Shown: positions 1 through 64,000, counted from the first letter of the stretch. The stretch: 64,000 nt of DNA from Candidatus Limnocylindria bacterium (GCA_036523395.1 DATDEH010000057.1:1-64000), one strand, 5' to 3'. The notes: generated by a model not told the origin, from the letters alone. Numbers and translations are program-made.

Positions 1-111
1 CTCGCGGGCGACCCGGGCGATCTCGGCGAGCACGACCCGGTGCTCGTCCAGGCGCGACGCCCCCCGGATCGTCTTGCCGACGTGCCAGTCCGACGTGTGG
101 AGGAGCTTCAC
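1..111 (-). CDS. sbcD: SbcD/Mre11 nuclease, N-terminal fragment (cut by window edge)
   Basis: The first 37 codons of a gene that runs off the left edge. The peptide begins VKLLHTSDWHVGK, the opening of SbcD/Mre11 metallophosphoesterases. The D-x-H (Asp8, His10) supplies the first two Mn2+ ligands of the dinuclear site. The family is an ATP-assisted 3'-5' exo/endonuclease acting on DNA ends and hairpins with SbcC/Rad50. The start is GTG at 111-109, two bases after the herA stop at 114-116, so it is the next gene of the nurA-herA operon. An sbcC/rad50 gene is expected just beyond the edge but cannot be seen. Family call is firm; details of the full protein are not visible. Confidence 0.88.
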   Translation of the reverse strand, partial: MKLLHTSDWHVGKTIRGASRLDEHRVVLAEIARVARE

Positions 112-113
112 AA

Positions 114-1880
114 CTAGGGCGTGCGGAAGCGCGCGAACACATCGCCTGCGGCAGCCGGGCCGGCCTCCTCGCTTCGCGTCGCCCAGCACGGGAATGGGAA
201 ACGCACCTGGAGTGGAACGGGAACGTGTGGCTGCTGGAGAATCATCGAGCCGGGCTTCAGGATTCCGGCGCGCTGTCGGGTGACCGCCGGCAGGAAACCG
301 TACTCGGCACGGGCCGCTTCGGCGGTGTCGAGCCGACCAACGACGCGGAAGGCGGAGTTGGCGATGATGCGGTTCTCAACTTCGCTCGCAGTTTGCTCCG
401 CACCGATGAGCACGAGGCCGAGCGAGCGGCCCCGCTCCGCCACGTCCAGCAGGACCTCCTTGATTGGGCCTCGGCCATCGCGCGGCGCGTAGCGATTGAG
501 CTCGTCGAGGACGAGGAAATGCAACGGCACGCGCTGCCCCATGCGTTCCTTCTGCTCGAACAGGCGCTTCAACACGACGCCGGTCACGAAGCGTTTCGCG
601 CGGTCGTGAAGGCCATGGATGTCGACGACCGTCACCTGATGCGCCTCGAAGTCGATGCGATGCGCCCCTGGTTGGTCCGCTTGGCGGCCCCAAATAAGGT
701 GGCCGACGCGGAAGCGCGCCGCGTCGAGCCGACGCTCGAACGCACCTACCGTGGCTTCGGCGACGCGCCCACGCCAGGGCGAACCATCGTGCTCGAGTTC
801 GTTCGCGATCAGATCGCAGAGGCCATCGAAGTCCACGACCGCCGTTCCATGCCGCACGACCGTCGCCTCGCTGTCTGGGTCGTCCTCGCACTCGCGGTCG
901 AGGTAGTGCTCGATGCGGGCGACAAGATCGGCGATCTGCGAGCGCTCGTCCTCGGCCTCGGCGAAGAGGAAGCGCAGGAAGCGCTCGCGCACGAACTCGC
1001 GGATCGTCCAGTAGTAGGCGGTCACGCCATCAGCCCGACTCTCGACCGCGGGCAGCGCCTGGCCACCCGCTCCCGCGCGCACCGGTGCCCAAAGGCCGAC
1101 TGAATCGAACGGTTGGACCGGCAGGCCGAGCTTTTCATAGTCGCGGCGTGCCTCTCCGGGAAGCCGCGAGTTCGGCCGATCAAGCCACATGAGGTCTTCG
1201 CCCTTCACGTTGAACACGATTGCCTTCGTGTTCGCTCGGTACTGACCCAGCGCCTCAGTGTTGAACAAGGCGTAGAGCAGGAACAGCGCATAGGTCGTCT
1301 TCGTGGCGACGCCCGAGATGCCCGAGATATTGACGTGCGCGCCCTTTGTGCCGTCGAGGAAGTCGAGGTCAAGGAAGATTGGCTCGCCGTCCCGCGACAG
1401 ACCGGCGGGGAGCCGTCGTTCCATCTGGTCGAAGTACATCGCGTGGTCGCGCTCCGCACCACGCGCACGCGATGCGATCAGACCCGGCCGCGGCGGAACG
1501 AAGACCTCGGGTTCGAACCGGGTCGCGACAACCTCCGCGGCGACCGCGGTCTCGACGGGCAGAACGCCGCGATCGACGAGGAAGACATCCGTGTCGAACT
1601 GAGCGCCCTCATGCCGGGCACGCACCTGCTGCACGATCCCTGAAATGCGCACAGTGCCCCGCCCAGGAACCGGCGTCTCGACCACGACAGCATCGTCGAG
1701 TTGCAGGTACGCGTCGTCGCGGACACCGACCCAGAAGTTGAGCGGCGTCGAGTCCTCGGTGCCGATCACGAAGCCGACCGGCTCGCTGACTTGGCCCCTG
1801 TCTTTAGCTACGTCGAGGTCTCCGGACTGCACCTCAGACTTCTTGCTGCCGTCCGCCGCCACTTTGGTCTTGTCTTTCAT
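114..1880 (-). CDS. herA: HerA-like DNA translocase/helicase ATPase (588 aa)
   Basis: A HerA/FtsK-type hexameric ATPase that pumps DNA, normally into its partner nuclease NurA during end resection. An N-terminal beta-rich segment (about 30-110) fits the HAS barrel. The P-loop is SGISGVATKT (186-195) and Walker B is LVLDE (456-460). A GAEQTASEVENRI stretch near 493 matches the segment after sensor I in HerA proteins. The P-loop is atypical: Thr replaces the Gly before the catalytic Lys. The ATG at 1878-1880 overlaps the nurA stop as ATGA, which decides this start over the longer in-frame extension into nurA. The stop is two bases before sbcD. Family confidence is good; the substrate is inferred from neighbours. 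Confidence 0.85.
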   Translation of the reverse strand: MKDKTKVAADGSKKSEVQSGDLDVAKDRGQVSEPVGFVIGTEDSTPLNFWVGVRDDAYLQLDDAVVVETPVPGRGTVRISGIVQQVRARHEGAQFDTDVFLVDRGVLPVETAVAAEVVATRFEPEVFVPPRPGLIASRARGAERDHAMYFDQMERRLPAGLSRDGEPIFLDLDFLDGTKGAHVNISGISGVATKTTYALFLLYALFNTEALGQYRANTKAIVFNVKGEDLMWLDRPNSRLPGEARRDYEKLGLPVQPFDSVGLWAPVRAGAGGQALPAVESRADGVTAYYWTIREFVRERFLRFLFAEAEDERSQIADLVARIEHYLDRECEDDPDSEATVVRHGTAVVDFDGLCDLIANELEHDGSPWRGRVAEATVGAFERRLDAARFRVGHLIWGRQADQPGAHRIDFEAHQVTVVDIHGLHDRAKRFVTGVVLKRLFEQKERMGQRVPLHFLVLDELNRYAPRDGRGPIKEVLLDVAERGRSLGLVLIGAEQTASEVENRIIANSAFRVVGRLDTAEAARAEYGFLPAVTRQRAGILKPGSMILQQPHVPVPLQVRFPFPCWATRSEEAGPAAAGDVFARFRTP

Positions 1881-2833
1881 GCCGCAGCCTCCGTCGCAAT
1901 CCAATCCAACAGGGCGCGTCTGATCAAGCGCGTGTCGCCGGCACGATGCCGCAGCCATGTCTCCAAGCCGGCGATAGGAACGAGGTTCTGCGGCGTCCGC
2001 GGATCCTGGGCGCGGCCGGAGAAATGGGGCAAGAGGGCCGCGACCCGATCGGCCAGCTCGACGGCGTCCTCGAGCGCCATCGAGCCGCGGACCTCGCAGC
2101 GCACCACGCCGGCGTGGTCGTGCCATGGCGCACGTGCGGGCGTCAGTCGTGAGTACCAGGCGTAACGCCTGCGCCGGTCGGACTTCCCGGCGATCGCGAA
2201 GAGCGGCGTCCGCTCTCCCGGTGCGAGCTTTGGGATGAGGCGACCTTGCTCGGGTTCGAGATAGACACGACCGAAGCGCTTAATCACTCCGACGATCGGC
2301 CCCTTCGTCTCCCGATAGAACGCAAGAGGTCCATCCACAACGACGAGGTCGCCGTCAGTCTCCGCGAGTCGCGCCGCCATGTTCGTCTCCGCGTCGCGCA
2401 TGAGGTCCTGCAGTTTCAGGAGCGGGTCATCCGGCTCCGCGCCAGGCGTTGGTGAGGATCGGAAGGTGCAAGGAGTAGCTCCGATACGCACCTCGATCGA
2501 GCCGATGTCTTGGCCGCCGCCCAGCACCACAGCCCGGCCGACCTGCTCGGCCTCGAAGCTCGCTTTACCGTCGCACAGCGCGCTCCCAGCGGCGTAGGTG
2601 CCGAACAGACCTGGGACCCGTCGACCATCGACATCTGCGAGAAGCCGAAGATCAATCCGACGGACGCCATCGATGAAGTGCACGGGCTCGACTGCGTACT
2701 TCGGCACGGATCGAGGCGCTGACCAATCGTCGCTTTCGATGAATGGCTCGACGACCGCGGGCGGCTCGTCGAAGCGCACATCGAATCCCATTCCGTACTC
2801 AGGCATCCAGGGGTCAGCGCGAAGAGTGAACAT
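1877..2833 (-). CDS. nurA: NurA-domain 5'-3' nuclease (about 318 aa)
   Basis: A NurA-type nuclease, which in archaea degrades 5' strands with HerA, Mre11 and Rad50. Visible motifs in order: FIDGVRRIDLRL (Asp near 55, motif I metal ligand), VVVDGPL (Asp near 167), GVIKRFG shortly after, and a C-terminal YSRLTP...VVRCEV stretch typical of the last strand of the fold. Its stop overlaps the herA ATG (ATGA), so the two are translationally coupled. The start is uncertain: ATG at 2833 is used here; a TTG at 2860 adds nine residues, and neither has a clear Shine-Dalgarno. The identity rests on these motifs plus being directly next to herA. No signal peptide or membrane segment. Confidence 0.78.
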   Translation of the reverse strand: MFTLRADPWMPEYGMGFDVRFDEPPAVVEPFIESDDWSAPRSVPKYAVEPVHFIDGVRRIDLRLLADVDGRRVPGLFGTYAAGSALCDGKASFEAEQVGRAVVLGGGQDIGSIEVRIGATPCTFRSSPTPGAEPDDPLLKLQDLMRDAETNMAARLAETDGDLVVVDGPLAFYRETKGPIVGVIKRFGRVYLEPEQGRLIPKLAPGERTPLFAIAGKSDRRRRYAWYSRLTPARAPWHDHAGVVRCEVRGSMALEDAVELADRVAALLPHFSGRAQDPRTPQNLVPIAGLETWLRHRAGDTRLIRRALLDWIATEAAA

Positions 2834-2899
2834 CCTGGTAAAGGCTACGTAACCCGGCAAGGGTACGCGGATGGCGCCGCGATATGGCGGTTGTCCCGG

Positions 2900-3700
2900 C
2901 TACCGACCCAACTTCTCGTCTACAGCCGCGCGTATGAGTTCAAGGCCGCGCCGGAACTCGCTGGCTCGGGATCCAGGAATCTCCATCCATGTGTGCACGT
3001 GAGAGCTGCCCGCCTGATGCTTCTCCATAAACACGAAGCCCAGCTTGCCCAGAGTCGCTCTGACGGCCGGTGATATGACACCGCTCGTCACATACCCGAC
3101 GCCGCCGCGATGTTTGCGATTGAAGCCACCAAGTTTCACGCCTCGATACCAGATCGTCGTTTGCATCGCGCCCGTCTTCAGGGTGAAGCGAGGCGTCTTG
3201 GCCAGGTGTCGCAGGAGCTCAGCAACTTCATGCGTCAGCTCTGCGTACGCTGCGTTGGCATCGACCTCACGCCACAGGTCACCGGCCCCGCCCGTGAGGG
3301 CCCCTGGAGTACGACGGCGAAGCGCCATCACGTCAGCAACGCTGGTTCCTTTGCCGCGCAGGAACGTCTCGACTGCCTCGATCGAGATCGCGCGAGTGCG
3401 TACGCCCCGGCGCCTGGCGTCTGACTCGACCGCCGCAGACACCGAATGAGCGACGACCCACGGGACCGTTTCCCTACCCTCGACTGCATAACGCTGCGCG
3501 TACCGGAGTACCTGCGTGGTGGCTTCAGTGGTTGCGGGACCCTTCTTCACCTCGACCAACTGCAGAACGCCACCGGGATCCTTAAACAGCAGGTCGAGGA
3601 TCCCAACGCCAGTCGCGAGTTGTTGGCCGACGAGACTGAAGCCGTGCTGCAGGAGCTCCGGGTACCGACTAAGTGCGATCTCTAGTGTGCGTTCGAGCAC
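2900..3700 (-). CDS. PD-(D/E)XK nuclease-domain protein (266 aa, NucS/RecB-like)
   Basis: The N-terminal third carries a PD-(D/E)XK nuclease core: Asp36 in GILDLLF, Glu50-Val-Lys52 in LVEVKKG, then Gln63 and Tyr67 in TTQVLRYAQRY, the Q-motif of RecB/NucS-type domains. The metal-dependent DNA cleavage is inferred from these residues. Residues about 150-266 form a second domain, including TTIWYRGVKLGGFNRK, that I do not recognise. Unlike true NucS, the nuclease domain is N-terminal. The GTG start follows GGGAG at good spacing. It lies 66 bases upstream of nurA on the same strand, so it is probably part of the DNA-end-processing cluster. Confidence 0.72.
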   Translation of the reverse strand: MLERTLEIALSRYPELLQHGFSLVGQQLATGVGILDLLFKDPGGVLQLVEVKKGPATTEATTQVLRYAQRYAVEGRETVPWVVAHSVSAAVESDARRRGVRTRAISIEAVETFLRGKGTSVADVMALRRRTPGALTGGAGDLWREVDANAAYAELTHEVAELLRHLAKTPRFTLKTGAMQTTIWYRGVKLGGFNRKHRGGVGYVTSGVISPAVRATLGKLGFVFMEKHQAGSSHVHTWMEIPGSRASEFRRGLELIRAAVDEKLGR

Positions 3701-3782
3701 TGCCTACTCCCTCGGAGCATCGCGCCGCGCGAACGCGTTACGAGTGACTCAGTCAATCGGCGCAGAACACAGGCTCGCAGCG

Positions 3783-5210
3783 TTAACCCCGAATCGTGGC
3801 TTCGCGGATCTGGCTGCCGCGGCAGCCTGGGCACACCAGCGGCTTACGTCCGCGGCTACGCACTCGATCAAATGACTCGCCACACGATCGACAACTGAGT
3901 GTCTCAACAACCACGAGCCCCACAGCCGGCGGCGACGACGGCCGTGGGTCGTGCTCTTTTGGCAGCGAGCCACGGATTTGAACACGGCATGATTCGGCTC
4001 GAGTAATCAGATCGCGGACGGCTTCCGGTCGGGCCGCCTCGTTGGCGTATACCGCGAGGCCACGCTCAGCCCACCACAAGGCTGTCGTCCAGTCGCCCTG
4101 CTTCTGCTTGCGAATGCACATCTGACGGTATGTCGGGAGCCAAGGTACGGCGCCCCATTTCTTCAGAAATGCAGGACGGAGGGTGTCCATTTCGCTGTCA
4201 TGGTCCCGACAGACAGCGTCGAACTCGGCCAACACATCAGGCATCGCGTTGCGTACCCGATAGATTGCCGCCTCAAGTTCGCTGAACATGAAGTGCCGAT
4301 CGAGTGGATCGTGCTCGCCTGCGAGCAGATCTCGTAAGCGTGCGATCCTGGCAGCGGTCTCGTACGGCAATGTCTCGAGCCAACTCAGGTCGTACGAGTC
4401 GTCGGCCTCATCAGTCGCGATTGCCTCAGAAAGGCCCGTTCTAATGGTCCCGCTATGGGGGATCGGTGTGGGCTGCAACAGGATTCCGAAATCTCGTGGG
4501 TCGTGCCGCAGGAACACGCCGATGGCCTGCTCACCGACGGCAACCCCGCGGAGGGCAATAGGTGCGCTGTAGCGCTCCATCAGGGCAAGCAATCCCGGCC
4601 GATAGCGGCGTGCATCGTCGCGCCCAAGATGTCCGACCGCGAGCTGAGAAATCCACACCGAGATTGCGTTGGGGTCGTAGTGGTTGTCGGTCTCGGCAAC
4701 GAGGACTGCCGTTACCGCGACACGAACCTTACCCGGGCCGGTGATGCGGCGCAGATTCTCTTGGTAGAACGACTCGCCGACGACCTCGAGGTCATCGGAT
4801 CCCCCAAGTACATGGGGAAGCGCGTCCGCCGGGGATGAGCGACGAATCGCGGAGAGGAGACCGGCGACCAAAGGCACGGCCATGTGCGGCAAGTGTCCCA
4901 CCGCTGTCACCTGTGCCCATCCGACGAGGAGCCTCACGTCGCCGCTGGAGATCTCCCGAAACGCTGCCTCTGCGAGTTGCACAGAGATCGACAGACACAC
5001 GGGCCTCTCGTCAACGGCAGCGAGGGCAACGAATAGGTCCCCCAGGGTCGGCCAAAGGCATTGCCCGCCTGATTGCGGAATGTCCAATGACACCCTACCG
5101 AGGACTGTCGGGGGTACGTTGGGGGTACTACCGTCTCGACGCTCGGGGAAAGCCCAGTCCACACAGCGCTGACCGCACAAGTCCACTGGTTTGAAGACCG
5201 AGGACATCAC
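3783..5210 (-). CDS. HIRAN-domain protein with C-terminal zinc ribbon (475 aa)
   Basis: Residues about 141-235 match a HIRAN domain: VVGESFYQENL, then ETDNHYDPNAISVWI and VGHLGRDDARRYRP. In Rad5/HLTF this domain binds free 3' DNA ends and helps fork reversal. Here it is not attached to a SNF2 helicase. The last 50 residues hold CRSC and CPGC pairs, a zinc ribbon. The middle (about 270-420) looks helical and TPR-like (WLPTYRQMCIRKQKQGDW, ALWWAERGLAVYA). GTG at 5210 or ATG at 5207 both follow GAGG. It is co-directional with, and 82 bases upstream of, the PD-(D/E)XK gene. A DNA-end or stalled-fork recognition role is an inference. Confidence 0.72.
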   Translation of the reverse strand: MMSSVFKPVDLCGQRCVDWAFPERRDGSTPNVPPTVLGRVSLDIPQSGGQCLWPTLGDLFVALAAVDERPVCLSISVQLAEAAFREISSGDVRLLVGWAQVTAVGHLPHMAVPLVAGLLSAIRRSSPADALPHVLGGSDDLEVVGESFYQENLRRITGPGKVRVAVTAVLVAETDNHYDPNAISVWISQLAVGHLGRDDARRYRPGLLALMERYSAPIALRGVAVGEQAIGVFLRHDPRDFGILLQPTPIPHSGTIRTGLSEAIATDEADDSYDLSWLETLPYETAARIARLRDLLAGEHDPLDRHFMFSELEAAIYRVRNAMPDVLAEFDAVCRDHDSEMDTLRPAFLKKWGAVPWLPTYRQMCIRKQKQGDWTTALWWAERGLAVYANEAARPEAVRDLITRAESCRVQIRGSLPKEHDPRPSSPPAVGLVVVETLSCRSCGESFDRVRSRGRKPLVCPGCRGSQIREATIRG

Positions 5211-5285
5211 CGGATGCCTCGCACTCTCGTGGCGTTCCCGACGACTCGCGGTGCGAGTGTACGGAGACGTTGCTCGACGTGGTCG

Positions 5286-5606
5286 CTAGCGCTTCTCTGC
5301 GCGTGACCTTGGCTTGTTGCCCTTCGCTGCGGCCGTCAAATCGCGAGGGTTACTCAGGGCGATATCGACAAGGCGTGAGACCTCGACGAGCTGTGCGCGG
5401 AGCGCGTTGAGCGAACCCGACTTCACGGGCCGCCAATCATGGCCGGCGTCAGCGCCAGATGGGCACCACGCCCACTTGCCTCGGACCATCGTCACCTTGT
5501 CGGGTTCTTTCGCCAGAGGACCAGGAAATTCGTGCCGACTGACGCAGACGAGAGCGATCGGTCGAGCCGGCAGCTGCACACGGCCGTTGGTGCTCCGTTT
5601 CTTCAT
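5286..5606 (-). CDS. Small conserved-looking protein of unknown function (106 aa)
   Basis: A 106-residue basic protein. Its middle, KVTMVRGKWAWCPSG followed by ADAGHDWRPV, looks like a genuine conserved core. The C-terminus (GNKPRSRAEKR) is Lys/Arg-rich. There are no membrane segments and only two Cys, so no obvious metal site. No clear Shine-Dalgarno precedes the ATG. It sits between the receiver gene and the HIRAN gene on the same strand. An open frame on the other strand covers the same bases, but its translation is compositionally poor. I cannot assign a function. Confidence 0.5.
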   Translation of the reverse strand: MKKRSTNGRVQLPARPIALVCVSRHEFPGPLAKEPDKVTMVRGKWAWCPSGADAGHDWRPVKSGSLNALRAQLVEVSRLVDIALSNPRDLTAAAKGNKPRSRAEKR

Positions 5607-5622
5607 GAGGGATGGGTGGTAG

Positions 5623-6021
5623 TCAAGAGGCGATCGGCCGGCGGTTTCGCTCGTCGCGATCGCGTCTTTCGCGCGCGACAGTGTCGATCACTTCGATGAG
5701 GTCATCGAGATCAAAGGGTTTCATGACCACGGCGTCGGCAGGCAGCTGCGCAGCGTCTACCGCCGCTCCGTCGTGTCCGGTAAGCACGACCAAGCCGGCC
5801 GCGAAGCGAGACCGGAGCTCGTCCAAGTAAGCGGCAACTGCCTCGGTTGAGTAGGGACTCGCGAAGGTGTCGGTTACGATCACGTCGCCACGCCACAACT
5901 CGATCGAAACGTCCGCGGCGCCAGTACCTTCGACGACCAGTCCGCAGTCGCGGAGGCCCTCGACGACCGTCGCGCGAATTGCGTTGTCGCTCTCTACCAC
6001 GAGGACGGACCACTGATCCAT
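5623..6021 (-). CDS. Stand-alone response-regulator receiver domain (132 aa)
   Basis: A single REC domain with no output domain. It begins MDQWSVLVVESDN, so the acidic pocket is E-S-D rather than the usual D-D. Key residues are present: the phospho-acceptor Asp in DVIVTD, the Thr in VVLTGHDG and the Lys in VVMKPFD. The start is set by a strong Shine-Dalgarno (GAGGTGAT) just upstream of ATG 6021; a longer frame to 6123 lacks one. It could act as a phosphorelay partner or control another protein. It diverges from a LuxR-HTH gene, which may supply the missing output half. No histidine kinase is adjacent. Confidence 0.82.
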   Translation of the reverse strand: MDQWSVLVVESDNAIRATVVEGLRDCGLVVEGTGAADVSIELWRGDVIVTDTFASPYSTEAVAAYLDELRSRFAAGLVVLTGHDGAAVDAAQLPADAVVMKPFDLDDLIEVIDTVARERRDRDERNRRPIAS

Positions 6022-6133
6022 TGCGATCACCTCGTTCACCAGCCTCTCCATCTTGCGAGGGATCGTCACGTCCGCTAGCTGCTCATGAAAGTCCTCAGAT
6101 GAGCATCTCCGGTCGGTTGACATCCCGGGTCTA

Positions 6134-6155
6134 GGGTGTACTCTTTCGGGTGTAC
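6134..6155. promoter_or_regulatory. Direct repeat GGGTGTAC x2 in the divergent promoter region
   Basis: Two copies of GGGTGTAC (6134-6141 and 6148-6155), 14 bases apart start to start, separated by TCTTTC. They lie just before the LuxR-HTH gene (ATG 6173, GGAGG at 6164-6168) in the 151-base gap from the divergent receiver gene. This is a candidate operator; the regulator is unknown, and autoregulation by the adjacent LuxR protein is a guess. Confidence 0.35.
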
Positions 6156-6172
6156 CCGTTAGTGGAGGCTTG

Positions 6173-6679
6173 ATGGCAGTTCACGCACGCACCCCGCAGC
6201 TCACGGAGCGCCAGCGCCTGGTCGTCGTCCATGTTCGCCAGGGTTACAGCAATCGCGAGATCGGCGAAAAGCTCGGGATCAGCGAGGACGGCGTGAAGGC
6301 CCACCTCTCGCGGCTGTACCTCCGGTACGGTGTCACGAACCGCGTCGAGCTCATCTCGTCTGTTGACGAGACCGCGGGACGTCCGTCCACCATCGTCTCC
6401 CGTTCACCCGAGACACCACGCGCGCACACAAATGGGACGCCTGCGGTGGCGCCGATGCTCGCGAACGGACCAACAGCCATCGCCGCGGCGAAGCTGAGCG
6501 CCGTGCGCGACGCGCTGTTGGCCGTCGATGCAGCCCTTGGCCTGGTGAGCGAACTGCCACCGGAAACGACCGAACCGATGATCAGCGCGGTCAAACGCCG
6601 ACTGGGTGGCGCGATCGCCGCCCTCGACGACGCGCAGCGCGCGGTGACCACGTCCGCTGATGGTTCCGCCGCCATCTAA
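6173..6679 (+). CDS. LuxR/NarL-type HTH protein without receiver domain (168 aa)
   Basis: The N-terminal 65 residues are a LuxR/GerE helix-turn-helix: LTERQRLVVVHVRQGYSN, then REIGEKLGISEDGVKAHLSR. The Glu-Arg, Gly-Tyr-Ser-Asn and VKAHLSRLY positions are typical of NarL-family DNA-binding domains. The remainder is a Pro/Thr-rich linker and an Ala-rich helical tail (about 105-160) that could dimerise. There is no receiver, PAS or ATPase domain. ATG 6173 is preceded by GGAGG; a TTG three bases earlier is less likely. It diverges from a stand-alone receiver gene, so the pair may be a split response regulator. Confidence 0.82.
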   Translation: MAVHARTPQLTERQRLVVVHVRQGYSNREIGEKLGISEDGVKAHLSRLYLRYGVTNRVELISSVDETAGRPSTIVSRSPETPRAHTNGTPAVAPMLANGPTAIAAAKLSAVRDALLAVDAALGLVSELPPETTEPMISAVKRRLGGAIAALDDAQRAVTTSADGSAAI

Positions 6680-6927
6680 CGCATCGGCGTACCCAGCCCA
6701 CCGGTGACCGACAAGAAGACCGGGTGGCGTCAACGAGCAGGCTGCACTTCATCGACAACTCGACGACGCTCCCCTGAAAGCAACACAACTCCTACGTGGC
6801 GTAGATCACGTCACGCGGGTAGCGACACCCACGATTAGCACGGCGGCCGTGACTAGCGTCGCGATCGGGCCTGAGAGAAATACACGTTCAGGCACATCGC
6901 TCAAATACCGGAGGAAATCACACACAT

Positions 6928-8265
6928 ATGAACGGCCGTCTACAAAGCCTCTCGACCATCGCGCTCGCCATCGCATTGTCGTTCCCCCTGGGCAACCAGG
7001 CCTTCGCGCTTCCTGTCGCGACCGTCGACCAGCAGCAAACCGTTATCGACCAGAGCGTCGGCGGTCTTGCGATCGGAGGGTTCTATGACCAGAGGCTCGC
7101 GCAGGTCGTCACAGCCGGACGTGCGGGTCTGTTGACGGAGGTGCGCGCGCCGGTGAGCTGCCAATCAGACGTCACCTTCATCCTCGAGATCCAGGGTGTG
7201 ACGGATGCAAAGCCCGATGGCCGCGTACTTTCGAGGACGCTGATCCCGGGTGCGAGCCTGCCGTCAGGTCCGGAGTCAGCCAGCCTGCGGTCACTTCCTC
7301 TTGCGACCCCTGTCTCCCTGAGCGCCGGCACTCGCTTTGCGATCGTTCTCGACGCGACCGGACCGACGCTCTTCGACTATTGCGGGACCTTCCAGGGGCC
7401 GCGCGGCGAATCGTACGAAGGAGGCCAGCTCTACTTCGACTCCCGACCGAATGCCGTTGGCGTTTGGGTCTGCAACTGCGAGTTCGGCCCGAACTACTCG
7501 TGGGACCTGCCTTTCCAGACGTGGATGGAGCCGGCTCCCGATCTCACAGCCCCGTCCATCACTGCGTCGTTCTCAACCCAGCCGAACGCGAACGGTTGGC
7601 ACAACCAACCCGTCGAACTGACGTGGAGCGTGGAGGATGCCGAGTCGGGCATCACATCCCGCAGTGGGTGCGATCTCGTTCGCCTGGAGAATGAAACTGC
7701 TGGAACGGGCGTGACTTGCTCTGCGGTGAACGGCGCCGGCCTCTCCGCTTCGCAATCGGTCACAGTCCGCATCGATATGACGAAGCCCCTCGTGACGTAT
7801 AGCGGCAACCTCGGCTCGTACACGGTGGATCAAACGCTCGCGATCCAATGCCAGGCGAGCGATGCGCTATCAGGGCTTGCATCGAGCACATGCCTCGGCA
7901 TCGCGGGGCCAGCGTACGGATTCGCCCTCGGTGCGAATGAATTCAGTGCCAGCGCGACCGACCGGGCCGGAAACACTGCCACCGCGTCCACGAGCTTCAC
8001 TGTCCGTGTCAACACTGAGTCGCTCTGCGAGCTCACTCGGCAGTTCGTGCGGAGCTCCGCCAAGTACGCGGCGCTGCCGTCGGCGGATCGGGCCGAGATC
8101 CACGGACCGTCGACCGCACTTTGCGCGAAGCTCGCGGCCACCGCGAAAACCGACGTACCCGCGGTGATCGCGGCGTATGGCCATGGCGTCGACAACTTCG
8201 CCAGCCAAGGCTGGCTGACATCCGCCCAAGCTTCGGTCTTGAAGTCGCTCGCGAGCCATCTCTAG
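6928..8265 (+). CDS. Secreted Ig-like-domain protein with C-terminal helical module (445 aa)
   Basis: It begins with a Sec signal peptide (MNGRLQSLSTIALAIALSF, cleavage after about residue 27, AFA-LP). Residues about 30-200 look like a beta-sandwich. From about 205 come repeats of the kind seen in extracellular Ig-like proteins (PDLTAPSITASFS, NGWHNQPVELTWSVEDAESG, SDALSGL). Residues about 365-445 (LCELTRQFVRSSAKY... HGVDNFASQGWLT) resemble a FIMAH-type helical module. No catalytic motif is visible, so a binding or surface role is likely. The 248 bases upstream hold no other gene I can support; GGAGG lies 12 bases before the ATG. A strong hairpin follows the stop. Confidence 0.75.
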   Translation: MNGRLQSLSTIALAIALSFPLGNQAFALPVATVDQQQTVIDQSVGGLAIGGFYDQRLAQVVTAGRAGLLTEVRAPVSCQSDVTFILEIQGVTDAKPDGRVLSRTLIPGASLPSGPESASLRSLPLATPVSLSAGTRFAIVLDATGPTLFDYCGTFQGPRGESYEGGQLYFDSRPNAVGVWVCNCEFGPNYSWDLPFQTWMEPAPDLTAPSITASFSTQPNANGWHNQPVELTWSVEDAESGITSRSGCDLVRLENETAGTGVTCSAVNGAGLSASQSVTVRIDMTKPLVTYSGNLGSYTVDQTLAIQCQASDALSGLASSTCLGIAGPAYGFALGANEFSASATDRAGNTATASTSFTVRVNTESLCELTRQFVRSSAKYAALPSADRAEIHGPSTALCAKLAATAKTDVPAVIAAYGHGVDNFASQGWLTSAQASVLKSLASHL

Positions 8266-8272
8266 CTCACGG

Positions 8273-8312
8273 CTGTCAGCGGCGCCGACGTCATAGCCGG
8301 CGCCGCTGACAG
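8273..8312 (+). terminator. Strong 15-bp inverted repeat after the secreted protein gene
   Basis: CTGTCAGCGGCGCCG (8273-8287) pairs perfectly with 8298-8312 around a 10-base loop. It starts 7 bases after the stop codon. No T-tract follows, so it may act as a structured or Rho-assisted terminator and RNA-stabilising 3' end. Confidence 0.7.
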
Positions 8313-8386
8313 AACGGCCAACGCTCCCTGCGTTCGTGCCCACGCGTCTAGGCAGATCGAGCGCGCGGAGTGGTTAGCCTGCGCCG

Positions 8387-9247
8387 GTGACACTTCTCGC
8401 CCTCGTGCTCGTCCTCGTTTCCGCGGTCATGCACGCGACCTGGAACATGCTCGCCAAACGCGTGCGCGCAGAGACCCCGTTCCTGTTCCTCGTGTATGTC
8501 GTCGGCGCGGCGGCGTACGCACCGTTCGCGATCGCCGTGCTCGTTCTTGCGCGGCCGCAGCTCGGTCTCATCGCCTTCGGGTTCGTCGTGATGGCGATCG
8601 TGCTGCAGACGATCTACTTCGCGACGCTCACCGCGGGCTACCGCGCGGGCGATCTCTCGCTGGTCTATCCGCTCGCGCGCGCGACCGGACCGCTGCTCGC
8701 GACCGTCGGAGCCATCGCGATCCTTGGGGAGCGGCCATCGATCATCGCGATCGGCGGCGCACTCGCGATCGTGGTGGGCGCCGTCGTGCTCACCGGCGAT
8801 CCTCGCTCGCTGCGGGCCCGTGGGGCAGCGGTGGCGGTGGGCTATGCGCTCGCGACCGGTGTCGTCATCGCGCTCTACACGCTGTGGGACAAGACCGCCG
8901 TCTCGGTGCTCCTGATCCCACCGATCGTGTACGACTGGATGACCATCGGCGGGCAGGCACTGGTCGTCGCGCCGGTCGCGTGGCGCCGCCGAACGGAGGT
9001 CGCGGAAGTGTGGGCGACGCGGCGTAGGACCGTGCTCGTCGTCGGCATCATCAGCCGCCTCTCCTATCTCCTGATGCTCACCGCGCTCGCGATCAGCCCG
9101 GTGTCGTACGTCGCGCCGGCGCGCGAGACGGGGATCCTCTTCGGCACGCTGCTCGGGGCGCGAGTGCTGGCGGAAGGACAGGGACAACGACGTGCGGTCG
9201 GCGCTGCCGCGATGGTCGTGGGGATCGTGCTGCTCGCGCTCGGCTGA
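8387..9247 (+). CDS. EamA/DMT-family membrane transporter (286 aa)
   Basis: A drug/metabolite-transporter-superfamily permease with about ten hydrophobic segments and the internal duplication of EamA proteins. Typical signatures are AVMHATWNMLAKR in TM1 and SLVYPLARATGPLLATVGAI at the end of the first half. The second half ends with PARETGILFGTLLGA followed by a final TM (GAAAMVVGIVLLALG). Family members export amino acids, metabolites or drugs; the substrate cannot be read from sequence. The start is GTG at 8387. It is followed 22 bases later by an MFS gene on the same strand, so the two may be co-transcribed. Confidence 0.83.
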   Translation: MTLLALVLVLVSAVMHATWNMLAKRVRAETPFLFLVYVVGAAAYAPFAIAVLVLARPQLGLIAFGFVVMAIVLQTIYFATLTAGYRAGDLSLVYPLARATGPLLATVGAIAILGERPSIIAIGGALAIVVGAVVLTGDPRSLRARGAAVAVGYALATGVVIALYTLWDKTAVSVLLIPPIVYDWMTIGGQALVVAPVAWRRRTEVAEVWATRRRTVLVVGIISRLSYLLMLTALAISPVSYVAPARETGILFGTLLGARVLAEGQGQRRAVGAAAMVVGIVLLALG

Positions 9248-9269
9248 CCACCCAAGTACGGTTCGCGCG

Positions 9270-10397
9270 ATGCGCATGAGGACGGCGACCATCGCGTTCG
9301 GCGGCTTCGTGATCCTCGGGCTGCCGACGGGGATGCTCGGCATCGCCTGGCCGTTCATGCGCGCGGAGCTCGATGCCCCGCTCGCGGGACTGGGCGTCGT
9401 GCTCGCCGCGATGACGGTGACCGAGTTCGGTTCGAGCGCTCTCTCAGGGATTGTTCGCGCGCGATTCGGCACGATCGCGCTGCTGCTCCTGCCGGCCGCG
9501 CTCGCGGCGGGCGGGATCCTGCTGTTCACGCTGGCACAGACGTGGACGACGATCATCCTCGCCGCGGCCGTCCTGGGCGCGGGTCTCGGCCTGCTCGACG
9601 CGGCGTTCAACACCGAAGTCGCCCTCCGGCGGGGCATCCGCTTCATGGGCGCGCTCCACGCGTCGTGGGCCGTCGGCGCAACGCTCGGACCGCCGCTCAT
9701 CGGGCTCGTGCTTGTCGTTGCGGGCTCCTGGCGGCTCGGCTATGCGATCGCGGCGCTGGCCTTCGTGTCGTTCGCGATCGCGACGTATCTCGCGCGTGGT
9801 GACCTTGCGGCGACTCCCGAAAGCGAAGACGCGCCGATCGCGACGAGCGGCGCCCGCCGGGCATCGGTCATGGGCGGTGCTCTCATGTTCGTCTACGTCG
9901 GCATCGAGCTTGGCGCGGGGCAGTGGAGCTTCACGCGCCTGACCGTCGACGGAGCGCTCACCGACGGGCTCGCTGGTCTCGCGGTCTTCCTCTACTGGTC
10001 GGCGCTCGCGGCGGGTCGCATCGCGCTCGCGCTCTTCGGCGAACGGACCGAAGCGGCGCTGCTCGTCGATCTCAGCGTGGCCGGCGCGGTCGCGAGCGCG
10101 GTCGCCTTCTGGATCCTCCCGCCACCGATCGCCGCACTCCTCGCGCTGCCGAGCATCGGCCTTTCGCTCTCGGTGTTCGTGCCGCTACTCCTGTATCTCG
10201 TCCCGCGACGCGTGGGTCGCGCGGCGGCACCCCATGTGATCGGCTACCTGGTCGCGGCGGGCATGATCGGCGGTGCGGTCCTGCCCGCGGGCATCGGACT
10301 GGTGCTGCAAGCGACCGGCGTGTCGAGCCTTGGCATCTGCCTTACCGCGCTCGCGGCGACCTTTGGCGTCCTCAACCTCGCCGCACGCGGGCGATGA
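9270..10397 (+). CDS. Major facilitator superfamily transporter (375 aa)
   Basis: Twelve hydrophobic segments in two six-helix halves, as in MFS carriers. Visible elements: TIAFGGFVILGLPTGMLGI in TM1, the VLGAGLGLLDAAFN segment in the first half, and FMGALHASWAVGATLGP in TM5, a pattern of fucose/sugar-type and YbjJ-like MFS members. The C-half includes GIELGAGQW and GYLVAAGMIGGAVLPAGIG. The start is taken as ATG 9270 (MRMRTATIAF); earlier in-frame codons lie inside the EamA gene and give a non-hydrophobic extension. The substrate is unknown. Confidence 0.82.
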   Translation: MRMRTATIAFGGFVILGLPTGMLGIAWPFMRAELDAPLAGLGVVLAAMTVTEFGSSALSGIVRARFGTIALLLLPAALAAGGILLFTLAQTWTTIILAAAVLGAGLGLLDAAFNTEVALRRGIRFMGALHASWAVGATLGPPLIGLVLVVAGSWRLGYAIAALAFVSFAIATYLARGDLAATPESEDAPIATSGARRASVMGGALMFVYVGIELGAGQWSFTRLTVDGALTDGLAGLAVFLYWSALAAGRIALALFGERTEAALLVDLSVAGAVASAVAFWILPPPIAALLALPSIGLSLSVFVPLLLYLVPRRVGRAAAPHVIGYLVAAGMIGGAVLPAGIGLVLQATGVSSLGICLTALAATFGVLNLAARGR

Positions 10398-10501
10398 CCC
10401 AAACGGCTGCCGGCTCGAGCTCCGGGCGGCGGAAGCGTCGCGGTCCAGAGCTTGGTGAAATCGGGGCTCCGCGACAGCGGCATGGTCGTATGAAGGTAGC
10501 C

Positions 10502-10675
10502 ATGATCACTGGTGAGATTCCTGCACGCGCGGAACTGAACACCGAGCCCGAACACCGGATCCGCGGCCGCAGCCTTCGCGTTGTGCTCTTGGTCACGGTC
10601 GTGCTCTTGGTCGTCGGACTCGTCGTGCTCGCCGGGCTGTCGGGACTGGCCGCCGACCCGATGACCGGAACCTGA
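10502..10675 (+). CDS. Small single-pass membrane protein (57 aa)
   Basis: A short frame with a polar N-terminus (MITGEIPARAELNTEPEH), a basic patch (RIRGRSLR) and one long hydrophobic helix (VVLLVTVVLLVVGLVVLAGL), ending in a short tail. The GAAGGT-like Shine-Dalgarno just before ATG 10502 favours this start; an ATG at 10490 is the alternative. The positive patch before the helix suggests the N-terminus stays in the cytoplasm. No function is recognisable. It may be an accessory to neighbouring transporters, which is speculation. Confidence 0.5.
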   Translation: MITGEIPARAELNTEPEHRIRGRSLRVVLLVTVVLLVVGLVVLAGLSGLAADPMTGT

Positions 10676-10725
10676 GGGGGCGGCTAGCGCTGGCGAGTTC
10701 CGCCACAGCACGCGAACATGGCGAC

Positions 10726-11172
10726 GTGCAGTTGAGCGACAGCGGGCGGGCGCTCGTCGAAACGGCCCGAAGCGCGGCCATGATCACCCTCAGGCGCGAC
10801 GGCAGCGCGCACGCGGTCCGCGTGGGGGTCGCGCTCGTCGATGGCAAGGTATGGAGCAGCGGGACCGCGGACCGCGTACGCACGCGTCACTTGCGCCGCG
10901 ATCCGCGCTCGACACTGATCGTGTTCGCAGCCGGTCGCGAGGCGCTTACCCTCGAGGCGAGGGTCAACATCATCGAAGGACCCGACGTCCCGGAGCTGAG
11001 CTGGAAGCTCTTCTCGCTCATGCAGCGCGCGATGACGCCAGCTCCCCCGCCCGGACATCTCATGTGGTACGGCAAACTGAAGACGCGCGAGGAATTCCTT
11101 CAGGCGATGATCGCCGAGCGCCGGCTGATCTACGAGTTCGACGTCATCCGCGAGTACGGCGCGCAGCTTTAG
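10726..11172 (+). CDS. PPOX-class flavin/F420-binding split-barrel protein (148 aa)
   Basis: A pyridoxamine-5'-phosphate-oxidase-like split beta-barrel of about the usual length for F420/FMN-dependent PPOX proteins. Strand signatures include AAMITLRRDGSAHAVRVGVAL and VWSSGTADRVRTRHLRRDPR, followed by STLIVFA and LTLEARVNII. Family members reduce small molecules with F420H2 or FMN, or bind biliverdin or haem; the substrate is not predictable. The start is GTG 10726. It converges on the cupin lipoprotein gene, with a hairpin between them. Confidence 0.8.
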   Translation: MQLSDSGRALVETARSAAMITLRRDGSAHAVRVGVALVDGKVWSSGTADRVRTRHLRRDPRSTLIVFAAGREALTLEARVNIIEGPDVPELSWKLFSLMQRAMTPAPPPGHLMWYGKLKTREEFLQAMIAERRLIYEFDVIREYGAQL

Positions 11173-11187
11173 CGGTGCGCATGGACA

Positions 11188-11213
11188 ACGACCGTGCCTC
11201 GCGGCACGGTCGT
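11188..11213. terminator. Bidirectional hairpin terminator between convergent genes
   Basis: ACGACCGTGCC (11188-11198) pairs perfectly with GGCACGGTCGT (11203-11213) around a TCGC tetraloop. It lies between the stops of the convergent split-barrel (11172) and cupin (11230) genes, so it can serve both strands. There is no T-tract on either side. Confidence 0.72.
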
Positions 11214-11229
11214 CGTCGTCAGCGACGCG

Positions 11230-11790
11230 TTATGGCTTCCGGGGATCGTCCGCGGGATTCACATACGCGATCCCGCTGGGGCCGATGCCATGGACCTGCG
11301 TGATCGTCACGCCCTTCGCGAAGACGTAGTGCTGGGTCAGGGCCGGGATCAGGATGAACGAGCCGGTCGGCATCTCGATGGCTGTCTCGCGCTTGCCGCT
11401 CGTGCCCATGCCGACGACGAACGTGCCCTGGACCACGGTCACGTGCTCTTCGATCGGATGCTGATGCGGCGGCAACACGTATCCGTCAGGGAACTTGAGT
11501 CGCTGCGTGAACGGAACGCCGGCTTTGCTCGGATCGCCTTCCATCACCATGACTTCGAGGCCAGGCGGAAAGGCAGCCGATGCTTTTGCCCACACGAACG
11601 GCTGCGGGACCGAGTTGGCCGGCGTCAGCAGCATCGCGGGTGCCGCTGAGGCGACCGCCACCGTCGGTGCCGCCGTCGGCGCAGACGTCGCGACTGTGGG
11701 CGACGCCGCTCCGCCGCAGGAGCTCGCTACGAAGGCGGCCACGGTCGAGAACGCGAGCAGAGATGTGCGGAGCGCGCGCGGAGCGTTCAT
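11230..11790 (-). CDS. Cupin-domain lipoprotein (186 aa)
   Basis: A signal peptide ends in lipobox VASSC with Cys25 the probable lipidated residue, followed by a Thr/Ala/Pro-rich linker. The second half is a single cupin: PPHQHPIEEHVTVVQGTFVVG gives the first motif's His, His, Glu and later His, and GSFILIPALTQHYVFAKG the second motif's His. Such RmlC-like domains bind a metal and a small ligand; no reaction can be named. A strong Shine-Dalgarno (AAGGAGG) before ATG 11790 fixes the start. It diverges from the large LuxR-cyclase regulator, so it could be its target, though nothing proves this. Confidence 0.83.
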   Translation of the reverse strand: MNAPRALRTSLLAFSTVAAFVASSCGGAASPTVATSAPTAAPTVAVASAAPAMLLTPANSVPQPFVWAKASAAFPPGLEVMVMEGDPSKAGVPFTQRLKFPDGYVLPPHQHPIEEHVTVVQGTFVVGMGTSGKRETAIEMPTGSFILIPALTQHYVFAKGVTITQVHGIGPSGIAYVNPADDPRKP

Positions 11791-11898
11791 TCGTCCTCCT
11801 TAAGGTCGTGGCGACACATTCCTCCCTTCGCTCCGACGGCACATCCGGAAAACTACCGATATTCCGAGAAATAGCACCCGGCCGATGAGAATGGCTGA

Positions 11899-14800
11899 AT
11901 GCAGGTGACCAGCCTTACAAAACGCGAGCGCGAAGTTGCCGCGTACGTCGCTGAAGGACTGACCAACCGCGACATCGCCGACCGGCTGGTGATCTCGGAT
12001 CGGACGGTCGAGACGCACGTCGAGCACATCCGCAACAAGCTCGGCGTGCGATCGCGCGCTCAGGTCGCGACCTGGACCGTCACGGTCGGTGAGGTCACGG
12101 CAGCGCCTCTGTCGCGCGGCTCCGAGCACCGGGTCGTCACATGCCTGTTCGCCGACGTCGCGCCCTCGGCGGACCTCTCCGCACGGCTCGGCCCCGAGCG
12201 GACGAAGACCGTGATCGACCAGGCGCTCCAGGATCTGAGCGCGATCGCGACCGTGGAGGGGGCGGTCGTCGAAAAGTCCACCGGTGGCTCCTACTTCGCC
12301 ATGTTCGGTGCCCCGGTCACACATTCGGACGATCCGACACGCGCCCTTCGAGCGGCCGAGAGCGCGATGCGCTGGGGCAGAGCGCATCCCGAGACCGCGG
12401 TGCGCATCGGCGTGGAGACCGGCGAGGTGCTTGTCGACCTGGACGCGATCGCGACGACCGGGGACGGCATGGCCTTTGGCAGCTGCATCAATCTCGCGGG
12501 ACGTCTGCGCAATGGCGCCGGGCCTGGCGAGATCCTCGTCGGGCCGGTCTGTCGCGAAGCCACCTCGGCGACGGCCGAGTTCGTCAGCTATGGCCAGCGT
12601 GATGTCGACGGCACCGGAACGATCTTGGTCGCGGCACTGGTGCGCGCCGAGACCGGGCTCGCCGCCCGCCCGTCGTTCGTCGGCAGACGGCGAGAGCTCG
12701 ACCTCCTTCGCGGAGCGCTGGAACGCGCGCGTTCGCGAGAGGCCGTCTTCGCGCTCCTCATCGCGCCACCCGGCCAGGGCAAGACGCGGACCGCGGAGGA
12801 GTTCGTCGCGTCGATCGACGGAAAGGCACACGTGCTCCGCGCCCGCTGCCGTCCCGGCGCGGAGCTCGGTGCGCAGACGCCGCTGCATCAGCTCCTGAGC
12901 GGAGACATCGGACCGCCGACCGTGGAAGCAGTCCGGGCCCGGATCGCGGAACTGATCGCGGATGCGGGCGAGCGAGCCGACACCGCCGCGGCGCTCGCGC
13001 ACAGCGCCGGCGTGCTCGTCGATCCGCGGCTGATGAGCCTCAGTACGACCGAGCGTCTCGAGGCGCTCTCGAGCGCGTGGCGACGCTATCTCGGCGGGCT
13101 CGGAGCCGACCGCCCGGTCGTGATCTGGATCGACGACCTCCACTGGGCCGACCCGCAGCTCGTTCGTCTCCTCGATCGCATCACGGTCGGCGCCGGGACC
13201 GCGGTCCTCGTCATCGGTGCGGCCCGTCCTGAGTTCAAGGACGCCGTTGCGCGACCCGGTCGCGATCGGATGACCATCGACATCGGCCCGCTCGACGATG
13301 AAGACGCGGCGGCGCTCGGCGTGAGCGCTGGCGCGACCGATGAGCGCGCGACCCTCCGTGCGGAAGGCAATCCACTGTTCGTGATCGAGCTCGCGCGATC
13401 GCGCGCGAGCGAGCCTGGCGACATCCCGGTGACGGTCCAGGCGGCGATCGGGGCGCGCCTCGACGAGCTGCCGATCGCCGACCGCGACCTTCTCCAGCGC
13501 GCCGCTATCGCCGGCGAGATGTTCGATGTGCGCGCAGCCGCACTCCTCGTCGGCCGCGACATGCCCGAGGTCGCCATATCGCTCGCCCGTCTCGTCCAGC
13601 TCCGTTATCTCCGAACTGTCGATGGCGGATTCCGCTTCCACCATCCGCTTGTCCATGAAGTGGCCTATTACCGTCTCACGCTGAGGGACCGCATGCGTCT
13701 TCACGCCAGCTTCGCTCGCGACGGCCTTGATCGCGCGGATGTGGCCGCTCTCGCGCATCACTGGTGGGATGCGCTGCGCCCGCCAGACGGTGACTGGGTG
13801 TGGCAGGGCACGCCCACGCTCGACGACATGCGTCGCGAGGCGATCGACGCGCACATCGCCGCAGGCCAGCGCTTTACCGATCAGGACTCGCACGAGCTCG
13901 CCGTCGAGTTCCTGGAGCGTGCGATCTCGCTTGCGAAGCTGCCGGCGGACCGGGGTCGGGCCGAGAACGCGCTTGCGAGCGCGTACTGGCGGTCCTCGAT
14001 GGGCGATGAGGCCTGGACGCACCGGCTCCGCGCCATCGACCAGTACCGGGTCTCGGGCCAGGCCGCCCCCGCCGCTCTGTATGCCGACGCGATCGAGCTC
14101 ACGATGTTCCAGTACGGATACTTCCGGAACCTTCCCGACCTCAGCGCCGTGCGTCGGCTCCTGAATGAAGGGCTCGATGCCGCACGCAACGAGAGCGACG
14201 CGGTCTCGCTCGCCCGCCTGCTGGTGCAGCACGGCCACCTCTTCAGCGACGCAGCGTCAGTTGACGAAGCTCTCGAGATCGTCCGTAGGTCGAAGGATCC
14301 CCGCGTTCACGCCAATGCATTGCAGCGCCTCGCGATCGTGAAGATGTGGTCCGGTGAGATCAGTGCCGCGCAGGACACCTACCGCCGTGTCGATGAGCTC
14401 GTGGCACAGGGGGCCTGGGCCAACGAGGTCGAAGTGCTCTGGTGGCGTGGCCTCACGTGCTACCTCGCGGGGGATCTGGGCGAGGTCGAGCGGATGAGCG
14501 GCCGCCTGACGGAGGTCGCGATACGTCGCAGCGCGCACCTGCGCAGTCACGCCCTCGCACTCGTGTCGCACCTGCTCTTCGCGCGCGGCGACTGGGACGG
14601 CCTGGCCGCGCTGGGCCGGGAGCTCATCGAGCTGGAGAGCGCGAATCCCAGCGCGCAGCTGTGTCTGGCTGCCGCGGGCGCGGCCGGCTACGCGGTCGTC
14701 GCCGATTCGATCCGCGGCCGTCCATCACCACTGCGGATCGACGAATTTGTCGCCCGCATGGTCCCCGAGTCCCCCGCGGTTCGCGACGCGGACCTGATCC

Positions 14801-15141
14801 TGCCGCTGGCGGTCTTGGGCCGTGACTGCACTGCGCTCTCGACCGTCGCGTTCGGTCGATCGGGCGCGGTGTGGGATCGCGAGGTCATCGATCCTGTTGG
14901 GCTCAGACTCGTGATGGCGCTCGTGGTTCAGGAGCGGTGGGACGATCTCGCGGCTCCGCTCGATCGGCTGGATCAGGCGGCGGCGCGCGGTAGTGGTCTC
15001 GCGCGAGCGGTCGCGACCGCGGCCCGCGGCGAGATGAGTGGTGGGCCGGCTGGTGACAGCGCGCACCAGGAGCTCCGGGCGTTGGGTTACATCGGACTCA
15101 GCGAAGCCCTCGCCTTTCGGTCGCCGGCGAGTCGCGCCTAG
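11899..15141 (+). CDS. LuxR-HTH / cyclase-like / AAA-ATPase regulator (1080 aa)
   Basis: A large multidomain regulator. Residues 1-65 are a LuxR HTH ([20 protein letters not shown]). About 75-250 is a class III nucleotidyl-cyclase-like domain: [17 protein letters not shown] keeps the first metal Asp (86), but the GD motif reads [10 protein letters not shown], so Gly130 replaces the second Asp and the domain is probably inactive. About 255-600 is a P-loop ATPase (PPGQGKTR, 291-298; [12 protein letters not shown], Walker B). The rest is helical, TPR-like. In most LuxR-ATPase (LAL/MalT-type) proteins the HTH is C-terminal; here it comes first. The stop codon shares a CTAG with the convergent dppC stop. 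Confidence 0.83.
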
Positions 15142-16097
15142 TCCACCTTCAGCTTCGGATCGAGCGCGTCGCGCAGCCCGTCGCCGAGGAAGTTGAAGCA
15201 GATCAGCGTCACCGCGAGGACAAGAGCGGGGAACAGCAGCTCGTGCGGGAACGCGCGCATGTTGCGGACCCCTTCGGCGATGAGGATGCCCCAGCTCGGG
15301 AGTGGCGGGCGCACGCCCAGCCCGAGGAAGGAGAGACCGGCTTCCGTCGCGATCGCGCCGGGGATGCCGAAGGTCGCGGCAACGATCACCGGCGCGAGCG
15401 TGTTGGGGAGCAGGTGCCGCGACATGATCCGCAGGTTCGACGCGCCCACCATGCGCGCGGCTTCAACGAACTCCTTCTCTTTGAGCGAGAGGACCTGGCC
15501 GCGGACGAGGCGCGCAACAGTCAGCCAGGACACCAGACCGAGCGCGATGAACACCCCAAGGAGCCCGCCGGTCAGGTTGTCGAGACCGCCGACGACCGCG
15601 AGGACCGGTCCCGTCGGCTGATCCAGCACGGCGCGCAGGTACGTGATCACGACGATGACGAGCAGCAGGCTGGGAAAGGCGAGCAGCACGTCGACGGTCC
15701 GCATGATCAACGTGTCCAGCCACTTGCCGAAGAATCCCGCCACGAGCCCGAGCGGCACGCCGATCAACACGACGATGAGCACGTCCACCAGCGCGACGGC
15801 AAGTGAGATGCGGCTGCCGTACACCATGCGGCTGAGCTCGTCGCGTCCGAGCAGGTCCGTACCGAAGAGGTGGGCCGCGCTTGGTCCGAGATCGGTGCTC
15901 TCGAGGTCCTGGCGCTCGAAGGGATAGGGGGCGACCAGGTTCGCGAAGAGCGCGACGAAGACCACGAGGACGACGAATACGAGGCTCACCACGGCCGCGC
16001 GGTTCCGGGTGAGCCGATGCCAGGCGTCGCGCCACAGGCCCGTCGGTCGTCGCGCGAGCGGCATCGCGAGCGAAGGGGTCGCGACCATCCTTGTCAT
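15138..16097 (-). CDS. dppC: Peptide/nickel-type ABC transporter permease, DppC/OppC family (319 aa)
   Basis: The inner-membrane permease of a dipeptide/oligopeptide-type ABC importer. It has a cytoplasmic N-terminus and six TM helices. The periplasmic loop after TM1 has the family pattern [12 protein letters not shown]...[19 protein letters not shown]. The EAA-type coupling loop is present ([22 protein letters not shown]), and the C-terminus ends [15 protein letters not shown]. The ATG overlaps the dppB stop (ATGA), so the two permeases are translationally coupled. No ATPase genes (dppD/F) are in this cluster. Confidence 0.93.
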
Positions 16098-17020
16098 CGA
16101 TAGCGGATCCGCGGGTCGGCGTAGCCGTACGAGATGTCGGTGAGGAGATTCACGACCGAGATCAGGATGGCGAAGATGAGGACGATGCCGAGCAGCAGCG
16201 GGTAGTCGCGTCCGGTGACGCTGTCGACGAACTGCCGACCGATCCCCGGTACACCGTAGATGCGCTCGACGAAGAACGCGCCGGTGATGACGTTCGAGAG
16301 CGTGACGCCCGCGACCGTCAGCACGGGTATGAGCGCGTTCTTCATCGCGTGGCGGACCACGATCATCAGCTCACGCAGCCCCTTGGCGCGGGCCGTGCGG
16401 ATGAAGTCCTGCCCCAGGACCTCGAGGAGGCTGGAGCGGGTGTAGCGGGCGAGGATGGCCGCCGGCCCGAGCCCGATCGCGAGCGTCGGGATGATCGCGC
16501 GCACGTCCAAGATGCCGTTCCAACCGCCGGTCGGCAGCCAGGCGACGCCGAGCGACAGGGCAACGATCAAAAGCGAGACGCGCACGAATGGTGGGGTCGC
16601 CAGTCCGCTCACGGTGATGAGCGACGCCGTGTAGTCGATCCAGGTGTTGTGTTTCACCGCGGCGAGAGTGCCAAGAGGTATCCCGACGAGCAGTGCGAAC
16701 AGCATCGCCGCAAGGCCGAGCTGTGCCGACACCGGCAGTGTCGCCGCGACGATCTCCGACACCGAGCGCTCGACGCTCCGATACGACGGCCCGAGATCGC
16801 CGTGCAGCGCGTTGATGAGGTAGTCGGCGTATTGCTTGGGCAGTGGATCGTCGAGGTGGTACTGCTTGGCGAGGTTCTGCTTCACGGCCTCCGGGAGCGG
16901 CTTCTCGCTCTCGTCCCACGGGCTGCCTGGGGTCGCGTGGACGACAACAAAGGTGAGCGTGAAGACGACAACGAGGCTCGGGATCATCCAGAGAACGCGG
17001 CGGACGATGAATGTCGTCAT
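16094..17020 (-). CDS. dppB: Peptide/nickel-type ABC transporter permease, DppB/OppB family (308 aa)
   Basis: Partner permease to DppC. It opens MTTFIVRRVLWMIPSLVVVF, the usual TM1 of the family, then the periplasmic segment with GSPWDESEKPLPEAV and the DPLPKQYADYL pattern. The coupling loop is FIRTARAKGLRELMIVVRHA, and the tail includes GVPGIGRQFVDSVTGRDYPLL. It lies 58 bases after the substrate-binding protein gene and overlaps dppC. It forms the heteromeric channel that takes up peptides or similar compounds delivered by the binding protein. Confidence 0.93.
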   Translation of the reverse strand: MTTFIVRRVLWMIPSLVVVFTLTFVVVHATPGSPWDESEKPLPEAVKQNLAKQYHLDDPLPKQYADYLINALHGDLGPSYRSVERSVSEIVAATLPVSAQLGLAAMLFALLVGIPLGTLAAVKHNTWIDYTASLITVSGLATPPFVRVSLLIVALSLGVAWLPTGGWNGILDVRAIIPTLAIGLGPAAILARYTRSSLLEVLGQDFIRTARAKGLRELMIVVRHAMKNALIPVLTVAGVTLSNVITGAFFVERIYGVPGIGRQFVDSVTGRDYPLLLGIVLIFAILISVVNLLTDISYGYADPRIRYR

Positions 17021-17078
17021 CGATGCAGAGCCGCGCGGGGCGGAGGCCGCTGATCCAGCGGCCTACGCCCCGCCATGA

Positions 17079-18707
17079 CTACTTCTTCACACGAACGAGA
17101 TAGCCCTGGATCCGCCCCAGGACGCGGTAATGGTTGAGGCCCTCGATGTAGGGCTTGATCAGGTCGAAGCGCGCCCAGTGGTAGTAGGTGATGTACGGCG
17201 CCTCGGCGTTGAGGATCTTGTCGGCGCTCTCATACGTCGTCTTGCGCTTCGCCGGGTCGTTCTCCTTGAGACCCGAAGCCACGAGGCTGTCGAACTCGGC
17301 GTTCTTCCAGTGGGCGTAGAAGAAGTCGGCCTTCGAGTCGAAGAGCAGGTTGTACCAGTTGTTCGGGTCCTCGTAGTCCGAGCCCCAGCCGCTGACGTAC
17401 ATGTGGAAAGGCTGGTCCTTCCGTGTTGTGCGCCAGTTGTCAAAGGCCTTGTCTTCCATCGGCTCGAGGACGATGTCGATCCCGAGCGCGGACTTCCACA
17501 TGCCCTGGATCGCCTCAGCGATCGCCTTCGTCTCGGCCGCGCCCGATGCGAACGTGAATTTCACGTTGGCCGGCCAGTTCTTCCCGTCGGGATAACCGGC
17601 TTCGGAGAGAAGCTGCTTGGCCTTGGCCATGTCATAGCCGAGCGCGTTCGACGTCTTCTGTCCGGGAATGCCCGGCGCGACGATCGAGACCGCATTGAAG
17701 TACGCGTCCTTCAGGACCACTTCGTTGAGTCGCTTCGCATCGGTCGCCATGCTGAGCGCCTGGCGGACCTTCACGTTGTTGAACGGCGGGTTCGTGGTGT
17801 CGAGGATGATCCACTGCGAGCCCTGGCGCTCGAACTTCTTGATCTCCTTGCTGAGTACTGGGTCCGCCTTTGCGCGCGTGATGTCGGCGCCGACGAGGAC
17901 CGCGCGGTCAAGCTCCCCCGCCTCATACGCGACGGGCGACTTCGCGGCCTGGTCGTCGAACAGCGTCCAGACGATCGTGTCGGGACCGTTGTTCTCGCCC
18001 CAGTAGTTCGGGTTCTTCTCGACGGTCATGCTCTGCTCGGGTTTCCACTCCACCAGCCGGTAGTGACCGTTCGAGATGTACGTGTCCTTGGTGAGCGTCC
18101 ACTTCTCGGCGTTCTTGTCGATCGTGTCCTTGCGCACCGGATAGGCGGTCCACGTCGCGACGAGATGCATGAAGAACGGCGCAGGTCGCTCGAGCGTCAC
18201 GACGAAGGTGCGGTCGTCTGTCGCCTTCGCTCCCATGCCTTCCGCCGTACCCTTGCCCGTCCCGAAGGCTTCGGCTCCCTTCACCGGCCACAGCGTCTGC
18301 GCGTAGCGGGACTTGGTGGCCGGGTCGGTCGCGCGCTTCCACGCGTACTCGAAGTCGGACGCTTTCAAGGCCTGCCCGTCCGACCACTTGAGCCCGGCGC
18401 GGAGGTTGAACGTGTAGGTGAGGCCGTCCGGTGAGATCGTCCACTTCTCGGCCTGGCCGGGCTTTATCTCACCGGTCACCTGGTCGACGTACGCGAGGCC
18501 TTCGAACATGTTCTGGATCTGCTCAAGCCCGGCGCCACCCGAGCTGATGCCCGGATCCATGGTGTTGACGATCTTCGCTGCCTCCGGCAGCCGCAGCGTG
18601 GTCTTCTTCGCGGCCTGGCTCGGAGCCGGTGTGGCCGAGCTCGTCGGCGACGTGCACGCGGCGACCGTCAGCAGGACCAAAAGGGATAGCGCGACAAGTT
18701 TCCTCAT
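17079..18707 (-). CDS. dppA: ABC transporter solute-binding lipoprotein, family 5 (542 aa)
   Basis: An extracytoplasmic peptide-type binding protein (SBP_bac_5). The signal peptide ends in lipobox TVAAC (Cys18). Family hallmarks are AEKWTISPDGLTYTFNLR followed by GLKWSDGQALKASDFEYAWK, and late in the protein QPFHMYVSGWGSDYEDPNN. Length is typical. It is first in the dppA-B-C operon; GGGAG lies before the ATG. The 130 bases to the divergent amidase gene hold the promoters. The ligand (dipeptide, oligopeptide, nickel or other) cannot be read from the sequence. Confidence 0.92.
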   Translation of the reverse strand: MRKLVALSLLVLLTVAACTSPTSSATPAPSQAAKKTTLRLPEAAKIVNTMDPGISSGGAGLEQIQNMFEGLAYVDQVTGEIKPGQAEKWTISPDGLTYTFNLRAGLKWSDGQALKASDFEYAWKRATDPATKSRYAQTLWPVKGAEAFGTGKGTAEGMGAKATDDRTFVVTLERPAPFFMHLVATWTAYPVRKDTIDKNAEKWTLTKDTYISNGHYRLVEWKPEQSMTVEKNPNYWGENNGPDTIVWTLFDDQAAKSPVAYEAGELDRAVLVGADITRAKADPVLSKEIKKFERQGSQWIILDTTNPPFNNVKVRQALSMATDAKRLNEVVLKDAYFNAVSIVAPGIPGQKTSNALGYDMAKAKQLLSEAGYPDGKNWPANVKFTFASGAAETKAIAEAIQGMWKSALGIDIVLEPMEDKAFDNWRTTRKDQPFHMYVSGWGSDYEDPNNWYNLLFDSKADFFYAHWKNAEFDSLVASGLKENDPAKRKTTYESADKILNAEAPYITYYHWARFDLIKPYIEGLNHYRVLGRIQGYLVRVKK

Positions 18708-18841
18708 CTAGAGCTCCCTGCGGTAAACCCCGCCCCCTGACAAGCGGGAAGGATACGCCGCCTCTTACTACCTCAAGATGACGCTCGGAGTTCGGCGATG
18801 TTGCTGCCACACCGAAGATGTACGGCAGCCGTTAGCCCTCC

Positions 18842-19483
18842 GTGGGCACCCAGTGGCGCGGCCCCATCCCACAGAGCAACTACACCGCGGGCCGCGATGG
18901 CAATGCGGTCGAGCTCATCGTCGACCACTGGACGGTCGTGACGTTCGAACGCGCGATACGCCGGTTCAACGATCCCGCGAGCATCCTCTCGGCGCACTAC
19001 GTCATCGGACAGGATGGTCGCATCGCACAGCTCGTCAGTGAGGACGACACCGCGTACCACGCGGGCAGGTTCGAGGTGAACCTGCGCTCGATCGGCATCG
19101 AGCACGAGGCCGGTCCCGCGATGGCTCCGAGCGAGGCGCTCTACGCCGCGTCGGCGAGCCTGCACCGAGAGATCGCCAACCGTCACGGCCTCGACCTGTT
19201 CCTCGGCACGACGGTGCTGCCGCATCACGCCATCGTTCCGACCGAATGCCCGGGCACGCTCGACCTGGAACGCATCGTCCGTGAAGCAGAGGAGGAAGAC
19301 GACATGTTCACCGAAGAAGATCGGCGGATGCTGAAGCGCGTGTACGACCACCTCGAGGCGTACGAGCCGCTGGTGTGGACGACGCGACTGCAGCGCTGGC
19401 TGGCGAAGGCGATCCGCAGCGTCTTCCCGAACGCCGACGTCAGCGGGCCCGACGTGGAGAGCGGCCAGCCCTTCAAGGGCTGA
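18842..19483 (+). CDS. N-acetylmuramoyl-L-alanine amidase, Amidase_2/PGRP fold (213 aa)
   Basis: A zinc amidase that cleaves the MurNAc-L-Ala bond in peptidoglycan. His29 in IVDHWTV, the His in TAYHAG and the His plus Cys in HHAIVPTECPG fit the Zn ligands of the T7-lysozyme/PGRP family, and YVIGQDGRIAQLVSEDD is the usual central strand pair. No signal peptide is seen, so export or a lysis-linked release would be needed. Residues about 155-213 form an acidic then basic helical tail. The start is GTG 18842 without a clear Shine-Dalgarno. It diverges from the dpp operon. Confidence 0.85.
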   Translation: MGTQWRGPIPQSNYTAGRDGNAVELIVDHWTVVTFERAIRRFNDPASILSAHYVIGQDGRIAQLVSEDDTAYHAGRFEVNLRSIGIEHEAGPAMAPSEALYAASASLHREIANRHGLDLFLGTTVLPHHAIVPTECPGTLDLERIVREAEEEDDMFTEEDRRMLKRVYDHLEAYEPLVWTTRLQRWLAKAIRSVFPNADVSGPDVESGQPFKG

Positions 19484-19492
19484 GGCGGCGGG

Positions 19493-20152
19493 CTACGCCT
19501 CCGCGCCGAGCCGCCGCGCGATCTCGCGCCGGTGCTCCCACTCGTGCTCGAGCATGCGGCGGATCGTCTTACGCATCGTGCGCGCGCCGGACGGATGCTC
19601 CTTCACGAATGCACGCTCCGCTGGTGTGAGCTTGGCGAGCCGCGCGATCGCGGCGTCGCGGGCTTCCTTCAACGCGATGCGGACATCGAGGTCGCCGCGT
19701 CCCGCGGCGTTGGTCGGCCCGTTCACCTCCTTGACCGCGCCGAGCGAGCTCGCGAGATAGCCCGCGTCCGCGCCGAGTACGTGCAGCAGCATGTCGCGGA
19801 GCGAGCGGCCCTTCGCCGGCTTCGCGTCGAGTGCCTTCGCGCTTGCGCCTTTGACGAGACCGAGGAGATCCGCCCGCGACCATTCGAGGCGACGCAGGGA
19901 CGTCGCAAGCTCGGCCGGGGTCACCGGCTTCCGATCCGGCACGTACACCGCCTGCGGCGAGCCGTGCCCCAGGAAGTCCCCTTTGGTGATGTGCTCGGCG
20001 ACGCGCGTGGCGATGGGGGCCTTCGGATCGACCTTTTCGCCGTGGCGCTTCAGGTACCGGAGATACGCAGCGATCTCATCCGGCGCCGCTGCCAGCGCCT
20101 CGTCCGTCGTCGGCGCGAACCATGCGCAGCCGAGAAGATCGACGACGTGCAC
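19493..20152 (-). CDS. HicB-like / DinB-fold protein (at least 219 aa)
   Basis: The N-terminal about 45 residues look HicB-like (VHVVDLLGC, then TTDEALAAAPDEIAAYLRYL). From about 75 on there is a DinB four-helix fold (SRADLLGLV, MLLHVLGADAGYL, TMRKTIRRMLEHEWEHRREI) with His residues placed as in metal- or mycothiol/bacillithiol-dependent DinB enzymes. GTG 20152 is the first usable canonical start, but the in-frame sequence continues upstream without a stop and reads YALYLESGP, a typical beginning for this domain, with no ATG, GTG or TTG. The true start is thus unclear. It is last in an operon after the YHS gene. Confidence 0.75.
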   Translation of the reverse strand: MHVVDLLGCAWFAPTTDEALAAAPDEIAAYLRYLKRHGEKVDPKAPIATRVAEHITKGDFLGHGSPQAVYVPDRKPVTPAELATSLRRLEWSRADLLGLVKGASAKALDAKPAKGRSLRDMLLHVLGADAGYLASSLGAVKEVNGPTNAAGRGDLDVRIALKEARDAAIARLAKLTPAERAFVKEHPSGARTMRKTIRRMLEHEWEHRREIARRLGAEA

Positions 20153-20246
20153 GAGGGTCGACTTCCGCTGCGGCCCGGACTCCAGGTAAAGCGCGTACGT
20201 CGAAACGGCTTGGGTGATAGCGGCTACGGTAACGCGGGCGATGAAG

Positions 20247-20462
20247 CTAGTGCTTCTGCGCGAGCACCCAGGCGTCGACCTTCGCGCGGTACTGGTGCGG
20301 CGCCTTCGCGAAGGACTTCATGCAGCCGGGGCCGCAGAAGGCGTACTCGCGATCGTCCATCTCAAGTGTGAGCCCGTGCTCGCGGGAGTCGGCGATGTCC
20401 ACGATCATCCCGCACACCGGATCGAGGATCTTCTCACCCGGCACGCCCGACGTGTCTCTCAC
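20247..20462 (-). CDS. YHS-domain protein (71 aa)
   Basis: A small YHS (TRASH-like) domain protein: ILDPVCGMIVD at the start and EYAFCGPGCMKSFAKAPHQY near the end, with three Cys placed as in metal-binding YHS domains found in heavy-metal handling proteins. It has no membrane segment. The GTG start lies 3 bases after the thioredoxin stop, so both are likely made from one message. A role in binding or sensing a soft metal is an inference from the family. Confidence 0.85.
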   Translation of the reverse strand: MRDTSGVPGEKILDPVCGMIVDIADSREHGLTLEMDDREYAFCGPGCMKSFAKAPHQYRAKVDAWVLAQKH

Positions 20463-20465
20463 GTC

Positions 20466-20933
20466 CTAGTGGACCTTTGTGACGCCGACGCCGGCGTTCG
20501 GTGTGCTGCTCGTCGGTGAGCCCCCCGAGGGCGTCTGACCGTTTTGCCCGGCACTCGTAGTTCCCGACTGCGCCGCGGAGGCGCTCGGCGCCGCGCTAGG
20601 CGCGGCCATCGTTAGATGTGGATTCAGCTTGGTCATGAGCTGTGGCTTCGGGTGGTATCCAACGATGCGATCGGCCTCGCGGCCGTTCTTGAACACGATC
20701 ATCGTCGGGATCGCGCGGACGCCAAAGCGTCCAGCGGTGATCGGATTGGCATCGACGTCGAGCTTCACGACGCGGATCTTGTCGCCCTGCTCGCTGGCCA
20801 CCTCTTCGAGGACCGGCGCGACCATGCGGCACGGACCGCACCACGTCGCCCAGAAATCGACGAGCACCGGAGCGTCCGACTTCAGGACCTCCTGCTCGAA
20901 TGTCTGGTCTGTGACGACCTGTGGCTTACCCAT
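20466..20933 (-). CDS. trxA: Thioredoxin with low-complexity C-terminal tail (155 aa)
   Basis: A full thioredoxin fold for disulfide reduction: [11 protein letters not shown] (active Cys32 and Cys35), [20 protein letters not shown] with the cis-Pro (IPTM), and [16 protein letters not shown]. The domain ends near 108; about 45 extra residues rich in Ser, Gly, Thr, Ala and Gln follow, which ordinary TrxA lacks. There is no signal peptide, so it is cytoplasmic. AAAGGAG precedes ATG 20933. It sits between the methyltransferase-like gene and the YHS gene. Confidence 0.93.
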
Positions 20934-20954
20934 TAGTGCGCTCCTTTAAGTCCT

Positions 20955-23357
20955 CTACCACCTGAACGCGAGCTGCTGGCCCGATTGTTCCACCGCAGGT
21001 TCGAGGCCAAGAACGGGTTCGAGGCTTTCCAGGCTAGCCTGGGCGTCCCCCAGCCAGCGGCGAAGTGCATTCCACTTTACGAATCGCCAGCCCCGCCGTC
21101 GAACGACCTCCGCCACCGCCGGCGAGCGATGGAGCTTTTCATGCACCAGGGCGGTCCGTTCGTCGGCAACGGCGAGGAAACGGAACACCCGATCGTCATC
21201 TGGGATCGCTTCCCCGAGGGCGACGACGCTGCGGTGTATGCGGGCTGTCCAGTCGACCTGCCAGAGGAACACCATCCGCCCCTTGTCGTACCAGACGCAG
21301 TCGACGAAATCGAGCGCCTCTGACGCGCCGCGCACGAAGCGCGATGGGCCGCCCGCGCGCTCGGCCTCGCCGAGCAGATCCGTGAGCACATGGCCGCGCT
21401 CGATGTGCGAGCTGGGCACCGCACGACGGTCGACATCACGTCCGATGTGCACCTTGAATCCGAGCCGGTGCCCGGCATCGATGAGCTCCGCGAGCACCCG
21501 GGCCTGCGACGCCTGCCGCGCGACGAGCGCGTCCTGAGCCAGCAGGCGCCACCGACCCTCATCGGTCTGGGTCGCGTACGCCGCGACGCAGCGTTCGATG
21601 AGCTCGCGGTCCGGCGTCTCGATCCCGCGGAACAGCGCGTAGACGCGGCGCAGCAGCGAGCGCGTGTCGACCTCGCGCGCGGACGAAAGGAGACCCCAGA
21701 CCGCCCACTCGACACGGTCGCCAAGCGGCGTCGCGTCGGGCGCTTCGTTGATCGTGTACGCGACGTCATCGGGATCGTCGCTGAGCGGCACGCGCGTGAT
21801 GCCGCTGCGTCGGCCATCGGCCAGCGCGGACCGGAAGTGATCGAGGAAGAGCTCGAGCTCCGACACGCCACCGGCGCGAGCGAGCGCGATCGGAACGAGA
21901 AGTCCCTTCGCGGCGAGCGATTGCAGCGCCGCGACCGCTGCGACGTCCTCCCGCACGGGCTCGCCACGGGCGAGCACCGCGTCGCGGACTCCGGAGCGGA
22001 TCGCGTCTTCGATGAGTCCGGCATCCGCCGCGGACTGGTCGCGCAGCAGCGGTACGTCCCGGTCGAAATCGCACACGGCCGCGGCCGGCGAGCCGTACGC
22101 GCCGGCGTGCGCGTCGCGCTGATAGAGGATCGCGCGCAGGCGGTATCCCGCGCCGGCACCCGCGAGGACGCACGCAGCGACGGTCGCCGCGTCGGCGTGC
22201 GGGACGTAAACGACCGCCGCGGCCTCGGGGCGCGAGACCCGATGCGCTTCGATGAGCGCCGCGCGCAGACTGCGCAAGAGTCTCTCGCGCGCCGCCAGCC
22301 TGCCCTCGCCGGTGTCCATGGGACGCAGCGTCTTTGCGCCGAGCAGCAGGGCGCTCGCGACCGTGCTCCATCCACCGAGCGTGTCCTCGACCGGGGCCTG
22401 GCAGAGGACGAGGTCCGCGTCGCCCGGATCGAGGAGAAGCGCGCCGCGCGACGCCGGCGTGCGGTGCTCGTGCTGCGCGAGCCATGCGATGAGCTCGCGC
22501 ACGGTGCGTTCGTACTCGAGCCAGATGTTCACCTCGCGCGTCTGCGACGCATGGCCACGGCGCGCACGTCCCTTGTCGATTCGTAGCGGCGAGCCGTGTC
22601 CGGCCACTGCGCTCTGGCGGCTGCCGGCGACGATCGACTCGAGCAGGCAGAGCTTCAGGAACCCCTGCGCGGCCGCGTCGCCGACCGAGGTCTCGATCGC
22701 GCGGAGAGTGGCCATGAGGGCGGTGATGTTGCGCGGCGTGTAGAGAGCCGCGACCGTCTCGCCCAGTGCCTGCGCGGCCGGGTCGGCGCCGAAACGCTCG
22801 ACGAACTGCCAGTACGCCATACCGCGCGGCTCGAGGCGGCGCGTGCGCTCCTCGTCGTCGGTGTCGACCCCTTCGATCAGGAGCGCGCGGCCTTCACGCG
22901 CGCAGACGCCGCAGCGGAACGCCTTCTTCGTCGGCACCGGCGCGTCGCGCTCCCAGAGGAAGGCCTCGACGACGACCGGACCGTGGCACGTCGCGCAGTG
23001 CGAGCCGTACAGCTCGCGCATCGCGACGCGGTGGGGAGTCCCGACGAGCGCGCTATCGGCGACGCGCTCGAACGCTGCGACGACCTCCTCGCCCGGCGGC
23101 GCGAGCGCGACGACGGCACGCGCCCACTCGCCAAGTGGCTCGCGCGACGTCGCGATGCCACGCCGGTCCGAGGCATCGACCGCGTCGGCGGCGGACCACG
23201 GATGCGCGAGCGGATCGAGGACCACGCCGCGTCGCGGCGCGTAGGCGGTCGCGTAGACGTCTGCGAGCGCCGTGGGGAACGCGGTGCCGAAGCGGCTGAG
23301 TGGTCGCGGAAGCGGGAGCGTTTCGATGGGTGTGAAAGAGAGGATCCGCTCTCGCAT
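20955..23357 (-). CDS. Large methyltransferase-like protein with degenerate motifs and zinc ribbon (800 aa)
   Basis: I recognise only fragments. Near the N-terminus GVVLDPLAHPWSAADAV sits where DNA methyltransferases have DPF-x-G-x-G, but the motif is degraded. CATC and CGVC pairs (near 118 and 148) suggest a zinc ribbon. ELYGSHCATCHGP, LYTPRNITALMATLRAIE and QTREVNIWLEYER resemble segments of Zn-ribbon adenine-specific DNA methylases. No DPPY-type catalytic motif is visible. The C-terminal half (DFVDCVWYDKGRMVFLWQVDW) looks like another alpha/beta fold. It may bind DNA or S-adenosylmethionine without methylating. ATG 23357 is chosen; the longer frame upstream runs over the lipoprotein gene. 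Confidence 0.55.
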   Translation of the reverse strand: MRERILSFTPIETLPLPRPLSRFGTAFPTALADVYATAYAPRRGVVLDPLAHPWSAADAVDASDRRGIATSREPLGEWARAVVALAPPGEEVVAAFERVADSALVGTPHRVAMRELYGSHCATCHGPVVVEAFLWERDAPVPTKKAFRCGVCAREGRALLIEGVDTDDEERTRRLEPRGMAYWQFVERFGADPAAQALGETVAALYTPRNITALMATLRAIETSVGDAAAQGFLKLCLLESIVAGSRQSAVAGHGSPLRIDKGRARRGHASQTREVNIWLEYERTVRELIAWLAQHEHRTPASRGALLLDPGDADLVLCQAPVEDTLGGWSTVASALLLGAKTLRPMDTGEGRLAARERLLRSLRAALIEAHRVSRPEAAAVVYVPHADAATVAACVLAGAGAGYRLRAILYQRDAHAGAYGSPAAAVCDFDRDVPLLRDQSAADAGLIEDAIRSGVRDAVLARGEPVREDVAAVAALQSLAAKGLLVPIALARAGGVSELELFLDHFRSALADGRRSGITRVPLSDDPDDVAYTINEAPDATPLGDRVEWAVWGLLSSAREVDTRSLLRRVYALFRGIETPDRELIERCVAAYATQTDEGRWRLLAQDALVARQASQARVLAELIDAGHRLGFKVHIGRDVDRRAVPSSHIERGHVLTDLLGEAERAGGPSRFVRGASEALDFVDCVWYDKGRMVFLWQVDWTARIHRSVVALGEAIPDDDRVFRFLAVADERTALVHEKLHRSPAVAEVVRRRGWRFVKWNALRRWLGDAQASLESLEPVLGLEPAVEQSGQQLAFRW

Positions 23358-23382
23358 CGTGCTCACTTGGCGTGAGTATGGG

Positions 23383-25161
23383 TCAGGGAAGTCGGAAGAG
23401 AACGGCTCGTTTCGCTTCGGCGATGAGGCCCACCCAACGACCGTCGCGCGACACGACGAGGTCCTGGATCTGCCCGACGGGCGCGAGCTCGTCGAGCGCA
23501 CCCGTCTTCGGGTCGAGCGCGACGAGCCGGTCGGTGCCGTCCAGCACGACCGCGCGGAGCCCGACGGCCATGCGCCGGCCGTCGACGAGCGGCGCCGTCC
23601 AGCGCGTCGCGCCCTCAGCGTCGACCGCCAGGGCACGCTTCGCGTCGAGCAGGTAGAGCGTTCCGTCGCGCGCGAATTCGACGTCGCGCACCGGGGTCGT
23701 GATCTTGGTGAGGCTCTTCGTCGGGTCCGCCGCGGTCACCTGGAAGCGATAGGTGCCCTGATCCGTCACCGCCGCGCCGTACGTCCCGGAAGGATCGATC
23801 GCGAACGCGGTGCCGGTGCCGGGCACGCGCAGCACGCCCCGCGTGGATCGATCCACGCCCGGCCTGAGCACCTTTACCTCGTAGCCACCCGCGGTCTGCC
23901 AGGCGAAGAAGAGGTCGCCGTAGTCGCTGGCGGCGAGCAGCCCACCCGCGGACCCGAGCCCGATCGGGAAGGGCGCCGCCAGCGGCAGTCCGTCCGGTGT
24001 GCGCCCGCCGATGACGCCGCCGTCGCTCCCGCCCGCCGACGCGGCGAAGATGTCCACCCCCGGCACGTAGACGAGCGACTGGGCCGCGCCGGTGAGACGC
24101 ACCGGAACGCCGCTGGAGTCATTCGGGGCCGGCATCACGTAGTTGGAGAGGACCTGTCCGCCACCCATGAGGAACCGCGCGTCGTTGGTGAACGCGAGCT
24201 GATTCACGCCGGCGTTGAACTTCGCGAGCGCCTTCAGCACGCCGTCGCGAGTGTGCAGCGCGAGGAAGCCGTCGTCCGTGCCGGTCGCGATGAGTGCTCC
24301 GTCCTGTGACAGCGCGATCTTGCGCGCGAGCGCATGAGTGTCGATCGAGCGCTCGGGCTCGCGCCACAGCTCCGCGTCGGGCGCGTCGCCGCTCCGCGCG
24401 AATGCATACACGGTGTCCTCGCTGACGATCGCGGTGATCTTCTGTGTCGCCAGCGTGACCGCCGCCTTATCGGCCGCGGGTCGGTCGGCGTACGGGCCGA
24501 CACGGACCGTGAAGGGACTCTCTTTCGTCGCCGTCGCGTTCGCGCCGATGCTCTTGGCGGTCGCGGCCGCCTCATCCGAGCTCGTGAAGGGACCGACCGT
24601 TAACGTGAATCGCTGCTTCGAGGTCGCCGACGACTTGATGGACGTGCCGCGGTCTATCGCCGCCCTCAGGCTCGCGTCGGCGGGCATGACGGACACGAGC
24701 TCGCGCAGACCGGCCCAACCGCGCTCGACGCCCGAGAGGATGCGTGACAGCGCCGCGGGGTCGCGACCGTCGGAATACGCGAGCGCATCGCGCGAGAGAT
24801 CGGTGAGGCCGTCGGCGAGGGCGACGAGGCGATCGCGCGCCGGTCCGACCGTCTCGACCGTCGCGGCGACGACCTTCGTCGTATTCGCCGTGATGAGCGC
24901 TGCCTGCGCGCGCGCGACGGTCGCGAAGCGATCCCCGCTGACGACGCGGACCCTGTCGCCGTTCAGCCCGCCGACGAGGGCGTAGTCGTAGACAGAGAAG
25001 GTGGACAGGATGTCGGCGGCGGTGTGGGCGATGGCGAGGGCGCCTGCGTCGGCGACGTCGCCGGTCGGGCGGACCTTGTTATCCGGGAGCGGGGTGGACG
25101 AGCAAGCCGCGGCCAGGAGGACGAGGACCGCTGTTACCGCTCCCCATCCCGCTCGACCCAC
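23383..25161 (-). CDS. Lipoprotein with SPOR-like repeats and beta-propeller (592 aa)
   Basis: The signal peptide ends in lipobox LAAAC (Cys20). Residues about 25-170 are helical. Two consecutive SPOR-like units follow, each containing a VGPF/VGPY turn (FTLTVGPFTSSDEAA and FTVRVGPYADRPAADKAA), a fold that binds denuded peptidoglycan. The rest is a WD40/TolB-like beta-propeller (IALSQDGALIATGTDDGFLA, FAIDPSGTYGAAVTDQG). It is probably anchored on the outer face of the membrane, contacting the wall. It is 25 bases upstream of the methyltransferase-like gene and 5 bases after the TPR gene, so all are in one operon. Confidence 0.72.
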   Translation of the reverse strand: MGRAGWGAVTAVLVLLAAACSSTPLPDNKVRPTGDVADAGALAIAHTAADILSTFSVYDYALVGGLNGDRVRVVSGDRFATVARAQAALITANTTKVVAATVETVGPARDRLVALADGLTDLSRDALAYSDGRDPAALSRILSGVERGWAGLRELVSVMPADASLRAAIDRGTSIKSSATSKQRFTLTVGPFTSSDEAAATAKSIGANATATKESPFTVRVGPYADRPAADKAAVTLATQKITAIVSEDTVYAFARSGDAPDAELWREPERSIDTHALARKIALSQDGALIATGTDDGFLALHTRDGVLKALAKFNAGVNQLAFTNDARFLMGGGQVLSNYVMPAPNDSSGVPVRLTGAAQSLVYVPGVDIFAASAGGSDGGVIGGRTPDGLPLAAPFPIGLGSAGGLLAASDYGDLFFAWQTAGGYEVKVLRPGVDRSTRGVLRVPGTGTAFAIDPSGTYGAAVTDQGTYRFQVTAADPTKSLTKITTPVRDVEFARDGTLYLLDAKRALAVDAEGATRWTAPLVDGRRMAVGLRAVVLDGTDRLVALDPKTGALDELAPVGQIQDLVVSRDGRWVGLIAEAKRAVLFRLP

Positions 25162-25166
25162 TTGGC

Positions 25167-26039
25167 TTACTCCTCTTCTTCTTCCTCCGCGTCATCGTCA
25201 CCGGTGTCGACGACCAGGGGCTCTTCGACTGTGTCCGTCTCGTCGAGGGCCTCGCCGCCCGCGGTGCCCTCTGTCTCTTCCTCGGCCTCGTCCGTCTCGT
25301 CGTCGCCGTCGTCGTCCGCATCCCGTCCGAAGCGGAAGAAGTTGCCCTTGATGTAGGCACGCTCCTTCGTCTCGGCCGGGCGATGGTGGCCAGGGAAGGA
25401 GATCCGGCTGGAGTTCTCGACGCTCTGCAGGACCTCTCTAATGGCAACGCGGGCGTTCTGCTGGTCGTTACTGACGATCGCCGCCACGTACTGGTTGCCA
25501 GTTCGGATCAGATCGATGAGGCGCCGGCCGACCTTCGGCTCCAGGAAGCCGAGGAGCTCGCCGTCGCGGGCGTGGACGGCCAACAGGCCTTCCTGCTCCT
25601 TCAGCTGGGCCTCGGCACCGGGGCTGTAACGGGCGAGGATGTGCGGCGGCGCCGGGTTGATGAGCCGGAGGATGCCTGTCTTGCCCATGTCCTCGATAAA
25701 GAGGCGCGGCTGCGTCCGGGACGTGGTGACGTTCGGCTTTGTCTTGTGCTCAAGCAGCTGGGCGATCCGCTGCGAGCCGCGGATTGCGATGGAGTTGTAC
25801 GGCTCGGCCTTGAGCACCTCGGCGAAAGACGCCTTGGCCTCTTCAAGCTTGCCTTGCTCGAGGAGCGCGCGGCCCATGCGGTTGCGCGCCTCGATGTCGT
25901 CGGGCGCCGCTTCGATGATCTTCGAGTTGAGGTCGGACGCGCGCGTCCAGTCAGCCTCGAGGGCGGCCGAAACGGCCTGATCGGCGAGGGCACGAACGCG
26001 CAGTCCGGTGTCCGAGGCAGGTGTCATGGGAGTTCTCAT
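25167..26039 (-). CDS. TPR protein with extreme acidic C-terminal tail (290 aa)
   Basis: Residues about 15-85 contain TPR-type helices (ASDLNSKIIEAAPDDIEARN and RMGRALLEQGKLEEAKASFA). A central domain (GKTGILRLINPAPPHILARY, LLGFLEPKVGRRLIDLIRTG) is not one I can name. The last about 50 residues are almost all Asp and Glu, ending in six Glu. Such tails mimic nucleic acid or bind basic partners; that is an inference. ATG 26039 (or 26027) is only 28 bases from the divergent GTG of the MgtE-like gene, so their promoters overlap. It is the first gene of the operon running to the DinB gene. Confidence 0.65.
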   Translation of the reverse strand: MRTPMTPASDTGLRVRALADQAVSAALEADWTRASDLNSKIIEAAPDDIEARNRMGRALLEQGKLEEAKASFAEVLKAEPYNSIAIRGSQRIAQLLEHKTKPNVTTSRTQPRLFIEDMGKTGILRLINPAPPHILARYSPGAEAQLKEQEGLLAVHARDGELLGFLEPKVGRRLIDLIRTGNQYVAAIVSNDQQNARVAIREVLQSVENSSRISFPGHHRPAETKERAYIKGNFFRFGRDADDDGDDETDEAEEETEGTAGGEALDETDTVEEPLVVDTGDDDAEEEEEE

Positions 26040-26067
26040 TCTAGCCTGCGGCGGTACCCTTGCGCGC

Positions 26068-27321
26068 GTGCCGTACCTCTCGGACATCCAACATCGACGC
26101 GTGATCGAGCCGAATGGCACCGAGGTGGCGAAGCTCGCGGACCTCGCGGTCGTTCCTCAGGGACAGTTCCCGGCGGTGCAGTGGGCGATCCTCGCGACAC
26201 CCAGCGGGGAACGCATCGTCCGCTGGAACGAGCTGGCGCAGGAGATCGGGCATCTCAGGCTCCGCGGTCGCCTCGAGACGATCGCCGATGCGGCGCTGCC
26301 ACAGGAGGCGCTCCGCCTCTCGCGCGACCTCATGGACAAGCAGGTCGTCGATACGCACGGCGCGAAGGTCGTGCGCGTCAACGACCTGCAGCTCTCCGAG
26401 GTCGACGGCCAGCTGCGCCTGGTCGGCGCGGACGTCGGCCTGCGCGGCCTGCTCCGCCGCGTCGGCGCCGAGCATCTCGCCGAGCGTGTCGTCGGGCTCG
26501 CGGGGCAGAAGCTGCCGCGCGGGATCATCCCGTGGCATCTCGTCGAGCCGATCGCGGGAACGGATGCGAACGTGCGCGTCACCGTCCCGCGCACCAAGCT
26601 CGCGCTCCTGCATCCCGCCGACATCGCCGACATCGTCGAAGAGATGACCGTCGACGAGCGGCGCGCGGTATTCGAGGAGCTCGACATCGAGACCGCGGCC
26701 GAAACGCTCTCCGAGGTCGAGCCGGAGATGCAGGCCTCGATCGTGAGCGACCTCGACGAGGAGCGCGCGGCCGACATCCTCGACGAGATGGCGCCCGACG
26801 AGGCAGCCGACCTCCTTCAGGATCTTCCCGAGGAACGCCGCGAAGAGCTCGTCGACCTGATGCAGAAGGACGAGGCCGCCGATGTCGAGGAGCTGCTCAC
26901 CTACCCCGAGGACTCCGCCGGAGGGATCATGACGACCGACCTCATCGCGCTTCCCGCGCAGCTCACCGCCGGCGCGGCGATCGATCGCCTGCGCGAGCTC
27001 CAACCCGAGCCCGAGCTCACCTACTACCTCTACGTCATCGACGGCCAGGGCCGGCTCGACGGCGTCATCTCGCTGCGGAACCTCGTCGTGGCCAAGCCGG
27101 AGACGCCGATCAGCGAGATCATGGACCGCAACGTCATGAAGGTCGACGCGACCTCGCCGAAGGAAGAGGTCGCATCCCTCATCGCGAAGTACAACCTGCT
27201 GGCGCTTCCGGTCGTCGATGCGCGGCGCAAGCTTCTCGGTACGGTCACCATCGACGACGTCGTCGACATCATGCTGCCGCGCGGTTGGAGGAAGAGGTCG
27301 CTCAGGTCGATCGCTAGGTGA
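26068..27321 (+). CDS. Soluble PRC-barrel / MgtE-N / CBS-pair protein (417 aa)
   Basis: This is the cytoplasmic half of an MgtE magnesium channel without any membrane helices. Two PRC-barrel units come first (YLSDIQHRRVIEP; LSRDLMDKQVVDTHGAKV). Then an MgtE-N superhelix (HPADIADIVEEM, DLLQDLPEERREELVDLM), then a CBS pair starting YPEDSAGGIMTTD and ending VTIDDVVDIMLP. In MgtE these domains bind Mg2+ and close the pore. The stop overlaps the NRAMP-like gene (GTGA), so they are translationally coupled and probably form one transport system, with this protein as the sensor or gate. The start is GTG 26068. Confidence 0.87.
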   Translation: MPYLSDIQHRRVIEPNGTEVAKLADLAVVPQGQFPAVQWAILATPSGERIVRWNELAQEIGHLRLRGRLETIADAALPQEALRLSRDLMDKQVVDTHGAKVVRVNDLQLSEVDGQLRLVGADVGLRGLLRRVGAEHLAERVVGLAGQKLPRGIIPWHLVEPIAGTDANVRVTVPRTKLALLHPADIADIVEEMTVDERRAVFEELDIETAAETLSEVEPEMQASIVSDLDEERAADILDEMAPDEAADLLQDLPEERREELVDLMQKDEAADVEELLTYPEDSAGGIMTTDLIALPAQLTAGAAIDRLRELQPEPELTYYLYVIDGQGRLDGVISLRNLVVAKPETPISEIMDRNVMKVDATSPKEEVASLIAKYNLLALPVVDARRKLLGTVTIDDVVDIMLPRGWRKRSLRSIAR

Positions 27322-28595
27322 GAGGCGCGGGCATCGCGCGACCGCTGGGCGCGCTCAGGCGCCGCGCGTCCCGCCGCCGGATCGCCCTCACCGCGTTCCT
27401 CGCCGTGCTCGGCCCCGGCGTGATCACCGGATTCGCCGGCAATGAAGCCGGTGGCGTCACCACGTATTCCTCGGTCGGCGCGCAGTTCGGCTATTCGCTG
27501 CTATGGCTTCTTCTCGTGTCGAGCATCGGCCTGGGGGTGATCCAGGAGATGTGCTCGCGCATGGGGCTTGTGACCGGGCAGGGCCTCTCCGACCTCATCC
27601 GCGAGCGGTTCGGCGTGCGCTGGACCATCCTCGCGATGGTCGTCCTCATCATCGCGAACGGCACCAACGTCGTCGCCGAGTACGCCGGCATCGCGGCGAG
27701 CGTCGAGCTCCTCGGCGTACCGCGGATCGTGTCCGTGCCGCTGGCCGCGCTCGCGGTCTGGACGCTGGTCGTCTTCTTCAGCTATCGCTTCGTCGAGCGC
27801 GTCCTGTTCGTGCTGGTGCTCGCGTTCCTCGCCTACCCGATCTCGGTGTTCATCCTGCGGCCTGACTGGCCCGCGGTGATGTCGGGGTTCATCCCTTCGG
27901 TCCCGACAAGCCCGTCGGCCCTCGTCTTCGCGCTCGCGCTGGTCGGGACGACGATCACGCCGTACCTCCTCTTCTACATGCAGGCATCGGTGGTGGACAA
28001 AGGCGTCGACCGCCAGTCGGCGACCTACGCGCGGGTCGACGTGTTCCTCGGCGCGGCACTCGCGGGACTCTTCGCGTTCTTCATCATCGTCGTGACTGGG
28101 ACCGTGCTTTACCCGGCGGGGATCCGAGTCTCGTCGGCCGACGCGGCGGCGCAGGCGCTTGTCCCGCTGGCCGGTGCGAGCGCGGGCCTGCTGTTCGCTG
28201 TGGGCCTGTGCGGCGCGTCTCTCCTCGGTGCGGTGGTGATGCCGCTCTCGACGTCGTACGCGATCTGCGAAGCGTTCGGTTGGGAGTCGGGCATCAGCAA
28301 GAACTTCCGCGAAGCGCCGGTGTTCATGAGCCTGTTCACGCTGCTGCTCGTGCTCGGCGCGATCGTCGTGCTCATCCCGGGTATCTCGCTCATCCCGCTC
28401 ATCATCTCGGCGCAGATCGCGAACGGGATCCTGCTTCCGATCGTGTTGATCTTCATCGTCCGCCTCGCGACCGACCGGCGCCTCATGGGCGATGCGGTGA
28501 ACGGTCGCGTGTCGACGATCCTCGGCTGGGGGGTGGCCGCCCTCGCCGGTTCGCTGTCACTCGCGTATCTCTTTGCCTCGATCTTCGCGACTTAG
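27318..28595 (+). CDS. NRAMP-family transporter with atypical metal site (425 aa)
   Basis: An eleven-helix NRAMP/SLC11-type carrier: GPGVITGFAGNEAGG followed by GAQFGYSLLW in TM1, and ALVGTTITPYLLFYM in TM6. Canonical Mn/Fe transporters have DPGN in TM1 and MPH in TM6; here these read GNEAGG (41-46) and TPY (about 214-216), so the soft-metal Met ligand and the Asp are missing. Non-canonical NRAMPs include magnesium transporters (NRMT); the coupled MgtE-N/CBS partner makes Mg2+ the best guess. GTG 27318 overlaps the partner's stop. It is an integral membrane protein; cation specificity is inferred. Confidence 0.85.
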   Translation: MRGAGIARPLGALRRRASRRRIALTAFLAVLGPGVITGFAGNEAGGVTTYSSVGAQFGYSLLWLLLVSSIGLGVIQEMCSRMGLVTGQGLSDLIRERFGVRWTILAMVVLIIANGTNVVAEYAGIAASVELLGVPRIVSVPLAALAVWTLVVFFSYRFVERVLFVLVLAFLAYPISVFILRPDWPAVMSGFIPSVPTSPSALVFALALVGTTITPYLLFYMQASVVDKGVDRQSATYARVDVFLGAALAGLFAFFIIVVTGTVLYPAGIRVSSADAAAQALVPLAGASAGLLFAVGLCGASLLGAVVMPLSTSYAICEAFGWESGISKNFREAPVFMSLFTLLLVLGAIVVLIPGISLIPLIISAQIANGILLPIVLIFIVRLATDRRLMGDAVNGRVSTILGWGVAALAGSLSLAYLFASIFAT

Positions 28596-28632
28596 CGAGC
28601 GGTCAGTCGCGTGTGCGTGTCACCGTAGGGTC

Positions 28633-29766
28633 ATGAGGGCCGTCACTCTGACCGCGCTCGCCGTCCTCGCGGCGACGGCGTGCCAATCGACACCGTCTCC
28701 CACACAGGTAGTGCAGCCTTCCGGCGCGAGCAGCGCGCCGGGCATCGTCGCCCCGGCGGTGGCGGTCCTGGCCCACGCGATCAGCGTTCCCGCGGACCAC
28801 CGCTACGTCTCGGTCTCCGACGGGCAGACCGGACGGATCCTGCTCATCGACCTCGTGAAGAGTGGCAGCACGGCGATCGTCGCCGCGCGCGGCTCTCCGG
28901 GACGGCCGTACTACGAGCCGCCTTTCAGCGAATCGGCCGACGGGAAGCGTCTCCTCGTCGCCGCGGTCGGGCCCGCGGAGCGATCGGCGCTGTATCTCGT
29001 CGACGTCGCGGCCGGCAGCGCGAAGCTCTTGTACGAGGACGACGAGATCTGGTCGATCGGTTCGCTGCACGGCGTGATCAGTCCCGACGGAGCGCGGTAT
29101 GCGTTCCACGGCCACGACGGAGTCCGCGTCGGCGATACCGCGGGCGGACCGACGAAGCTGTTCGTCGAGGACGACGATCCAGCGGACATGGCGAGGATCT
29201 GGTACCCGCTCGCATGGTCGATCGATCGGAGCGCGATCGTGCTCGGGCAGGGCACCGACGCGGTCACCAACATCGGGGTCTATCGAGCCGCGAACGGCGA
29301 GCAGTACTGGACCGGCACGGGCTCGGAGGTCAGCTGGCGTACGAAGCCACCGTTCCTCGCCGTGGCGGGCAGCGCCGGCACGTTCGGTGGCGAGAATCGG
29401 GTCTACGCCGTCGATCCGAACGTGGGCCTGATCCGGGATCTCGAACCGCTCACCGCGAAATACTTCGGCTCGATCGCGTGGAATCCGAGCGCCGACCGCG
29501 TCCTCTACACCGCCGCGGACGGTCAGTTCGCGGAATCCGACGTCTACACGCGCTCGCTCGCCGAGGACCTTTCCAAGCGCATCGCGTCGCCGAAGAAGAT
29601 CTGGGAAGCATGGTGGTCGAGCGACGGGTCGCGGATCTACGCGACCGCGGCGCGCGAGGCGACGGCCGGGACGCCAGGCGTCGGCGACTTCGACATCCTC
29701 GAGCTACCGGGGGGCCGCGTCGTCGCCTCGGTGTGTCGCGCCGATCAGCGCGGGCAGTGCCGCTAG
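28633..29766 (+). CDS. Beta-propeller lipoprotein, paralogue of the convergent gene (377 aa)
   Basis: The signal peptide ends in lipobox LAATAC (Cys17), followed by a Ser/Pro linker. The mature part is a TolB/WD40-like propeller: VPADHRYVSVSDGQTGRILL opens it and blades such as FSESADGKRLLVA, VISPDGARYAFHGHDG and IAWNPSADRVLYTA follow. The ATG follows GTAGGG. It ends 4 bases from the stop of a convergent paralogue that starts its mature part with a very similar sentence (PADPHYFSVGSQDTTRILL). No catalytic residues are visible; a surface binding or scaffold role is likely. Confidence 0.75.
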   Translation: MRAVTLTALAVLAATACQSTPSPTQVVQPSGASSAPGIVAPAVAVLAHAISVPADHRYVSVSDGQTGRILLIDLVKSGSTAIVAARGSPGRPYYEPPFSESADGKRLLVAAVGPAERSALYLVDVAAGSAKLLYEDDEIWSIGSLHGVISPDGARYAFHGHDGVRVGDTAGGPTKLFVEDDDPADMARIWYPLAWSIDRSAIVLGQGTDAVTNIGVYRAANGEQYWTGTGSEVSWRTKPPFLAVAGSAGTFGGENRVYAVDPNVGLIRDLEPLTAKYFGSIAWNPSADRVLYTAADGQFAESDVYTRSLAEDLSKRIASPKKIWEAWWSSDGSRIYATAAREATAGTPGVGDFDILELPGGRVVASVCRADQRGQCR

Positions 29767-29770
29767 CGGC

Positions 29771-31015
29771 TCACGCGCATGGCGGAGTCGGCGAGCGCAA
29801 ACAGAAGGACACGCTGTCGGTCGAAAGCAGATCGCGAAAGCCACCCACCGAGTCGTCGCCGACCGTCTGCGCCCACAGACGCGCTCCGTCCTTCGACCAC
29901 CAAGGCGGGCCGATGGCAGCTTCATACAACCTCGTTCCGGTGCCGTCGGCATTGCGGATCCAAATCGTGGCCGGCCGGTTGGCCCCACAGCAAAGTGGGA
30001 CCTCGTATACGAAGAAGCGGTCCAGTGAGGGGCGCCACTTCGCGTCGTTGATGATGGTCTCGCCGGTCGGCACGTACAGCTCGCGGGGCTGACCGCCCGC
30101 ACTTGTCGTCGTATAGACGAAGGAGCGTCCACCGAACGCGCTGCGCGAGCTCGCGACGAGCAAGTTCTGTTCGCCACCACGCCAATCGATCGCGTGACCC
30201 GGGCCAAGTAAGCGGGCATTGCCGCGAGTGAACTGTCCGCCGCCCACGTCGAACGTCGTCTCTCCGGCCTGCACTTGCACCACACCCATTCGACTCCCAC
30301 CGGTGTCAGAGGTGCTCACTGCCAGCCACGCGCCGTCGGTCGACCACGCGACCGGCTGCGGTGGAGAGCCGACGATCTGCGGATCGGACGCGACGATCCG
30401 CTTCGGGTCGGGACCGGCGCGGGCATTTGCGATGAAAACGCCCGTGCTGTTGGCATCACCGAGGCGCGCGTACGCGTAGTGCGTGCCATCGGGCGAAACG
30501 ACCGGTGTGCTGAACGATGGCGCGAGATCCGTCAGGAGGACGAGTACCTCGCCCGTCTGCGGACGCACCAGATAGTGGACCGTCCGCTGCTGGGCGAATC
30601 GACGCGCGACCACCAGCACGCGACCGTCACCGGAGGCGCCGAATGCGACGGTCTGTACTTCGGGTCCACCGACCGGCGGCGCTGGATCGAAGCGCACCAC
30701 TTCGACCGGCGGCCGCGTGGCCGAGGAATCGAATAACAGGATGCGCGTGGTGTCCTGCGAGCCGACCGAGAAGTAGTGCGGATCGGCTGGCATGGCCGTT
30801 ACCGCGGTCACGTGGATGTCCGTCACGGATGCCGTGGGCGAAGGCGACGCGGACGGACCCGCTGGGATCAGCGAGAAGGACGCCGCGGGTGACAGCGACG
30901 GTGTCAGTGAGTCGGGAGGGGCGGAGGTCGCGGGAGCGCGGGCCAGAGGCAAACATGCGCTCGCCATCACGGTCACCGAAAGGAGCAAGGCGAATGACGC
31001 AACACCGCGACGCAT
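29771..31015 (-). CDS. Beta-propeller lipoprotein, paralogue of the convergent gene (414 aa)
   Basis: The signal peptide ends in lipobox MASAC (Cys21). A Ser/Pro/Ala-rich linker (about 22-70) precedes a TolB/WD40-like propeller starting PADPHYFSVGSQDTTRILLF, with blades such as VVSPDGTHYAYARLGD and VAWSTDGAWLAVSTSD. A CC pair occurs in the sixth blade (VPLCCGANRP). It is the inverted, diverged copy of the gene at 28633-29766; the stops are only 4 bases apart. ATG 31015 is chosen because it gives the signal peptide. The function is unknown; it is probably exposed on the cell surface. Confidence 0.75.
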   Translation of the reverse strand: MRRGVASFALLLSVTVMASACLPLARAPATSAPPDSLTPSLSPAASFSLIPAGPSASPSPTASVTDIHVTAVTAMPADPHYFSVGSQDTTRILLFDSSATRPPVEVVRFDPAPPVGGPEVQTVAFGASGDGRVLVVARRFAQQRTVHYLVRPQTGEVLVLLTDLAPSFSTPVVSPDGTHYAYARLGDANSTGVFIANARAGPDPKRIVASDPQIVGSPPQPVAWSTDGAWLAVSTSDTGGSRMGVVQVQAGETTFDVGGGQFTRGNARLLGPGHAIDWRGGEQNLLVASSRSAFGGRSFVYTTTSAGGQPRELYVPTGETIINDAKWRPSLDRFFVYEVPLCCGANRPATIWIRNADGTGTRLYEAAIGPPWWSKDGARLWAQTVGDDSVGGFRDLLSTDSVSFCLRSPTPPCA

Positions 31016-31038
31016 CGGTCCGACTCTAAACGCGCGCG

Positions 31039-31209
31039 CTAGCGCGGCTGATCCAGCACCTCGCCGAACGCGTCGAGCCAGCGGTCGGGGTTCTCCTGAA
31101 AGATGATCTTGCAGCGGTCGCGGTCGAACTCGTAGTAGCGGCCCTCGTACCGAAGGCGGATCCGGTCCGCCTCGAGCGCGGTCTTGCACACGACGCAGAC
31201 CGTCGCCAT
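31039..31209 (-). CDS. 56-residue CxxC protein following accB
   Basis: A short gene that starts ATG at 31209, one base overlapping the accB stop (TGATG), so it is translationally coupled. The product reads MATVCVVCKTALEADRI, then RYEGRYYEFDRDRCKIIF and ends LDQPR. The CVVC pair and the later Cys in a Tyr-Phe-Asp context resemble YHS/TRASH-type metal-binding mini-domains. It probably binds zinc or a similar metal. Its constant link to the ACC/fabF genes here is notable but its role is unknown. Confidence 0.7.
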   Translation of the reverse strand: MATVCVVCKTALEADRIRLRYEGRYYEFDRDRCKIIFQENPDRWLDAFGEVLDQPR

Positions 31210-31673
31210 CAGATCGGCTCGAGCTCGAGAAGGGGCTGATGAGCGCGCACGAGCTGCCCGTTCTCTGCGAAGATGCGCCTCACCTTCCCGCCGGCGGTCG
31301 ACCGGATCTCGTTGAAGAGCTTCATCGCTTCGATGAGCGCGACGACGTCGCCCTTGTTCACGACGGCGCCGATCTGGACGAACGGCGGCGCCTGCGGCGT
31401 CGGCGAGCGGTAGAAGACGCCCGTGAGCGGTGCATTCACCGTGGGGAGCTCACCCTTCTTCTGCGCATCCGGTCCGGTGACCGTCACGCCCGCGGTACCC
31501 GGCGCCGGCGCGCTCGGCGCGGCGGCCGCGGCGGGGATGCCGTCCTTGCTCACCTTCACGCGCAGACCGCCGCGGCGGATCTCGAGCTGCTGCACATCCT
31601 CCGCGGCGAGGCGCTGCAGCAGCTCGGTCACGAGCGCGTTCGCGTCGGCGCGGAGCTTCTTCGGGTCAGCCAC
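31209..31673 (-). CDS. accB: Acetyl-CoA carboxylase biotin carboxyl carrier protein (154 aa)
   Basis: BCCP carries biotin between the biotin carboxylase (AccC) and carboxyltransferase (AccA/AccD) sites in the first step of fatty-acid synthesis. The N-terminus (LVTELLQRLAAEDVQQLEIR) is the usual BCCP start, then an Ala/Pro linker. The biotinyl domain has the thumb (PLTGVFYRSPTPQAPPFVQI) and the target Lys118 in IEAMKLFNEI. The GTG start is 2 bases after the fabF stop. The other ACC subunits and the ligase BirA are 7-14 kb away, also on the minus strand. Confidence 0.95.
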   Translation of the reverse strand: MADPKKLRADANALVTELLQRLAAEDVQQLEIRRGGLRVKVSKDGIPAAAAAPSAPAPGTAGVTVTGPDAQKKGELPTVNAPLTGVFYRSPTPQAPPFVQIGAVVNKGDVVALIEAMKLFNEIRSTAGGKVRRIFAENGQLVRAHQPLLELEPI

Positions 31674-31675
31674 GT

Positions 31676-32923
31676 TCAGGCCCAGCGCCGCAGCAGCAGC
31701 GCCGCGTTGTGGCCACCGAAGCCCATCGAATTGGATAGCGACACCTCGACCTGCTGCTTGCGCATCACGTTCGGCACATAGTCGAGGTCACAGTCGGGGT
31801 CGGGCACTTCCTGGTTGATCGTCGGTGGCAGCACGCCGTCGCGCATCGCGAGCGCGCAGAAGATCGCTTCGATCGCGCCTGCGGCGCCGAGCGTGTGACC
31901 CGTCATGGACTTCGTCGACGACACCGCGAGCTTGTACGCATGGTCGCCGAAGAGCGTCTTGACCGCGGCGGTCTCGGAGCCGTCATTCGCAGGGGTCGAT
32001 GTGCCGTGAGCGTTGATGTACCCGACATCGGCCGGCGCGATGCCCGCACCCTCGATGGCCATCCGCATCGCGCGCACGGCGCCCTCGCCGCCTTCGGCCG
32101 GCGCGGTCACGTGATGGGCGTCAGCGCTCTGGCCGTAGCCGATGAGCTCCGCGACGATGTGGGCCCCGCGCGCCCGCGCGAACTCGAGCTCCTCGAGGAT
32201 GACCGCCCCGCCCCCCTCGCTGAACACGAACCCGTCGCGCTCCTTGTCGAACGGCCGCGACGCTTTCTCCGGGTCGTTGTTGCGGCGCGACAGCGCGTGC
32301 GCCTGGTTGAATGCGGCGATCGCGATCTTGATCAGGCCCGCCTCGGAGCCGCCGGCGATCATCACGTCGGCCTGCCCACGCCGGATCATCTCGCCACCCT
32401 CGCCGATCGCATGCGCACTCGAGGCGCACGCGGAGACGAGCCCCATATTCGGACCCTTCGCGCCGAACTTCATCGCGATCTCGCCCGCGGCCATGTCGAT
32501 GATCATCATCGGGATCATGAACGCCGAGACCCGCCGCGGGTCCTTCGCGTGCGACAGGACGTTGTCGACCACGGTGCTCACGCCGCCGATCCCGGAGCCG
32601 AACGCGACACCCACGCGCGGCGCGAGGTCCTTCGTGATCTCCAGCTTCGCATCGGCGATCGCCTGGGACGCGGTGGCGACCGCGAACTGCGCGAAGCGGT
32701 CGGCGCGACGCGCTTCCTTGCGGTCCATGTACTCGAGCGGGTCGAAATCGCGCACCTCGCCGCCGATCGTGGTTTCGAGACCGGTCGTGTCGAACCGCGT
32801 GATCGGACCGATGCCGCTGCGGCCTGCGCGTATGCCTTCCCACGTCTTGGCGACCGAGCCACCGAGCGGCGTGATCATGCCGAGGCCGGTCACAACGACC
32901 CGCCGCCGTTCACCGTTGCGCAT
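31676..32923 (-). CDS. fabF: 3-oxoacyl-[ACP] synthase II (415 aa)
   Basis: The elongating condensing enzyme of type II fatty-acid synthesis: acyl group on Cys plus malonyl-ACP gives 3-oxoacyl-ACP, CO2 and ACP. Catalytic residues are all visible: Cys166 in SACASSAHA, His306 in NAHGTSTP and His343 in KSMTGHTLGAAGA. The protein starts RRVVVTGLGMITPLG and ends GFGGHNAALLLRR, as in all FabF. It lies 2 bases upstream of accB and 9 bases downstream of the S51 peptidase gene. Confidence 0.96.
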   Translation of the reverse strand: MRNGERRRVVVTGLGMITPLGGSVAKTWEGIRAGRSGIGPITRFDTTGLETTIGGEVRDFDPLEYMDRKEARRADRFAQFAVATASQAIADAKLEITKDLAPRVGVAFGSGIGGVSTVVDNVLSHAKDPRRVSAFMIPMMIIDMAAGEIAMKFGAKGPNMGLVSACASSAHAIGEGGEMIRRGQADVMIAGGSEAGLIKIAIAAFNQAHALSRRNNDPEKASRPFDKERDGFVFSEGGGAVILEELEFARARGAHIVAELIGYGQSADAHHVTAPAEGGEGAVRAMRMAIEGAGIAPADVGYINAHGTSTPANDGSETAAVKTLFGDHAYKLAVSSTKSMTGHTLGAAGAIEAIFCALAMRDGVLPPTINQEVPDPDCDLDYVPNVMRKQQVEVSLSNSMGFGGHNAALLLRRWA

Positions 32924-32932
32924 GTCTCGAGT

Positions 32933-33679
32933 CTAAGTGCGTGAGGCATCCGCGACGCGGATGCCGTCGAAGCGCGCACCGGTCGGATGTACGTCGCGGT
33001 CGTCGAGCGAGCGGAAGACGACCGCTCGACCCTTGCCGACAACGCTCCACCCATCAGCACCTTCGACGATCGCGGTGTCCTCGTCGATCCCCAGCATCCG
33101 ATGGCCGTCAGGCCAGATGTCCGCCCAGCGGCGCCACATCTCCGGTGGGACAGCATCGAAATGGGGCGCGACGAAGATGCCGGGTAGGAGGCCGAGCGCG
33201 TCCCGCACCGCCACGCGTCGCGGGACACCGGCCTCATCGATCCCGTCCGGGAAATGAAAGGTGCGACTCCCGAGCATCATCGCGCCGGCGCTCGAGCCCG
33301 CGAGCACCGCACCCGCGCGATACCGCGCGACGACCGCCGACCAGAACGGCGTGCCGGAGAGCGTCTCCACCACGTAGCCCGGCTTGCCGCCCGAGAAGTA
33401 GATCCAGTCCGCGTCCGCGATCGCCTCTGAATTCCGCGGATCCTCTGCATCAACGCGGTCGAGGACCATGACACCGGTCGCGTCGGCACCGAGCCGAGCG
33501 AAGTGTGCCGTGCCCATCTCGACCCAGGATCTCGGCGTGTCCTCGGTACCCGCTGCGGTCGGGACGATCGCGACGCGGACGTGCCGCGAGCCCAGATCGG
33601 AGAGGATCCTGCGATCCACATCGGCCATCGCCGGAGTGAACTCGCCCGAGCCACACAGGACGAGCCGTCCTCGCGTCAT
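32933..33679 (-). CDS. Peptidase S51 / cyanophycinase-like family protein (248 aa)
   Basis: A serine hydrolase of the dipeptidase E/cyanophycinase family. The nucleophile elbow is VLAGSSAGAMML (Ser130). The strand before it (WIYFSGGKPGYV) and the later GLLPGIFVAPHFDAVP plus GIDEDTAIV segments fit the Ser-His-Glu arrangement. The family cleaves N-terminal Asp dipeptides or the isopeptide bonds of cyanophycin; the substrate here is unknown. No signal peptide. The ATG overlaps the cysS stop (ATGA), tying it to the tRNA synthetase gene. Confidence 0.82.
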   Translation of the reverse strand: MTRGRLVLCGSGEFTPAMADVDRRILSDLGSRHVRVAIVPTAAGTEDTPRSWVEMGTAHFARLGADATGVMVLDRVDAEDPRNSEAIADADWIYFSGGKPGYVVETLSGTPFWSAVVARYRAGAVLAGSSAGAMMLGSRTFHFPDGIDEAGVPRRVAVRDALGLLPGIFVAPHFDAVPPEMWRRWADIWPDGHRMLGIDEDTAIVEGADGWSVVGKGRAVVFRSLDDRDVHPTGARFDGIRVADASRT

Positions 33680-35865
33680 GCCGAGGCCGGGATCCGACGG
33701 AAGCGTTTGTACATGCGGTCATAGTTCTTGCGGCTGCGTTTCTCGCGCTCCTCGTCGGAGAGTGCCTCCCACGCGCGATGGGCGTGCCGTGTCACGTGAC
33801 GAGCTCCGATCGCGAGCGCGCGTAGACCGAGCTCGCGGACGGCGGACGACACCGCGATGTCGAGGTTGCGGTAGAAGCGATAGCGCTCGTCGAAGCCGCC
33901 GATCGCGAGGAGCACGTCGCGGCGGGCCGCCTGGCAATACGCCTGGATCGCGTCGCACTCGCCCGCGGTGACTTCGTCGAAATGCTTCATATCGCTGGTG
34001 CGCAGGCCCCACGGACCGACGATGCCGGCGCCGTCGCCGAGCGCCTCTTCGAGCTCCGCAAAGAGCGGGCCTGTGATCTCCACCGATGGATCGAGCTGAA
34101 GTACGGAGCGCCCGCGCGCGATGCGCAGCAGCGCATTGCGGCCGGCGCCTTCGCCCAGATCACGGTCCGCGTGAAGGATCTGCACGCGGCGTTCACGCGC
34201 GGAGAGAAGATCGAGCGCCATCTTCGCGCGCTCGCTCGATCCCTGGTCGAGAACGAGCACCTCCCCGTCGGACGGGACGCTGCTGAGGATGCCGCGGACG
34301 CAGCGCTCGACATCCTCCGGGAATTCACGCGTCAGCACGCAGACGGACCATGACCGCACGGGACGCTTGGCGCGGCCGTCGCGAAGCTCGCTCGGCGACG
34401 CGATGGTGTGGCGCGTCCGTGGAGCGAGGCGCCGGTCCGCGCGCGCGACGAGCGCACCGTTCACACGGTCGTCGACGCGGAGGCCATCGAACCGGGATCG
34501 CAGCTGGTCGGCGGCCGCGTAGTCACCCGTCGCACGTGCACGCTCGTGGTCCGCGATCGCCGCGAGCGCGAGTGGCGGCGCGTCCTCGCGTTCGCGAGCG
34601 ACGCTCGCGAGGTCGAGCCCCAATACCGCGTCGGCGTCGCGCACGAATTGCAGGCGCACCTCCGGCGCGATGTCCACGTCCGCGACGCAGGCGTGAACGA
34701 GAGCGAGCGCGCCGGGCAGGTCGAGGTCGTCAGCGAGCCGTTCGCGAAGGAGCTCGTTCCACCGATCGCGCGCGACGTTTCCGAACGCCTGGCGGACCCG
34801 ATCGGGCAGCCGCGGGGCTGTCTGCACCGGTCCTGACTGCTGCGACAGGGCCCGCACGCGCTGGCGCAGGTGGTCGAGTCCCTCGGCCGCCTGACGCAGC
34901 GCGCCGACGCTGAAGTGCATGCGCGAGCGGTAGTGCGTGAGGAGGCACTGGTAGCGGAACGCGAGCGGGTCGAGTCCGAGCGATTCGATCTCATGGACCT
35001 CGAGGGTGTTCCGTGCGGACTTCGCCATCTTCACGCCGTCCGAGAGGAGATGCTGGCCGTGGACCCACATGCCGACGACGGGATGCCCGAGCGCTCCTTC
35101 CGACTGGGCGATCTCGTCCTCGTGGTGCGGGAAGATGTTGTCCACGCCACCGGTGTGCACGTCGAATCGCTCGCCGAGGTACTTGGTGCTCATCGCCGAA
35201 CACTCGATGTGCCATCCCGGATAGCCAGGTCCCCACGGCGAATTCCACACCAGCGCGCGCCGGTCGGGCTCAGCGCGCTTCCACAGCGCGAAGTCAGCCG
35301 CGTTGCGCTTGTTCGGATCGACCTCGGTGCGCACGCCCTGCCGCAGCGCTTCACTCTCGTTGCCGGAGAGGCGACCGTAGTCGGGGAATCGCTTCACCGC
35401 GTAATAGACGGTCCCCTCGACGACGTACGCGAGATCCTTCGCGAGCAGCCGCTCGATGATGGCGATCATCGGGGCGACGTGAGCGGTCGCGCGCGGATAG
35501 AAGGTCGCCGGAAGGATCCCGAGCTTCCGTTCGTCCTCGCGGAACGCGCCCTCGTAGAACTCCGCGATCTGCGTGGGCGTCTTGCCCTCCGCGAGCGCCG
35601 CGGCGATGACCTTGTCCTCACCCCGGTCCACGGCGTCCTGCCGCATGTGCCCGACATCGGTGATGTTCTTCACCGAGATCACCCGGTGGCCGAAGAGCTC
35701 GAAGGTCCGGCGAAGCCAATCGGCGAGCAGGTACGAGCGAAGGTTGCCGACATGCACGGGCCGGTACACCGTCGGCCCGCAGGTGTACATGCGGATCTCG
35801 CCGTCGCGCACCGGAACGACCGGCTCCACGCTTCGCGTCAGCGTGTTGTGAAGGCGTATCTGCAC
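33676..35865 (-). CDS. cysS: Cysteinyl-tRNA synthetase fused to a GT2-like glycosyltransferase domain (729 aa)
   Basis: Residues 1-about 490 are a complete class I CysRS that charges tRNA-Cys: zinc Cys29 in [12 protein letters not shown]-type PVHVGN (37-41), [10 protein letters not shown] and [15 protein letters not shown]-type KMAKSARN, then the helical anticodon region. At about 505 a second domain starts [11 protein letters not shown], then [20 protein letters not shown] and a [12 protein letters not shown] motif, fitting a GT2/GT-A glycosyltransferase. There is no stop or second start at the join (about 34353). GGGAGG precedes the GTG. The CysRS call is firm; the domain's sugar donor and acceptor are unknown. 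Confidence 0.9.
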
Positions 35866-35899
35866 GCGGCCTCCCCTGTCGCCTACAGGCTAACGCCGC

Positions 35900-36349
35900 T
35901 CAGTCGCGCAGGATTCCCTCGATGATGCCGACCGCCTTCTCGAGCGTGACCACCTCGGGTATATCCAGCCGGCGCACGCGGCTCTCGATATCGGCGATGC
36001 GCAGCTCACGCCCTTTGCCAAGGACGCGTCGTCCCTTTGCTGTCATCTCGACATGCACGACGCGTGCATCGCTCGGATCGGGACGGCGCCGGATCAGGCC
36101 GATGCGTTCCATCTCCGCAGCGAGCCTGCTGACGGTCGGCGCGCGCACCTGTTCGGCCGCGGCGAGGTCGCCCAGCGTCTTCGGTCCGCTCATGAGCACG
36201 GATAGCGCCGACAGCTGCGCCGGCGTCGCGCCCGTCAGCGGATCGCTGCGCCGAGCGCGCCGCAGGAGATGTATGGCCGCGGAGTGCAGGCGGTCGGCGA
36301 GCTCACGTTCCCGCACTCGGGTCGGCGGACCGGTTGCGTTCCTGTGCAC
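35900..36349 (-). CDS. MarR-family transcriptional regulator (149 aa)
   Basis: A winged-helix regulator of normal MarR length. The HTH and wing are ALSVLMSGPKTLGDLAAAEQ and VRAPTVSRLAAEMERIGLIR, then RRPDPSDARVVHVEMTAKGR. MarR proteins bind palindromic operators as dimers and release on ligand binding. The GTG start at 36349 is 11 bases from a TTAGC-GCTAA palindrome in the promoter shared with the divergent ankyrin gene, so autoregulation and control of that gene are likely. The ligand is unknown. Confidence 0.92.
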   Translation of the reverse strand: MHRNATGPPTRVRERELADRLHSAAIHLLRRARRSDPLTGATPAQLSALSVLMSGPKTLGDLAAAEQVRAPTVSRLAAEMERIGLIRRRPDPSDARVVHVEMTAKGRRVLGKGRELRIADIESRVRRLDIPEVVTLEKAVGIIEGILRD

Positions 36350-36359
36350 ACCGTGATAT

Positions 36360-36378
36360 TAGTTAGCAAGGCTAAGTA
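36360..36378. promoter_or_regulatory. Palindromic candidate MarR operator
   Basis: TTAGC (36363-36367), AAG, GCTAA (36371-36375) is a perfect inverted repeat; the flanks TAG/GTA extend it with one mismatch per side. It lies in the 55-base gap between the MarR start (36349) and the ankyrin start (36405). The spacing and symmetry fit MarR-family operators. Confidence 0.55.
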
Positions 36379-36404
36379 CTGCAAGAGAAATGGGGAGGCC
36401 CGAG

Positions 36405-37085
36405 ATGGCAGCGGAGTTTCTCGAGGCGGTGAAGAAGGGCGATCGCGCCGCGGTCGATCGGATGCTCGACGGCGATCCGTCGCTGGTATCGGCGCGGGAC
36501 GAGCGCGGCACGTCGGCCGTTCTGCTCGCCCACTATCACGGCAAGATCGAGGTCGCGGCGGCCCTGCTCTCCCGCGCGCCCGCGCTCGATGTCTTCGAGG
36601 CCGCGACCGCCGGCGACGCGAAGCGCGTCGGGGCGCTCGTCGATGCGGACCGTTCGCTCGCCAACGCCGTCGCGAGGGACGGCTACACGCCGCTCGGTCT
36701 CGCCGCCTTCTTCAAGCGGCGCGGCGTCGTGAAGACGCTCCTCGACCGAGGCGCGAAGCCGAGCCTGCCCTCACGCGAACAGGGCTTCACGCCGCTCCAT
36801 TCGGCCGTCGCGACGGATGCCGCCGGGAGCGAGCGCGAGATCGTCCGGCTGCTGCTCGAAGCCGGCGCCGATCCGAACGCGAAGAGCCGCGAGGGCGGCA
36901 CGCCGCTGCACACCGCGGCGTTCACCGGGGACCTCGAGATCGCTGAGATGCTGCTCGCCTACGGAGCCGATCCGAACGCCACGGATCTGAAGGGCCTGAC
37001 CCCGCTCGACATCGCGCGAGATCGACGCAACGTCGAGGTCGCGGCGCTGCTCCACCACGCGGTCACGAACCGGAAGCGCCTCTAG
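36405..37085 (+). CDS. Ankyrin-repeat protein (226 aa)
   Basis: Ankyrin repeats fill the protein: FLEAVKKGDRAAVDRMLDGD, then ARDERGTSAVLLAHYHGKIE, DGYTPLGLAAFFKRRGVVK, GFTPLHSAVATDAAGSE, EGGTPLHTAAFTGDLEIAEM and LKGLTPLDIARDRRNVE. These stack to form a protein-binding surface. No other domain or signal peptide. GGGGAGG before ATG 36405 decides the start over ATG 36390. It diverges from the MarR gene. Its stop shares a CTAG with the stop of the convergent arginase gene. Partner unknown. Confidence 0.88.
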   Translation: MAAEFLEAVKKGDRAAVDRMLDGDPSLVSARDERGTSAVLLAHYHGKIEVAAALLSRAPALDVFEAATAGDAKRVGALVDADRSLANAVARDGYTPLGLAAFFKRRGVVKTLLDRGAKPSLPSREQGFTPLHSAVATDAAGSEREIVRLLLEAGADPNAKSREGGTPLHTAAFTGDLEIAEMLLAYGADPNATDLKGLTPLDIARDRRNVEVAALLHHAVTNRKRL

Positions 37086-38134
37086 AGGATCGTTTTGCCG
37101 AGCGCGCTCGCGACGAGCTCGACAGCAAGCGCCGCAGTGCGGTTGCTCTCATCGAGGATGGGATTGACCTCCGCGATCTCCACGGAGCGGAGCTTTCCTG
37201 ACGCCGCGAGCATCTCCATCGCGAGCTGCGCTTCGCGGTACGTGAGCCCGCCGCGCACCGGCGTGCCGACACCGGGTGCCTCGTCGGGATCGAGCGCATC
37301 CATGTCGAGCGAGAGATGGATCCCATCGCCCTTACCCGCGACCGCGATCGCTTTCTCCATCGCCGGTCCCATTCCGAGGCGATCGATGTCCGACATCGTG
37401 AGCGCCATGACCCCGGCCTTCTTGATGTTGTCGCGCTCGCCCGGATCGACGTCGCGCAGTCCCAGCAGCACACCGCGCTCACCGCTCGTGGTGCCGCGCA
37501 GATCCGCGGGGAACGGCTCGCCCGCAAGGCCGAGCGCGACCGCGAAGGGCATCCCGTGCACGTTCCCCGACGGCGTCGTATCCGGAGTGTTGATGTCACC
37601 GTGCGCGTCGATCCAGATCACGCCGGGCCGCTTCCCCGCCCGAGCGAGACCGGCGAGCGTGCCCATCGCCATCGAGTGATCGCCGCCAAGGACGAGTGGA
37701 ATGTTGCCAGCGCGCGCGATGTCCGCAACGACGATCGCGAGCTCCTCGCAGGCTCGCACGATCTCCTTCACGTTGTGCGCGCGCGGGCCGCGCCTCACGC
37801 GCTCGGGGTCGAGACTCCTGCCCGCGTGTGTCGCGAGCCCCTCGTCGAGGTCTGCGACCCTGATGTTCCCGCGGTCCTTCACGCGGAAACCTATCTCGGA
37901 CAGTTTGGCCACCAGGCCGCCGTAGCGGATGCCCGAGGGACCCATGTCGACGCCGCGGCGATTGCCGCCGAGGTCCATCGGCACGCCGATGATCTCGACG
38001 ACGGGGCGTGCCTCCATCCGGCGGATCTTCTCGGGGTCGGCCGCGCGCAAGACACCCTCGACGCGACGCTCTATCCCGAGGCGGCGCTCCTCGCCAGGGC
38101 GACGCTCGTCGCCGGAGCGGCGCTCCTCGCTCAA
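37082..38134 (-). CDS. rocF: Arginase-family ureohydrolase (350 aa)
   Basis: An arginase/agmatinase-fold enzyme that hydrolyses a guanidino substrate to urea with two Mn2+. All metal motifs are present: LGGDHSMAMG, IDAHGDIN and LSLDMDALDP, plus the substrate loop SGNVHGMPFA and the EIAEVNP end. VMGPSGIRYGG-like PSGIRYGG and the NVHGMP loop fit arginase rather than agmatinase. The TTG at 38134 overlaps the fabZ stop (TTGA); it adds an Arg-rich leader with three imperfect 7-residue repeats (RRSGDERRPGEERRLGIERR) before the core at Met40 (38017), an alternative start. Confidence 0.88.
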   Translation of the reverse strand: MSEERRSGDERRPGEERRLGIERRVEGVLRAADPEKIRRMEARPVVEIIGVPMDLGGNRRGVDMGPSGIRYGGLVAKLSEIGFRVKDRGNIRVADLDEGLATHAGRSLDPERVRRGPRAHNVKEIVRACEELAIVVADIARAGNIPLVLGGDHSMAMGTLAGLARAGKRPGVIWIDAHGDINTPDTTPSGNVHGMPFAVALGLAGEPFPADLRGTTSGERGVLLGLRDVDPGERDNIKKAGVMALTMSDIDRLGMGPAMEKAIAVAGKGDGIHLSLDMDALDPDEAPGVGTPVRGGLTYREAQLAMEMLAASGKLRSVEIAEVNPILDESNRTAALAVELVASALGKTIL

Positions 38135-38595
38135 GACGCGCTCTGCTTCCCAGCGGTCGCGGCGCGTGGCTGGAAGATCGCCTGGATCACACCCTCGGCA
38201 GCGATCTCGTCACCGACGAAGGCGCGCACGTTCACGCGCGCGTAGCCGCGCCGCATCTTGTCGATGACGGCCTCGTACCGCGCGGTCTCGCCGGGCCGGA
38301 CGATGCGCTTGAAGCGCATCTCATCGATGCCGGCGAACAGTCCAAGCCCGTCGCGGTACTCGGGCAGCGCCATGGCCATCACGGTCGCGGCCTGGGCGAG
38401 CGACTCGACGAGGATGACGCCCGGAACGATCGGATTCCCTGGAAAATGGCCCTTCAGGTACCACTCCTCGCCGGTGAAGGTGTGCTCGGCCACCGCGCGC
38501 ACGCCGGGCTCGAGCTCGGTCACACGGTCGATGAGAAGGAACGGATCGCGGTGCGGGATGAGCGCCTGGATCCCGGCACGATCGAGCGTAGTCAC
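38131..38595 (-). CDS. fabZ: 3-hydroxyacyl-[ACP] dehydratase FabZ (154 aa)
   Basis: The hot-dog dehydratase that converts 3-hydroxyacyl-ACP to trans-2-enoyl-ACP. The N-terminus IQALIPHRDPFLLIDRVTEL is the FabZ signature; catalytic His50 is in KGHFPGNPIVPG and Glu64 in ILVESLAQ. Length is typical. GTG start at 38595. It lies after accC on the same strand and its stop overlaps the arginase start. Confidence 0.95.
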   Translation of the reverse strand: MTTLDRAGIQALIPHRDPFLLIDRVTELEPGVRAVAEHTFTGEEWYLKGHFPGNPIVPGVILVESLAQAATVMAMALPEYRDGLGLFAGIDEMRFKRIVRPGETARYEAVIDKMRRGYARVNVRAFVGDEIAAEGVIQAIFQPRAATAGKQSAS

Positions 38596-38616
38596 GCGTC
38601 GCGAGTGTAGAGGGCG

Positions 38617-39961
<1,345 letters not shown>

Positions 39962-39975
<14 letters not shown>

Positions 39976-40888
39976 CGAGCGCCTCCTCAAGCGTCTTCAC
40001 GTCAGACACATTCGCCGTCCGCAGTTCGGGCAGGATCCGTTTCGCGAGCCCGGTGAGGACGCTCGACGGACCGAACTCGACGAATGCGGTCGCGCCCTCC
40101 CCGTGCGCGCGCCGCATAGAGGCAACCCACTGTACTGCCGACCAGACCTGTTTCTCCAGCAATGGTGGGAAATCCGCCGCATGTTCGTGCACCTGCGCAT
40201 CGACGTTTGCCACGATCCGGTAACGCAGCGCCCCCAGCGGCGTCACTGCGATGGCTTTCGCGAGCTGCGGTCCGACCGGTCGCATCGCCGGGGAATGGAA
40301 GGCGGCCGAGGTGCGAAGCGGGATGACCCGTTTCGCACCCGCGCTCTTCAGTGCGGCGGTCGCGCGGTCGAAGCCTTCCTTCGGACCGGAGATGACGACC
40401 TGTCCCGGCGCGTTGTCATTCGCGACGACGAGACCGGTCCCAGCGATCGCCGTCGCGACGGCGTCCGAGTCGAGACCGATCACCGCCAGCATCCCGCCGG
40501 ATGGATCCGCTTCCTGCATCAGCTCACCGCGGCGCCGCACGAGGACCACGGCGTCGGCGAGCGCGAGCGCGCCCGCAGCGACGAGGGCGCTGAATTCACC
40601 GAGCGAGTGGCCCATCGCAACGACCGGCTCGTCGAGGCCGCCGACTTCTTCCTCAGCGGCGCGCAGCGCGGCGATCGATGCGGTGAGAAGTGCGGGCTGC
40701 GTGTTCGCGGTGCGGTCGAGCTCGCTCTGCGGTCCGTCCCAGGCGAGCCGGCGCAGATCGGATCCGAGCGCGTCGTTCGCCTCCTCGAATGCGCGCGCCG
40801 CGCTCGGGTACTTCTCCGCGAGCTCGCGGCCCATGCCGACCGTCTGCGAACCCTGACCGGGAAAGAGCCATGCGACGCCGCTCCCCAT
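39962..40888 (-). CDS. fabD: Malonyl-CoA:ACP transacylase (308 aa)
   Basis: Transfers malonyl from CoA to acyl carrier protein. AWLFPGQGSQTVGMG opens the protein; catalytic Ser95 is in AMGHSLGEFS, and His in AAFHSPAM (about 200) completes the dyad. Substrate Arg lies in VLVRRRGELMQ. ATG 40888. It is followed by accC with overlap, and preceded by a small unknown gene, all in the fatty-acid operon. acpP, fabG and fabH are not in the window. Confidence 0.95.
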
Positions 40889-40941
40889 GGACGCGGAATG
40901 GTATGAGAACGAGGCTGTTCAGTACGGCGCCGCGGTGGTCG

Positions 40942-41226
40942 CTACTTCTTCGGCGCGGCCTTCATCGCAGCCGCGTATTCCGGGAAGTAGCGCTCGATCG
41001 AGCTAAGGTCGAATTCACGGAGGATCGATGTGTTCGGCTCGCGGTCGAGCAAGAACTCGATCGAGCGACGGAGCAGGTCGTGCACATCACCGCCGCCGTA
41101 GCGCTCGAGGTCCGAAGCGGAAACACGTATCACGTGCGACGTCTTGGTCGGGGCCGTCACCGTTGCATGTGCGACCCAGCCGCTCCCGGCATCGCTGTAG
41201 GTGATCTCGATCCGGCGGGCCGCCAT
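40942..41226 (-). CDS. Small conserved protein in the ACC/fab operon (94 aa)
   Basis: A 94-residue protein coupled to the BCCP-like gene by TGATG at 41226. The N-half is beta-rich (RIEITYSDAGSGWVAHATVT); the C-half contains LLRRSIEFLLDREPNTSIL followed by FDLSSIERYFPEY. I recognise the pattern as a recurrent small family but know no function for it. No Cys, no membrane segments, basic C-terminus (KAAPKK). Its place between the carboxylase and transacylase genes suggests a link to lipid synthesis, which is inference only. Confidence 0.75.
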   Translation of the reverse strand: MAARRIEITYSDAGSGWVAHATVTAPTKTSHVIRVSASDLERYGGGDVHDLLRRSIEFLLDREPNTSILREFDLSSIERYFPEYAAAMKAAPKK

Positions 41227-41648
41227 CAGCGGAGCGTGATCACGAGGAGCGGTTGACCGTATTCGACCGGCGCGCCTCCCGCGACCAGGACCTCGCGGAC
41301 CTCACCGTCCGCCGGAGCGACAACGTTCGCGACATGACCCAGCGACCTTATCCCGCCGAGGACGTCGCCGCGCGACACGGCGTCGCCGGCCTGCCACTCC
41401 TTTGCGGGGCTGAAGATCCCGACCGTCGTCGCGTGCACGCGCTGCGTCGGTAAGCGAACGGGCTGCGCGTCGCTCGTGGCCGTGGGCCGCTCCGTCGTCG
41501 CGAGGATCGCGTCGGGTCGCGTGGCACCACGCCGCGTGACCGAGACGGAGAAGTTGTCGGCCTCGACCTCGATGGTCACCGCGGGCGAACCATCGGCCAG
41601 CCGCATGAGATCGTCCAGCAATCCGAGGACGTGGTCGGTGTCGCTCAA
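41226..41648 (-). CDS. BCCP-like biotinyl-domain protein lacking the biotin lysine (140 aa)
   Basis: It has the layout of AccB: an N-terminal helix plus strand unit (HVLGLLDDLMRLADGSPAVT) and a C-terminal biotinyl/lipoyl fold (TTVGIFSPAKEWQAGD, NVVAPADGEVREVLVAGGAP, VEYGQPLLVI). Where AccB has EAMKL, this reads GIRSLGHVANVV, with no lysine, so it cannot be biotinylated at the usual site. The TTG at 41648 overlaps the accA stop (TTGA); an upstream start at 41681 is less likely. It may be a structural ACC subunit or a decoy; both are inferences. A true AccB is present at 31.2-31.7 kb. Confidence 0.78.
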   Translation of the reverse strand: MSDTDHVLGLLDDLMRLADGSPAVTIEVEADNFSVSVTRRGATRPDAILATTERPTATSDAQPVRLPTQRVHATTVGIFSPAKEWQAGDAVSRGDVLGGIRSLGHVANVVAPADGEVREVLVAGGAPVEYGQPLLVITLR

Positions 41649-42619
41649 GATGTCATCCGCTTCACGAGGCGCCGGTACCACGAGTCAGGTGGTGGCGGCG
41701 GCGCGGCCGTGGTCCCCGGTTCGTCGGTGGCACCGAAGGCGCGGAAGCGCTCGTAGCGGGCCGACATGAGATCGGCGGCCGGCACGCGCTCAAGCTTGGC
41801 GAGCTGCGCCGCGAGCGCCATGCGGATCGCCTTCGCCGTAGCTTCGTGGTCGGTGTGCGCGCCGCCCGCGGGCTCGGGAATGAGCGCGTCGACGACGCCG
41901 AGCTCGAGGAGGTCCGGCCCCGACAGTCGCATCGCTTTGGCAGCACGCTCGGCCTCCGCGGGGCTGCGCCAGAGGATCGCGGCGCAACCCTCGGGTGAGA
42001 TGACCGAGTAGATCGCGTTCTGGAGCGCGAGCACGACGTCGCCGACGCCGAGCGCGAGCGCGCCGCCGGATCCGCCCTCGCCGAGGATGACGACGACGAT
42101 CGGCGTCTGCAGCCGCGCCATGAGCAGGATCGACTGCGCGATCGCCTCGGCCTGCCCGCGCTCCTCACCCTCGGGACCAGGGTATGCGCCGGGCGTGTCG
42201 ACGAAGGTGATGAGCGGAAGATGGAACTTCTCCGCAAGTCGATAGAGCCGCATCGCCTTGCGGTAGCCCTCCGGGTGCGGCATCCCGAAGTTGCGCGCGA
42301 TGTTCTCCTCGGTCGACGCACCCTTCTGCTCGCCGACGACGATGACCGGACGTCCATCGAGGTCCGCCATCCCGCCGACGATCGCGGGATCGTCGCGGAA
42401 ACCGCGGTCGCCGTGAAGCTCGTGAAAGCGGTCGAAGACCCGGCTGATGACCTCGAGCGTGTGGGGCCGCTGGATATTGCGGGCGGCCTGCACCGCTTCC
42501 CACGGGCTCGCACGGGAGGACAGCTGCTCTGGCTCGGTGATGAGATTCGCGTCCACCGGGAGATGACCGTTGCCCTCCACGCTGCGCTTGGAGCCGGTGA
42601 GCCGCTCGAGCATGGACAC
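41645..42619 (-). CDS. accA: Acetyl-CoA carboxylase carboxyltransferase alpha subunit (324 aa)
   Basis: With AccD it transfers CO2 from carboxybiotin to acetyl-CoA. Family signatures in order: AVQAARNIQRPHTLEVI, FHELHGDRGFRDDPAIVGG, FGMPHPEGYRKAMRL, TFVDTPGAYPGPEGEERGQ and GEGGSGGALALGVGDVV. The crotonase-fold oxyanion glycines are in GGSGGALA. A Pro/Ala-rich C-terminal tail follows. GTG 42619 or ATG 42613 starts it, 2 bases after accD; its stop overlaps the BCCP-like TTG. Confidence 0.96.
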   Translation of the reverse strand: MSMLERLTGSKRSVEGNGHLPVDANLITEPEQLSSRASPWEAVQAARNIQRPHTLEVISRVFDRFHELHGDRGFRDDPAIVGGMADLDGRPVIVVGEQKGASTEENIARNFGMPHPEGYRKAMRLYRLAEKFHLPLITFVDTPGAYPGPEGEERGQAEAIAQSILLMARLQTPIVVVILGEGGSGGALALGVGDVVLALQNAIYSVISPEGCAAILWRSPAEAERAAKAMRLSGPDLLELGVVDALIPEPAGGAHTDHEATAKAIRMALAAQLAKLERVPAADLMSARYERFRAFGATDEPGTTAAPPPPPDSWYRRLVKRMTS

Positions 42620-42621
42620 GA

Positions 42622-43473
42622 TCAGAGGCTCCAGCGCAGGTCTTGCGACGCGGCGCGGAACGCGGTGAGGAAGAACGCGAGCCGTTCGCGCAGGTGCGGC
42701 CGTGGAACGATCTGATCGATGAAGCCGCGCTCGAGCAGGAACTCGGCCTTGCCGAATCCGGTCGGCAGCTTCTCGCCCACAGTGCCGCTCGTCACGCGCT
42801 CGCCGGAGAAGCGGATGAGCGCGCCGGGCTCGGCGACGATGATGTCCCCGAGCGACGCGAACGACGCAAGGACGCCGCCGGTCGTGGGATCGGTGATCAC
42901 GCTGACATAGGGAAGGCGCGCCTGGTCGAGCCGCGCGAGCGCGCCGAGGATCTTCGCCATCTGCATCAGCGCGATCGTGCCCTCCTGCATGCGCGCGCCG
43001 CCGGAAGCGGACACGATGACGAGGGCACGGTGTTCAGCAAGCGCGCGCTCGGCGGCGCGTGTGATCTTCTCGCCGACGACGGCGCCCATCGAGCCGCCCA
43101 TGAATTCGAAGTCCATGACCGCGAGGATCACCGGGTTCTCGCCGATCGTCGCCTCTCCGGTGATGATCGCGTCTTTCTCACCGCTCTTCGCCTGCGCCGC
43201 GGCGATCCGCTCCGGATATGGCTTGCTGTCCGTGAATCCAAGCGGATCGCCCGAGGTCAGCGTCGCGTCGTGCTCATGGAAGGAGCCTTTGTCGACGAGA
43301 AGCTCGATCCGTTCGCGCGCGCCGAGCCGGAAATGGTGCTCGCACTTCGTGCACACGTTGAGGTTGCGCGCGAGCTGCTTGTTGAAGAGCATCTCGTTGC
43401 AGTTGGGACACTGCGTCCACAGGTGAGAGGGGAACTCGTTCGGCTTCCGGCCGAACGGCATGCGTAACCTCAT
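42622..43473 (-). CDS. accD: Acetyl-CoA carboxylase carboxyltransferase beta subunit (283 aa)
   Basis: The zinc-ribbon partner of AccA. The N-terminus has the four-Cys ribbon (QCPNCNEMLF and VCTKCEHHFRLGARERI), then DPLGFTDSKPYPERI, the crotonase core MGGSMGAVVGEKITRA and SASGGARMQEG, and DPTTGGVLASFASLGD. Length is normal. ATG 43473 overlaps the degV stop (ATGA). With accA and the BCCP-like gene it forms one coupled run. Confidence 0.97.
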   Translation of the reverse strand: MRLRMPFGRKPNEFPSHLWTQCPNCNEMLFNKQLARNLNVCTKCEHHFRLGARERIELLVDKGSFHEHDATLTSGDPLGFTDSKPYPERIAAAQAKSGEKDAIITGEATIGENPVILAVMDFEFMGGSMGAVVGEKITRAAERALAEHRALVIVSASGGARMQEGTIALMQMAKILGALARLDQARLPYVSVITDPTTGGVLASFASLGDIIVAEPGALIRFSGERVTSGTVGEKLPTGFGKAEFLLERGFIDQIVPRPHLRERLAFFLTAFRAASQDLRWSL

Positions 43474-44333
43474 CGAGCGTCTTCCTCACGGTACCAGCAG
43501 AGTCCAACGACACCCGGACCGGCGCGGGCGCCGATGACCGGGCCGGCCTCGGCGATCCAGTGCTCCACGCAGTGATAACGCTCCTGCACCCAGTCCGCGA
43601 CGTTGCGCGCGCGGTCGGGCGCGTTCGTGTGCAGGGTGCAGGCGTGAATGCGCGCGCCCTCGGGCACGCGCGACGCCACGAGCTCCTTCATGCGCTCGAG
43701 GGCCTTCTCCCGCGTGCGCACGCGATCCGCGGGATGCACGACCCCATTCGCGACCTCGAGGATCGGCTTCATCTTCAGCATCGATCCGAAGAGGGCCTGC
43801 GCGCCGCTCACGCGGCCCGATCGCTTGAGGTACTCGAGCGTGTCGGCGACGGCGTAGATCGGGATCTTCCCAGAGAGCTTCTTCGCGACCACGATGGCCT
43901 GCTCGAACGATCCGCCCGCCGCGCGAAGCCGCGCGCACGCGGTCGCGATGAGCGAGATGCCGCCGGCGAGCGAGCGCGTATCGATGACCTCGATCGTGAC
44001 ACCGGGCATCGCCTGCGCTGTCGTGCTGGCCACCGAGTAGGTACCGGATAGCTCCGTCGCGATCGTCAGCACGAGCAGCTGCTTGGTCCCCTCGGCGACG
44101 ATCGCGTCGTAGACGTCGCGGCACTCGCCCATGTTCGGCTGCGATGTTCCCGTGAGCACGCCCGGCGCGGCGATGCGGCGGTAGAACTCGTCGGCGGAGA
44201 GGTCGACGTTCGCGGTGAACGTCTCCGACCCGATGTCGACGTGCAGCGGCAGCCAGCGGATGTCGAATTCGCGCTGCAGCTCGGGCGTCAGGCATGCGGT
44301 GCCGTCGACGACGATCGCGAAGCGTTCGCTCAA
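43470..44333 (-). CDS. DegV-family fatty-acid-binding protein (287 aa)
   Basis: DegV/FakB proteins bind a fatty acid for phosphorylation by FakA. The start RFAIVVDGTACLTPEL is the family opener; TSQPNMGECRDVYDAI, LTIATELSGTYSVASTTA and VIDTRSLAGGISLI hold the lipid-headgroup contacts. The C-terminal domain ends VIGARAGPGVVGL. It sits directly before accD, consistent with lipid metabolism. The start is TTG at 44333 overlapping the birA stop (TTGA). A fakA-like kinase is not in the window. Confidence 0.9.
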   Translation of the reverse strand: MSERFAIVVDGTACLTPELQREFDIRWLPLHVDIGSETFTANVDLSADEFYRRIAAPGVLTGTSQPNMGECRDVYDAIVAEGTKQLLVLTIATELSGTYSVASTTAQAMPGVTIEVIDTRSLAGGISLIATACARLRAAGGSFEQAIVVAKKLSGKIPIYAVADTLEYLKRSGRVSGAQALFGSMLKMKPILEVANGVVHPADRVRTREKALERMKELVASRVPEGARIHACTLHTNAPDRARNVADWVQERYHCVEHWIAEAGPVIGARAGPGVVGLCWYREEDAR

Positions 44334-45100
44334 GCGAGGGCGACCTCACCCGCGACGATGCGCTCGGTGCCCGACGATGTCCGCACCAGCAGCGCGCCGT
44401 CGTCGTCGATCGCGGTCGCGATGCCGCGGAGAGGAGCGCGCTCACCGGCGCGCACCTCGACCGTCTTACCGAGGAACGTCGAGCGTCGGCGCCATTCGTC
44501 GAGCGCCGTGCCGCGCTCGGCGGGGTCTTCGACGCGGTCCAGCTCTCGCGTCAGGCGCGCGAGTAGGGCGAGCCGATCGAGCGGGCGGCCGGCGATCGCG
44601 AGCGAGATCGCTCGCTCGCGCAGCTCCGCAGGGAGATCTTCCGGTCGTTGATGCACGTTGATCCCGATACCGAGCACGAGCACGCCTCCGTCGCCATCGG
44701 ATGTCGCATGAGCGAGAGCGCCCGCGACTTTCCTCCCCTGGACGTGTACGTCGTTGGGCCATTCTAGGCGGGCATCCGCGCCCATCAGACCTTCGAGTGA
44801 ACGCGCGATCGCGACCCCCGCGAGCGCCGCGAACAGCGCCGGCGCGGCCGGCGCGGGCCGCACGAGCCACGACGCGAGAAGGCTCATCCCTTTTGGCGCG
44901 ACCCACACGCGGCCACGCGTTCCCTGCCCCGCGCTCTGCTCGTTCGCGACGACGACGGCCCGTGACGCGCCCTGCGCCGCGAGCTCACGCGCGCGTGTTT
45001 GCGTCGAGGGCAGGAGGTCGTGGTATTCGATGGCGCGACCTATCTCACGCGCGAACGCAGAACGGACCGCTGCGTCCGCGAGTAACGCGAGCCGTGCTAT
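44330..45100 (-). CDS. birA: Biotin-[acetyl-CoA-carboxylase] ligase (about 256 aa, start unclear)
   Basis: Attaches biotin to the AccB lysine. The catalytic core is complete: LLPSTQTRARELAAQGA, NEQSAGQGTRGRVWVAPKG, RLEWPNDVHVQGRKVAGAL and GIGINVHQ; a short SH3-like C-domain follows (FLGKTVEVRAGERAPLRGIA). There is no N-terminal HTH, so it is a class I ligase, not a repressor. No ATG, GTG or TTG lies in frame near the expected N-terminus; coordinates start at an ATA overlapping the thrB stop, used as a placeholder. An unusual start codon or a sequence error is possible. Confidence 0.85.
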   Translation of the reverse strand: MARLALLADAAVRSAFAREIGRAIEYHDLLPSTQTRARELAAQGASRAVVVANEQSAGQGTRGRVWVAPKGMSLLASWLVRPAPAAPALFAALAGVAIARSLEGLMGADARLEWPNDVHVQGRKVAGALAHATSDGDGGVLVLGIGINVHQRPEDLPAELRERAISLAIAGRPLDRLALLARLTRELDRVEDPAERGTALDEWRRRSTFLGKTVEVRAGERAPLRGIATAIDDDGALLVRTSSGTERIVAGEVALA

Positions 45101-45996
45101 TTCAAGACCTGCGCGCCCGCGGCGCGCACGCGCACCACGCGTCCGCGTCCCGGGACACCCGCGGCCTGCGCCGCCTCCTCCATCGCGGAGACAACGCGCG
45201 CGGCCAACCGAGCCGGCGCGACGGCAAGCACGCTCGGTCCCGCGCCGGACAGCGCCGCGCCGAACGCGCCCGCCTCTCGCGCCGCTGCGATGACCTCGCC
45301 GAGCGCGGGCACGAGCTTGGTGCGAGCGGGCTGATGCAGACGGTCCGCCATCGCGAGCGCGAGGAGCGCTCCGTCCGAACGCATCACCGCGGCGATGAGT
45401 GTCGCGGCATGCGCGACGTTGAACACCGCATCGTCGCGCGAGACCTGTGACGGAAGGATGGCACGCGCTTCCTCCGTGGAGAGCGGCTGTCCGGGTATGA
45501 GCAGACAGATGCGCCACGTGCGTGGGAACACCAGACGTGTCGCGACCGGACCGCCGTCGTCGGGCAGAGCGACCGTGAATGCACCGTAGAGCGCGGCCGC
45601 GACGTTATCGGCGTGTCCCTCGACCTCGCTCGCGATCCGCAGGAGCGTGCGGCGGTCGAACGGGTCGCCGAGCAGCGCGTTCGCCGCAACGGCGCCACCC
45701 ACGATCGCCGCGGCGCTCGAGCCGAGGCCACGCGCGATCGGGATCGCCGAGCGCTGCGTCACATGTTGCGCGACGAGCTCGCGTCCAGCGGCCTTCGCGG
45801 TTGCGCGCGCGGCAACGACGAAGAGGTTGTCGTCGTCCGCCGGGATGCCCTGTCCGTCGCCGTCGACGGTCACGGACCACGACTTCGCCGGACGGAGCTC
45901 AAACTCAGCCAGCAACGGCAGCGCGAGCGCGAACGAGTCGAACCCCGGGCCGAGGTTCGCGCTCGAGGCGGGCACGCGAATACGCAGCTCGCTCAT
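45097..45996 (-). CDS. thrB: Homoserine kinase (299 aa)
   Basis: A GHMP kinase that phosphorylates homoserine in threonine synthesis. RIRVPASSANLGPGFDSFAL is the family N-terminus; the ATP-binding loop is PIARGLGSSAAAIVGG; the C-terminal motif is GAALSGAGPSVLA. GHADNVAAALYGAF is the middle signature. It is 9 bases after thrC and the final codons overlap the birA reading frame. A homoserine dehydrogenase gene is not in the window. Confidence 0.95.
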   Translation of the reverse strand: MSELRIRVPASSANLGPGFDSFALALPLLAEFELRPAKSWSVTVDGDGQGIPADDDNLFVVAARATAKAAGRELVAQHVTQRSAIPIARGLGSSAAAIVGGAVAANALLGDPFDRRTLLRIASEVEGHADNVAAALYGAFTVALPDDGGPVATRLVFPRTWRICLLIPGQPLSTEEARAILPSQVSRDDAVFNVAHAATLIAAVMRSDGALLALAMADRLHQPARTKLVPALGEVIAAAREAGAFGAALSGAGPSVLAVAPARLAARVVSAMEEAAQAAGVPGRGRVVRVRAAGAQVLK

Positions 45997-46005
45997 CGTC
46001 GACTC

Positions 46006-47073
46006 CTAGGCGCGCGTCGCCTGTGCGATCGCGCCCATCACAGCGTCGGTGCTCGCGTCGACCTCGGCGATCTCACGGCTGAGCGACCGCGCGGTCTCAG
46101 GATCCTTGAGGCCGTTGCCGGTGAGGACACAGACGACGGTGGCGATCCCGCCGAGTCCCCCGCTCCGCGCGCGCTTGCGGAGCCCGGCGACCGATGCAGC
46201 GCTCGCGGGCTCGACGAAGATGCCCTCGCGACGCGCGAGATCCTGGTACGCGTCGAGGATCTCCGCGTCGCTGACCGCCTCGATCGCGCCGCCCGATTCG
46301 TCGCGCGCGCGCGTTGCGCCCTGCCACGACGCCGGAGACCCGATACGGATCGCCGTCGCGATGGTCACGGGCTCCGCGACGGGCCTACCGAGCACGATCG
46401 GCGCGGCGCCCTCGGCCTGCCAGCCGTACATGCGCGGCCGGCGCGTCGACATCCCTCGGGCGGCGGCCTCGACGAATCCGCGCCAGTACGCCGTGATGTT
46501 GCCGGCGTTGCCGACAGGGATGAAGAGGGCGTCTGGGGCCTCTCCGAGGCTCTCGCAGATCTCGAACGCCGCGGTCTTCTGGCCCTCGAGCCGATGCGGA
46601 TTGACGCTGTTGACGAGCGTCGCCTCACCCTGCAGCGCGAGCTCCTTCACGACCGCGAGCGCTGCGTCGAAGGGGCCGCGGACCGCCACGACGGTCGCGC
46701 CGAACGCGATCGCCTGGGCGAGCTTGCCGAGCGCGACGTAGCCGGCCGGCAGGACGACGGTGCACGGCAGGCCGGCGCGGGCGGCATATGCCGCGGCCGA
46801 AGCGGCGGTGTTCCCGGTCGACGCGCAGAGCACGGCACCCGAGCGTTCCTCCAGGGCCTTCGCGACTGCGACGACCATGCCGCGGTCCTTGAACGAGCCC
46901 GTCGGGTTCGCGCCCTCGACCTTCAGCCACACCGCATCGATGCCCGTCTCGCGCTCGAGCGACGCCGCGCGCACGAGTGGCGTACCGCCCTCACCGAGCG
47001 TGAGGCGAGGTGTGCGGGCGGTGACGGGGAGATAGGCGGCGTAACGGTCGATGAGACAGAGCGCGGGTGTCAC
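46006..47073 (-). CDS. thrC: Threonine synthase (355 aa)
   Basis: A PLP-dependent lyase that makes threonine from O-phosphohomoserine. The PLP lysine is Lys62 in NPTGSFKDRGM; the phosphate loop appears as CASTGNTAASAAAYAARAG and later PVGNAGNITAYWRGF. The C-terminus (EGIFVEPASAASVAGL) is also typical. GTG 47073. It is first in the thrC-thrB-birA run and diverges from the AI-2E exporter gene. Confidence 0.95.
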   Translation of the reverse strand: MTPALCLIDRYAAYLPVTARTPRLTLGEGGTPLVRAASLERETGIDAVWLKVEGANPTGSFKDRGMVVAVAKALEERSGAVLCASTGNTAASAAAYAARAGLPCTVVLPAGYVALGKLAQAIAFGATVVAVRGPFDAALAVVKELALQGEATLVNSVNPHRLEGQKTAAFEICESLGEAPDALFIPVGNAGNITAYWRGFVEAAARGMSTRRPRMYGWQAEGAAPIVLGRPVAEPVTIATAIRIGSPASWQGATRARDESGGAIEAVSDAEILDAYQDLARREGIFVEPASAASVAGLRKRARSGGLGGIATVVCVLTGNGLKDPETARSLSREIAEVDASTDAVMGAIAQATRA

Positions 47074-47136
47074 GGCGGGATGTTAGCCCTCCTGAGCGCA
47101 GCGAAGCTGTGCGAATACCCGAATACCATTGGCGCT

Positions 47137-48342
47137 GTGAGCCTCAGCGCGAGGGAACATCAGCTCCTCCAGGCGCTCGTCACACTCGCGATCGTCTATC
47201 TCGCGTTGCAGGTGTTCGCGCTCGGGTGGGTCGCCATCGCGCAGGTCGCGGACGTCATCATCATCTTCGTCGTCGCATGGGCGCTCGCGTATCTGCTGTC
47301 GCCGCTCGTCAATCGCATCGACCATGAGACCCCGCTCAATCGCACATTGTCGGTCGTCGTCGTGTACTTCGCGATCGCGCTGGTGCTCGTGCTCATCGGG
47401 CTCCTCGCGATCCCGCCGCTGGTCGCGCAGCTGAACGACCTGGTCACGCGTGGTCCGGAGTACGGCGAACGAGCCTCGCAGCTCGCGGCCGACATCCAAT
47501 CCACGCTGGAACGCATCGGCATCCGCGTGGACCTGACCGAGTTCTACGGAACGCTGCCGCGCAGGCTCGGAGACCTCGCGGCCGCATACGCCGCGGACAT
47601 CCTCGGCGTCGTCTCGGCCACCGCGACGATCTTCTTCAACGTGTCGCTGGTCTTGATCATCGCCTTCCTGATGCTCAACGACGGGGACTCCATGTGGCGC
47701 CGCTTCGCGCGCGCACTGCCGCCGGAGCTGGGGAGCGAAGCCGAGCTCCTTCGCCAGAGCGCGGATCGCTCGTTCGGCGGATTCATTCGCGGCTCGCTCA
47801 TCCTCGGCGCGATCTACGGCTTCGCGACGCTCATGATCCTCGTGTTCCTGGGCGTGCCTTACGCCGGCGTCCTCGCTCTCGTCTCAGGACTCACGATGAT
47901 CATCCCCTTCTTCGGTCCGATCATCGCGATGGTCCCGGTCCTGGTGGTGACCTTCGTGGGCGCCGCCGACCGCCTCCTTGTCGTGTTCATCCTGATCCTC
48001 GGCGTGCAGCAGGTGCTCCTCAACGTCGTCGGGCCGCGCATCATGTCGCGGAGCATCGGCATCCATCCGATGTTCGTGTTCCTCGCCCTGCTGCTCGGCG
48101 CCAAGCTCGCCGGATTCTGGGGCGTCCTCCTTGCCGTTCCCGTCGCGGGCATCATCAACACGTTCGCGCGGTACTTCTACGAGGTCGCTCGGGGTCGCAG
48201 AGCGCGCACCGAGGCGCGCACGCTCATCGCCGAGCGCGAGGCGGCGTCCGCGGCGGCGGCGGCCGAAGCCCGCGACAACACGAGCGGGACGCGCCGCGCG
48301 CGCGCCGCTCGTGGAACGGATCTCGCTCCGAAGCGCGAATGA
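47137..48342 (+). CDS. AI-2E/PerM-family membrane transporter (401 aa)
   Basis: A seven- to eight-TM permease of the AI-2E (PerM, TqsA) family. Early helices include ADVIIIFVVAWALAYLLSPL; the family motif SGLTMIIPFFGPIIAMVPVL and the C-terminal GIHPMFVFLALLLGAKLAGF are present. It ends in a long charged tail rich in Ala, Arg and Glu. Members export autoinducer-2, Na+ or other small solutes; the substrate is unknown. GTG 47137 fits the hydrophobic profile best, with ATG 47080 an alternative. The stop overlaps surE (ATGA). Confidence 0.86.
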   Translation: MSLSAREHQLLQALVTLAIVYLALQVFALGWVAIAQVADVIIIFVVAWALAYLLSPLVNRIDHETPLNRTLSVVVVYFAIALVLVLIGLLAIPPLVAQLNDLVTRGPEYGERASQLAADIQSTLERIGIRVDLTEFYGTLPRRLGDLAAAYAADILGVVSATATIFFNVSLVLIIAFLMLNDGDSMWRRFARALPPELGSEAELLRQSADRSFGGFIRGSLILGAIYGFATLMILVFLGVPYAGVLALVSGLTMIIPFFGPIIAMVPVLVVTFVGAADRLLVVFILILGVQQVLLNVVGPRIMSRSIGIHPMFVFLALLLGAKLAGFWGVLLAVPVAGIINTFARYFYEVARGRRARTEARTLIAEREAASAAAAAEARDNTSGTRRARAARGTDLAPKRE

Positions 48343-49139
48343 CCGATCGCCGGCACATCCTCATCGCGAACGACGACGGCATCGACTCGGACGCGTTGCC
48401 GCCGCTGTCCGAGGCGCTCTCGGAGCTCGGTGACGTCGACGTGATCGTGCCCGAGCGCAACTGGAGCGGCGCGAGCCACAGCATCACCCTGTTCCGTCCG
48501 CTGCGCGTCCGCCCCACGAAGCTGCGCAACGGCCACCCGGCATATATGACCGACGGATCGCCGACGGATTGCGTGCGCCTCGCGGTCCTCGGCTTCCTGA
48601 AGCACCGGCTGGACATCGTCGTAAGCGGCATCAACCGCGGCGCGAACATGGGCGACGACATCACGTACTCCGGCACCGTCGCCGCGGCGATGGAGGGTCT
48701 CCTCTCCAACATCCCCTCGATCGCGATCTCGATCGGCGCATTCGGTGGGGACATCGACTACGGGCCGTCGGCCAGCTTCGCGAAACTGCTCGCACGCAAC
48801 ATCCTGCAGCGCGGCCTCGCGCCCGACACGCTGCTCAACGTCAACGTGCCTCCGCTGCCGCGCGAGCGGATCGCGGGCGTCGAGGTCACGCGCCTCGGCA
48901 AGCGCACCTATCGCGATCAGCTCGTCGAGCGGCTCGACCCCTACGGGAATCCCTACTACTGGGTAGGCGGGCCGGCGGTGAGCGCGGAGGCGGAAGACGG
49001 CACGGACGTCGCGGCGATGGCCGCCGGCAAGATCAGCGTCACGCCGATCGCGCTCGACCTCACGAACCACACGCTCCTCGAGGAGCTCGCGCGCTGGGAC
49101 TGGGGCTGGTCCGCTCCGGTCGAGGTCAGCGCCGACTAG
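48339..49139 (+). CDS. surE: 5'-nucleotidase SurE (266 aa)
   Basis: A metal-dependent survival phosphatase acting on nucleoside monophosphates. HILIANDDGIDSDALPPL holds the paired metal Asp residues. VPERNWSGASHSITLFRPL, MTDGSPTDCVRLAVL, VSGINRGANMGDDITYSGTV and NVNVPPLP are all SurE hallmarks. ATG 48339 overlaps the exporter's stop (ATGA), coupling the two. It converges on the btu operon across a structured 176-base gap. Confidence 0.95.
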   Translation: MTDRRHILIANDDGIDSDALPPLSEALSELGDVDVIVPERNWSGASHSITLFRPLRVRPTKLRNGHPAYMTDGSPTDCVRLAVLGFLKHRLDIVVSGINRGANMGDDITYSGTVAAAMEGLLSNIPSIAISIGAFGGDIDYGPSASFAKLLARNILQRGLAPDTLLNVNVPPLPRERIAGVEVTRLGKRTYRDQLVERLDPYGNPYYWVGGPAVSAEAEDGTDVAAMAAGKISVTPIALDLTNHTLLEELARWDWGWSAPVEVSAD

Positions 49140-49162
49140 TACGCCGGCACGGCACTCCTCGA

Positions 49163-49258
49163 GCGCGCGTCAACGCGCGCGAGCGGGCACTGCGCACCCT
49201 CGCTCGCTGCTGGCTACGCCGGCCCGCCATTCATCCAGCGCCTGTCGTTCGGGCCGGC
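49163..49258. terminator. Hairpin-rich gap between convergent surE and btuD
   Basis: The 176-base gap (49140-49315) holds no gene. A GCGCGCG/CGCGCGC hairpin with a TCAA loop lies at 49163-49180, and a perfect 9-bp inverted repeat (GCCGGCCCG at 49218-49226 with 49250-49258) follows. Without T-tracts they may be structured or Rho-assisted terminators for both strands. Confidence 0.45.
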
Positions 49259-49315
49259 TGGGCGCAGACGCTCGCTCGAGGTGCGCCGTGCCCGGGCGCG
49301 CGTTGCCAGCGGTAC

Positions 49316-50119
49316 TCAGCCGGCACGCGCGCGACGCTCCTGGACCGAGGCGGGTTCGGGGATCACGAACGGTCGCCCGTCGACCGCGACGACGCGCAGC
49401 CCCGGACCGAATACACGACCAACGAGCTCGGGGGTGATGACGTCGCCCACTTCGCCGTCGCGGACGACCACCCCGTCCGCGAGCAGCACGACGCGCGACG
49501 CGAATGCGGCGGCGAGACTCAGGTCGTGCAGGACGGCAACGACAGCGAGGCCGCGCACACGGGCGAGCGTCGCGACGCGGTCGAGCGTCGCGCGCTGGTG
49601 CGTCGGGTCGAGATGCGCGGTGGGCTCGTCGAGCAGCAGCACGCCGGCCTCCTGGGCCAGCGCCATCGCGAGCACCGCGCGCTGACGCTCGCCGCCCGAG
49701 ACGCGGTCGATGCGCCGGTCGGCCAGCTCGGTGGCGCCGATGTCGTCGAGCGCACGGGCTACCGCGCGCACGTCGTCCGAGCTGAGGGTCCCGAGCGGTC
49801 CCAGTCGCGCTGTCCGGCCGAGGGCGACGATCTCTCGGACCGTGAACGGGAAGAGCGTCTCGAAGACCTGCGGCACGACCGCGACGTGGCGTGCGATGGA
49901 GCGGCGGTCCAGTGTCGTGATGTCGAGGCTGTCGATCGTCACGCTGCCCGATGCCGGTCGTAGCAGTCCGCCCAGGACACGCAACAGCGTGGACTTGCCG
50001 GCGCCGTTCGGACCGATGAGCGCGACGAGCTCGCCGGCCCGCGCGACGAGATCGACGCCGCGGAGCACCTCACGGTCCTGGAACCCGGCGCGGACCCTGC
50101 GCGCGACGACGCTGCTCAA
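49316..50119 (-). CDS. btuD: Cobalamin-type ABC transporter ATP-binding protein (267 aa)
   Basis: The ATPase of a BtuCDF-type importer. Walker A GPNGAGKSTLL (Lys42), Q-loop VVPQVFETLFPFT, signature VSGGERQR, Walker B LLLDEPTAHLD and the His switch VAVLHDLSLAA are all intact. FecE/BtuD-like length with a short C-terminal tail (AVDGRPFVIPE). The TTG start at 50119 overlaps the btuC stop (TTGA), which decides it over upstream in-frame codons inside btuC. It is controlled with btuF and btuC by the riboswitch upstream. Confidence 0.93.
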   Translation of the reverse strand: MSSVVARRVRAGFQDREVLRGVDLVARAGELVALIGPNGAGKSTLLRVLGGLLRPASGSVTIDSLDITTLDRRSIARHVAVVPQVFETLFPFTVREIVALGRTARLGPLGTLSSDDVRAVARALDDIGATELADRRIDRVSGGERQRAVLAMALAQEAGVLLLDEPTAHLDPTHQRATLDRVATLARVRGLAVVAVLHDLSLAAAFASRVVLLADGVVVRDGEVGDVITPELVGRVFGPGLRVVAVDGRPFVIPEPASVQERRARAG

Positions 50120-51102
50120 ACGATCACCCGTCTCGAGCGCACGAGCAGCGCAAGAAAGAACGGCGCGCCGACCAGACCGGTGATGACGCCGACCGGTAGC
50201 TCCGCAGGCGCGAGCGCGGTGCGCGCGCCGAGATCGGCGAGCACCAGCGCGATGGCGCCGGCCGGGACGCTCGCGACGATCAGACGACGGTGCGTCGCGC
50301 CGAGCAGGAAGCGCAGCGCGTGCGGGATCACGAGGCCGACGAACCCGATGAGCCCGGCGATGGCAACGGCAGCGCCGGTGAGAAGAGCGGTCGCGGCGAG
50401 GACGAGCGCGGTCGTCCGATCGAGGTCGATGCCGAGCGCTGCCGCGGTCTCCTCGCCGAAGGCATACGCGTCGATGCGCGGGGCGAGCAGGACCGCGCCG
50501 ATGACGCCGATGGCCACGACGATCGCGACGACGGCGAGCTCGTTCCAGCTGATGACGGAGATGCCGCCCTGCAACCAGCCGAGCACCGCACGCAGGCGGA
50601 GCGAGAGCCGATCGCTCGAGACGAGGATGAAGGTCACGAGCGCGCCGGCGAACGACGTGAGCACGACGCCCGCGAGAAGAACGGTGAGGATCGTCGTTCG
50701 ACCTCCGAGGCGCGCGAGGCGCCACACGAGGGCGATGGCGGCGATCGCGCCGCCGAACGCCGCGAGCGGCACGAGGGCGGGCTCGAGCCCGAGCGCGACG
50801 GCGAGCACCGCGCCGAGCGACGCGCCGGCGGAGGTCCCGGTGACGAAGGGATCCGCGAGCGGATTGCGCAGCATGCCCTGAAGGAGCGCGCCGGCCGCCG
50901 CGAGCGCTGCGCCGACGAGCGCGGCACCGAGGACCCGCGGGAGGCGAAGCTCGCGGATGATCGTGCCGTTCGTGCCGTCGGCGCCGAAGAGCGCCGAGAG
51001 CACATCGCCGGGCGCGATGGCGACCGCTCCAACGAGGATGCCCGCGGCCGCGCTCACGACGAGCGCGAAGGCGAGCAGCGCGAAGACGGTGACGGTCCGC
51101 AC
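50116..51102 (-). CDS. btuC: Cobalamin-type ABC transporter permease, FecCD family (328 aa)
   Basis: A ten-helix FecCD/BtuC permease. Family motifs: LRLPRVLGAALVGAALAAAG, AGALLQGMLRNPLADPFVTG, and near the end GLIGFVGLVIPHALRFLLG, the coupling helix that contacts BtuD. GTG at 51102 overlaps the btuF stop by one base (TAGTG). The riboswitch upstream of btuF points to cobalamin or a corrinoid rather than siderophores or haem. Confidence 0.94.
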   Translation of the reverse strand: MRTVTVFALLAFALVVSAAAGILVGAVAIAPGDVLSALFGADGTNGTIIRELRLPRVLGAALVGAALAAAGALLQGMLRNPLADPFVTGTSAGASLGAVLAVALGLEPALVPLAAFGGAIAAIALVWRLARLGGRTTILTVLLAGVVLTSFAGALVTFILVSSDRLSLRLRAVLGWLQGGISVISWNELAVVAIVVAIGVIGAVLLAPRIDAYAFGEETAAALGIDLDRTTALVLAATALLTGAAVAIAGLIGFVGLVIPHALRFLLGATHRRLIVASVPAGAIALVLADLGARTALAPAELPVGVITGLVGAPFFLALLVRSRRVIV

Positions 51103-52040
51103 TAGCGGAACAGCTCGGGATGCACGAGCTTTGCGTACGCCTCCGCCGCCTCGCCGACGCGCGGACCGGGCCGGTTGATGAGGTTCGGCGCGATCGTGAC
51201 GATGCGCTTGTTCTTCACCGCGCTGATCGCCGACCAGCCTGCCCGCGCGGCGACCTGATCCGGCTTCGCCGAATAGTCCGCAGCGGCGAGAACGATGATC
51301 TCCGGATCGCTTCGCAGGATCTCCTCGGCCGAGAGCTGCGGGTACGCGCTGGTCGCGCGCGCCGCGATGTTCACGCCGCCCGCGATCTCGATGAGGTCGT
51401 GGATGTACGACCCCGGGCCGACGGTGAAGATCTTCGTGGGATCCGACGCGTCGATCTCGTGATAGACGCGCGGCTTGGTCGTCGCGCCTCCGGTCTTGGA
51501 CCTGACGTCGTCCACGTGCTTCTGGATGTCGCGCGCCATGGTCTCGCCGTCGCTTCCGACGGCGCGGCCCAGGAGGATCGCGGTGCGCGCGACGTCGCCG
51601 GCGCTCTGCGGGTCGACGACGAGGACGAGGAGACCGGCGCTGGCGAGCTTCTCGATCGTGCCGTCGGAGAACTTCACGCTGAGGACGAGGTCCGGCTTCA
51701 GTGAGACGACCTTTTCGAAGTTGACCTTGATGCCGCCGACCTTCTCGAGCTGACTCGCCGCGGCAGGCTCGTCGGAGAAGTCGTCGACGCCGACCACACG
51801 CGGTCCGGCGCCGAGCGCGAACAGGAACTCGGTGATCGACGGGCCGATGGAGACGATGCGCTCCGGGCGTTTGGGAAGGGTCATGGACCGGTTCTGGAAG
51901 TCGGTGACCGTGGCCGGGAACGCGGCGGCGGTCGCCGCGGCGGTCGCGGTGGCCTGCTGGGGGACCGGTGTTGTGGCAGCGCCACAGGCGGAGGCCACGA
52001 AGAGGAGGACGGTGAGGATGGACGTAAGGCGGGAACGCAT
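51102..52040 (-). CDS. btuF: Cobalamin-binding lipoprotein, BtuF-like (312 aa)
   Basis: The solute-binding protein of the importer. The signal peptide ends in lipobox VASAC (Cys19), then a Thr/Ala linker. The Peripla_BP_2 fold reads PERIVSIGPSITEFLFALGA, VVGVDDFSDEP, VSLKPDLVLSVKFSDGTIEK and GPGSYIHDLIEIAGG. GGAG 8 bases before ATG 52040 favours this start over GTG 52049. It is the first gene after the cobalamin riboswitch, so B12 binding is well supported. Confidence 0.92.
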   Translation of the reverse strand: MRSRLTSILTVLLFVASACGAATTPVPQQATATAAATAAAFPATVTDFQNRSMTLPKRPERIVSIGPSITEFLFALGAGPRVVGVDDFSDEPAAASQLEKVGGIKVNFEKVVSLKPDLVLSVKFSDGTIEKLASAGLLVLVVDPQSAGDVARTAILLGRAVGSDGETMARDIQKHVDDVRSKTGGATTKPRVYHEIDASDPTKIFTVGPGSYIHDLIEIAGGVNIAARATSAYPQLSAEEILRSDPEIIVLAAADYSAKPDQVAARAGWSAISAVKNKRIVTIAPNLINRPGPRVGEAAEAYAKLVHPELFR

Positions 52041-52074
52041 GTGGCTCACTCCTTTTTCGCGAAGGCGTGTCGGC

Positions 52075-52185
52075 CGCGAGCAGGAGTACCAGGCGACCCG
52101 AGTTAGGACGGATGTCCATCACGGTTGCGCGACACCGCCGGAATCGCACCGGCTTCGCTGGGACCCTGCCTATTCAGTTGTGGGC
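52075..52185 (-). promoter_or_regulatory. Cobalamin riboswitch upstream of btuF
   Basis: On the minus strand the leader contains GCCGGTGCGATTCCGGCG then GTGTCGCGCAACCGTGA, the conserved core of cobalamin riboswitches, and further on AACTCGGGTCGCCTG, a B12-box-like segment. It ends about 35 bases before the btuF start. No T-tract is seen, so binding of B12 probably hides the GGAG ribosome site. Ends are approximate. Confidence 0.85.
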
Positions 52186-52193
52186 ACGCGAGG

Positions 52194-52457
52194 CTATGCG
52201 GGGACGTGCTCGGTCGTGTACTTCACCGCGTCGGTGAGGTGGGTCGCGAAGAGACGCTGAAGGGTCATGACGTGCGCGCACAGACCCGACGTATGGAAGT
52301 GCTCGCACTCGCAGGACCACTCATCTCCGTGGAGCGAAACCCTGTGGGAGCTGTTGTCGCCTTTGAACTGGACCTCGAACTCTTGAAAGGTGATCCGCTG
52401 GGGCTCTTCGGCGTACCGCTTGGCCTTCTCGATCTTCGAGATGAGGCTCGAGTACAT
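52194..52457 (-). CDS. Small SWIM zinc-finger protein (87 aa)
   Basis: The motif WSCECEHFHTSGLCAHVM is the CxCx(n)CxH of SWIM domains, which bind zinc and often mediate DNA or protein contacts. Before it come a helix (SSLISKIEKAKRYAEEP) and a strand pair (FEVQFKGDNSSHRVSL). It stands alone, not attached to a SNF2 or MULE protein. ATG 52457. It ends just before the cobalamin riboswitch and may share a promoter region with nothing else. A role is not assigned. Confidence 0.82.
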   Translation of the reverse strand: MYSSLISKIEKAKRYAEEPQRITFQEFEVQFKGDNSSHRVSLHGDEWSCECEHFHTSGLCAHVMTLQRLFATHLTDAVKYTTEHVPA

Positions 52458-52556
52458 CCACCGACCTCCACCGCTCCGTCGTTCCGGCTGGCACCGGACG
52501 CAGCGATTCTAGGCTGGGCGGATAAGGCTCGATTTTCTTGGGAGAACGGGCGGGTG

Positions 52557-54047
52557 TTAGCTCGCGATCACCCGCGGGTGCGTGTGCGGCGCGTCGTCCG
52601 CGATCGCGGCGAGACGCGCGACCGGAATGCTCAGGAACGCGGTCACGACGGCCGGATCGAACTGCGAACTCGCGCAGCGCCTGATCTCTTCGCGGGCGGC
52701 ATCGATGAGCAGACCCCGGCGATACGGGCGGTCGCTCGTCATGGCATCGAACGAGTCGCCGACCGCGAAGATGCGCGCGCCGAGCGGGATGCGATCGCCC
52801 TTCAGTCCATCCGGGTACCCCATGCCGTCCCAGCGCTCGTGGTGGTGGCGAACGATCCGCGCCACGTCCTCGAGGAACGGGATGCCGGCGATGATCCGCG
52901 CGCCGAACTCGGGGTGACGCTTCATGACCGCCCACTCAGCTTCACTGAGCGCGGTCGGCTTGCGAAGGACGTTGTCCGGAACGCCGATCTTGCCGATGTC
53001 GTGAAGCAGGGCGCCACGGCGCAGCGTCGCCAGCTCCGTTCCGGGGATGTTCATCTGCTCGAGCAGCAGCTCCATGTACGCGACGACGCGATCGGAGTGA
53101 CCGCCGGTCTCGTTGTCGCGGAAGTCGAGCGCACTCGTGAGAGCCGTCAGCGTCGCGTCGTAGGTGCGTTCGCGCAGCGCGAGAGCGTCCTCGAGCGCGC
53201 CAGCCTGGGCCACGATCCGCCTCGAGGACCGCTCGTACGCGCCGCGGAGCACGAGCCAGAGGACCGCGGCGCCGAGCGCCATGATCGCCGAGATCGTCAG
53301 CTGTATGCGCATGAGCGCGGCATCGATCGGCGCGATGTCTCGCCAGACAACGACGGCGCCCACGACCTGGCCGTTCTGCTGCACTGGCACCCAGGCTTCC
53401 AGGGCGCGGATCTCGCGCGTGCCGGGGCCGGGAGTCGCAGCCGTGGCAGCGGCCGGGTCCATGACCACGTGGTGCGTATTGAAGCTGCCATATCCGACGG
53501 CGGATCCGGGCACGCCAAGCTTCGGGTCGGCGACGATCGTCGTCCGCTCCGCGTCGCGCACACCGTTCAAAGCGCTCGCGAGCTCTGGATACGTCGCCGG
53601 GTCCAGCTGGCGGCCGATCTCATCGCTGTCGTAGGAAAAGACGATGGTGCCGGTGCGATCGAAGAACTCGGTGCCGACGACGTTGTAGATCGAGAAATGG
53701 AACGTCACGACGGTCAGCAGCTGCTGTCGCTCGTCGGAAGACAGGCCGCGCTGGAACACTTCGTCGCTGAACACAGATCCGAAGTGACTGGCGACCGCGT
53801 CCTGCGTGAACGCGGTCGTCTCGTCATCGACGTAGCGACCGACGAGATAGGCGGTGCCAGTGCCCATCAGAAGAGCGGTGACCGCGAGCACACCGGCGAG
53901 GAGAAACGAGAAGCGCGCGACGGGACTCATCCCGGCACGCCCCAGGTCTCCAAGGGCATCGCTGACCCGCATGCGGCTCACGCTCTGGATGCTCCCTCGC
54001 CCTATTTGCTCAGGCGTGAGAATCGCGGCGGCCTGGCGATCGTTCAT
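52557..54047 (-). CDS. Membrane HD-GYP sensor, probable c-di-GMP phosphodiesterase (496 aa)
   Basis: Two TM helices (about 45-70 and 248-268) flank an extracytoplasmic sensor. A short coiled coil follows, then a complete HD-GYP domain: HD at 349-350 in LLHDIGKIGVPD, HHHERWDGMGYPDGL with the GYP motif, and DSFDAMTSDRPYR. The family hydrolyses cyclic di-GMP. ATG 54047 is used; in-frame ATGs at residues 26 and 40 are possible. There is no GGDEF domain. The 99-base gap downstream separates it from the SWIM gene. Confidence 0.92.
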   Translation of the reverse strand: MNDRQAAAILTPEQIGRGSIQSVSRMRVSDALGDLGRAGMSPVARFSFLLAGVLAVTALLMGTGTAYLVGRYVDDETTAFTQDAVASHFGSVFSDEVFQRGLSSDERQQLLTVVTFHFSIYNVVGTEFFDRTGTIVFSYDSDEIGRQLDPATYPELASALNGVRDAERTTIVADPKLGVPGSAVGYGSFNTHHVVMDPAAATAATPGPGTREIRALEAWVPVQQNGQVVGAVVVWRDIAPIDAALMRIQLTISAIMALGAAVLWLVLRGAYERSSRRIVAQAGALEDALALRERTYDATLTALTSALDFRDNETGGHSDRVVAYMELLLEQMNIPGTELATLRRGALLHDIGKIGVPDNVLRKPTALSEAEWAVMKRHPEFGARIIAGIPFLEDVARIVRHHHERWDGMGYPDGLKGDRIPLGARIFAVGDSFDAMTSDRPYRRGLLIDAAREEIRRCASSQFDPAVVTAFLSIPVARLAAIADDAPHTHPRVIAS

Positions 54048-54089
54048 AACTCGCGCGGGGGATGCCAGGTGACCGGCGGGTATCGGTGT

Positions 54090-54611
54090 TTAGGGACTGG
54101 GTGGCTCGTATGCCCGCCAGGCATCGAGCCCGTGCGCAGTAGACGGCCACGCCAGCTCCTCGAGCGCGGGAAGCTCCGCGCGTGGGAAGAAACGCGCCTC
54201 GGAAGCCTCGTCAGGCGCGACGCGCAGCTCGCCACGCTCGATCTGCGCGCGGTAGACGACGACCAGGATCGGGAAGCCCGGCCGCATCCAGCTGGCGATC
54301 AGACCGTGGAGACTGACCTCGAAACCCGTCTCCTCCGCGGTCTCGCGCACCGCGGCTTCCTCGGGCGTCTCGTCATCTTCAACGAGACCACCGGGGAGTG
54401 CCCAGTGGCCGTCTCTCGGACCGTAGTTCAGGCGCACGAGGAGCACTCCGCCGTCACGCTCGACGATCGTGTTCGCGCCGATCTGCACGTGCATGAAGTC
54501 GGCGAAGCCGCACACGGGGCAAGTAGGCCGATCGCGCCCGTCGATGCGGGTCGGGACGAGCGCGGTGCCGTCGCGCGGGCAGAACGTGAAGCGCGCGGCG
54601 CGGTGGATCAC
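54090..54611 (-). CDS. NUDIX hydrolase with N-terminal zinc ribbon (173 aa)
   Basis: The Nudix box GGLVEDDETPEEAAVRETAE plus ETGFEV has all catalytic Glu residues for Mg2+-dependent diphosphate hydrolysis. The N-terminus has CPRDG and CPVCG, a zinc ribbon like that of NudC/NADH pyrophosphatase-type proteins. The substrate (ADP-ribose, NADH, sugar nucleotide) is open. The GTG at 54611 overlaps the SIS isomerase stop (GTGA), placing it last in the sugar-nucleotide run. Confidence 0.9.
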   Translation of the reverse strand: MIHRAARFTFCPRDGTALVPTRIDGRDRPTCPVCGFADFMHVQIGANTIVERDGGVLLVRLNYGPRDGHWALPGGLVEDDETPEEAAVRETAEETGFEVSLHGLIASWMRPGFPILVVVYRAQIERGELRVAPDEASEARFFPRAELPALEELAWPSTAHGLDAWRAYEPPSP

Positions 54612-55669
54612 CCCTTCGCGAGTCGTTCCTTGAGGTAATCGATCGATTTCACCGGCGACGGGTCGACGCCGTTCAGGAGCGCGACATAGAAGGAGACGTA
54701 GTCGGTGAACAGCGTCAGCTGCAAGACCTCCGAGAGCATGTTCGCCCCGCTGAACTGCAGCGTCTTGTGCGGGACGCTCGCGCGGTCCAGCAGCTCGCGC
54801 GTCACGTCGAACCGCAGCTTGTGGCGCGGATTGTCGCGGTCGCTGCGCAGGAGGAGCACGGTGAGCGCATCGCGGGCGATGTCGGGGTGCGGGAAACCGA
54901 CGACGCCGTTGTGGTTGAGCTCGGGCAGGACGTCGAAGGCGCCCCAGTTCTTCGCGTTCTCGTTCCACTGGCCCTTCACGCGCCGGGCCATCACGCCGAG
55001 CACGCCGCCGCCGTAGGCGAAGATGATCCGACCGTAAAGCTCGATCGCCAGCTTCTTCGCGTCGTTCGTTCGCGCGCCCTCGTGTACGCGCTCCTCGAGC
55101 TTGGCGACGTCGGCGAGCGCCGCGTCGATGTCCGAGCTCAGGTCACGGACGAATCCGAGCCGCGTGAGCGCGCCCAACACGAGCCCGAGGGAGTATCCCA
55201 GCGCCGCGCGTGGCTGCGCCGGGTACGAGAACGTGATGACGGGATACTTGGCCGCGCGCGCGAGCTCGGCGATCTTTCCGCCGGTCGTGAGCACGAGCAC
55301 ACGCGCGCCGCGGCGCTGCGCTTCCTCGAAGCTCGAGAGCGACTCCTCGGTGTTCCCGGAGTACGAGGAGGCGATCACCAGCGAGTCGCGGCCGACGTAC
55401 GCGGGAAGTCCGTAATCGCGATGCACGTTCATCGGGACCTTGAGCTCGCCGGCGAGCAGCGCCGCCGCGAGATCGCCGCCGATCGCCGAGCCGCCCATGC
55501 CGGCGACGGTGATGTTGCGCACGTCTCCGTGCGCCGGCGGAAGCTGCGCGGCCCGCGCGATCGTCCACGCGTCGCGCACCTGCTTCGGAAGGTCCTTGAT
55601 GCGATCGAGCATGTTCCCGGGATCCGCGGCCCGGATGCGTTCGACGGACTCGATGACCGCTGTATCCAT
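54608..55669 (-). CDS. Bifunctional phosphoglucose/phosphomannose isomerase, SIS family (353 aa)
   Basis: A SIS-domain sugar isomerase of the PGI/PMI type, interconverting fructose-6-P with glucose-6-P or mannose-6-P. NITVAGMGGSAIGGDLAAAL is the N-terminal sugar-phosphate loop; LVIASSYSGNTEESLSSFEE the SIS motif; LPELNHNGVVGF the late catalytic segment. ATG 55669 overlaps the phosphomannomutase stop (TGATG). The gene order epimerase, mutase, isomerase suggests GDP-mannose-type sugar supply. Confidence 0.88.
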   Translation of the reverse strand: MDTAVIESVERIRAADPGNMLDRIKDLPKQVRDAWTIARAAQLPPAHGDVRNITVAGMGGSAIGGDLAAALLAGELKVPMNVHRDYGLPAYVGRDSLVIASSYSGNTEESLSSFEEAQRRGARVLVLTTGGKIAELARAAKYPVITFSYPAQPRAALGYSLGLVLGALTRLGFVRDLSSDIDAALADVAKLEERVHEGARTNDAKKLAIELYGRIIFAYGGGVLGVMARRVKGQWNENAKNWGAFDVLPELNHNGVVGFPHPDIARDALTVLLLRSDRDNPRHKLRFDVTRELLDRASVPHKTLQFSGANMLSEVLQLTLFTDYVSFYVALLNGVDPSPVKSIDYLKERLAKG

Positions 55670-57117
55670 CACCCGTTTCCTTTGACCATCTTGACCCCGA
55701 TGTCGAGCATCGGCGCCAGCTCCGACTCAGCGCGCGTCTCGGCATAGACGCGGACGAGCGGCTCGGTGCCGGAGAGGCGCATGAGTAGCCACGAGCCATC
55801 GTCGACGAAGAACTTCAATCCGTCTCCGGTGTCGAGGTCGACGACCTTCTTCACGGTGTGGCCCGCGAGCTCGCGCGGCTTGGCGGCGCGCAGCCGCTCC
55901 ATGATCTTTGGCTTCTCCGCGCTGTACGTCGCGGCGTCGAGACGCAGGTCACGCCGCAGATAGAAGGAGGGCCCGGCGAGGTCCATCAGCTCGGCGATCA
56001 GCTGCGACGGCTTCTTCTTCGTCTTCAGCATGAAGTCGAGGAAGAAGAGGTCCGCGACGATGCCGTCGCGCTCGGGCAGGTGCATTGCGAAGCCGAACCC
56101 GCCGGACTCCTCGCCGCCCATCATCGCCCCGGTCTCCTGCATCTTGGGGCCGATGTACTTGAAGCCGACGGGCACCTCATACACGGGAACGCCGTACTTC
56201 TCCCCCAGACGGTCGACCATCGACGTCATGTTCACCGTCTTCACGACGGGCTGGCGAAGCTGTCGGACCTCGATGAGGTACCACATGAGCAGCGCGTACG
56301 TCGTCAGCGTCGTGACGAAGCGACCCTTCTCATCTCCGAGGCCGGCGCGGTCGGCGTCACCGTCCACCGCGAGCCCGACGTCCGCCTTCTCGGCCGTGAT
56401 GCGCGCGAGGAACTCGTCGGTGTTCGGCGGGATCGGCTCGGGGTTGAGGCCGCCGAAATACGGATTGCGCTCGCCGTGGAGCTCGACGATCTGCGTCTTG
56501 CCACCGCCCAGCAGACGCGGGAAGTAGCCGCTCGCGCTGCCGAACAGCGGCTCGCACACGATGCGGTAGCCCGCGCCTCGGAAGGCGTCGAGGTCGAACA
56601 GCTCGGCGACGCGCGCGAGGTAGTCCGGTGCCGGGTCGAACAGCTCGACGCGGCCTGCGGCTTTCGCCTCCTCGAATGGCATGCGACGCACGTCCTGCGG
56701 CCGCGACTCGAGTGGCCGGATGACGGCCTCGAGCTCTTTGAGCATGTCGGGGGCGGCCGCGGCGCCGGTCTCCGACTTCACCTTGAAGCCGTTGTCGGGC
56801 CACGGGTTGTGGCTCGCCGTGATGACGATCCCGGCCTTGGCCTTCTTCCGCATCGTCGCGTACGAGAACGACTGCGTCGGCGCGGCTGCCGTGGAGAGGA
56901 ATACGTGGATGCCGTGGGCGGCCACGACCTCGGCGGCGGCGGCGGCGAAGTGCTCCGACGCGAACCGGCGGTCGTAGCCGATGACGACGCCGCGGCCGGC
57001 CTCGCCGCTCTTCTGCACCCACTCCGCGACGGACTGCGCGCAGACGCGCACCGCGTCGAACGTGTACTCCTCCGCGATGCGCGCGCGCCAACCGTCGGTG
57101 CCGAACACGATGTTCAC
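55669..57117 (-). CDS. Phosphoglucomutase/phosphomannomutase (482 aa)
   Basis: An alpha-D-phosphohexomutase that moves phosphate between C6 and C1 of glucose or mannose. All four motifs are visible: TASHNPWPDNGFK (catalytic Ser), AVDGDADRAGLGD (metal loop), GGEESGGFGF (sugar loop) and RLSGTEPLVRVY (phosphate site). It opens FGTDGWRARI. The GTG start overlaps the epimerase stop (GTGA). It lies between epimerase and isomerase genes of the same pathway. Confidence 0.94.
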   Translation of the reverse strand: MNIVFGTDGWRARIAEEYTFDAVRVCAQSVAEWVQKSGEAGRGVVIGYDRRFASEHFAAAAAEVVAAHGIHVFLSTAAAPTQSFSYATMRKKAKAGIVITASHNPWPDNGFKVKSETGAAAAPDMLKELEAVIRPLESRPQDVRRMPFEEAKAAGRVELFDPAPDYLARVAELFDLDAFRGAGYRIVCEPLFGSASGYFPRLLGGGKTQIVELHGERNPYFGGLNPEPIPPNTDEFLARITAEKADVGLAVDGDADRAGLGDEKGRFVTTLTTYALLMWYLIEVRQLRQPVVKTVNMTSMVDRLGEKYGVPVYEVPVGFKYIGPKMQETGAMMGGEESGGFGFAMHLPERDGIVADLFFLDFMLKTKKKPSQLIAELMDLAGPSFYLRRDLRLDAATYSAEKPKIMERLRAAKPRELAGHTVKKVVDLDTGDGLKFFVDDGSWLLMRLSGTEPLVRVYAETRAESELAPMLDIGVKMVKGNG

Positions 57118-58136
57118 GCGGTCGCTCCCCGCGTCGCTTCGCGCCCGGGGGCCCCTGCCCCCGGGGCCCCTACCCCCGCCTCCGCTCTCACCTGTCCCCG
57201 CCAGTATTCGAGCGTATCCGTGAGCGACGTGCGCAGAAGGGTCCGCGGGGCCCAGCCGGTGCGCCTCCGGAAGCGGCTCGCGTCGAGCGCGAACGCGGTG
57301 AGCTCGCCCGACCGCACGCGCTCCGGATCGAGCTCAGCGCGCACCGGCACGCGGGCGAGCGCGATGAGCGTCCCCAGGATCTCGGCGATCGGGATGGCGT
57401 GGCCGCTCCCGACGTTGTACACGGCCGTGCCCGTGTCCGAAAGATCCGCCGCGAGCGCGTAGGCCGCGGCCATGTCGCGCACATCGATGAAGTCGCGTCG
57501 CGCGTCGAGAAGGCCGTGCCGCACGACCGGTTCGGCGATGCCCGCCTCCGCCTCGGCGATCTGCTTCGCGAAGGCCGAAGCCGCGAGCCCGGGGTGCTGT
57601 CGAGGCCCGATCTGGTTCGCGGGACGCAGCACGGTCGTCGCGGCCTGCCGCCGGTCGCCGAACTCGCGGACCAGCGCCTCCGACGCGACCTTCGTCGCGG
57701 CGTAGACGTTCCCGGGTCGCTGCGGCGCATTCTCGTCGACGAGCTCGTCGTCGGGAGCGCCATACACATCGGCACTCGACGCCATCACCAGATGGACCGC
57801 GGGGTGCGCGTCGAGTGCGGAGAGCAACGTCGCGGTGCCGAGCACGTTGACGCGCACCGCAGAGACCGGATCGGCCGCCGCGAGCGTCGGCACGGCCTGC
57901 GCCGCCAGATGCACGACCGAGTCCGGTCGCGCGGCATCCAGTGCGGATCGGACCGCGGCGACATCGAGGATGTTCCCGCGATGGACGTGCACCCGATCCG
58001 CGACGGCGGCGAGATGCGCGAACGGAGGATCCTCGTGCGCGATGCCGTGGACGGCGACCCCAGCAGTCACGAAGCGCTCGGCGAGATGGCTGCCCGCGAA
58101 TCCAGTGATGCCGGTGATGAGGACGGTGCGGGGCAC
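57114..58136 (-). CDS. NAD(P)-dependent sugar-nucleotide epimerase/reductase, extended SDR (340 aa)
   Basis: An extended SDR: the Rossmann loop TGITGFAGSHLAERF, VVHLAAQAVPTLAAADP, Ser in SSADVYG and YAATK for the Tyr-Lys pair. VLRPANQIGPRQHPGLAASA and DFIDVRDMAAAYALA point towards GDP-4-dehydro-6-deoxymannose reductase-like (RMD/GMD) enzymes. The last about 20 residues are Gly/Ala/Pro-rich and encoded by a very GC-rich hairpin. The stop overlaps the mutase start. The exact sugar is unknown. Confidence 0.88.
   Translation of the reverse strand: MPRTVLITGITGFAGSHLAERFVTAGVAVHGIAHEDPPFAHLAAVADRVHVHRGNILDVAAVRSALDAARPDSVVHLAAQAVPTLAAADPVSAVRVNVLGTATLLSALDAHPAVHLVMASSADVYGAPDDELVDENAPQRPGNVYAATKVASEALVREFGDRRQAATTVLRPANQIGPRQHPGLAASAFAKQIAEAEAGIAEPVVRHGLLDARRDFIDVRDMAAAYALAADLSDTGTAVYNVGSGHAIPIAEILGTLIALARVPVRAELDPERVRSGELTAFALDASRFRRRTGWAPRTLLRTSLTDTLEYWRGQVRAEAGVGAPGAGAPGREATRGATA
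57144..57165 (-). repeat. All-GC hairpin inside the 3' end of the epimerase gene
   Basis: CCCGGGGGC (57144-57152) pairs perfectly with 57157-57165 around a CCCT loop, followed by further GGGGCCCC. It encodes an Ala-Pro-Gly-rich tail of the epimerase. It may be a short dispersed repeat captured by the gene or slow transcription before the coupled mutase start. Confidence 0.5.
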
Positions 58137-58148
58137 GCCCGAAGAGTA

Positions 58149-60485
58149 TTAGTTCGCGGCGGTGAGCGCCGCCGGAACGCTCGCGAGCGGGAGTCGGATC
58201 GTGAACGTGCTCCCCCGCCCGACCGCGCTCGTCACGCTGATCGTTCCTCCGTGCTGCTCGACGATCTGCCGCACGATCGTGAGCCCGACGCCACTGCCCG
58301 TGATCCGTCCCGCGACGTTCGACCCGCGCGCGAACCGATCGAAGATCCGCGCCAGATCGGCCTCGGGGATGCCAATGCCCTCGTCGGTCACCGCGCAGAA
58401 CGCAAGGCGACCCTGCGTCGACTCTTCAGTGCCGATGCGCACGTTCACGTGCCCGCTCGCGGAGTTGTACTTGAATGCGTTGCCCAGGACGTTCGCGATG
58501 GCGCGCTCCAGGCGCACCGCGTCCCACTCGCCGGTCACGGGCCCCCCGACCGTCTCGATCTCAACGACCTGCCCGCGCGACAGCTCCGTGAGGTCGGACG
58601 CGACGCGCCGCACGAGCTCGGCCAGATCCGTCGGCGCGCGGTTCAGCTCGAGCGTGGGGTCCGCCTGCCGGCGGACAAGCTCGAGAAGCTCCTCGATGAA
58701 TGCGGTCATGCGACCGACCGCTCCCATGATCCGATCCAGGCTCGGCGCGTTCGTGGTCAGCTCGTCACCGTGCATGCGCCGGCGGAGGAGCTGCGTCGTC
58801 CCGCTGATCACCGTCAGCGGCGTCTTCAGCTCGTGTGCGACGGCGGACAGGAAGTCGTCCCGCGTGCGGACCGACTGACGCACTTCGTAGTAGAGACGCG
58901 CGTTCTCGATGCCGACGGCGACGCGGCGCGCGAGCTCGCGCGCCAGGGCGAGGTGCTCCTCGCCGTACACGCGACCCGATTCCGCGGTGAGGAACATGAT
59001 CGTTCCCCGCACCTGTCCGCTGAGGACGAGCGGCTCGCAGATGTACGACCGAGGAGCGAGCTCGCGGTAGAGAGCGAGCTCGTCCTGTCCGCGCGAGGCC
59101 TGTCGGAGAAAGGCATCGGTGATGTCGCTCTTCAGCTCCTCACGGCCGGTCGTGACCACACGCCCGATCGGACCGCGCGAGCTCGCGACGTCGGGCGGAT
59201 ACGTCTCGTGCAGGCGGTGCGCGAGCGCTTGCTTCTTGGGATCGGCGTGCGCGACGGCGGCGCGCGTGACGCGTCCGGCGTCCACGATGTCCACGACGCA
59301 CCAGTCCGCGAAGTCTGGGACCGCGACGTCCGCGGCCGTGCGAAGGGTCTCCGTGTATTCGAGCGACTCGGTGAGCCGCTCGCTGGACTTCGCGAGCAGG
59401 CGGAGATCGTCTTCGCGATGTGCCACCGCCGCTTGCATGGTCCGCATCGCCGCGGACAGCTGCTCGACCTCGGCGCCACCCGCGCCCTGCGGGATGACCG
59501 GGCGGTCGCCGCGACCGATAGCGACCGCGCTCCGCGAGAGCTCGCGCAGCGGCCGCGCCAGGCGATTGGCGACGTAGGCCGCCACCAGAGCGGCGATGAG
59601 CAGCGTGCCGAGGACCGCAGCCGCGTCGCCGATCAGTCGCGTGAGCAGCTCGGTCTCAAGCGACGCGAGGGGCCGGGTCATCGCGAGCACCCAGCCGGTG
59701 CGGGCGATCGGTGCAAGGGCGCCGTACCGACGATCGCTGCTGAGAGGCGTCGCGACGCCGTCGATGGGCACGACCTTCCCCTGTAATGCGTCGCGCACGC
59801 CAGACTGCTCGACGAGGTCGATCTCGGTCGTCGCGGGCTCGGTCCGATCGGACGCGTAGAGGAGATGCCCGCGCTCGTCGATGAGGGCGAGCTGCGCATC
59901 GGGCGGGAAGGCCAGGCGCAAGGTTTGGAGGACGCGCTCCGGGTAGAAGGCGAGGATCACGAAGCCGCGCACCGTCCCATCGCTCGCGCGGATCGGGCGA
60001 CCGAACGCGACGGTGATGTCGCCACTCTGCAGGCCAGTGATGGAGCCGCTCCAGACCATGTCCACTCCGGACTTGAGCGGCGGGAGATAGGGACGCGTGG
60101 ACAGGTCGATGCCGATGCCCTCGCCGCTCGCGGACGCGACCACCCTTCCGTTCGGATCGGTGATGAAGAAGGCGCGGAGCTCCGGATACGTCTTCGTGAG
60201 CGAGGCCAGGTATGCGCCGAAGTTCGCCTGGTCGTAGGGCCTGCTGGTGCCTGCGAGGACGCCGGCCATCGCGAACGTCGTGTTCTCGAGGTCGCGCAGG
60301 AAGCCATCGACGATCGACGCTCCGTTGCGCGCCGAACGCGTCGCGGTGTCCAGTTCGCTCGCGCGCCGTTCGCGGACCTGATCGGCGTATGAGAGCGCGA
60401 TGATCAGAAGCACCGGGATCGCGAGGATGGCGACGAGCAGCGTCAAACGCGTCGAAAGCGACCACGGTCCACGCAAGCGGTGCAT
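58149..60485 (-). CDS. Membrane sensor histidine kinase (778 aa)
   Basis: TM1 (STRLTLLVAILAIPVLLIIAL) and TM2 near 300 (AAVLGTLLIAALVAAYVANRL) flank a double-Cache-like sensor domain. A HAMP linker (LARPLRELSRSAVAIGRGD), a GAF domain (about 375-530), then HisKA with His in AVAHELKTPLTVIS and an HATPase_c domain: NVLGNAFKYN (N-box), DEGIGIPEAD (G1), GSGVGLTIVRQIVEQHGG (G2) follow. ATG 60485 overlaps the comB stop (TGATG). No cognate response regulator is adjacent. Confidence 0.94.
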   Translation of the reverse strand: MHRLRGPWSLSTRLTLLVAILAIPVLLIIALSYADQVRERRASELDTATRSARNGASIVDGFLRDLENTTFAMAGVLAGTSRPYDQANFGAYLASLTKTYPELRAFFITDPNGRVVASASGEGIGIDLSTRPYLPPLKSGVDMVWSGSITGLQSGDITVAFGRPIRASDGTVRGFVILAFYPERVLQTLRLAFPPDAQLALIDERGHLLYASDRTEPATTEIDLVEQSGVRDALQGKVVPIDGVATPLSSDRRYGALAPIARTGWVLAMTRPLASLETELLTRLIGDAAAVLGTLLIAALVAAYVANRLARPLRELSRSAVAIGRGDRPVIPQGAGGAEVEQLSAAMRTMQAAVAHREDDLRLLAKSSERLTESLEYTETLRTAADVAVPDFADWCVVDIVDAGRVTRAAVAHADPKKQALAHRLHETYPPDVASSRGPIGRVVTTGREELKSDITDAFLRQASRGQDELALYRELAPRSYICEPLVLSGQVRGTIMFLTAESGRVYGEEHLALARELARRVAVGIENARLYYEVRQSVRTRDDFLSAVAHELKTPLTVISGTTQLLRRRMHGDELTTNAPSLDRIMGAVGRMTAFIEELLELVRRQADPTLELNRAPTDLAELVRRVASDLTELSRGQVVEIETVGGPVTGEWDAVRLERAIANVLGNAFKYNSASGHVNVRIGTEESTQGRLAFCAVTDEGIGIPEADLARIFDRFARGSNVAGRITGSGVGLTIVRQIVEQHGGTISVTSAVGRGSTFTIRLPLASVPAALTAAN

Positions 60486-61159
60486 CAATCTGACCTTACC
60501 GGCCGCGCGACCAATAGACCACCCTCGCGCGCGACCGGAAGTGCGAAGTCGAAGCGGTCGACCTGACAAGCAAGCTCGGCATCGCGACGCGGGAACCAGT
60601 CGGGCCAGTTCGGATCCTCATCTGCCCAAAGGGACGCGACGACCGCGGCGATGTCAGTTGGCTCGCCGGCGAGTCGCGCCGCGAGGTAACGGGCACAGGC
60701 TTCATCTTCGTCCGAGGCCCGGGCACCAGCTTCACCCATCGCGACCACCGTGACCTCATCGGCGCTGCGACGCAGGTTACGCACCGTCGCTTCAGCGATG
60801 ACGAAACTACCGAGGACGATGTCGCGCGCCGCCCGGGCCGCGTTTACTCCTTGAGTCCCAGCGCCTGTTCGCTGCACGACACGGCGCCCGGTGAGGTCGA
60901 GATGTTCGATCGCCGACGGCGAGTTGCCTTCGTCGAAGCCGGGGATCGGGCGACCACCGATCTCACCCGTGAGGAACAGGGATGGATCTTCACGCTTCAT
61001 CGCCAGCGCCTGTTCATGGTCAGCGACGAGCACGATCTCGCGCGCTCCCGCGGCGACGCAGAACGCCGCGGTCGTGAAGGCGCGATACACGTCGACGATG
61101 ACCACGTGGCCGGTCGCTTCGCGCGCGCCGGTGATGAAGCGCGTGACGCGGACGTTCAC
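60485..61159 (-). CDS. ComB-like 2-phosphosulfolactate phosphatase family protein (224 aa)
   Basis: The ComB fold: VVIVDVYRAFTTAAFCVAAG followed by GEIGGRPIPGFDEGNSPSAI and VQRTGAGTQGV, the usual order. The enzyme dephosphorylates 2-phosphosulfolactate in coenzyme M synthesis, but the family is common in bacteria without coenzyme M, so the substrate here is open. ATG 61159; it is 9 bases downstream of the FAD oxidoreductase gene and coupled to the kinase gene. Confidence 0.86.
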   Translation of the reverse strand: MNVRVTRFITGAREATGHVVIVDVYRAFTTAAFCVAAGAREIVLVADHEQALAMKREDPSLFLTGEIGGRPIPGFDEGNSPSAIEHLDLTGRRVVQRTGAGTQGVNAARAARDIVLGSFVIAEATVRNLRRSADEVTVVAMGEAGARASDEDEACARYLAARLAGEPTDIAAVVASLWADEDPNWPDWFPRRDAELACQVDRFDFALPVAREGGLLVARPVRSD

Positions 61160-61168
61160 TGGGTCCGG

Positions 61169-62353
61169 TCAGAGCACCGTCGGGGTGAAGGGACGGCGGC
61201 CGCTCACGAAGCGCTCGAGCGAGAGGTCGGCGATGTCGAGCGTGTGCGCGCGCCCGTCGAGCATCTCCTCGACGACGAGCTGCGCCGTCGCCGGCGTGTG
61301 CATGAACCCATGACCAGAGAATCCCGCCGCGACGTACAAACCCGTGACTCCGGGCACCGCGCCGACGATCGGATGGTCGTCGGGCGTCATCTCGTAGTAG
61401 CAGGACCACGAGGACGTGATGCGCAGGTCCGCGAAGAGTCGATGGCGCCACGCGGCGCGCGTGCGGACCCACGGCTCGAGGGACTGCGGTACGACGAGCG
61501 GCGCGAACTCCCCCGGGACGAAGGAAGCGGGCGGGGACCCCGGACCTTTCTCGACCCGGCCGTCGCCGGTGAGGTTCGGCATCGCGAAGCGCTGCGCGGC
61601 GCCCTTTGGCCGGAAATGGAATCCGGACTCCCACTCGATCGTCATCGGAATGCGCGACAGCGCCGGGTAGGGACGCGACTCCATGATCGACCGCGCATAC
61701 GGCCAGATCGGCACCGCGACGCCGGCTGTCGCGGCGAGCGAGGCCGTCCAGCAGCCGGTCGCGAGCAGGATGCGCTCGCACGCGACGACGCCGTCGGAGG
61801 TCCGCACGCCGGTCACACGGCCGCCGTCGCGGATGACCTCGAGCGCGGCGACACCTTCGCGGATCTTCACACCAGCGAGCTGCGCCGCCGCGGCGAATCC
61901 CGCGAGCGCCTCGATGGGATCGCCGTAGCCGTCCTCGGCGCCGAAGCGGCCGCCGGCGAGGTCGTCGGTGCGGATGCCCGGCACAAGCCGCTCGATCTCG
62001 GACCGGTCGACCATCTCGACGTTCACACCGACGCCCTCGAACAGCGGCATCGGCTCGCGGAGCTGCGCCAGGCCTTCGGGTGTTTCGGCAACAAAGAGGT
62101 AGCCGCGCTGCTGGAAGTCGTGTCGCGAGCCGGTCCGGTCTTCGAACGAACGCCAGAACGCGACGGCGAGCTTCGAGAGCCGCACGTCGAGCTCGTCGAC
62201 GAATTGATGGCGGATGCCGCCGAGCCCGCCCTTGCTGGTCCCCTGCCCGAGCTGATCCCGCTCGAGCAGGACGACATCGTGCTCGCCGCGCTCGGCGAGG
62301 AAGAACGCGGCGGCGCAGCCGACGACACCGCCGCCCACGATGACCGTCGACAC
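61169..62353 (-). CDS. FAD-dependent amine/amino-acid oxidoreductase, DAO family (394 aa)
   Basis: A D-amino-acid oxidase/sarcosine oxidase-type flavoprotein. STVIVGGGVVGCAAAFFLAE is the FAD Rossmann loop; LERDQLGQGTSKGGLGGIRHQ follows as in sarcosine oxidase beta or glycine oxidase proteins. ILLATGCWTASL and the C-terminal DDHPIVGAVPGVTGLYVAAG, then GFSGHGFMHTPA, complete the FAD site. The GTG at 62353 lies 5 bases after the MBL gene stop. The amine substrate is unknown. Confidence 0.9.
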   Translation of the reverse strand: MSTVIVGGGVVGCAAAFFLAERGEHDVVLLERDQLGQGTSKGGLGGIRHQFVDELDVRLSKLAVAFWRSFEDRTGSRHDFQQRGYLFVAETPEGLAQLREPMPLFEGVGVNVEMVDRSEIERLVPGIRTDDLAGGRFGAEDGYGDPIEALAGFAAAAQLAGVKIREGVAALEVIRDGGRVTGVRTSDGVVACERILLATGCWTASLAATAGVAVPIWPYARSIMESRPYPALSRIPMTIEWESGFHFRPKGAAQRFAMPNLTGDGRVEKGPGSPPASFVPGEFAPLVVPQSLEPWVRTRAAWRHRLFADLRITSSWSCYYEMTPDDHPIVGAVPGVTGLYVAAGFSGHGFMHTPATAQLVVEEMLDGRAHTLDIADLSLERFVSGRRPFTPTVL

Positions 62354-62358
62354 GCCGG

Positions 62359-63195
62359 CTATTCGGACACCTCTTCGTAGCGGAGCTTTCCGTCCGACTC
62401 CGCGATGCGCCCGAAGCGCGGCAGGTCGTGCGTGAACGCGACGAGCCACTTCTCAGAGACAGCGCGCGGCAGGATCACCTTCTTCGCGGCGAGCGTCTCG
62501 AGCGGGTACAGATCGAACGCCGGGATCCACGGCAGCCGCAGGTGATGGCGGTCGGGCATGAAGTCCGACGAGAAGAACATCGTCTCGCCGGCATCGCTCA
62601 CGCGCACCGTCTGCGTACCGCGGGTGTGTCCGGGCACTCGGTCGAGACGTATCCCCGGGAGGATCTCCACGCTCTCGTCGATGAGCTCGAGCTTGCCGGT
62701 GGCCTCGAGCGGCGTGTAGTCGTCCGAGAAGTACGAGCCACGCGTCCGCTCGTTCGGCGCGCTCGCGTCGACCCACTCGAGCCTTTGGAACACGTACGAC
62801 GCTCGGGGGAACGTCGCGACGATCTTGTCGCCGTCGCGGTACGTGTTGCCGCCGGCGTGATCGAAATGCAGGTGCGTGTTCACGACGAGGGTCACTTCGT
62901 CCGGTCGCACGCCGCGGCGGGCGAGCTCGTCCAGGAGCCGCGGCGGCCCGTCGATCCCGAAGATCTCCTTCGACCGCTCCGTGAGCTTCGGCCCCGCGCC
63001 GGTCTCGACAACGACGACGTTGCCAGCTCCGTCGCGGATGAGCAGACAGTTCATGTCCATCGCCACACGATTGCGGTCGTCGGCGGGTTTTTCCTTCTCC
63101 CACAGCGCTTTCGGGACGATGCCGAACATCGCGCCGCCGTCGAGCCGGAGGATGCCGTCGCTGAAGATCTCGACCTGGAAACGACCGACGCGCAC
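62359..63195 (-). CDS. Metallo-beta-lactamase-fold hydrolase (278 aa)
   Basis: An MBL hydrolase: NTHLHFDHAGGN (107-116 region) is the HxHxDH metal motif, GHTRGTQTV the next His and SDFMPDRHHL the bridging Asp region. DMNCLLIRDGAGNVVVVETG and the EWVDA stretch resemble lactonase/quorum-quenching type proteins, but a thioesterase-like function is also possible. No signal peptide. GTG start at 63195. It lies between the thioesterase and the FAD oxidoreductase genes in the same run. Confidence 0.88.
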   Translation of the reverse strand: MRVGRFQVEIFSDGILRLDGGAMFGIVPKALWEKEKPADDRNRVAMDMNCLLIRDGAGNVVVVETGAGPKLTERSKEIFGIDGPPRLLDELARRGVRPDEVTLVVNTHLHFDHAGGNTYRDGDKIVATFPRASYVFQRLEWVDASAPNERTRGSYFSDDYTPLEATGKLELIDESVEILPGIRLDRVPGHTRGTQTVRVSDAGETMFFSSDFMPDRHHLRLPWIPAFDLYPLETLAAKKVILPRAVSEKWLVAFTHDLPRFGRIAESDGKLRYEEVSE

Positions 63196-63238
63196 GAAAG
63201 CAGTATGGAGAAGCCGCGTTCGCAGAGCGCCGCCCGGT

Positions 63239-64000
63239 TCAGGGCTGGAGGTCGGTCTCCTGCGTCATCTCGTCGGCGACGTGCACCGGCCGCAACCACG
63301 GTCGCCCCGGAAGGATGAGGACCGAGCCCGATGCCTGGGCGACGAGCCGTTCCTTGGGATCGACGATGTCGCAGGTCACGACCGCGATCGTGCGGCCACG
63401 ATGCACGACGCGAGCGCGCGCCCGGAGCTCTCCGTCCACGGGAAAGACCGGACGAAGGAAGTGGATCTTCATGTCGAGCGGGCTGAACGCGGTAGCGGCG
63501 GGCACGGTGCTACCGACCGCGAGCGACATGGCGGCATCGGCGAGCAGCGCCGTCACACCGCCGTAAACCACCCCGAAAGCGTTGCATAGCCAGTCCGAGA
63601 TCGGGACTGCGAGCGTCAGCTCGCCCTCGCGCGCTTCGACCCCCCGCAGGCCGACGAGAAGGAATACCGGTGGCCGGAACAGGCCCGCCGCGGTCTGACG
63701 CATGACCTCGATCCCGGGCGTCGAGTCCCAAAACTCTTGCCCGCGCACGTCGCCCTCGACCTCGCGGAGATACGGGTCGGGCATGCTGCTCGACTGCGGG
63801 TACTGTCGCGCCGACATATGCGCGGGGTTGCCGGGGAACAACACGCAGCGGGACGTCGCATGGCCGAGCAGGCGGCCCCGCCCGTCTTCGATCGTCGCCT
63901 CAGCGAGACCCAGCGACCGGGTCGAATGGATGAGGCGCGCGCGTGCGATGAGGGACTGGCTTCTTATCGTGGCAGGGCGTAGGAAGTTCACCGACAGCTC
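63239..64000 (-). CDS. Tandem hot-dog acyl-CoA thioesterase, 5' end cut by window edge (at least 253 aa)
   Basis: The frame stays open to the right edge. The first about 55 residues (VNFLRPATIRSQSLIARAR, then LGLAEATIEDGRGRLLGHAT) are the second half of a hot-dog domain, so the gene begins outside the window. A second, complete hot-dog domain (NAFGVVYGGVTALLADAAMS, KIHFLRPVFPVDGELRARAR) carries the typical PaaI-type GG...D/A motif. The protein probably hydrolyses acyl-CoA; a GTG at 63991 would give an unlikely truncated first domain. Confidence 0.82.
   Translation of the reverse strand, partial: ELSVNFLRPATIRSQSLIARARLIHSTRSLGLAEATIEDGRGRLLGHATSRCVLFPGNPAHMSARQYPQSSSMPDPYLREVEGDVRGQEFWDSTPGIEVMRQTAAGLFRPPVFLLVGLRGVEAREGELTLAVPISDWLCNAFGVVYGGVTALLADAAMSLAVGSTVPAATAFSPLDMKIHFLRPVFPVDGELRARARVVHRGRTIAVVTCDIVDPKERLVAQASGSVLILPGRPWLRPVHVADEMTQETDLQP

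Follow-up and report, generated by a model that had tools for sequence, protein, structure and literature searches.

The resection activity of the Deinococcus HerA-NurA complex has been published (PMC9960219), and in the solved complex (PDB 7F6D) residues K175 and T176 of Deinococcus radiodurans HerA (drHerA) contact the nucleotide and the metal. The arrangement nurA-herA-sbcD-sbcC has already been noted in Oceanithermus (PMC5448004), and a paper from 2026 places the bacterial operon in Deinococcus-Thermus (PMC12977600). The literature consulted puts bacterial HerA-NurA in that group and debates whether the enzymes serve chromosome repair or the destruction of foreign DNA. Here we describe a Deinococcus-type NurA-HerA-SbcD operon from a Candidatus Limnocylindria bacterium, found together with two rare companion genes at what is most simply read as the end of a genomic island in tRNA-Sec. 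The island setting suggests that these genes travel from one bacterium to another and may serve them as a weapon against DNA from outside.

Organization of the Locus

The stretch of DNA analysed, in the following called the window, has a length of 64,000 nucleotides and corresponds to bases 1-64000 of contig C57 (69,627 bases) in an assembly of 3.0 Mb and 128 contigs. Its left end carries five genes, all on the minus strand, and their order agrees with that of the initial annotation: HIRAN, PD-(D/E)XK nuclease, nurA, herA, and sbcD (Table 1). The tight junctions reported for the last three genes were likewise confirmed; nurA and herA share an ATGA overlap (1880-1877), and a gap of two bases separates the herA stop codon from the GTG of sbcD at 111. 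The two upstream genes lack translational coupling, with 82 bases between the HIRAN and the NucS-like gene and about 66 bases from the latter to the ATG of nurA at 2833, which is probably the true start rather than the called one at 2860. None of the genes in the window were called as part of a known defence system.

Table 1. Features at the left end of the window.
Feature	Position	Strand	Basis
sbcD (Mre11-type nuclease), first 37 codons	1..111	-	NCBIfam TIGR00619, 2.6e-10
herA, Deinococcus-type hexameric dsDNA translocase, 588 aa	114..1880	-	Profile to PDB 7f6d_B, 4.9e-191
nurA nuclease, 327 aa as called	1877..2860	-	Profile to 7f6d_H, 1.8e-41, and 1zup, 4e-18
266-aa nuclease, NucS/EndoMS catalytic domain and further C-terminal domain	2900..3700	-	Pfam NucS_C, 8.1e-9
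HIRAN, helical (TPR-like) region and C-terminal zinc ribbon, 366 aa (probable start)	3783..4883	-	Homologues, profile, model
tRNA-Sec 5' half, nt 1-39, ending in the anticodon loop	5190..5228	-	100% identity to intact congener genes

The window begins at the end of the contig, and sbcD is seen there with its first codons only. The visible part of SbcD is 54-56% identical to SbcD of G028, a genome from the same order of organisms, and the DWH phosphoesterase motif is present. A search of the window's own assembly found neither the remainder of sbcD nor an sbcC resembling that of G028. In G028 itself and in most of the related loci the four-gene operon is complete.

The NurA-HerA Core

Profiles for HerA and NurA were built from seven homologues. 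In the profile search the match of the window HerA to drHerA extends across profile positions 19-571, and the protein is 75% identical to the HerA of G028; no Pfam family matched the gene. The residues K194/T195 (Walker A) and D459/E460 (Walker B) are conserved. The P-loop, GISGVATKT, is identical in drHerA and differs from the textbook GxxxxGK[ST]. Throughout this HerA subfamily the loop is a nearly invariant G[IV]SGVATKT and exceeds the common Walker A motif by one residue (window 114-1880). NurA scores 20 bits with the Pfam family of the same name, just under the cut-off, and its acidic residues D64, E158, and D176 are invariant in the homologue alignment. From the profile matches and the P-loop, the window HerA and NurA are an ordinary bacterial pair that is probably active.

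The Two Upstream Genes

The initial annotation let the HIRAN gene start at a GTG at 5210, which would give a protein of 475 residues. This start is very probably wrong; the gene is likely to begin at the ATG at 4883, because the longer reading frame runs into the half tRNA-Sec, its first approximately 110 residues are missing from the homologues, and the structure model of that part has a pLDDT near 30. The HIRAN domain scores 20.8 bits in Pfam, under the gathering cut-off of 24.7, and a profile search gave 3k2y at 5.8e-6 and the HIRAN domain of HLTF at about 0.01-0.03. The HIRAN domain of HLTF binds 3' DNA ends. The C-terminal zinc ribbon is a weak match, and its CxxC pairs align with those of a homologue in the genome G030.

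Two full-length relatives of the HIRAN protein were found, in G030 and G143 (Chloroflexota), with 45-46% identity, and both begin near the equivalent of 4883. The genome of G030 encodes no HerA of the window type. In G143, sbcC is followed on its own strand by the HIRAN gene at a distance of about 144 bases, and nurA-herA are found at the end of another contig. These two contigs probably join, since both ends carry the same palindromic repeat. The repeat, of about 115 bases (L153 1-172 and L114 1-183), is located between herA and sbcD and might be a mobile repeat inside the operon.

Both upstream genes had been proposed to belong with nurA-herA. For the HIRAN gene this is partly borne out, as it adjoins the operon in two of the three full-length members, those of the window and of G143. 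Regular membership is not supported: among the best 80 of at least 563 related stretches, none has a HIRAN or a NucS-like gene within 10 kb of herA. The tie between the HIRAN protein and the operon is thus rare, though probably not random. The protein is a candidate accessory factor.

The second gene, annotated as a PD-(D/E)XK nuclease, could be identified more closely. It encodes a NucS/EndoMS catalytic domain followed by a further domain of about 150 residues. The protein aligns with EndoMS (5gke), and D36-x13-E50-x-K52 occupy the catalytic positions. With the NCBIfam NucS equivalog it reaches 38.3 bits, the cut-off being 216, and the match begins only at position 130 of the 250 in the profile. 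Searches of approximately 500 genomes, viral contigs, phages, and plasmids yielded no full-length homologue; they gave nothing or matches confined to the NucS domain at the N-terminal side of the protein. A single-sequence structure model was uninformative (pLDDT 40).

A Split tRNA-Sec at a Probable Island Boundary

The anticodon loop is a frequent site of cutting by integrases in tRNA genes, and the displaced fragment marks the end of the island (PMC4383910). Displaced 5' fragments are the rarer form, found for 159 of 3,919 islands (PMC4383910). When window 2800-17000 was compared with four congeners, a perfect match of 39 bases was found at 5190-5228 in three of them. In all three an intact tRNA-Sec gene begins with these 39 bases, and the window sequence diverges right after TTCAAA, in the anticodon loop. 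Because these bases are an exact 5' half of a gene that is intact in three congeners, all five genes are assigned to an island; the simplest reading, inferred from this one boundary, is that a genomic island inserted into tRNA-Sec at the anticodon loop and that window 1-5189 represents its end.

A complete tRNA-Sec was not found in the window, and an Rfam scan of window 1-20000 gave no match, as expected for half a tRNA. Neither an intact tRNA-Sec nor a 3' half was present in the approximately 1.0 Mb read of the contigs of this 3.0 Mb assembly. No integrase was seen in the window, and the other end of the island lies beyond the contig. At the related operons tRNA genes are scattered without any pattern, which implies that the tRNA site belongs to the island of the window and not to the operon.

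On the other side of the boundary, an MFS gene matching window 9257-10397 sits 36 bp from the 5' end of the intact tRNA-Sec in the congener G002, on the same side as in the window. The 4 kb between the tRNA-Sec half and the MFS gene (window 5229-9256) have no counterpart at the G002 site and might be a second insertion. Their products include a response-regulator-like protein, a regulator of the LuxR type, and an EamA transporter with relatives elsewhere in the congeners.

Distribution of the Operon

A scan of GTDB genomes with a HerA alignment gave at least 563 related stretches, and the best 80, with 52-79% identity, were examined. Within these best 80 of at least 563, sbcD is found downstream of herA on the same strand in 71 loci, and nurA is placed before herA or after sbcC. 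The 80 loci belong mainly to Actinobacteria, but also to Gemmatimonadota, Acidobacteria, Bacteroidota, Chloroflexi, and others. HerA is present in 29 of 400 Chloroflexota genomes, each from another genus, and 15 of the Chloroflexota loci examined display the complete nurA-herA-sbcD-sbcC order. Further copies of the operon are carried by plasmids of Streptomyces, Sphaerospermopsis, Aulosira, and Chlorohelix. An archaeal-style operon in a bacterial setting, as the initial annotation had it, is thus nothing exotic; nurA-herA-sbcD is widespread. The operon core is of a known kind, and its range is wider than stated in PMC12977600.

Among 101 relatives, own genome included, HerA is found in two and the NucS-like gene in one. 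The other carrier of HerA is G028, which has nurA-herA-sbcD-sbcC without the HIRAN and the NucS-like genes. The patchiness among close relatives for which the initial annotation proposed a test, as for defence or mobile loci, is seen, and the block ends in a split tRNA. In Micromonosporaceae many of the operon loci have flanking genes in common, a pattern suggestive of stable inheritance on the chromosome.

Some loci carry a variant cassette, in which sigma-factor-like, hypothetical, and ImmA/IrrE genes stand directly before nurA-herA-sbcD-sbcC (L025 8559-17873, L026 8753-18065, and L158 6090-15026). It looks like a regulated form, and its hosts are a Chlorohelix plasmid, an Aulosira plasmid, and a Chloroflexota chromosome. 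Inserted unrelated genes, one of them apparently a transposase, separate herA from sbcD or sbcD from sbcC at L072 (10942-15078), L049 (4918-7346), and L071 (11678-13099). The four operon genes thus need not stay strictly coupled.

Defence Systems Near Related Operons

The neighbours of the operon were scanned with PADLOC; neighbour counts are approximate, since gene calling takes wrong frames in some GC-rich loci. Four tandems were found in which a known system, CBASS III, Gabija, Wadjet I, or Wadjet II, lies on the same strand as the operon with gaps of about 10-163 bases. At L040 (1591-5722) the CBASS III genes cyclase-HORMA-TRIP13-NucC end about 16 bases before nurA; the TRIP13 frame is broken, and the assignments of cyclase, HORMA, and NucC rest on pooled hits and gene order. 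At L055 (15207-18890) nurA ends about 10 bases before gajA-gajB of Gabija. The two remaining tandems follow sbcC, which ends 44 bases before jetA1-jetB1-jetC1 of Wadjet I at L158 (12288-19900; genome G231) and about 163 bases before jetA2-jetB2 and a JetC-like gene of Wadjet II at L161 (12342-19899; genome G180). A Wadjet II set adjoins the Streptomyces plasmid copy of the operon, and CRISPR I-G genes are found near L029.

Most of the operon loci have no defence neighbours. No complete defence system was detected in a control set of 91 proteins, nor was one detected among the 148 neighbour proteins of a further group of loci, and the link to defence is therefore limited to part of the family. 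The number of defence systems to be expected nearby, about 1 in 49 loci, is an assumption-based estimate and not a measured background.

Repair or Defence

As judged from the sequence, the cargo of the island appears to be a NurA-HerA-SbcD(-SbcC) operon with the HIRAN/zinc-ribbon and NucS-like genes in front. From the observed gene identities, catalytic residues, operon conservation, split tRNA, and patchy distribution we infer possible substrates, an order of steps, cooperation of the upstream genes, and an anti-invader role. The NucS-like enzyme, or another cutter, would make breaks, and HIRAN and SbcCD would recognise and open the DNA ends. The HerA hexamer would then pull duplex DNA into the NurA dimer, and NurA would degrade it in a manner similar to RecBCD. 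On islands and plasmids, invading DNA would be the most likely target. We see about an even chance that the set is such a machine, carried by an island, degrading DNA ends as RecBCD does, and directed largely at invaders. The full-length match to the solved HerA-NurA, the conserved operon, the tRNA-Sec half, the patchiness, the plasmids, the defence tandems, and the HIRAN adjacency support this. The lack of an integrase in the window and of a regenerated tRNA-Sec in the approximately 1.0 Mb read, the absence of defence neighbours at most loci, the apparent stability in Micromonosporaceae, the missing defence call in the window, and the absence of HIRAN and NucS-like genes from all of the best 80 loci count against it. 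In the alternative of ordinary double-strand-break repair, NurA-HerA-SbcCD would resect chromosomal ends for recombination, the island would merely have spread the operon, and the HIRAN and NucS-like proteins would either assist repair as additional factors or be bystanders. In Deinococcus, NurA-HerA carries out end resection, and recombination is reduced when it is lost (PMC9960219; summarised in PMC12977600), the archaeal and Oceanithermus operons have been read as repair operons (PMC5448004), and many operon loci lie in conserved chromosomal contexts without defence genes. The split-tRNA boundary, the patchiness, the plasmid carriage, and the tight CBASS, Gabija, and Wadjet tandems fit poorly with repair, as does Thermococcus kodakarensis HerA-NurA, which degrades both strands and for which the authors doubt a role in resection (PMC12977600). 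Repair is a serious contender that we hold to be well short of an even chance, and for the window copy the anti-invader role is slightly ahead of it, because the copy lies at an island end and is patchy among relatives. The operon family could well serve both purposes, as RecBCD does.

Whether the core serves defence or repair, the HIRAN protein and the NucS-like nuclease might be separate island cargo with no functional tie to nurA-herA-sbcD. This falls only a little below even chances, given the 0/80 count, the gaps of 66-82 bases instead of coupling, and a HIRAN homologue in G030 without such a HerA; the position of the HIRAN gene beside the operon in two of the three full-length members, once before and once after it, speaks against it. 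NurA-HerA-SbcCD could be a modular degrading unit plugged onto break-making defence modules (CBASS-NucC, Gabija, Wadjet), with the HIRAN and NucS-like pair as an undescribed module of this kind, which we consider rather unlikely. It is very improbable that the locus is an assembly artefact in which the left 5.2 kb stem from another organism and were misjoined at the shared tRNA-Sec half. Although 39 bp are short enough for a low-k misjoin, and the remaining sbcD and sbcC are not in the assembly, the window HerA is the sister of the HerA from G028 (support 0.99), and the junction lies exactly at an anticodon-loop site that integrases use (PMC4383910). The complete operon is now seen in several bacterial phyla, on plasmids, at the probable end of a tRNA-Sec island, and in tandem with known defence systems, which provides cases in which repair or defence can be tested.

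Comparison with Known Systems

Both proteins of the core match D. radiodurans NurA-HerA (PDB 7F6D; PMC9960219) over nearly their full length, and the P-loop, the Walker B acidic pair, and the nurA-herA order are all the same. The D. radiodurans pair is described without sbcDC, whereas the window has sbcD after herA and the HIRAN and NucS-like genes before nurA. The archaeal nurA/herA/mre11/rad50 operon and the Oceanithermus profundus nurA-hepA-sbcD-sbcC locus contain the same genes in the same order downstream of herA (PMC5448004). Compared with these, the window operon is visible only to the start of sbcD at the contig end, lies on a probable island in a split tRNA-Sec, and is preceded by two extra genes.

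SIR2-HerA, DUF4297-HerA, and MADS likewise combine an ATPase of the HerA family with a nuclease, and the HMM similarity is weak (mad8, 6.9e-10). The window contains no SIR2, DUF4297, or other MADS genes, and the partner of its HerA is NurA. The NucS/EndoMS mismatch endonuclease shares the catalytic domain with its D-E-K triad with the 266-aa protein, which differs by having no N-terminal NucS domain, an extra C-terminal domain, and a score far under the equivalog cut-off. A profile search supports a HIRAN fold in the window protein, as in the HIRAN domain of HLTF and in 3k2y. The window protein differs from such HIRAN proteins in having no helicase and in combining its HIRAN domain with a helical region and a zinc ribbon.
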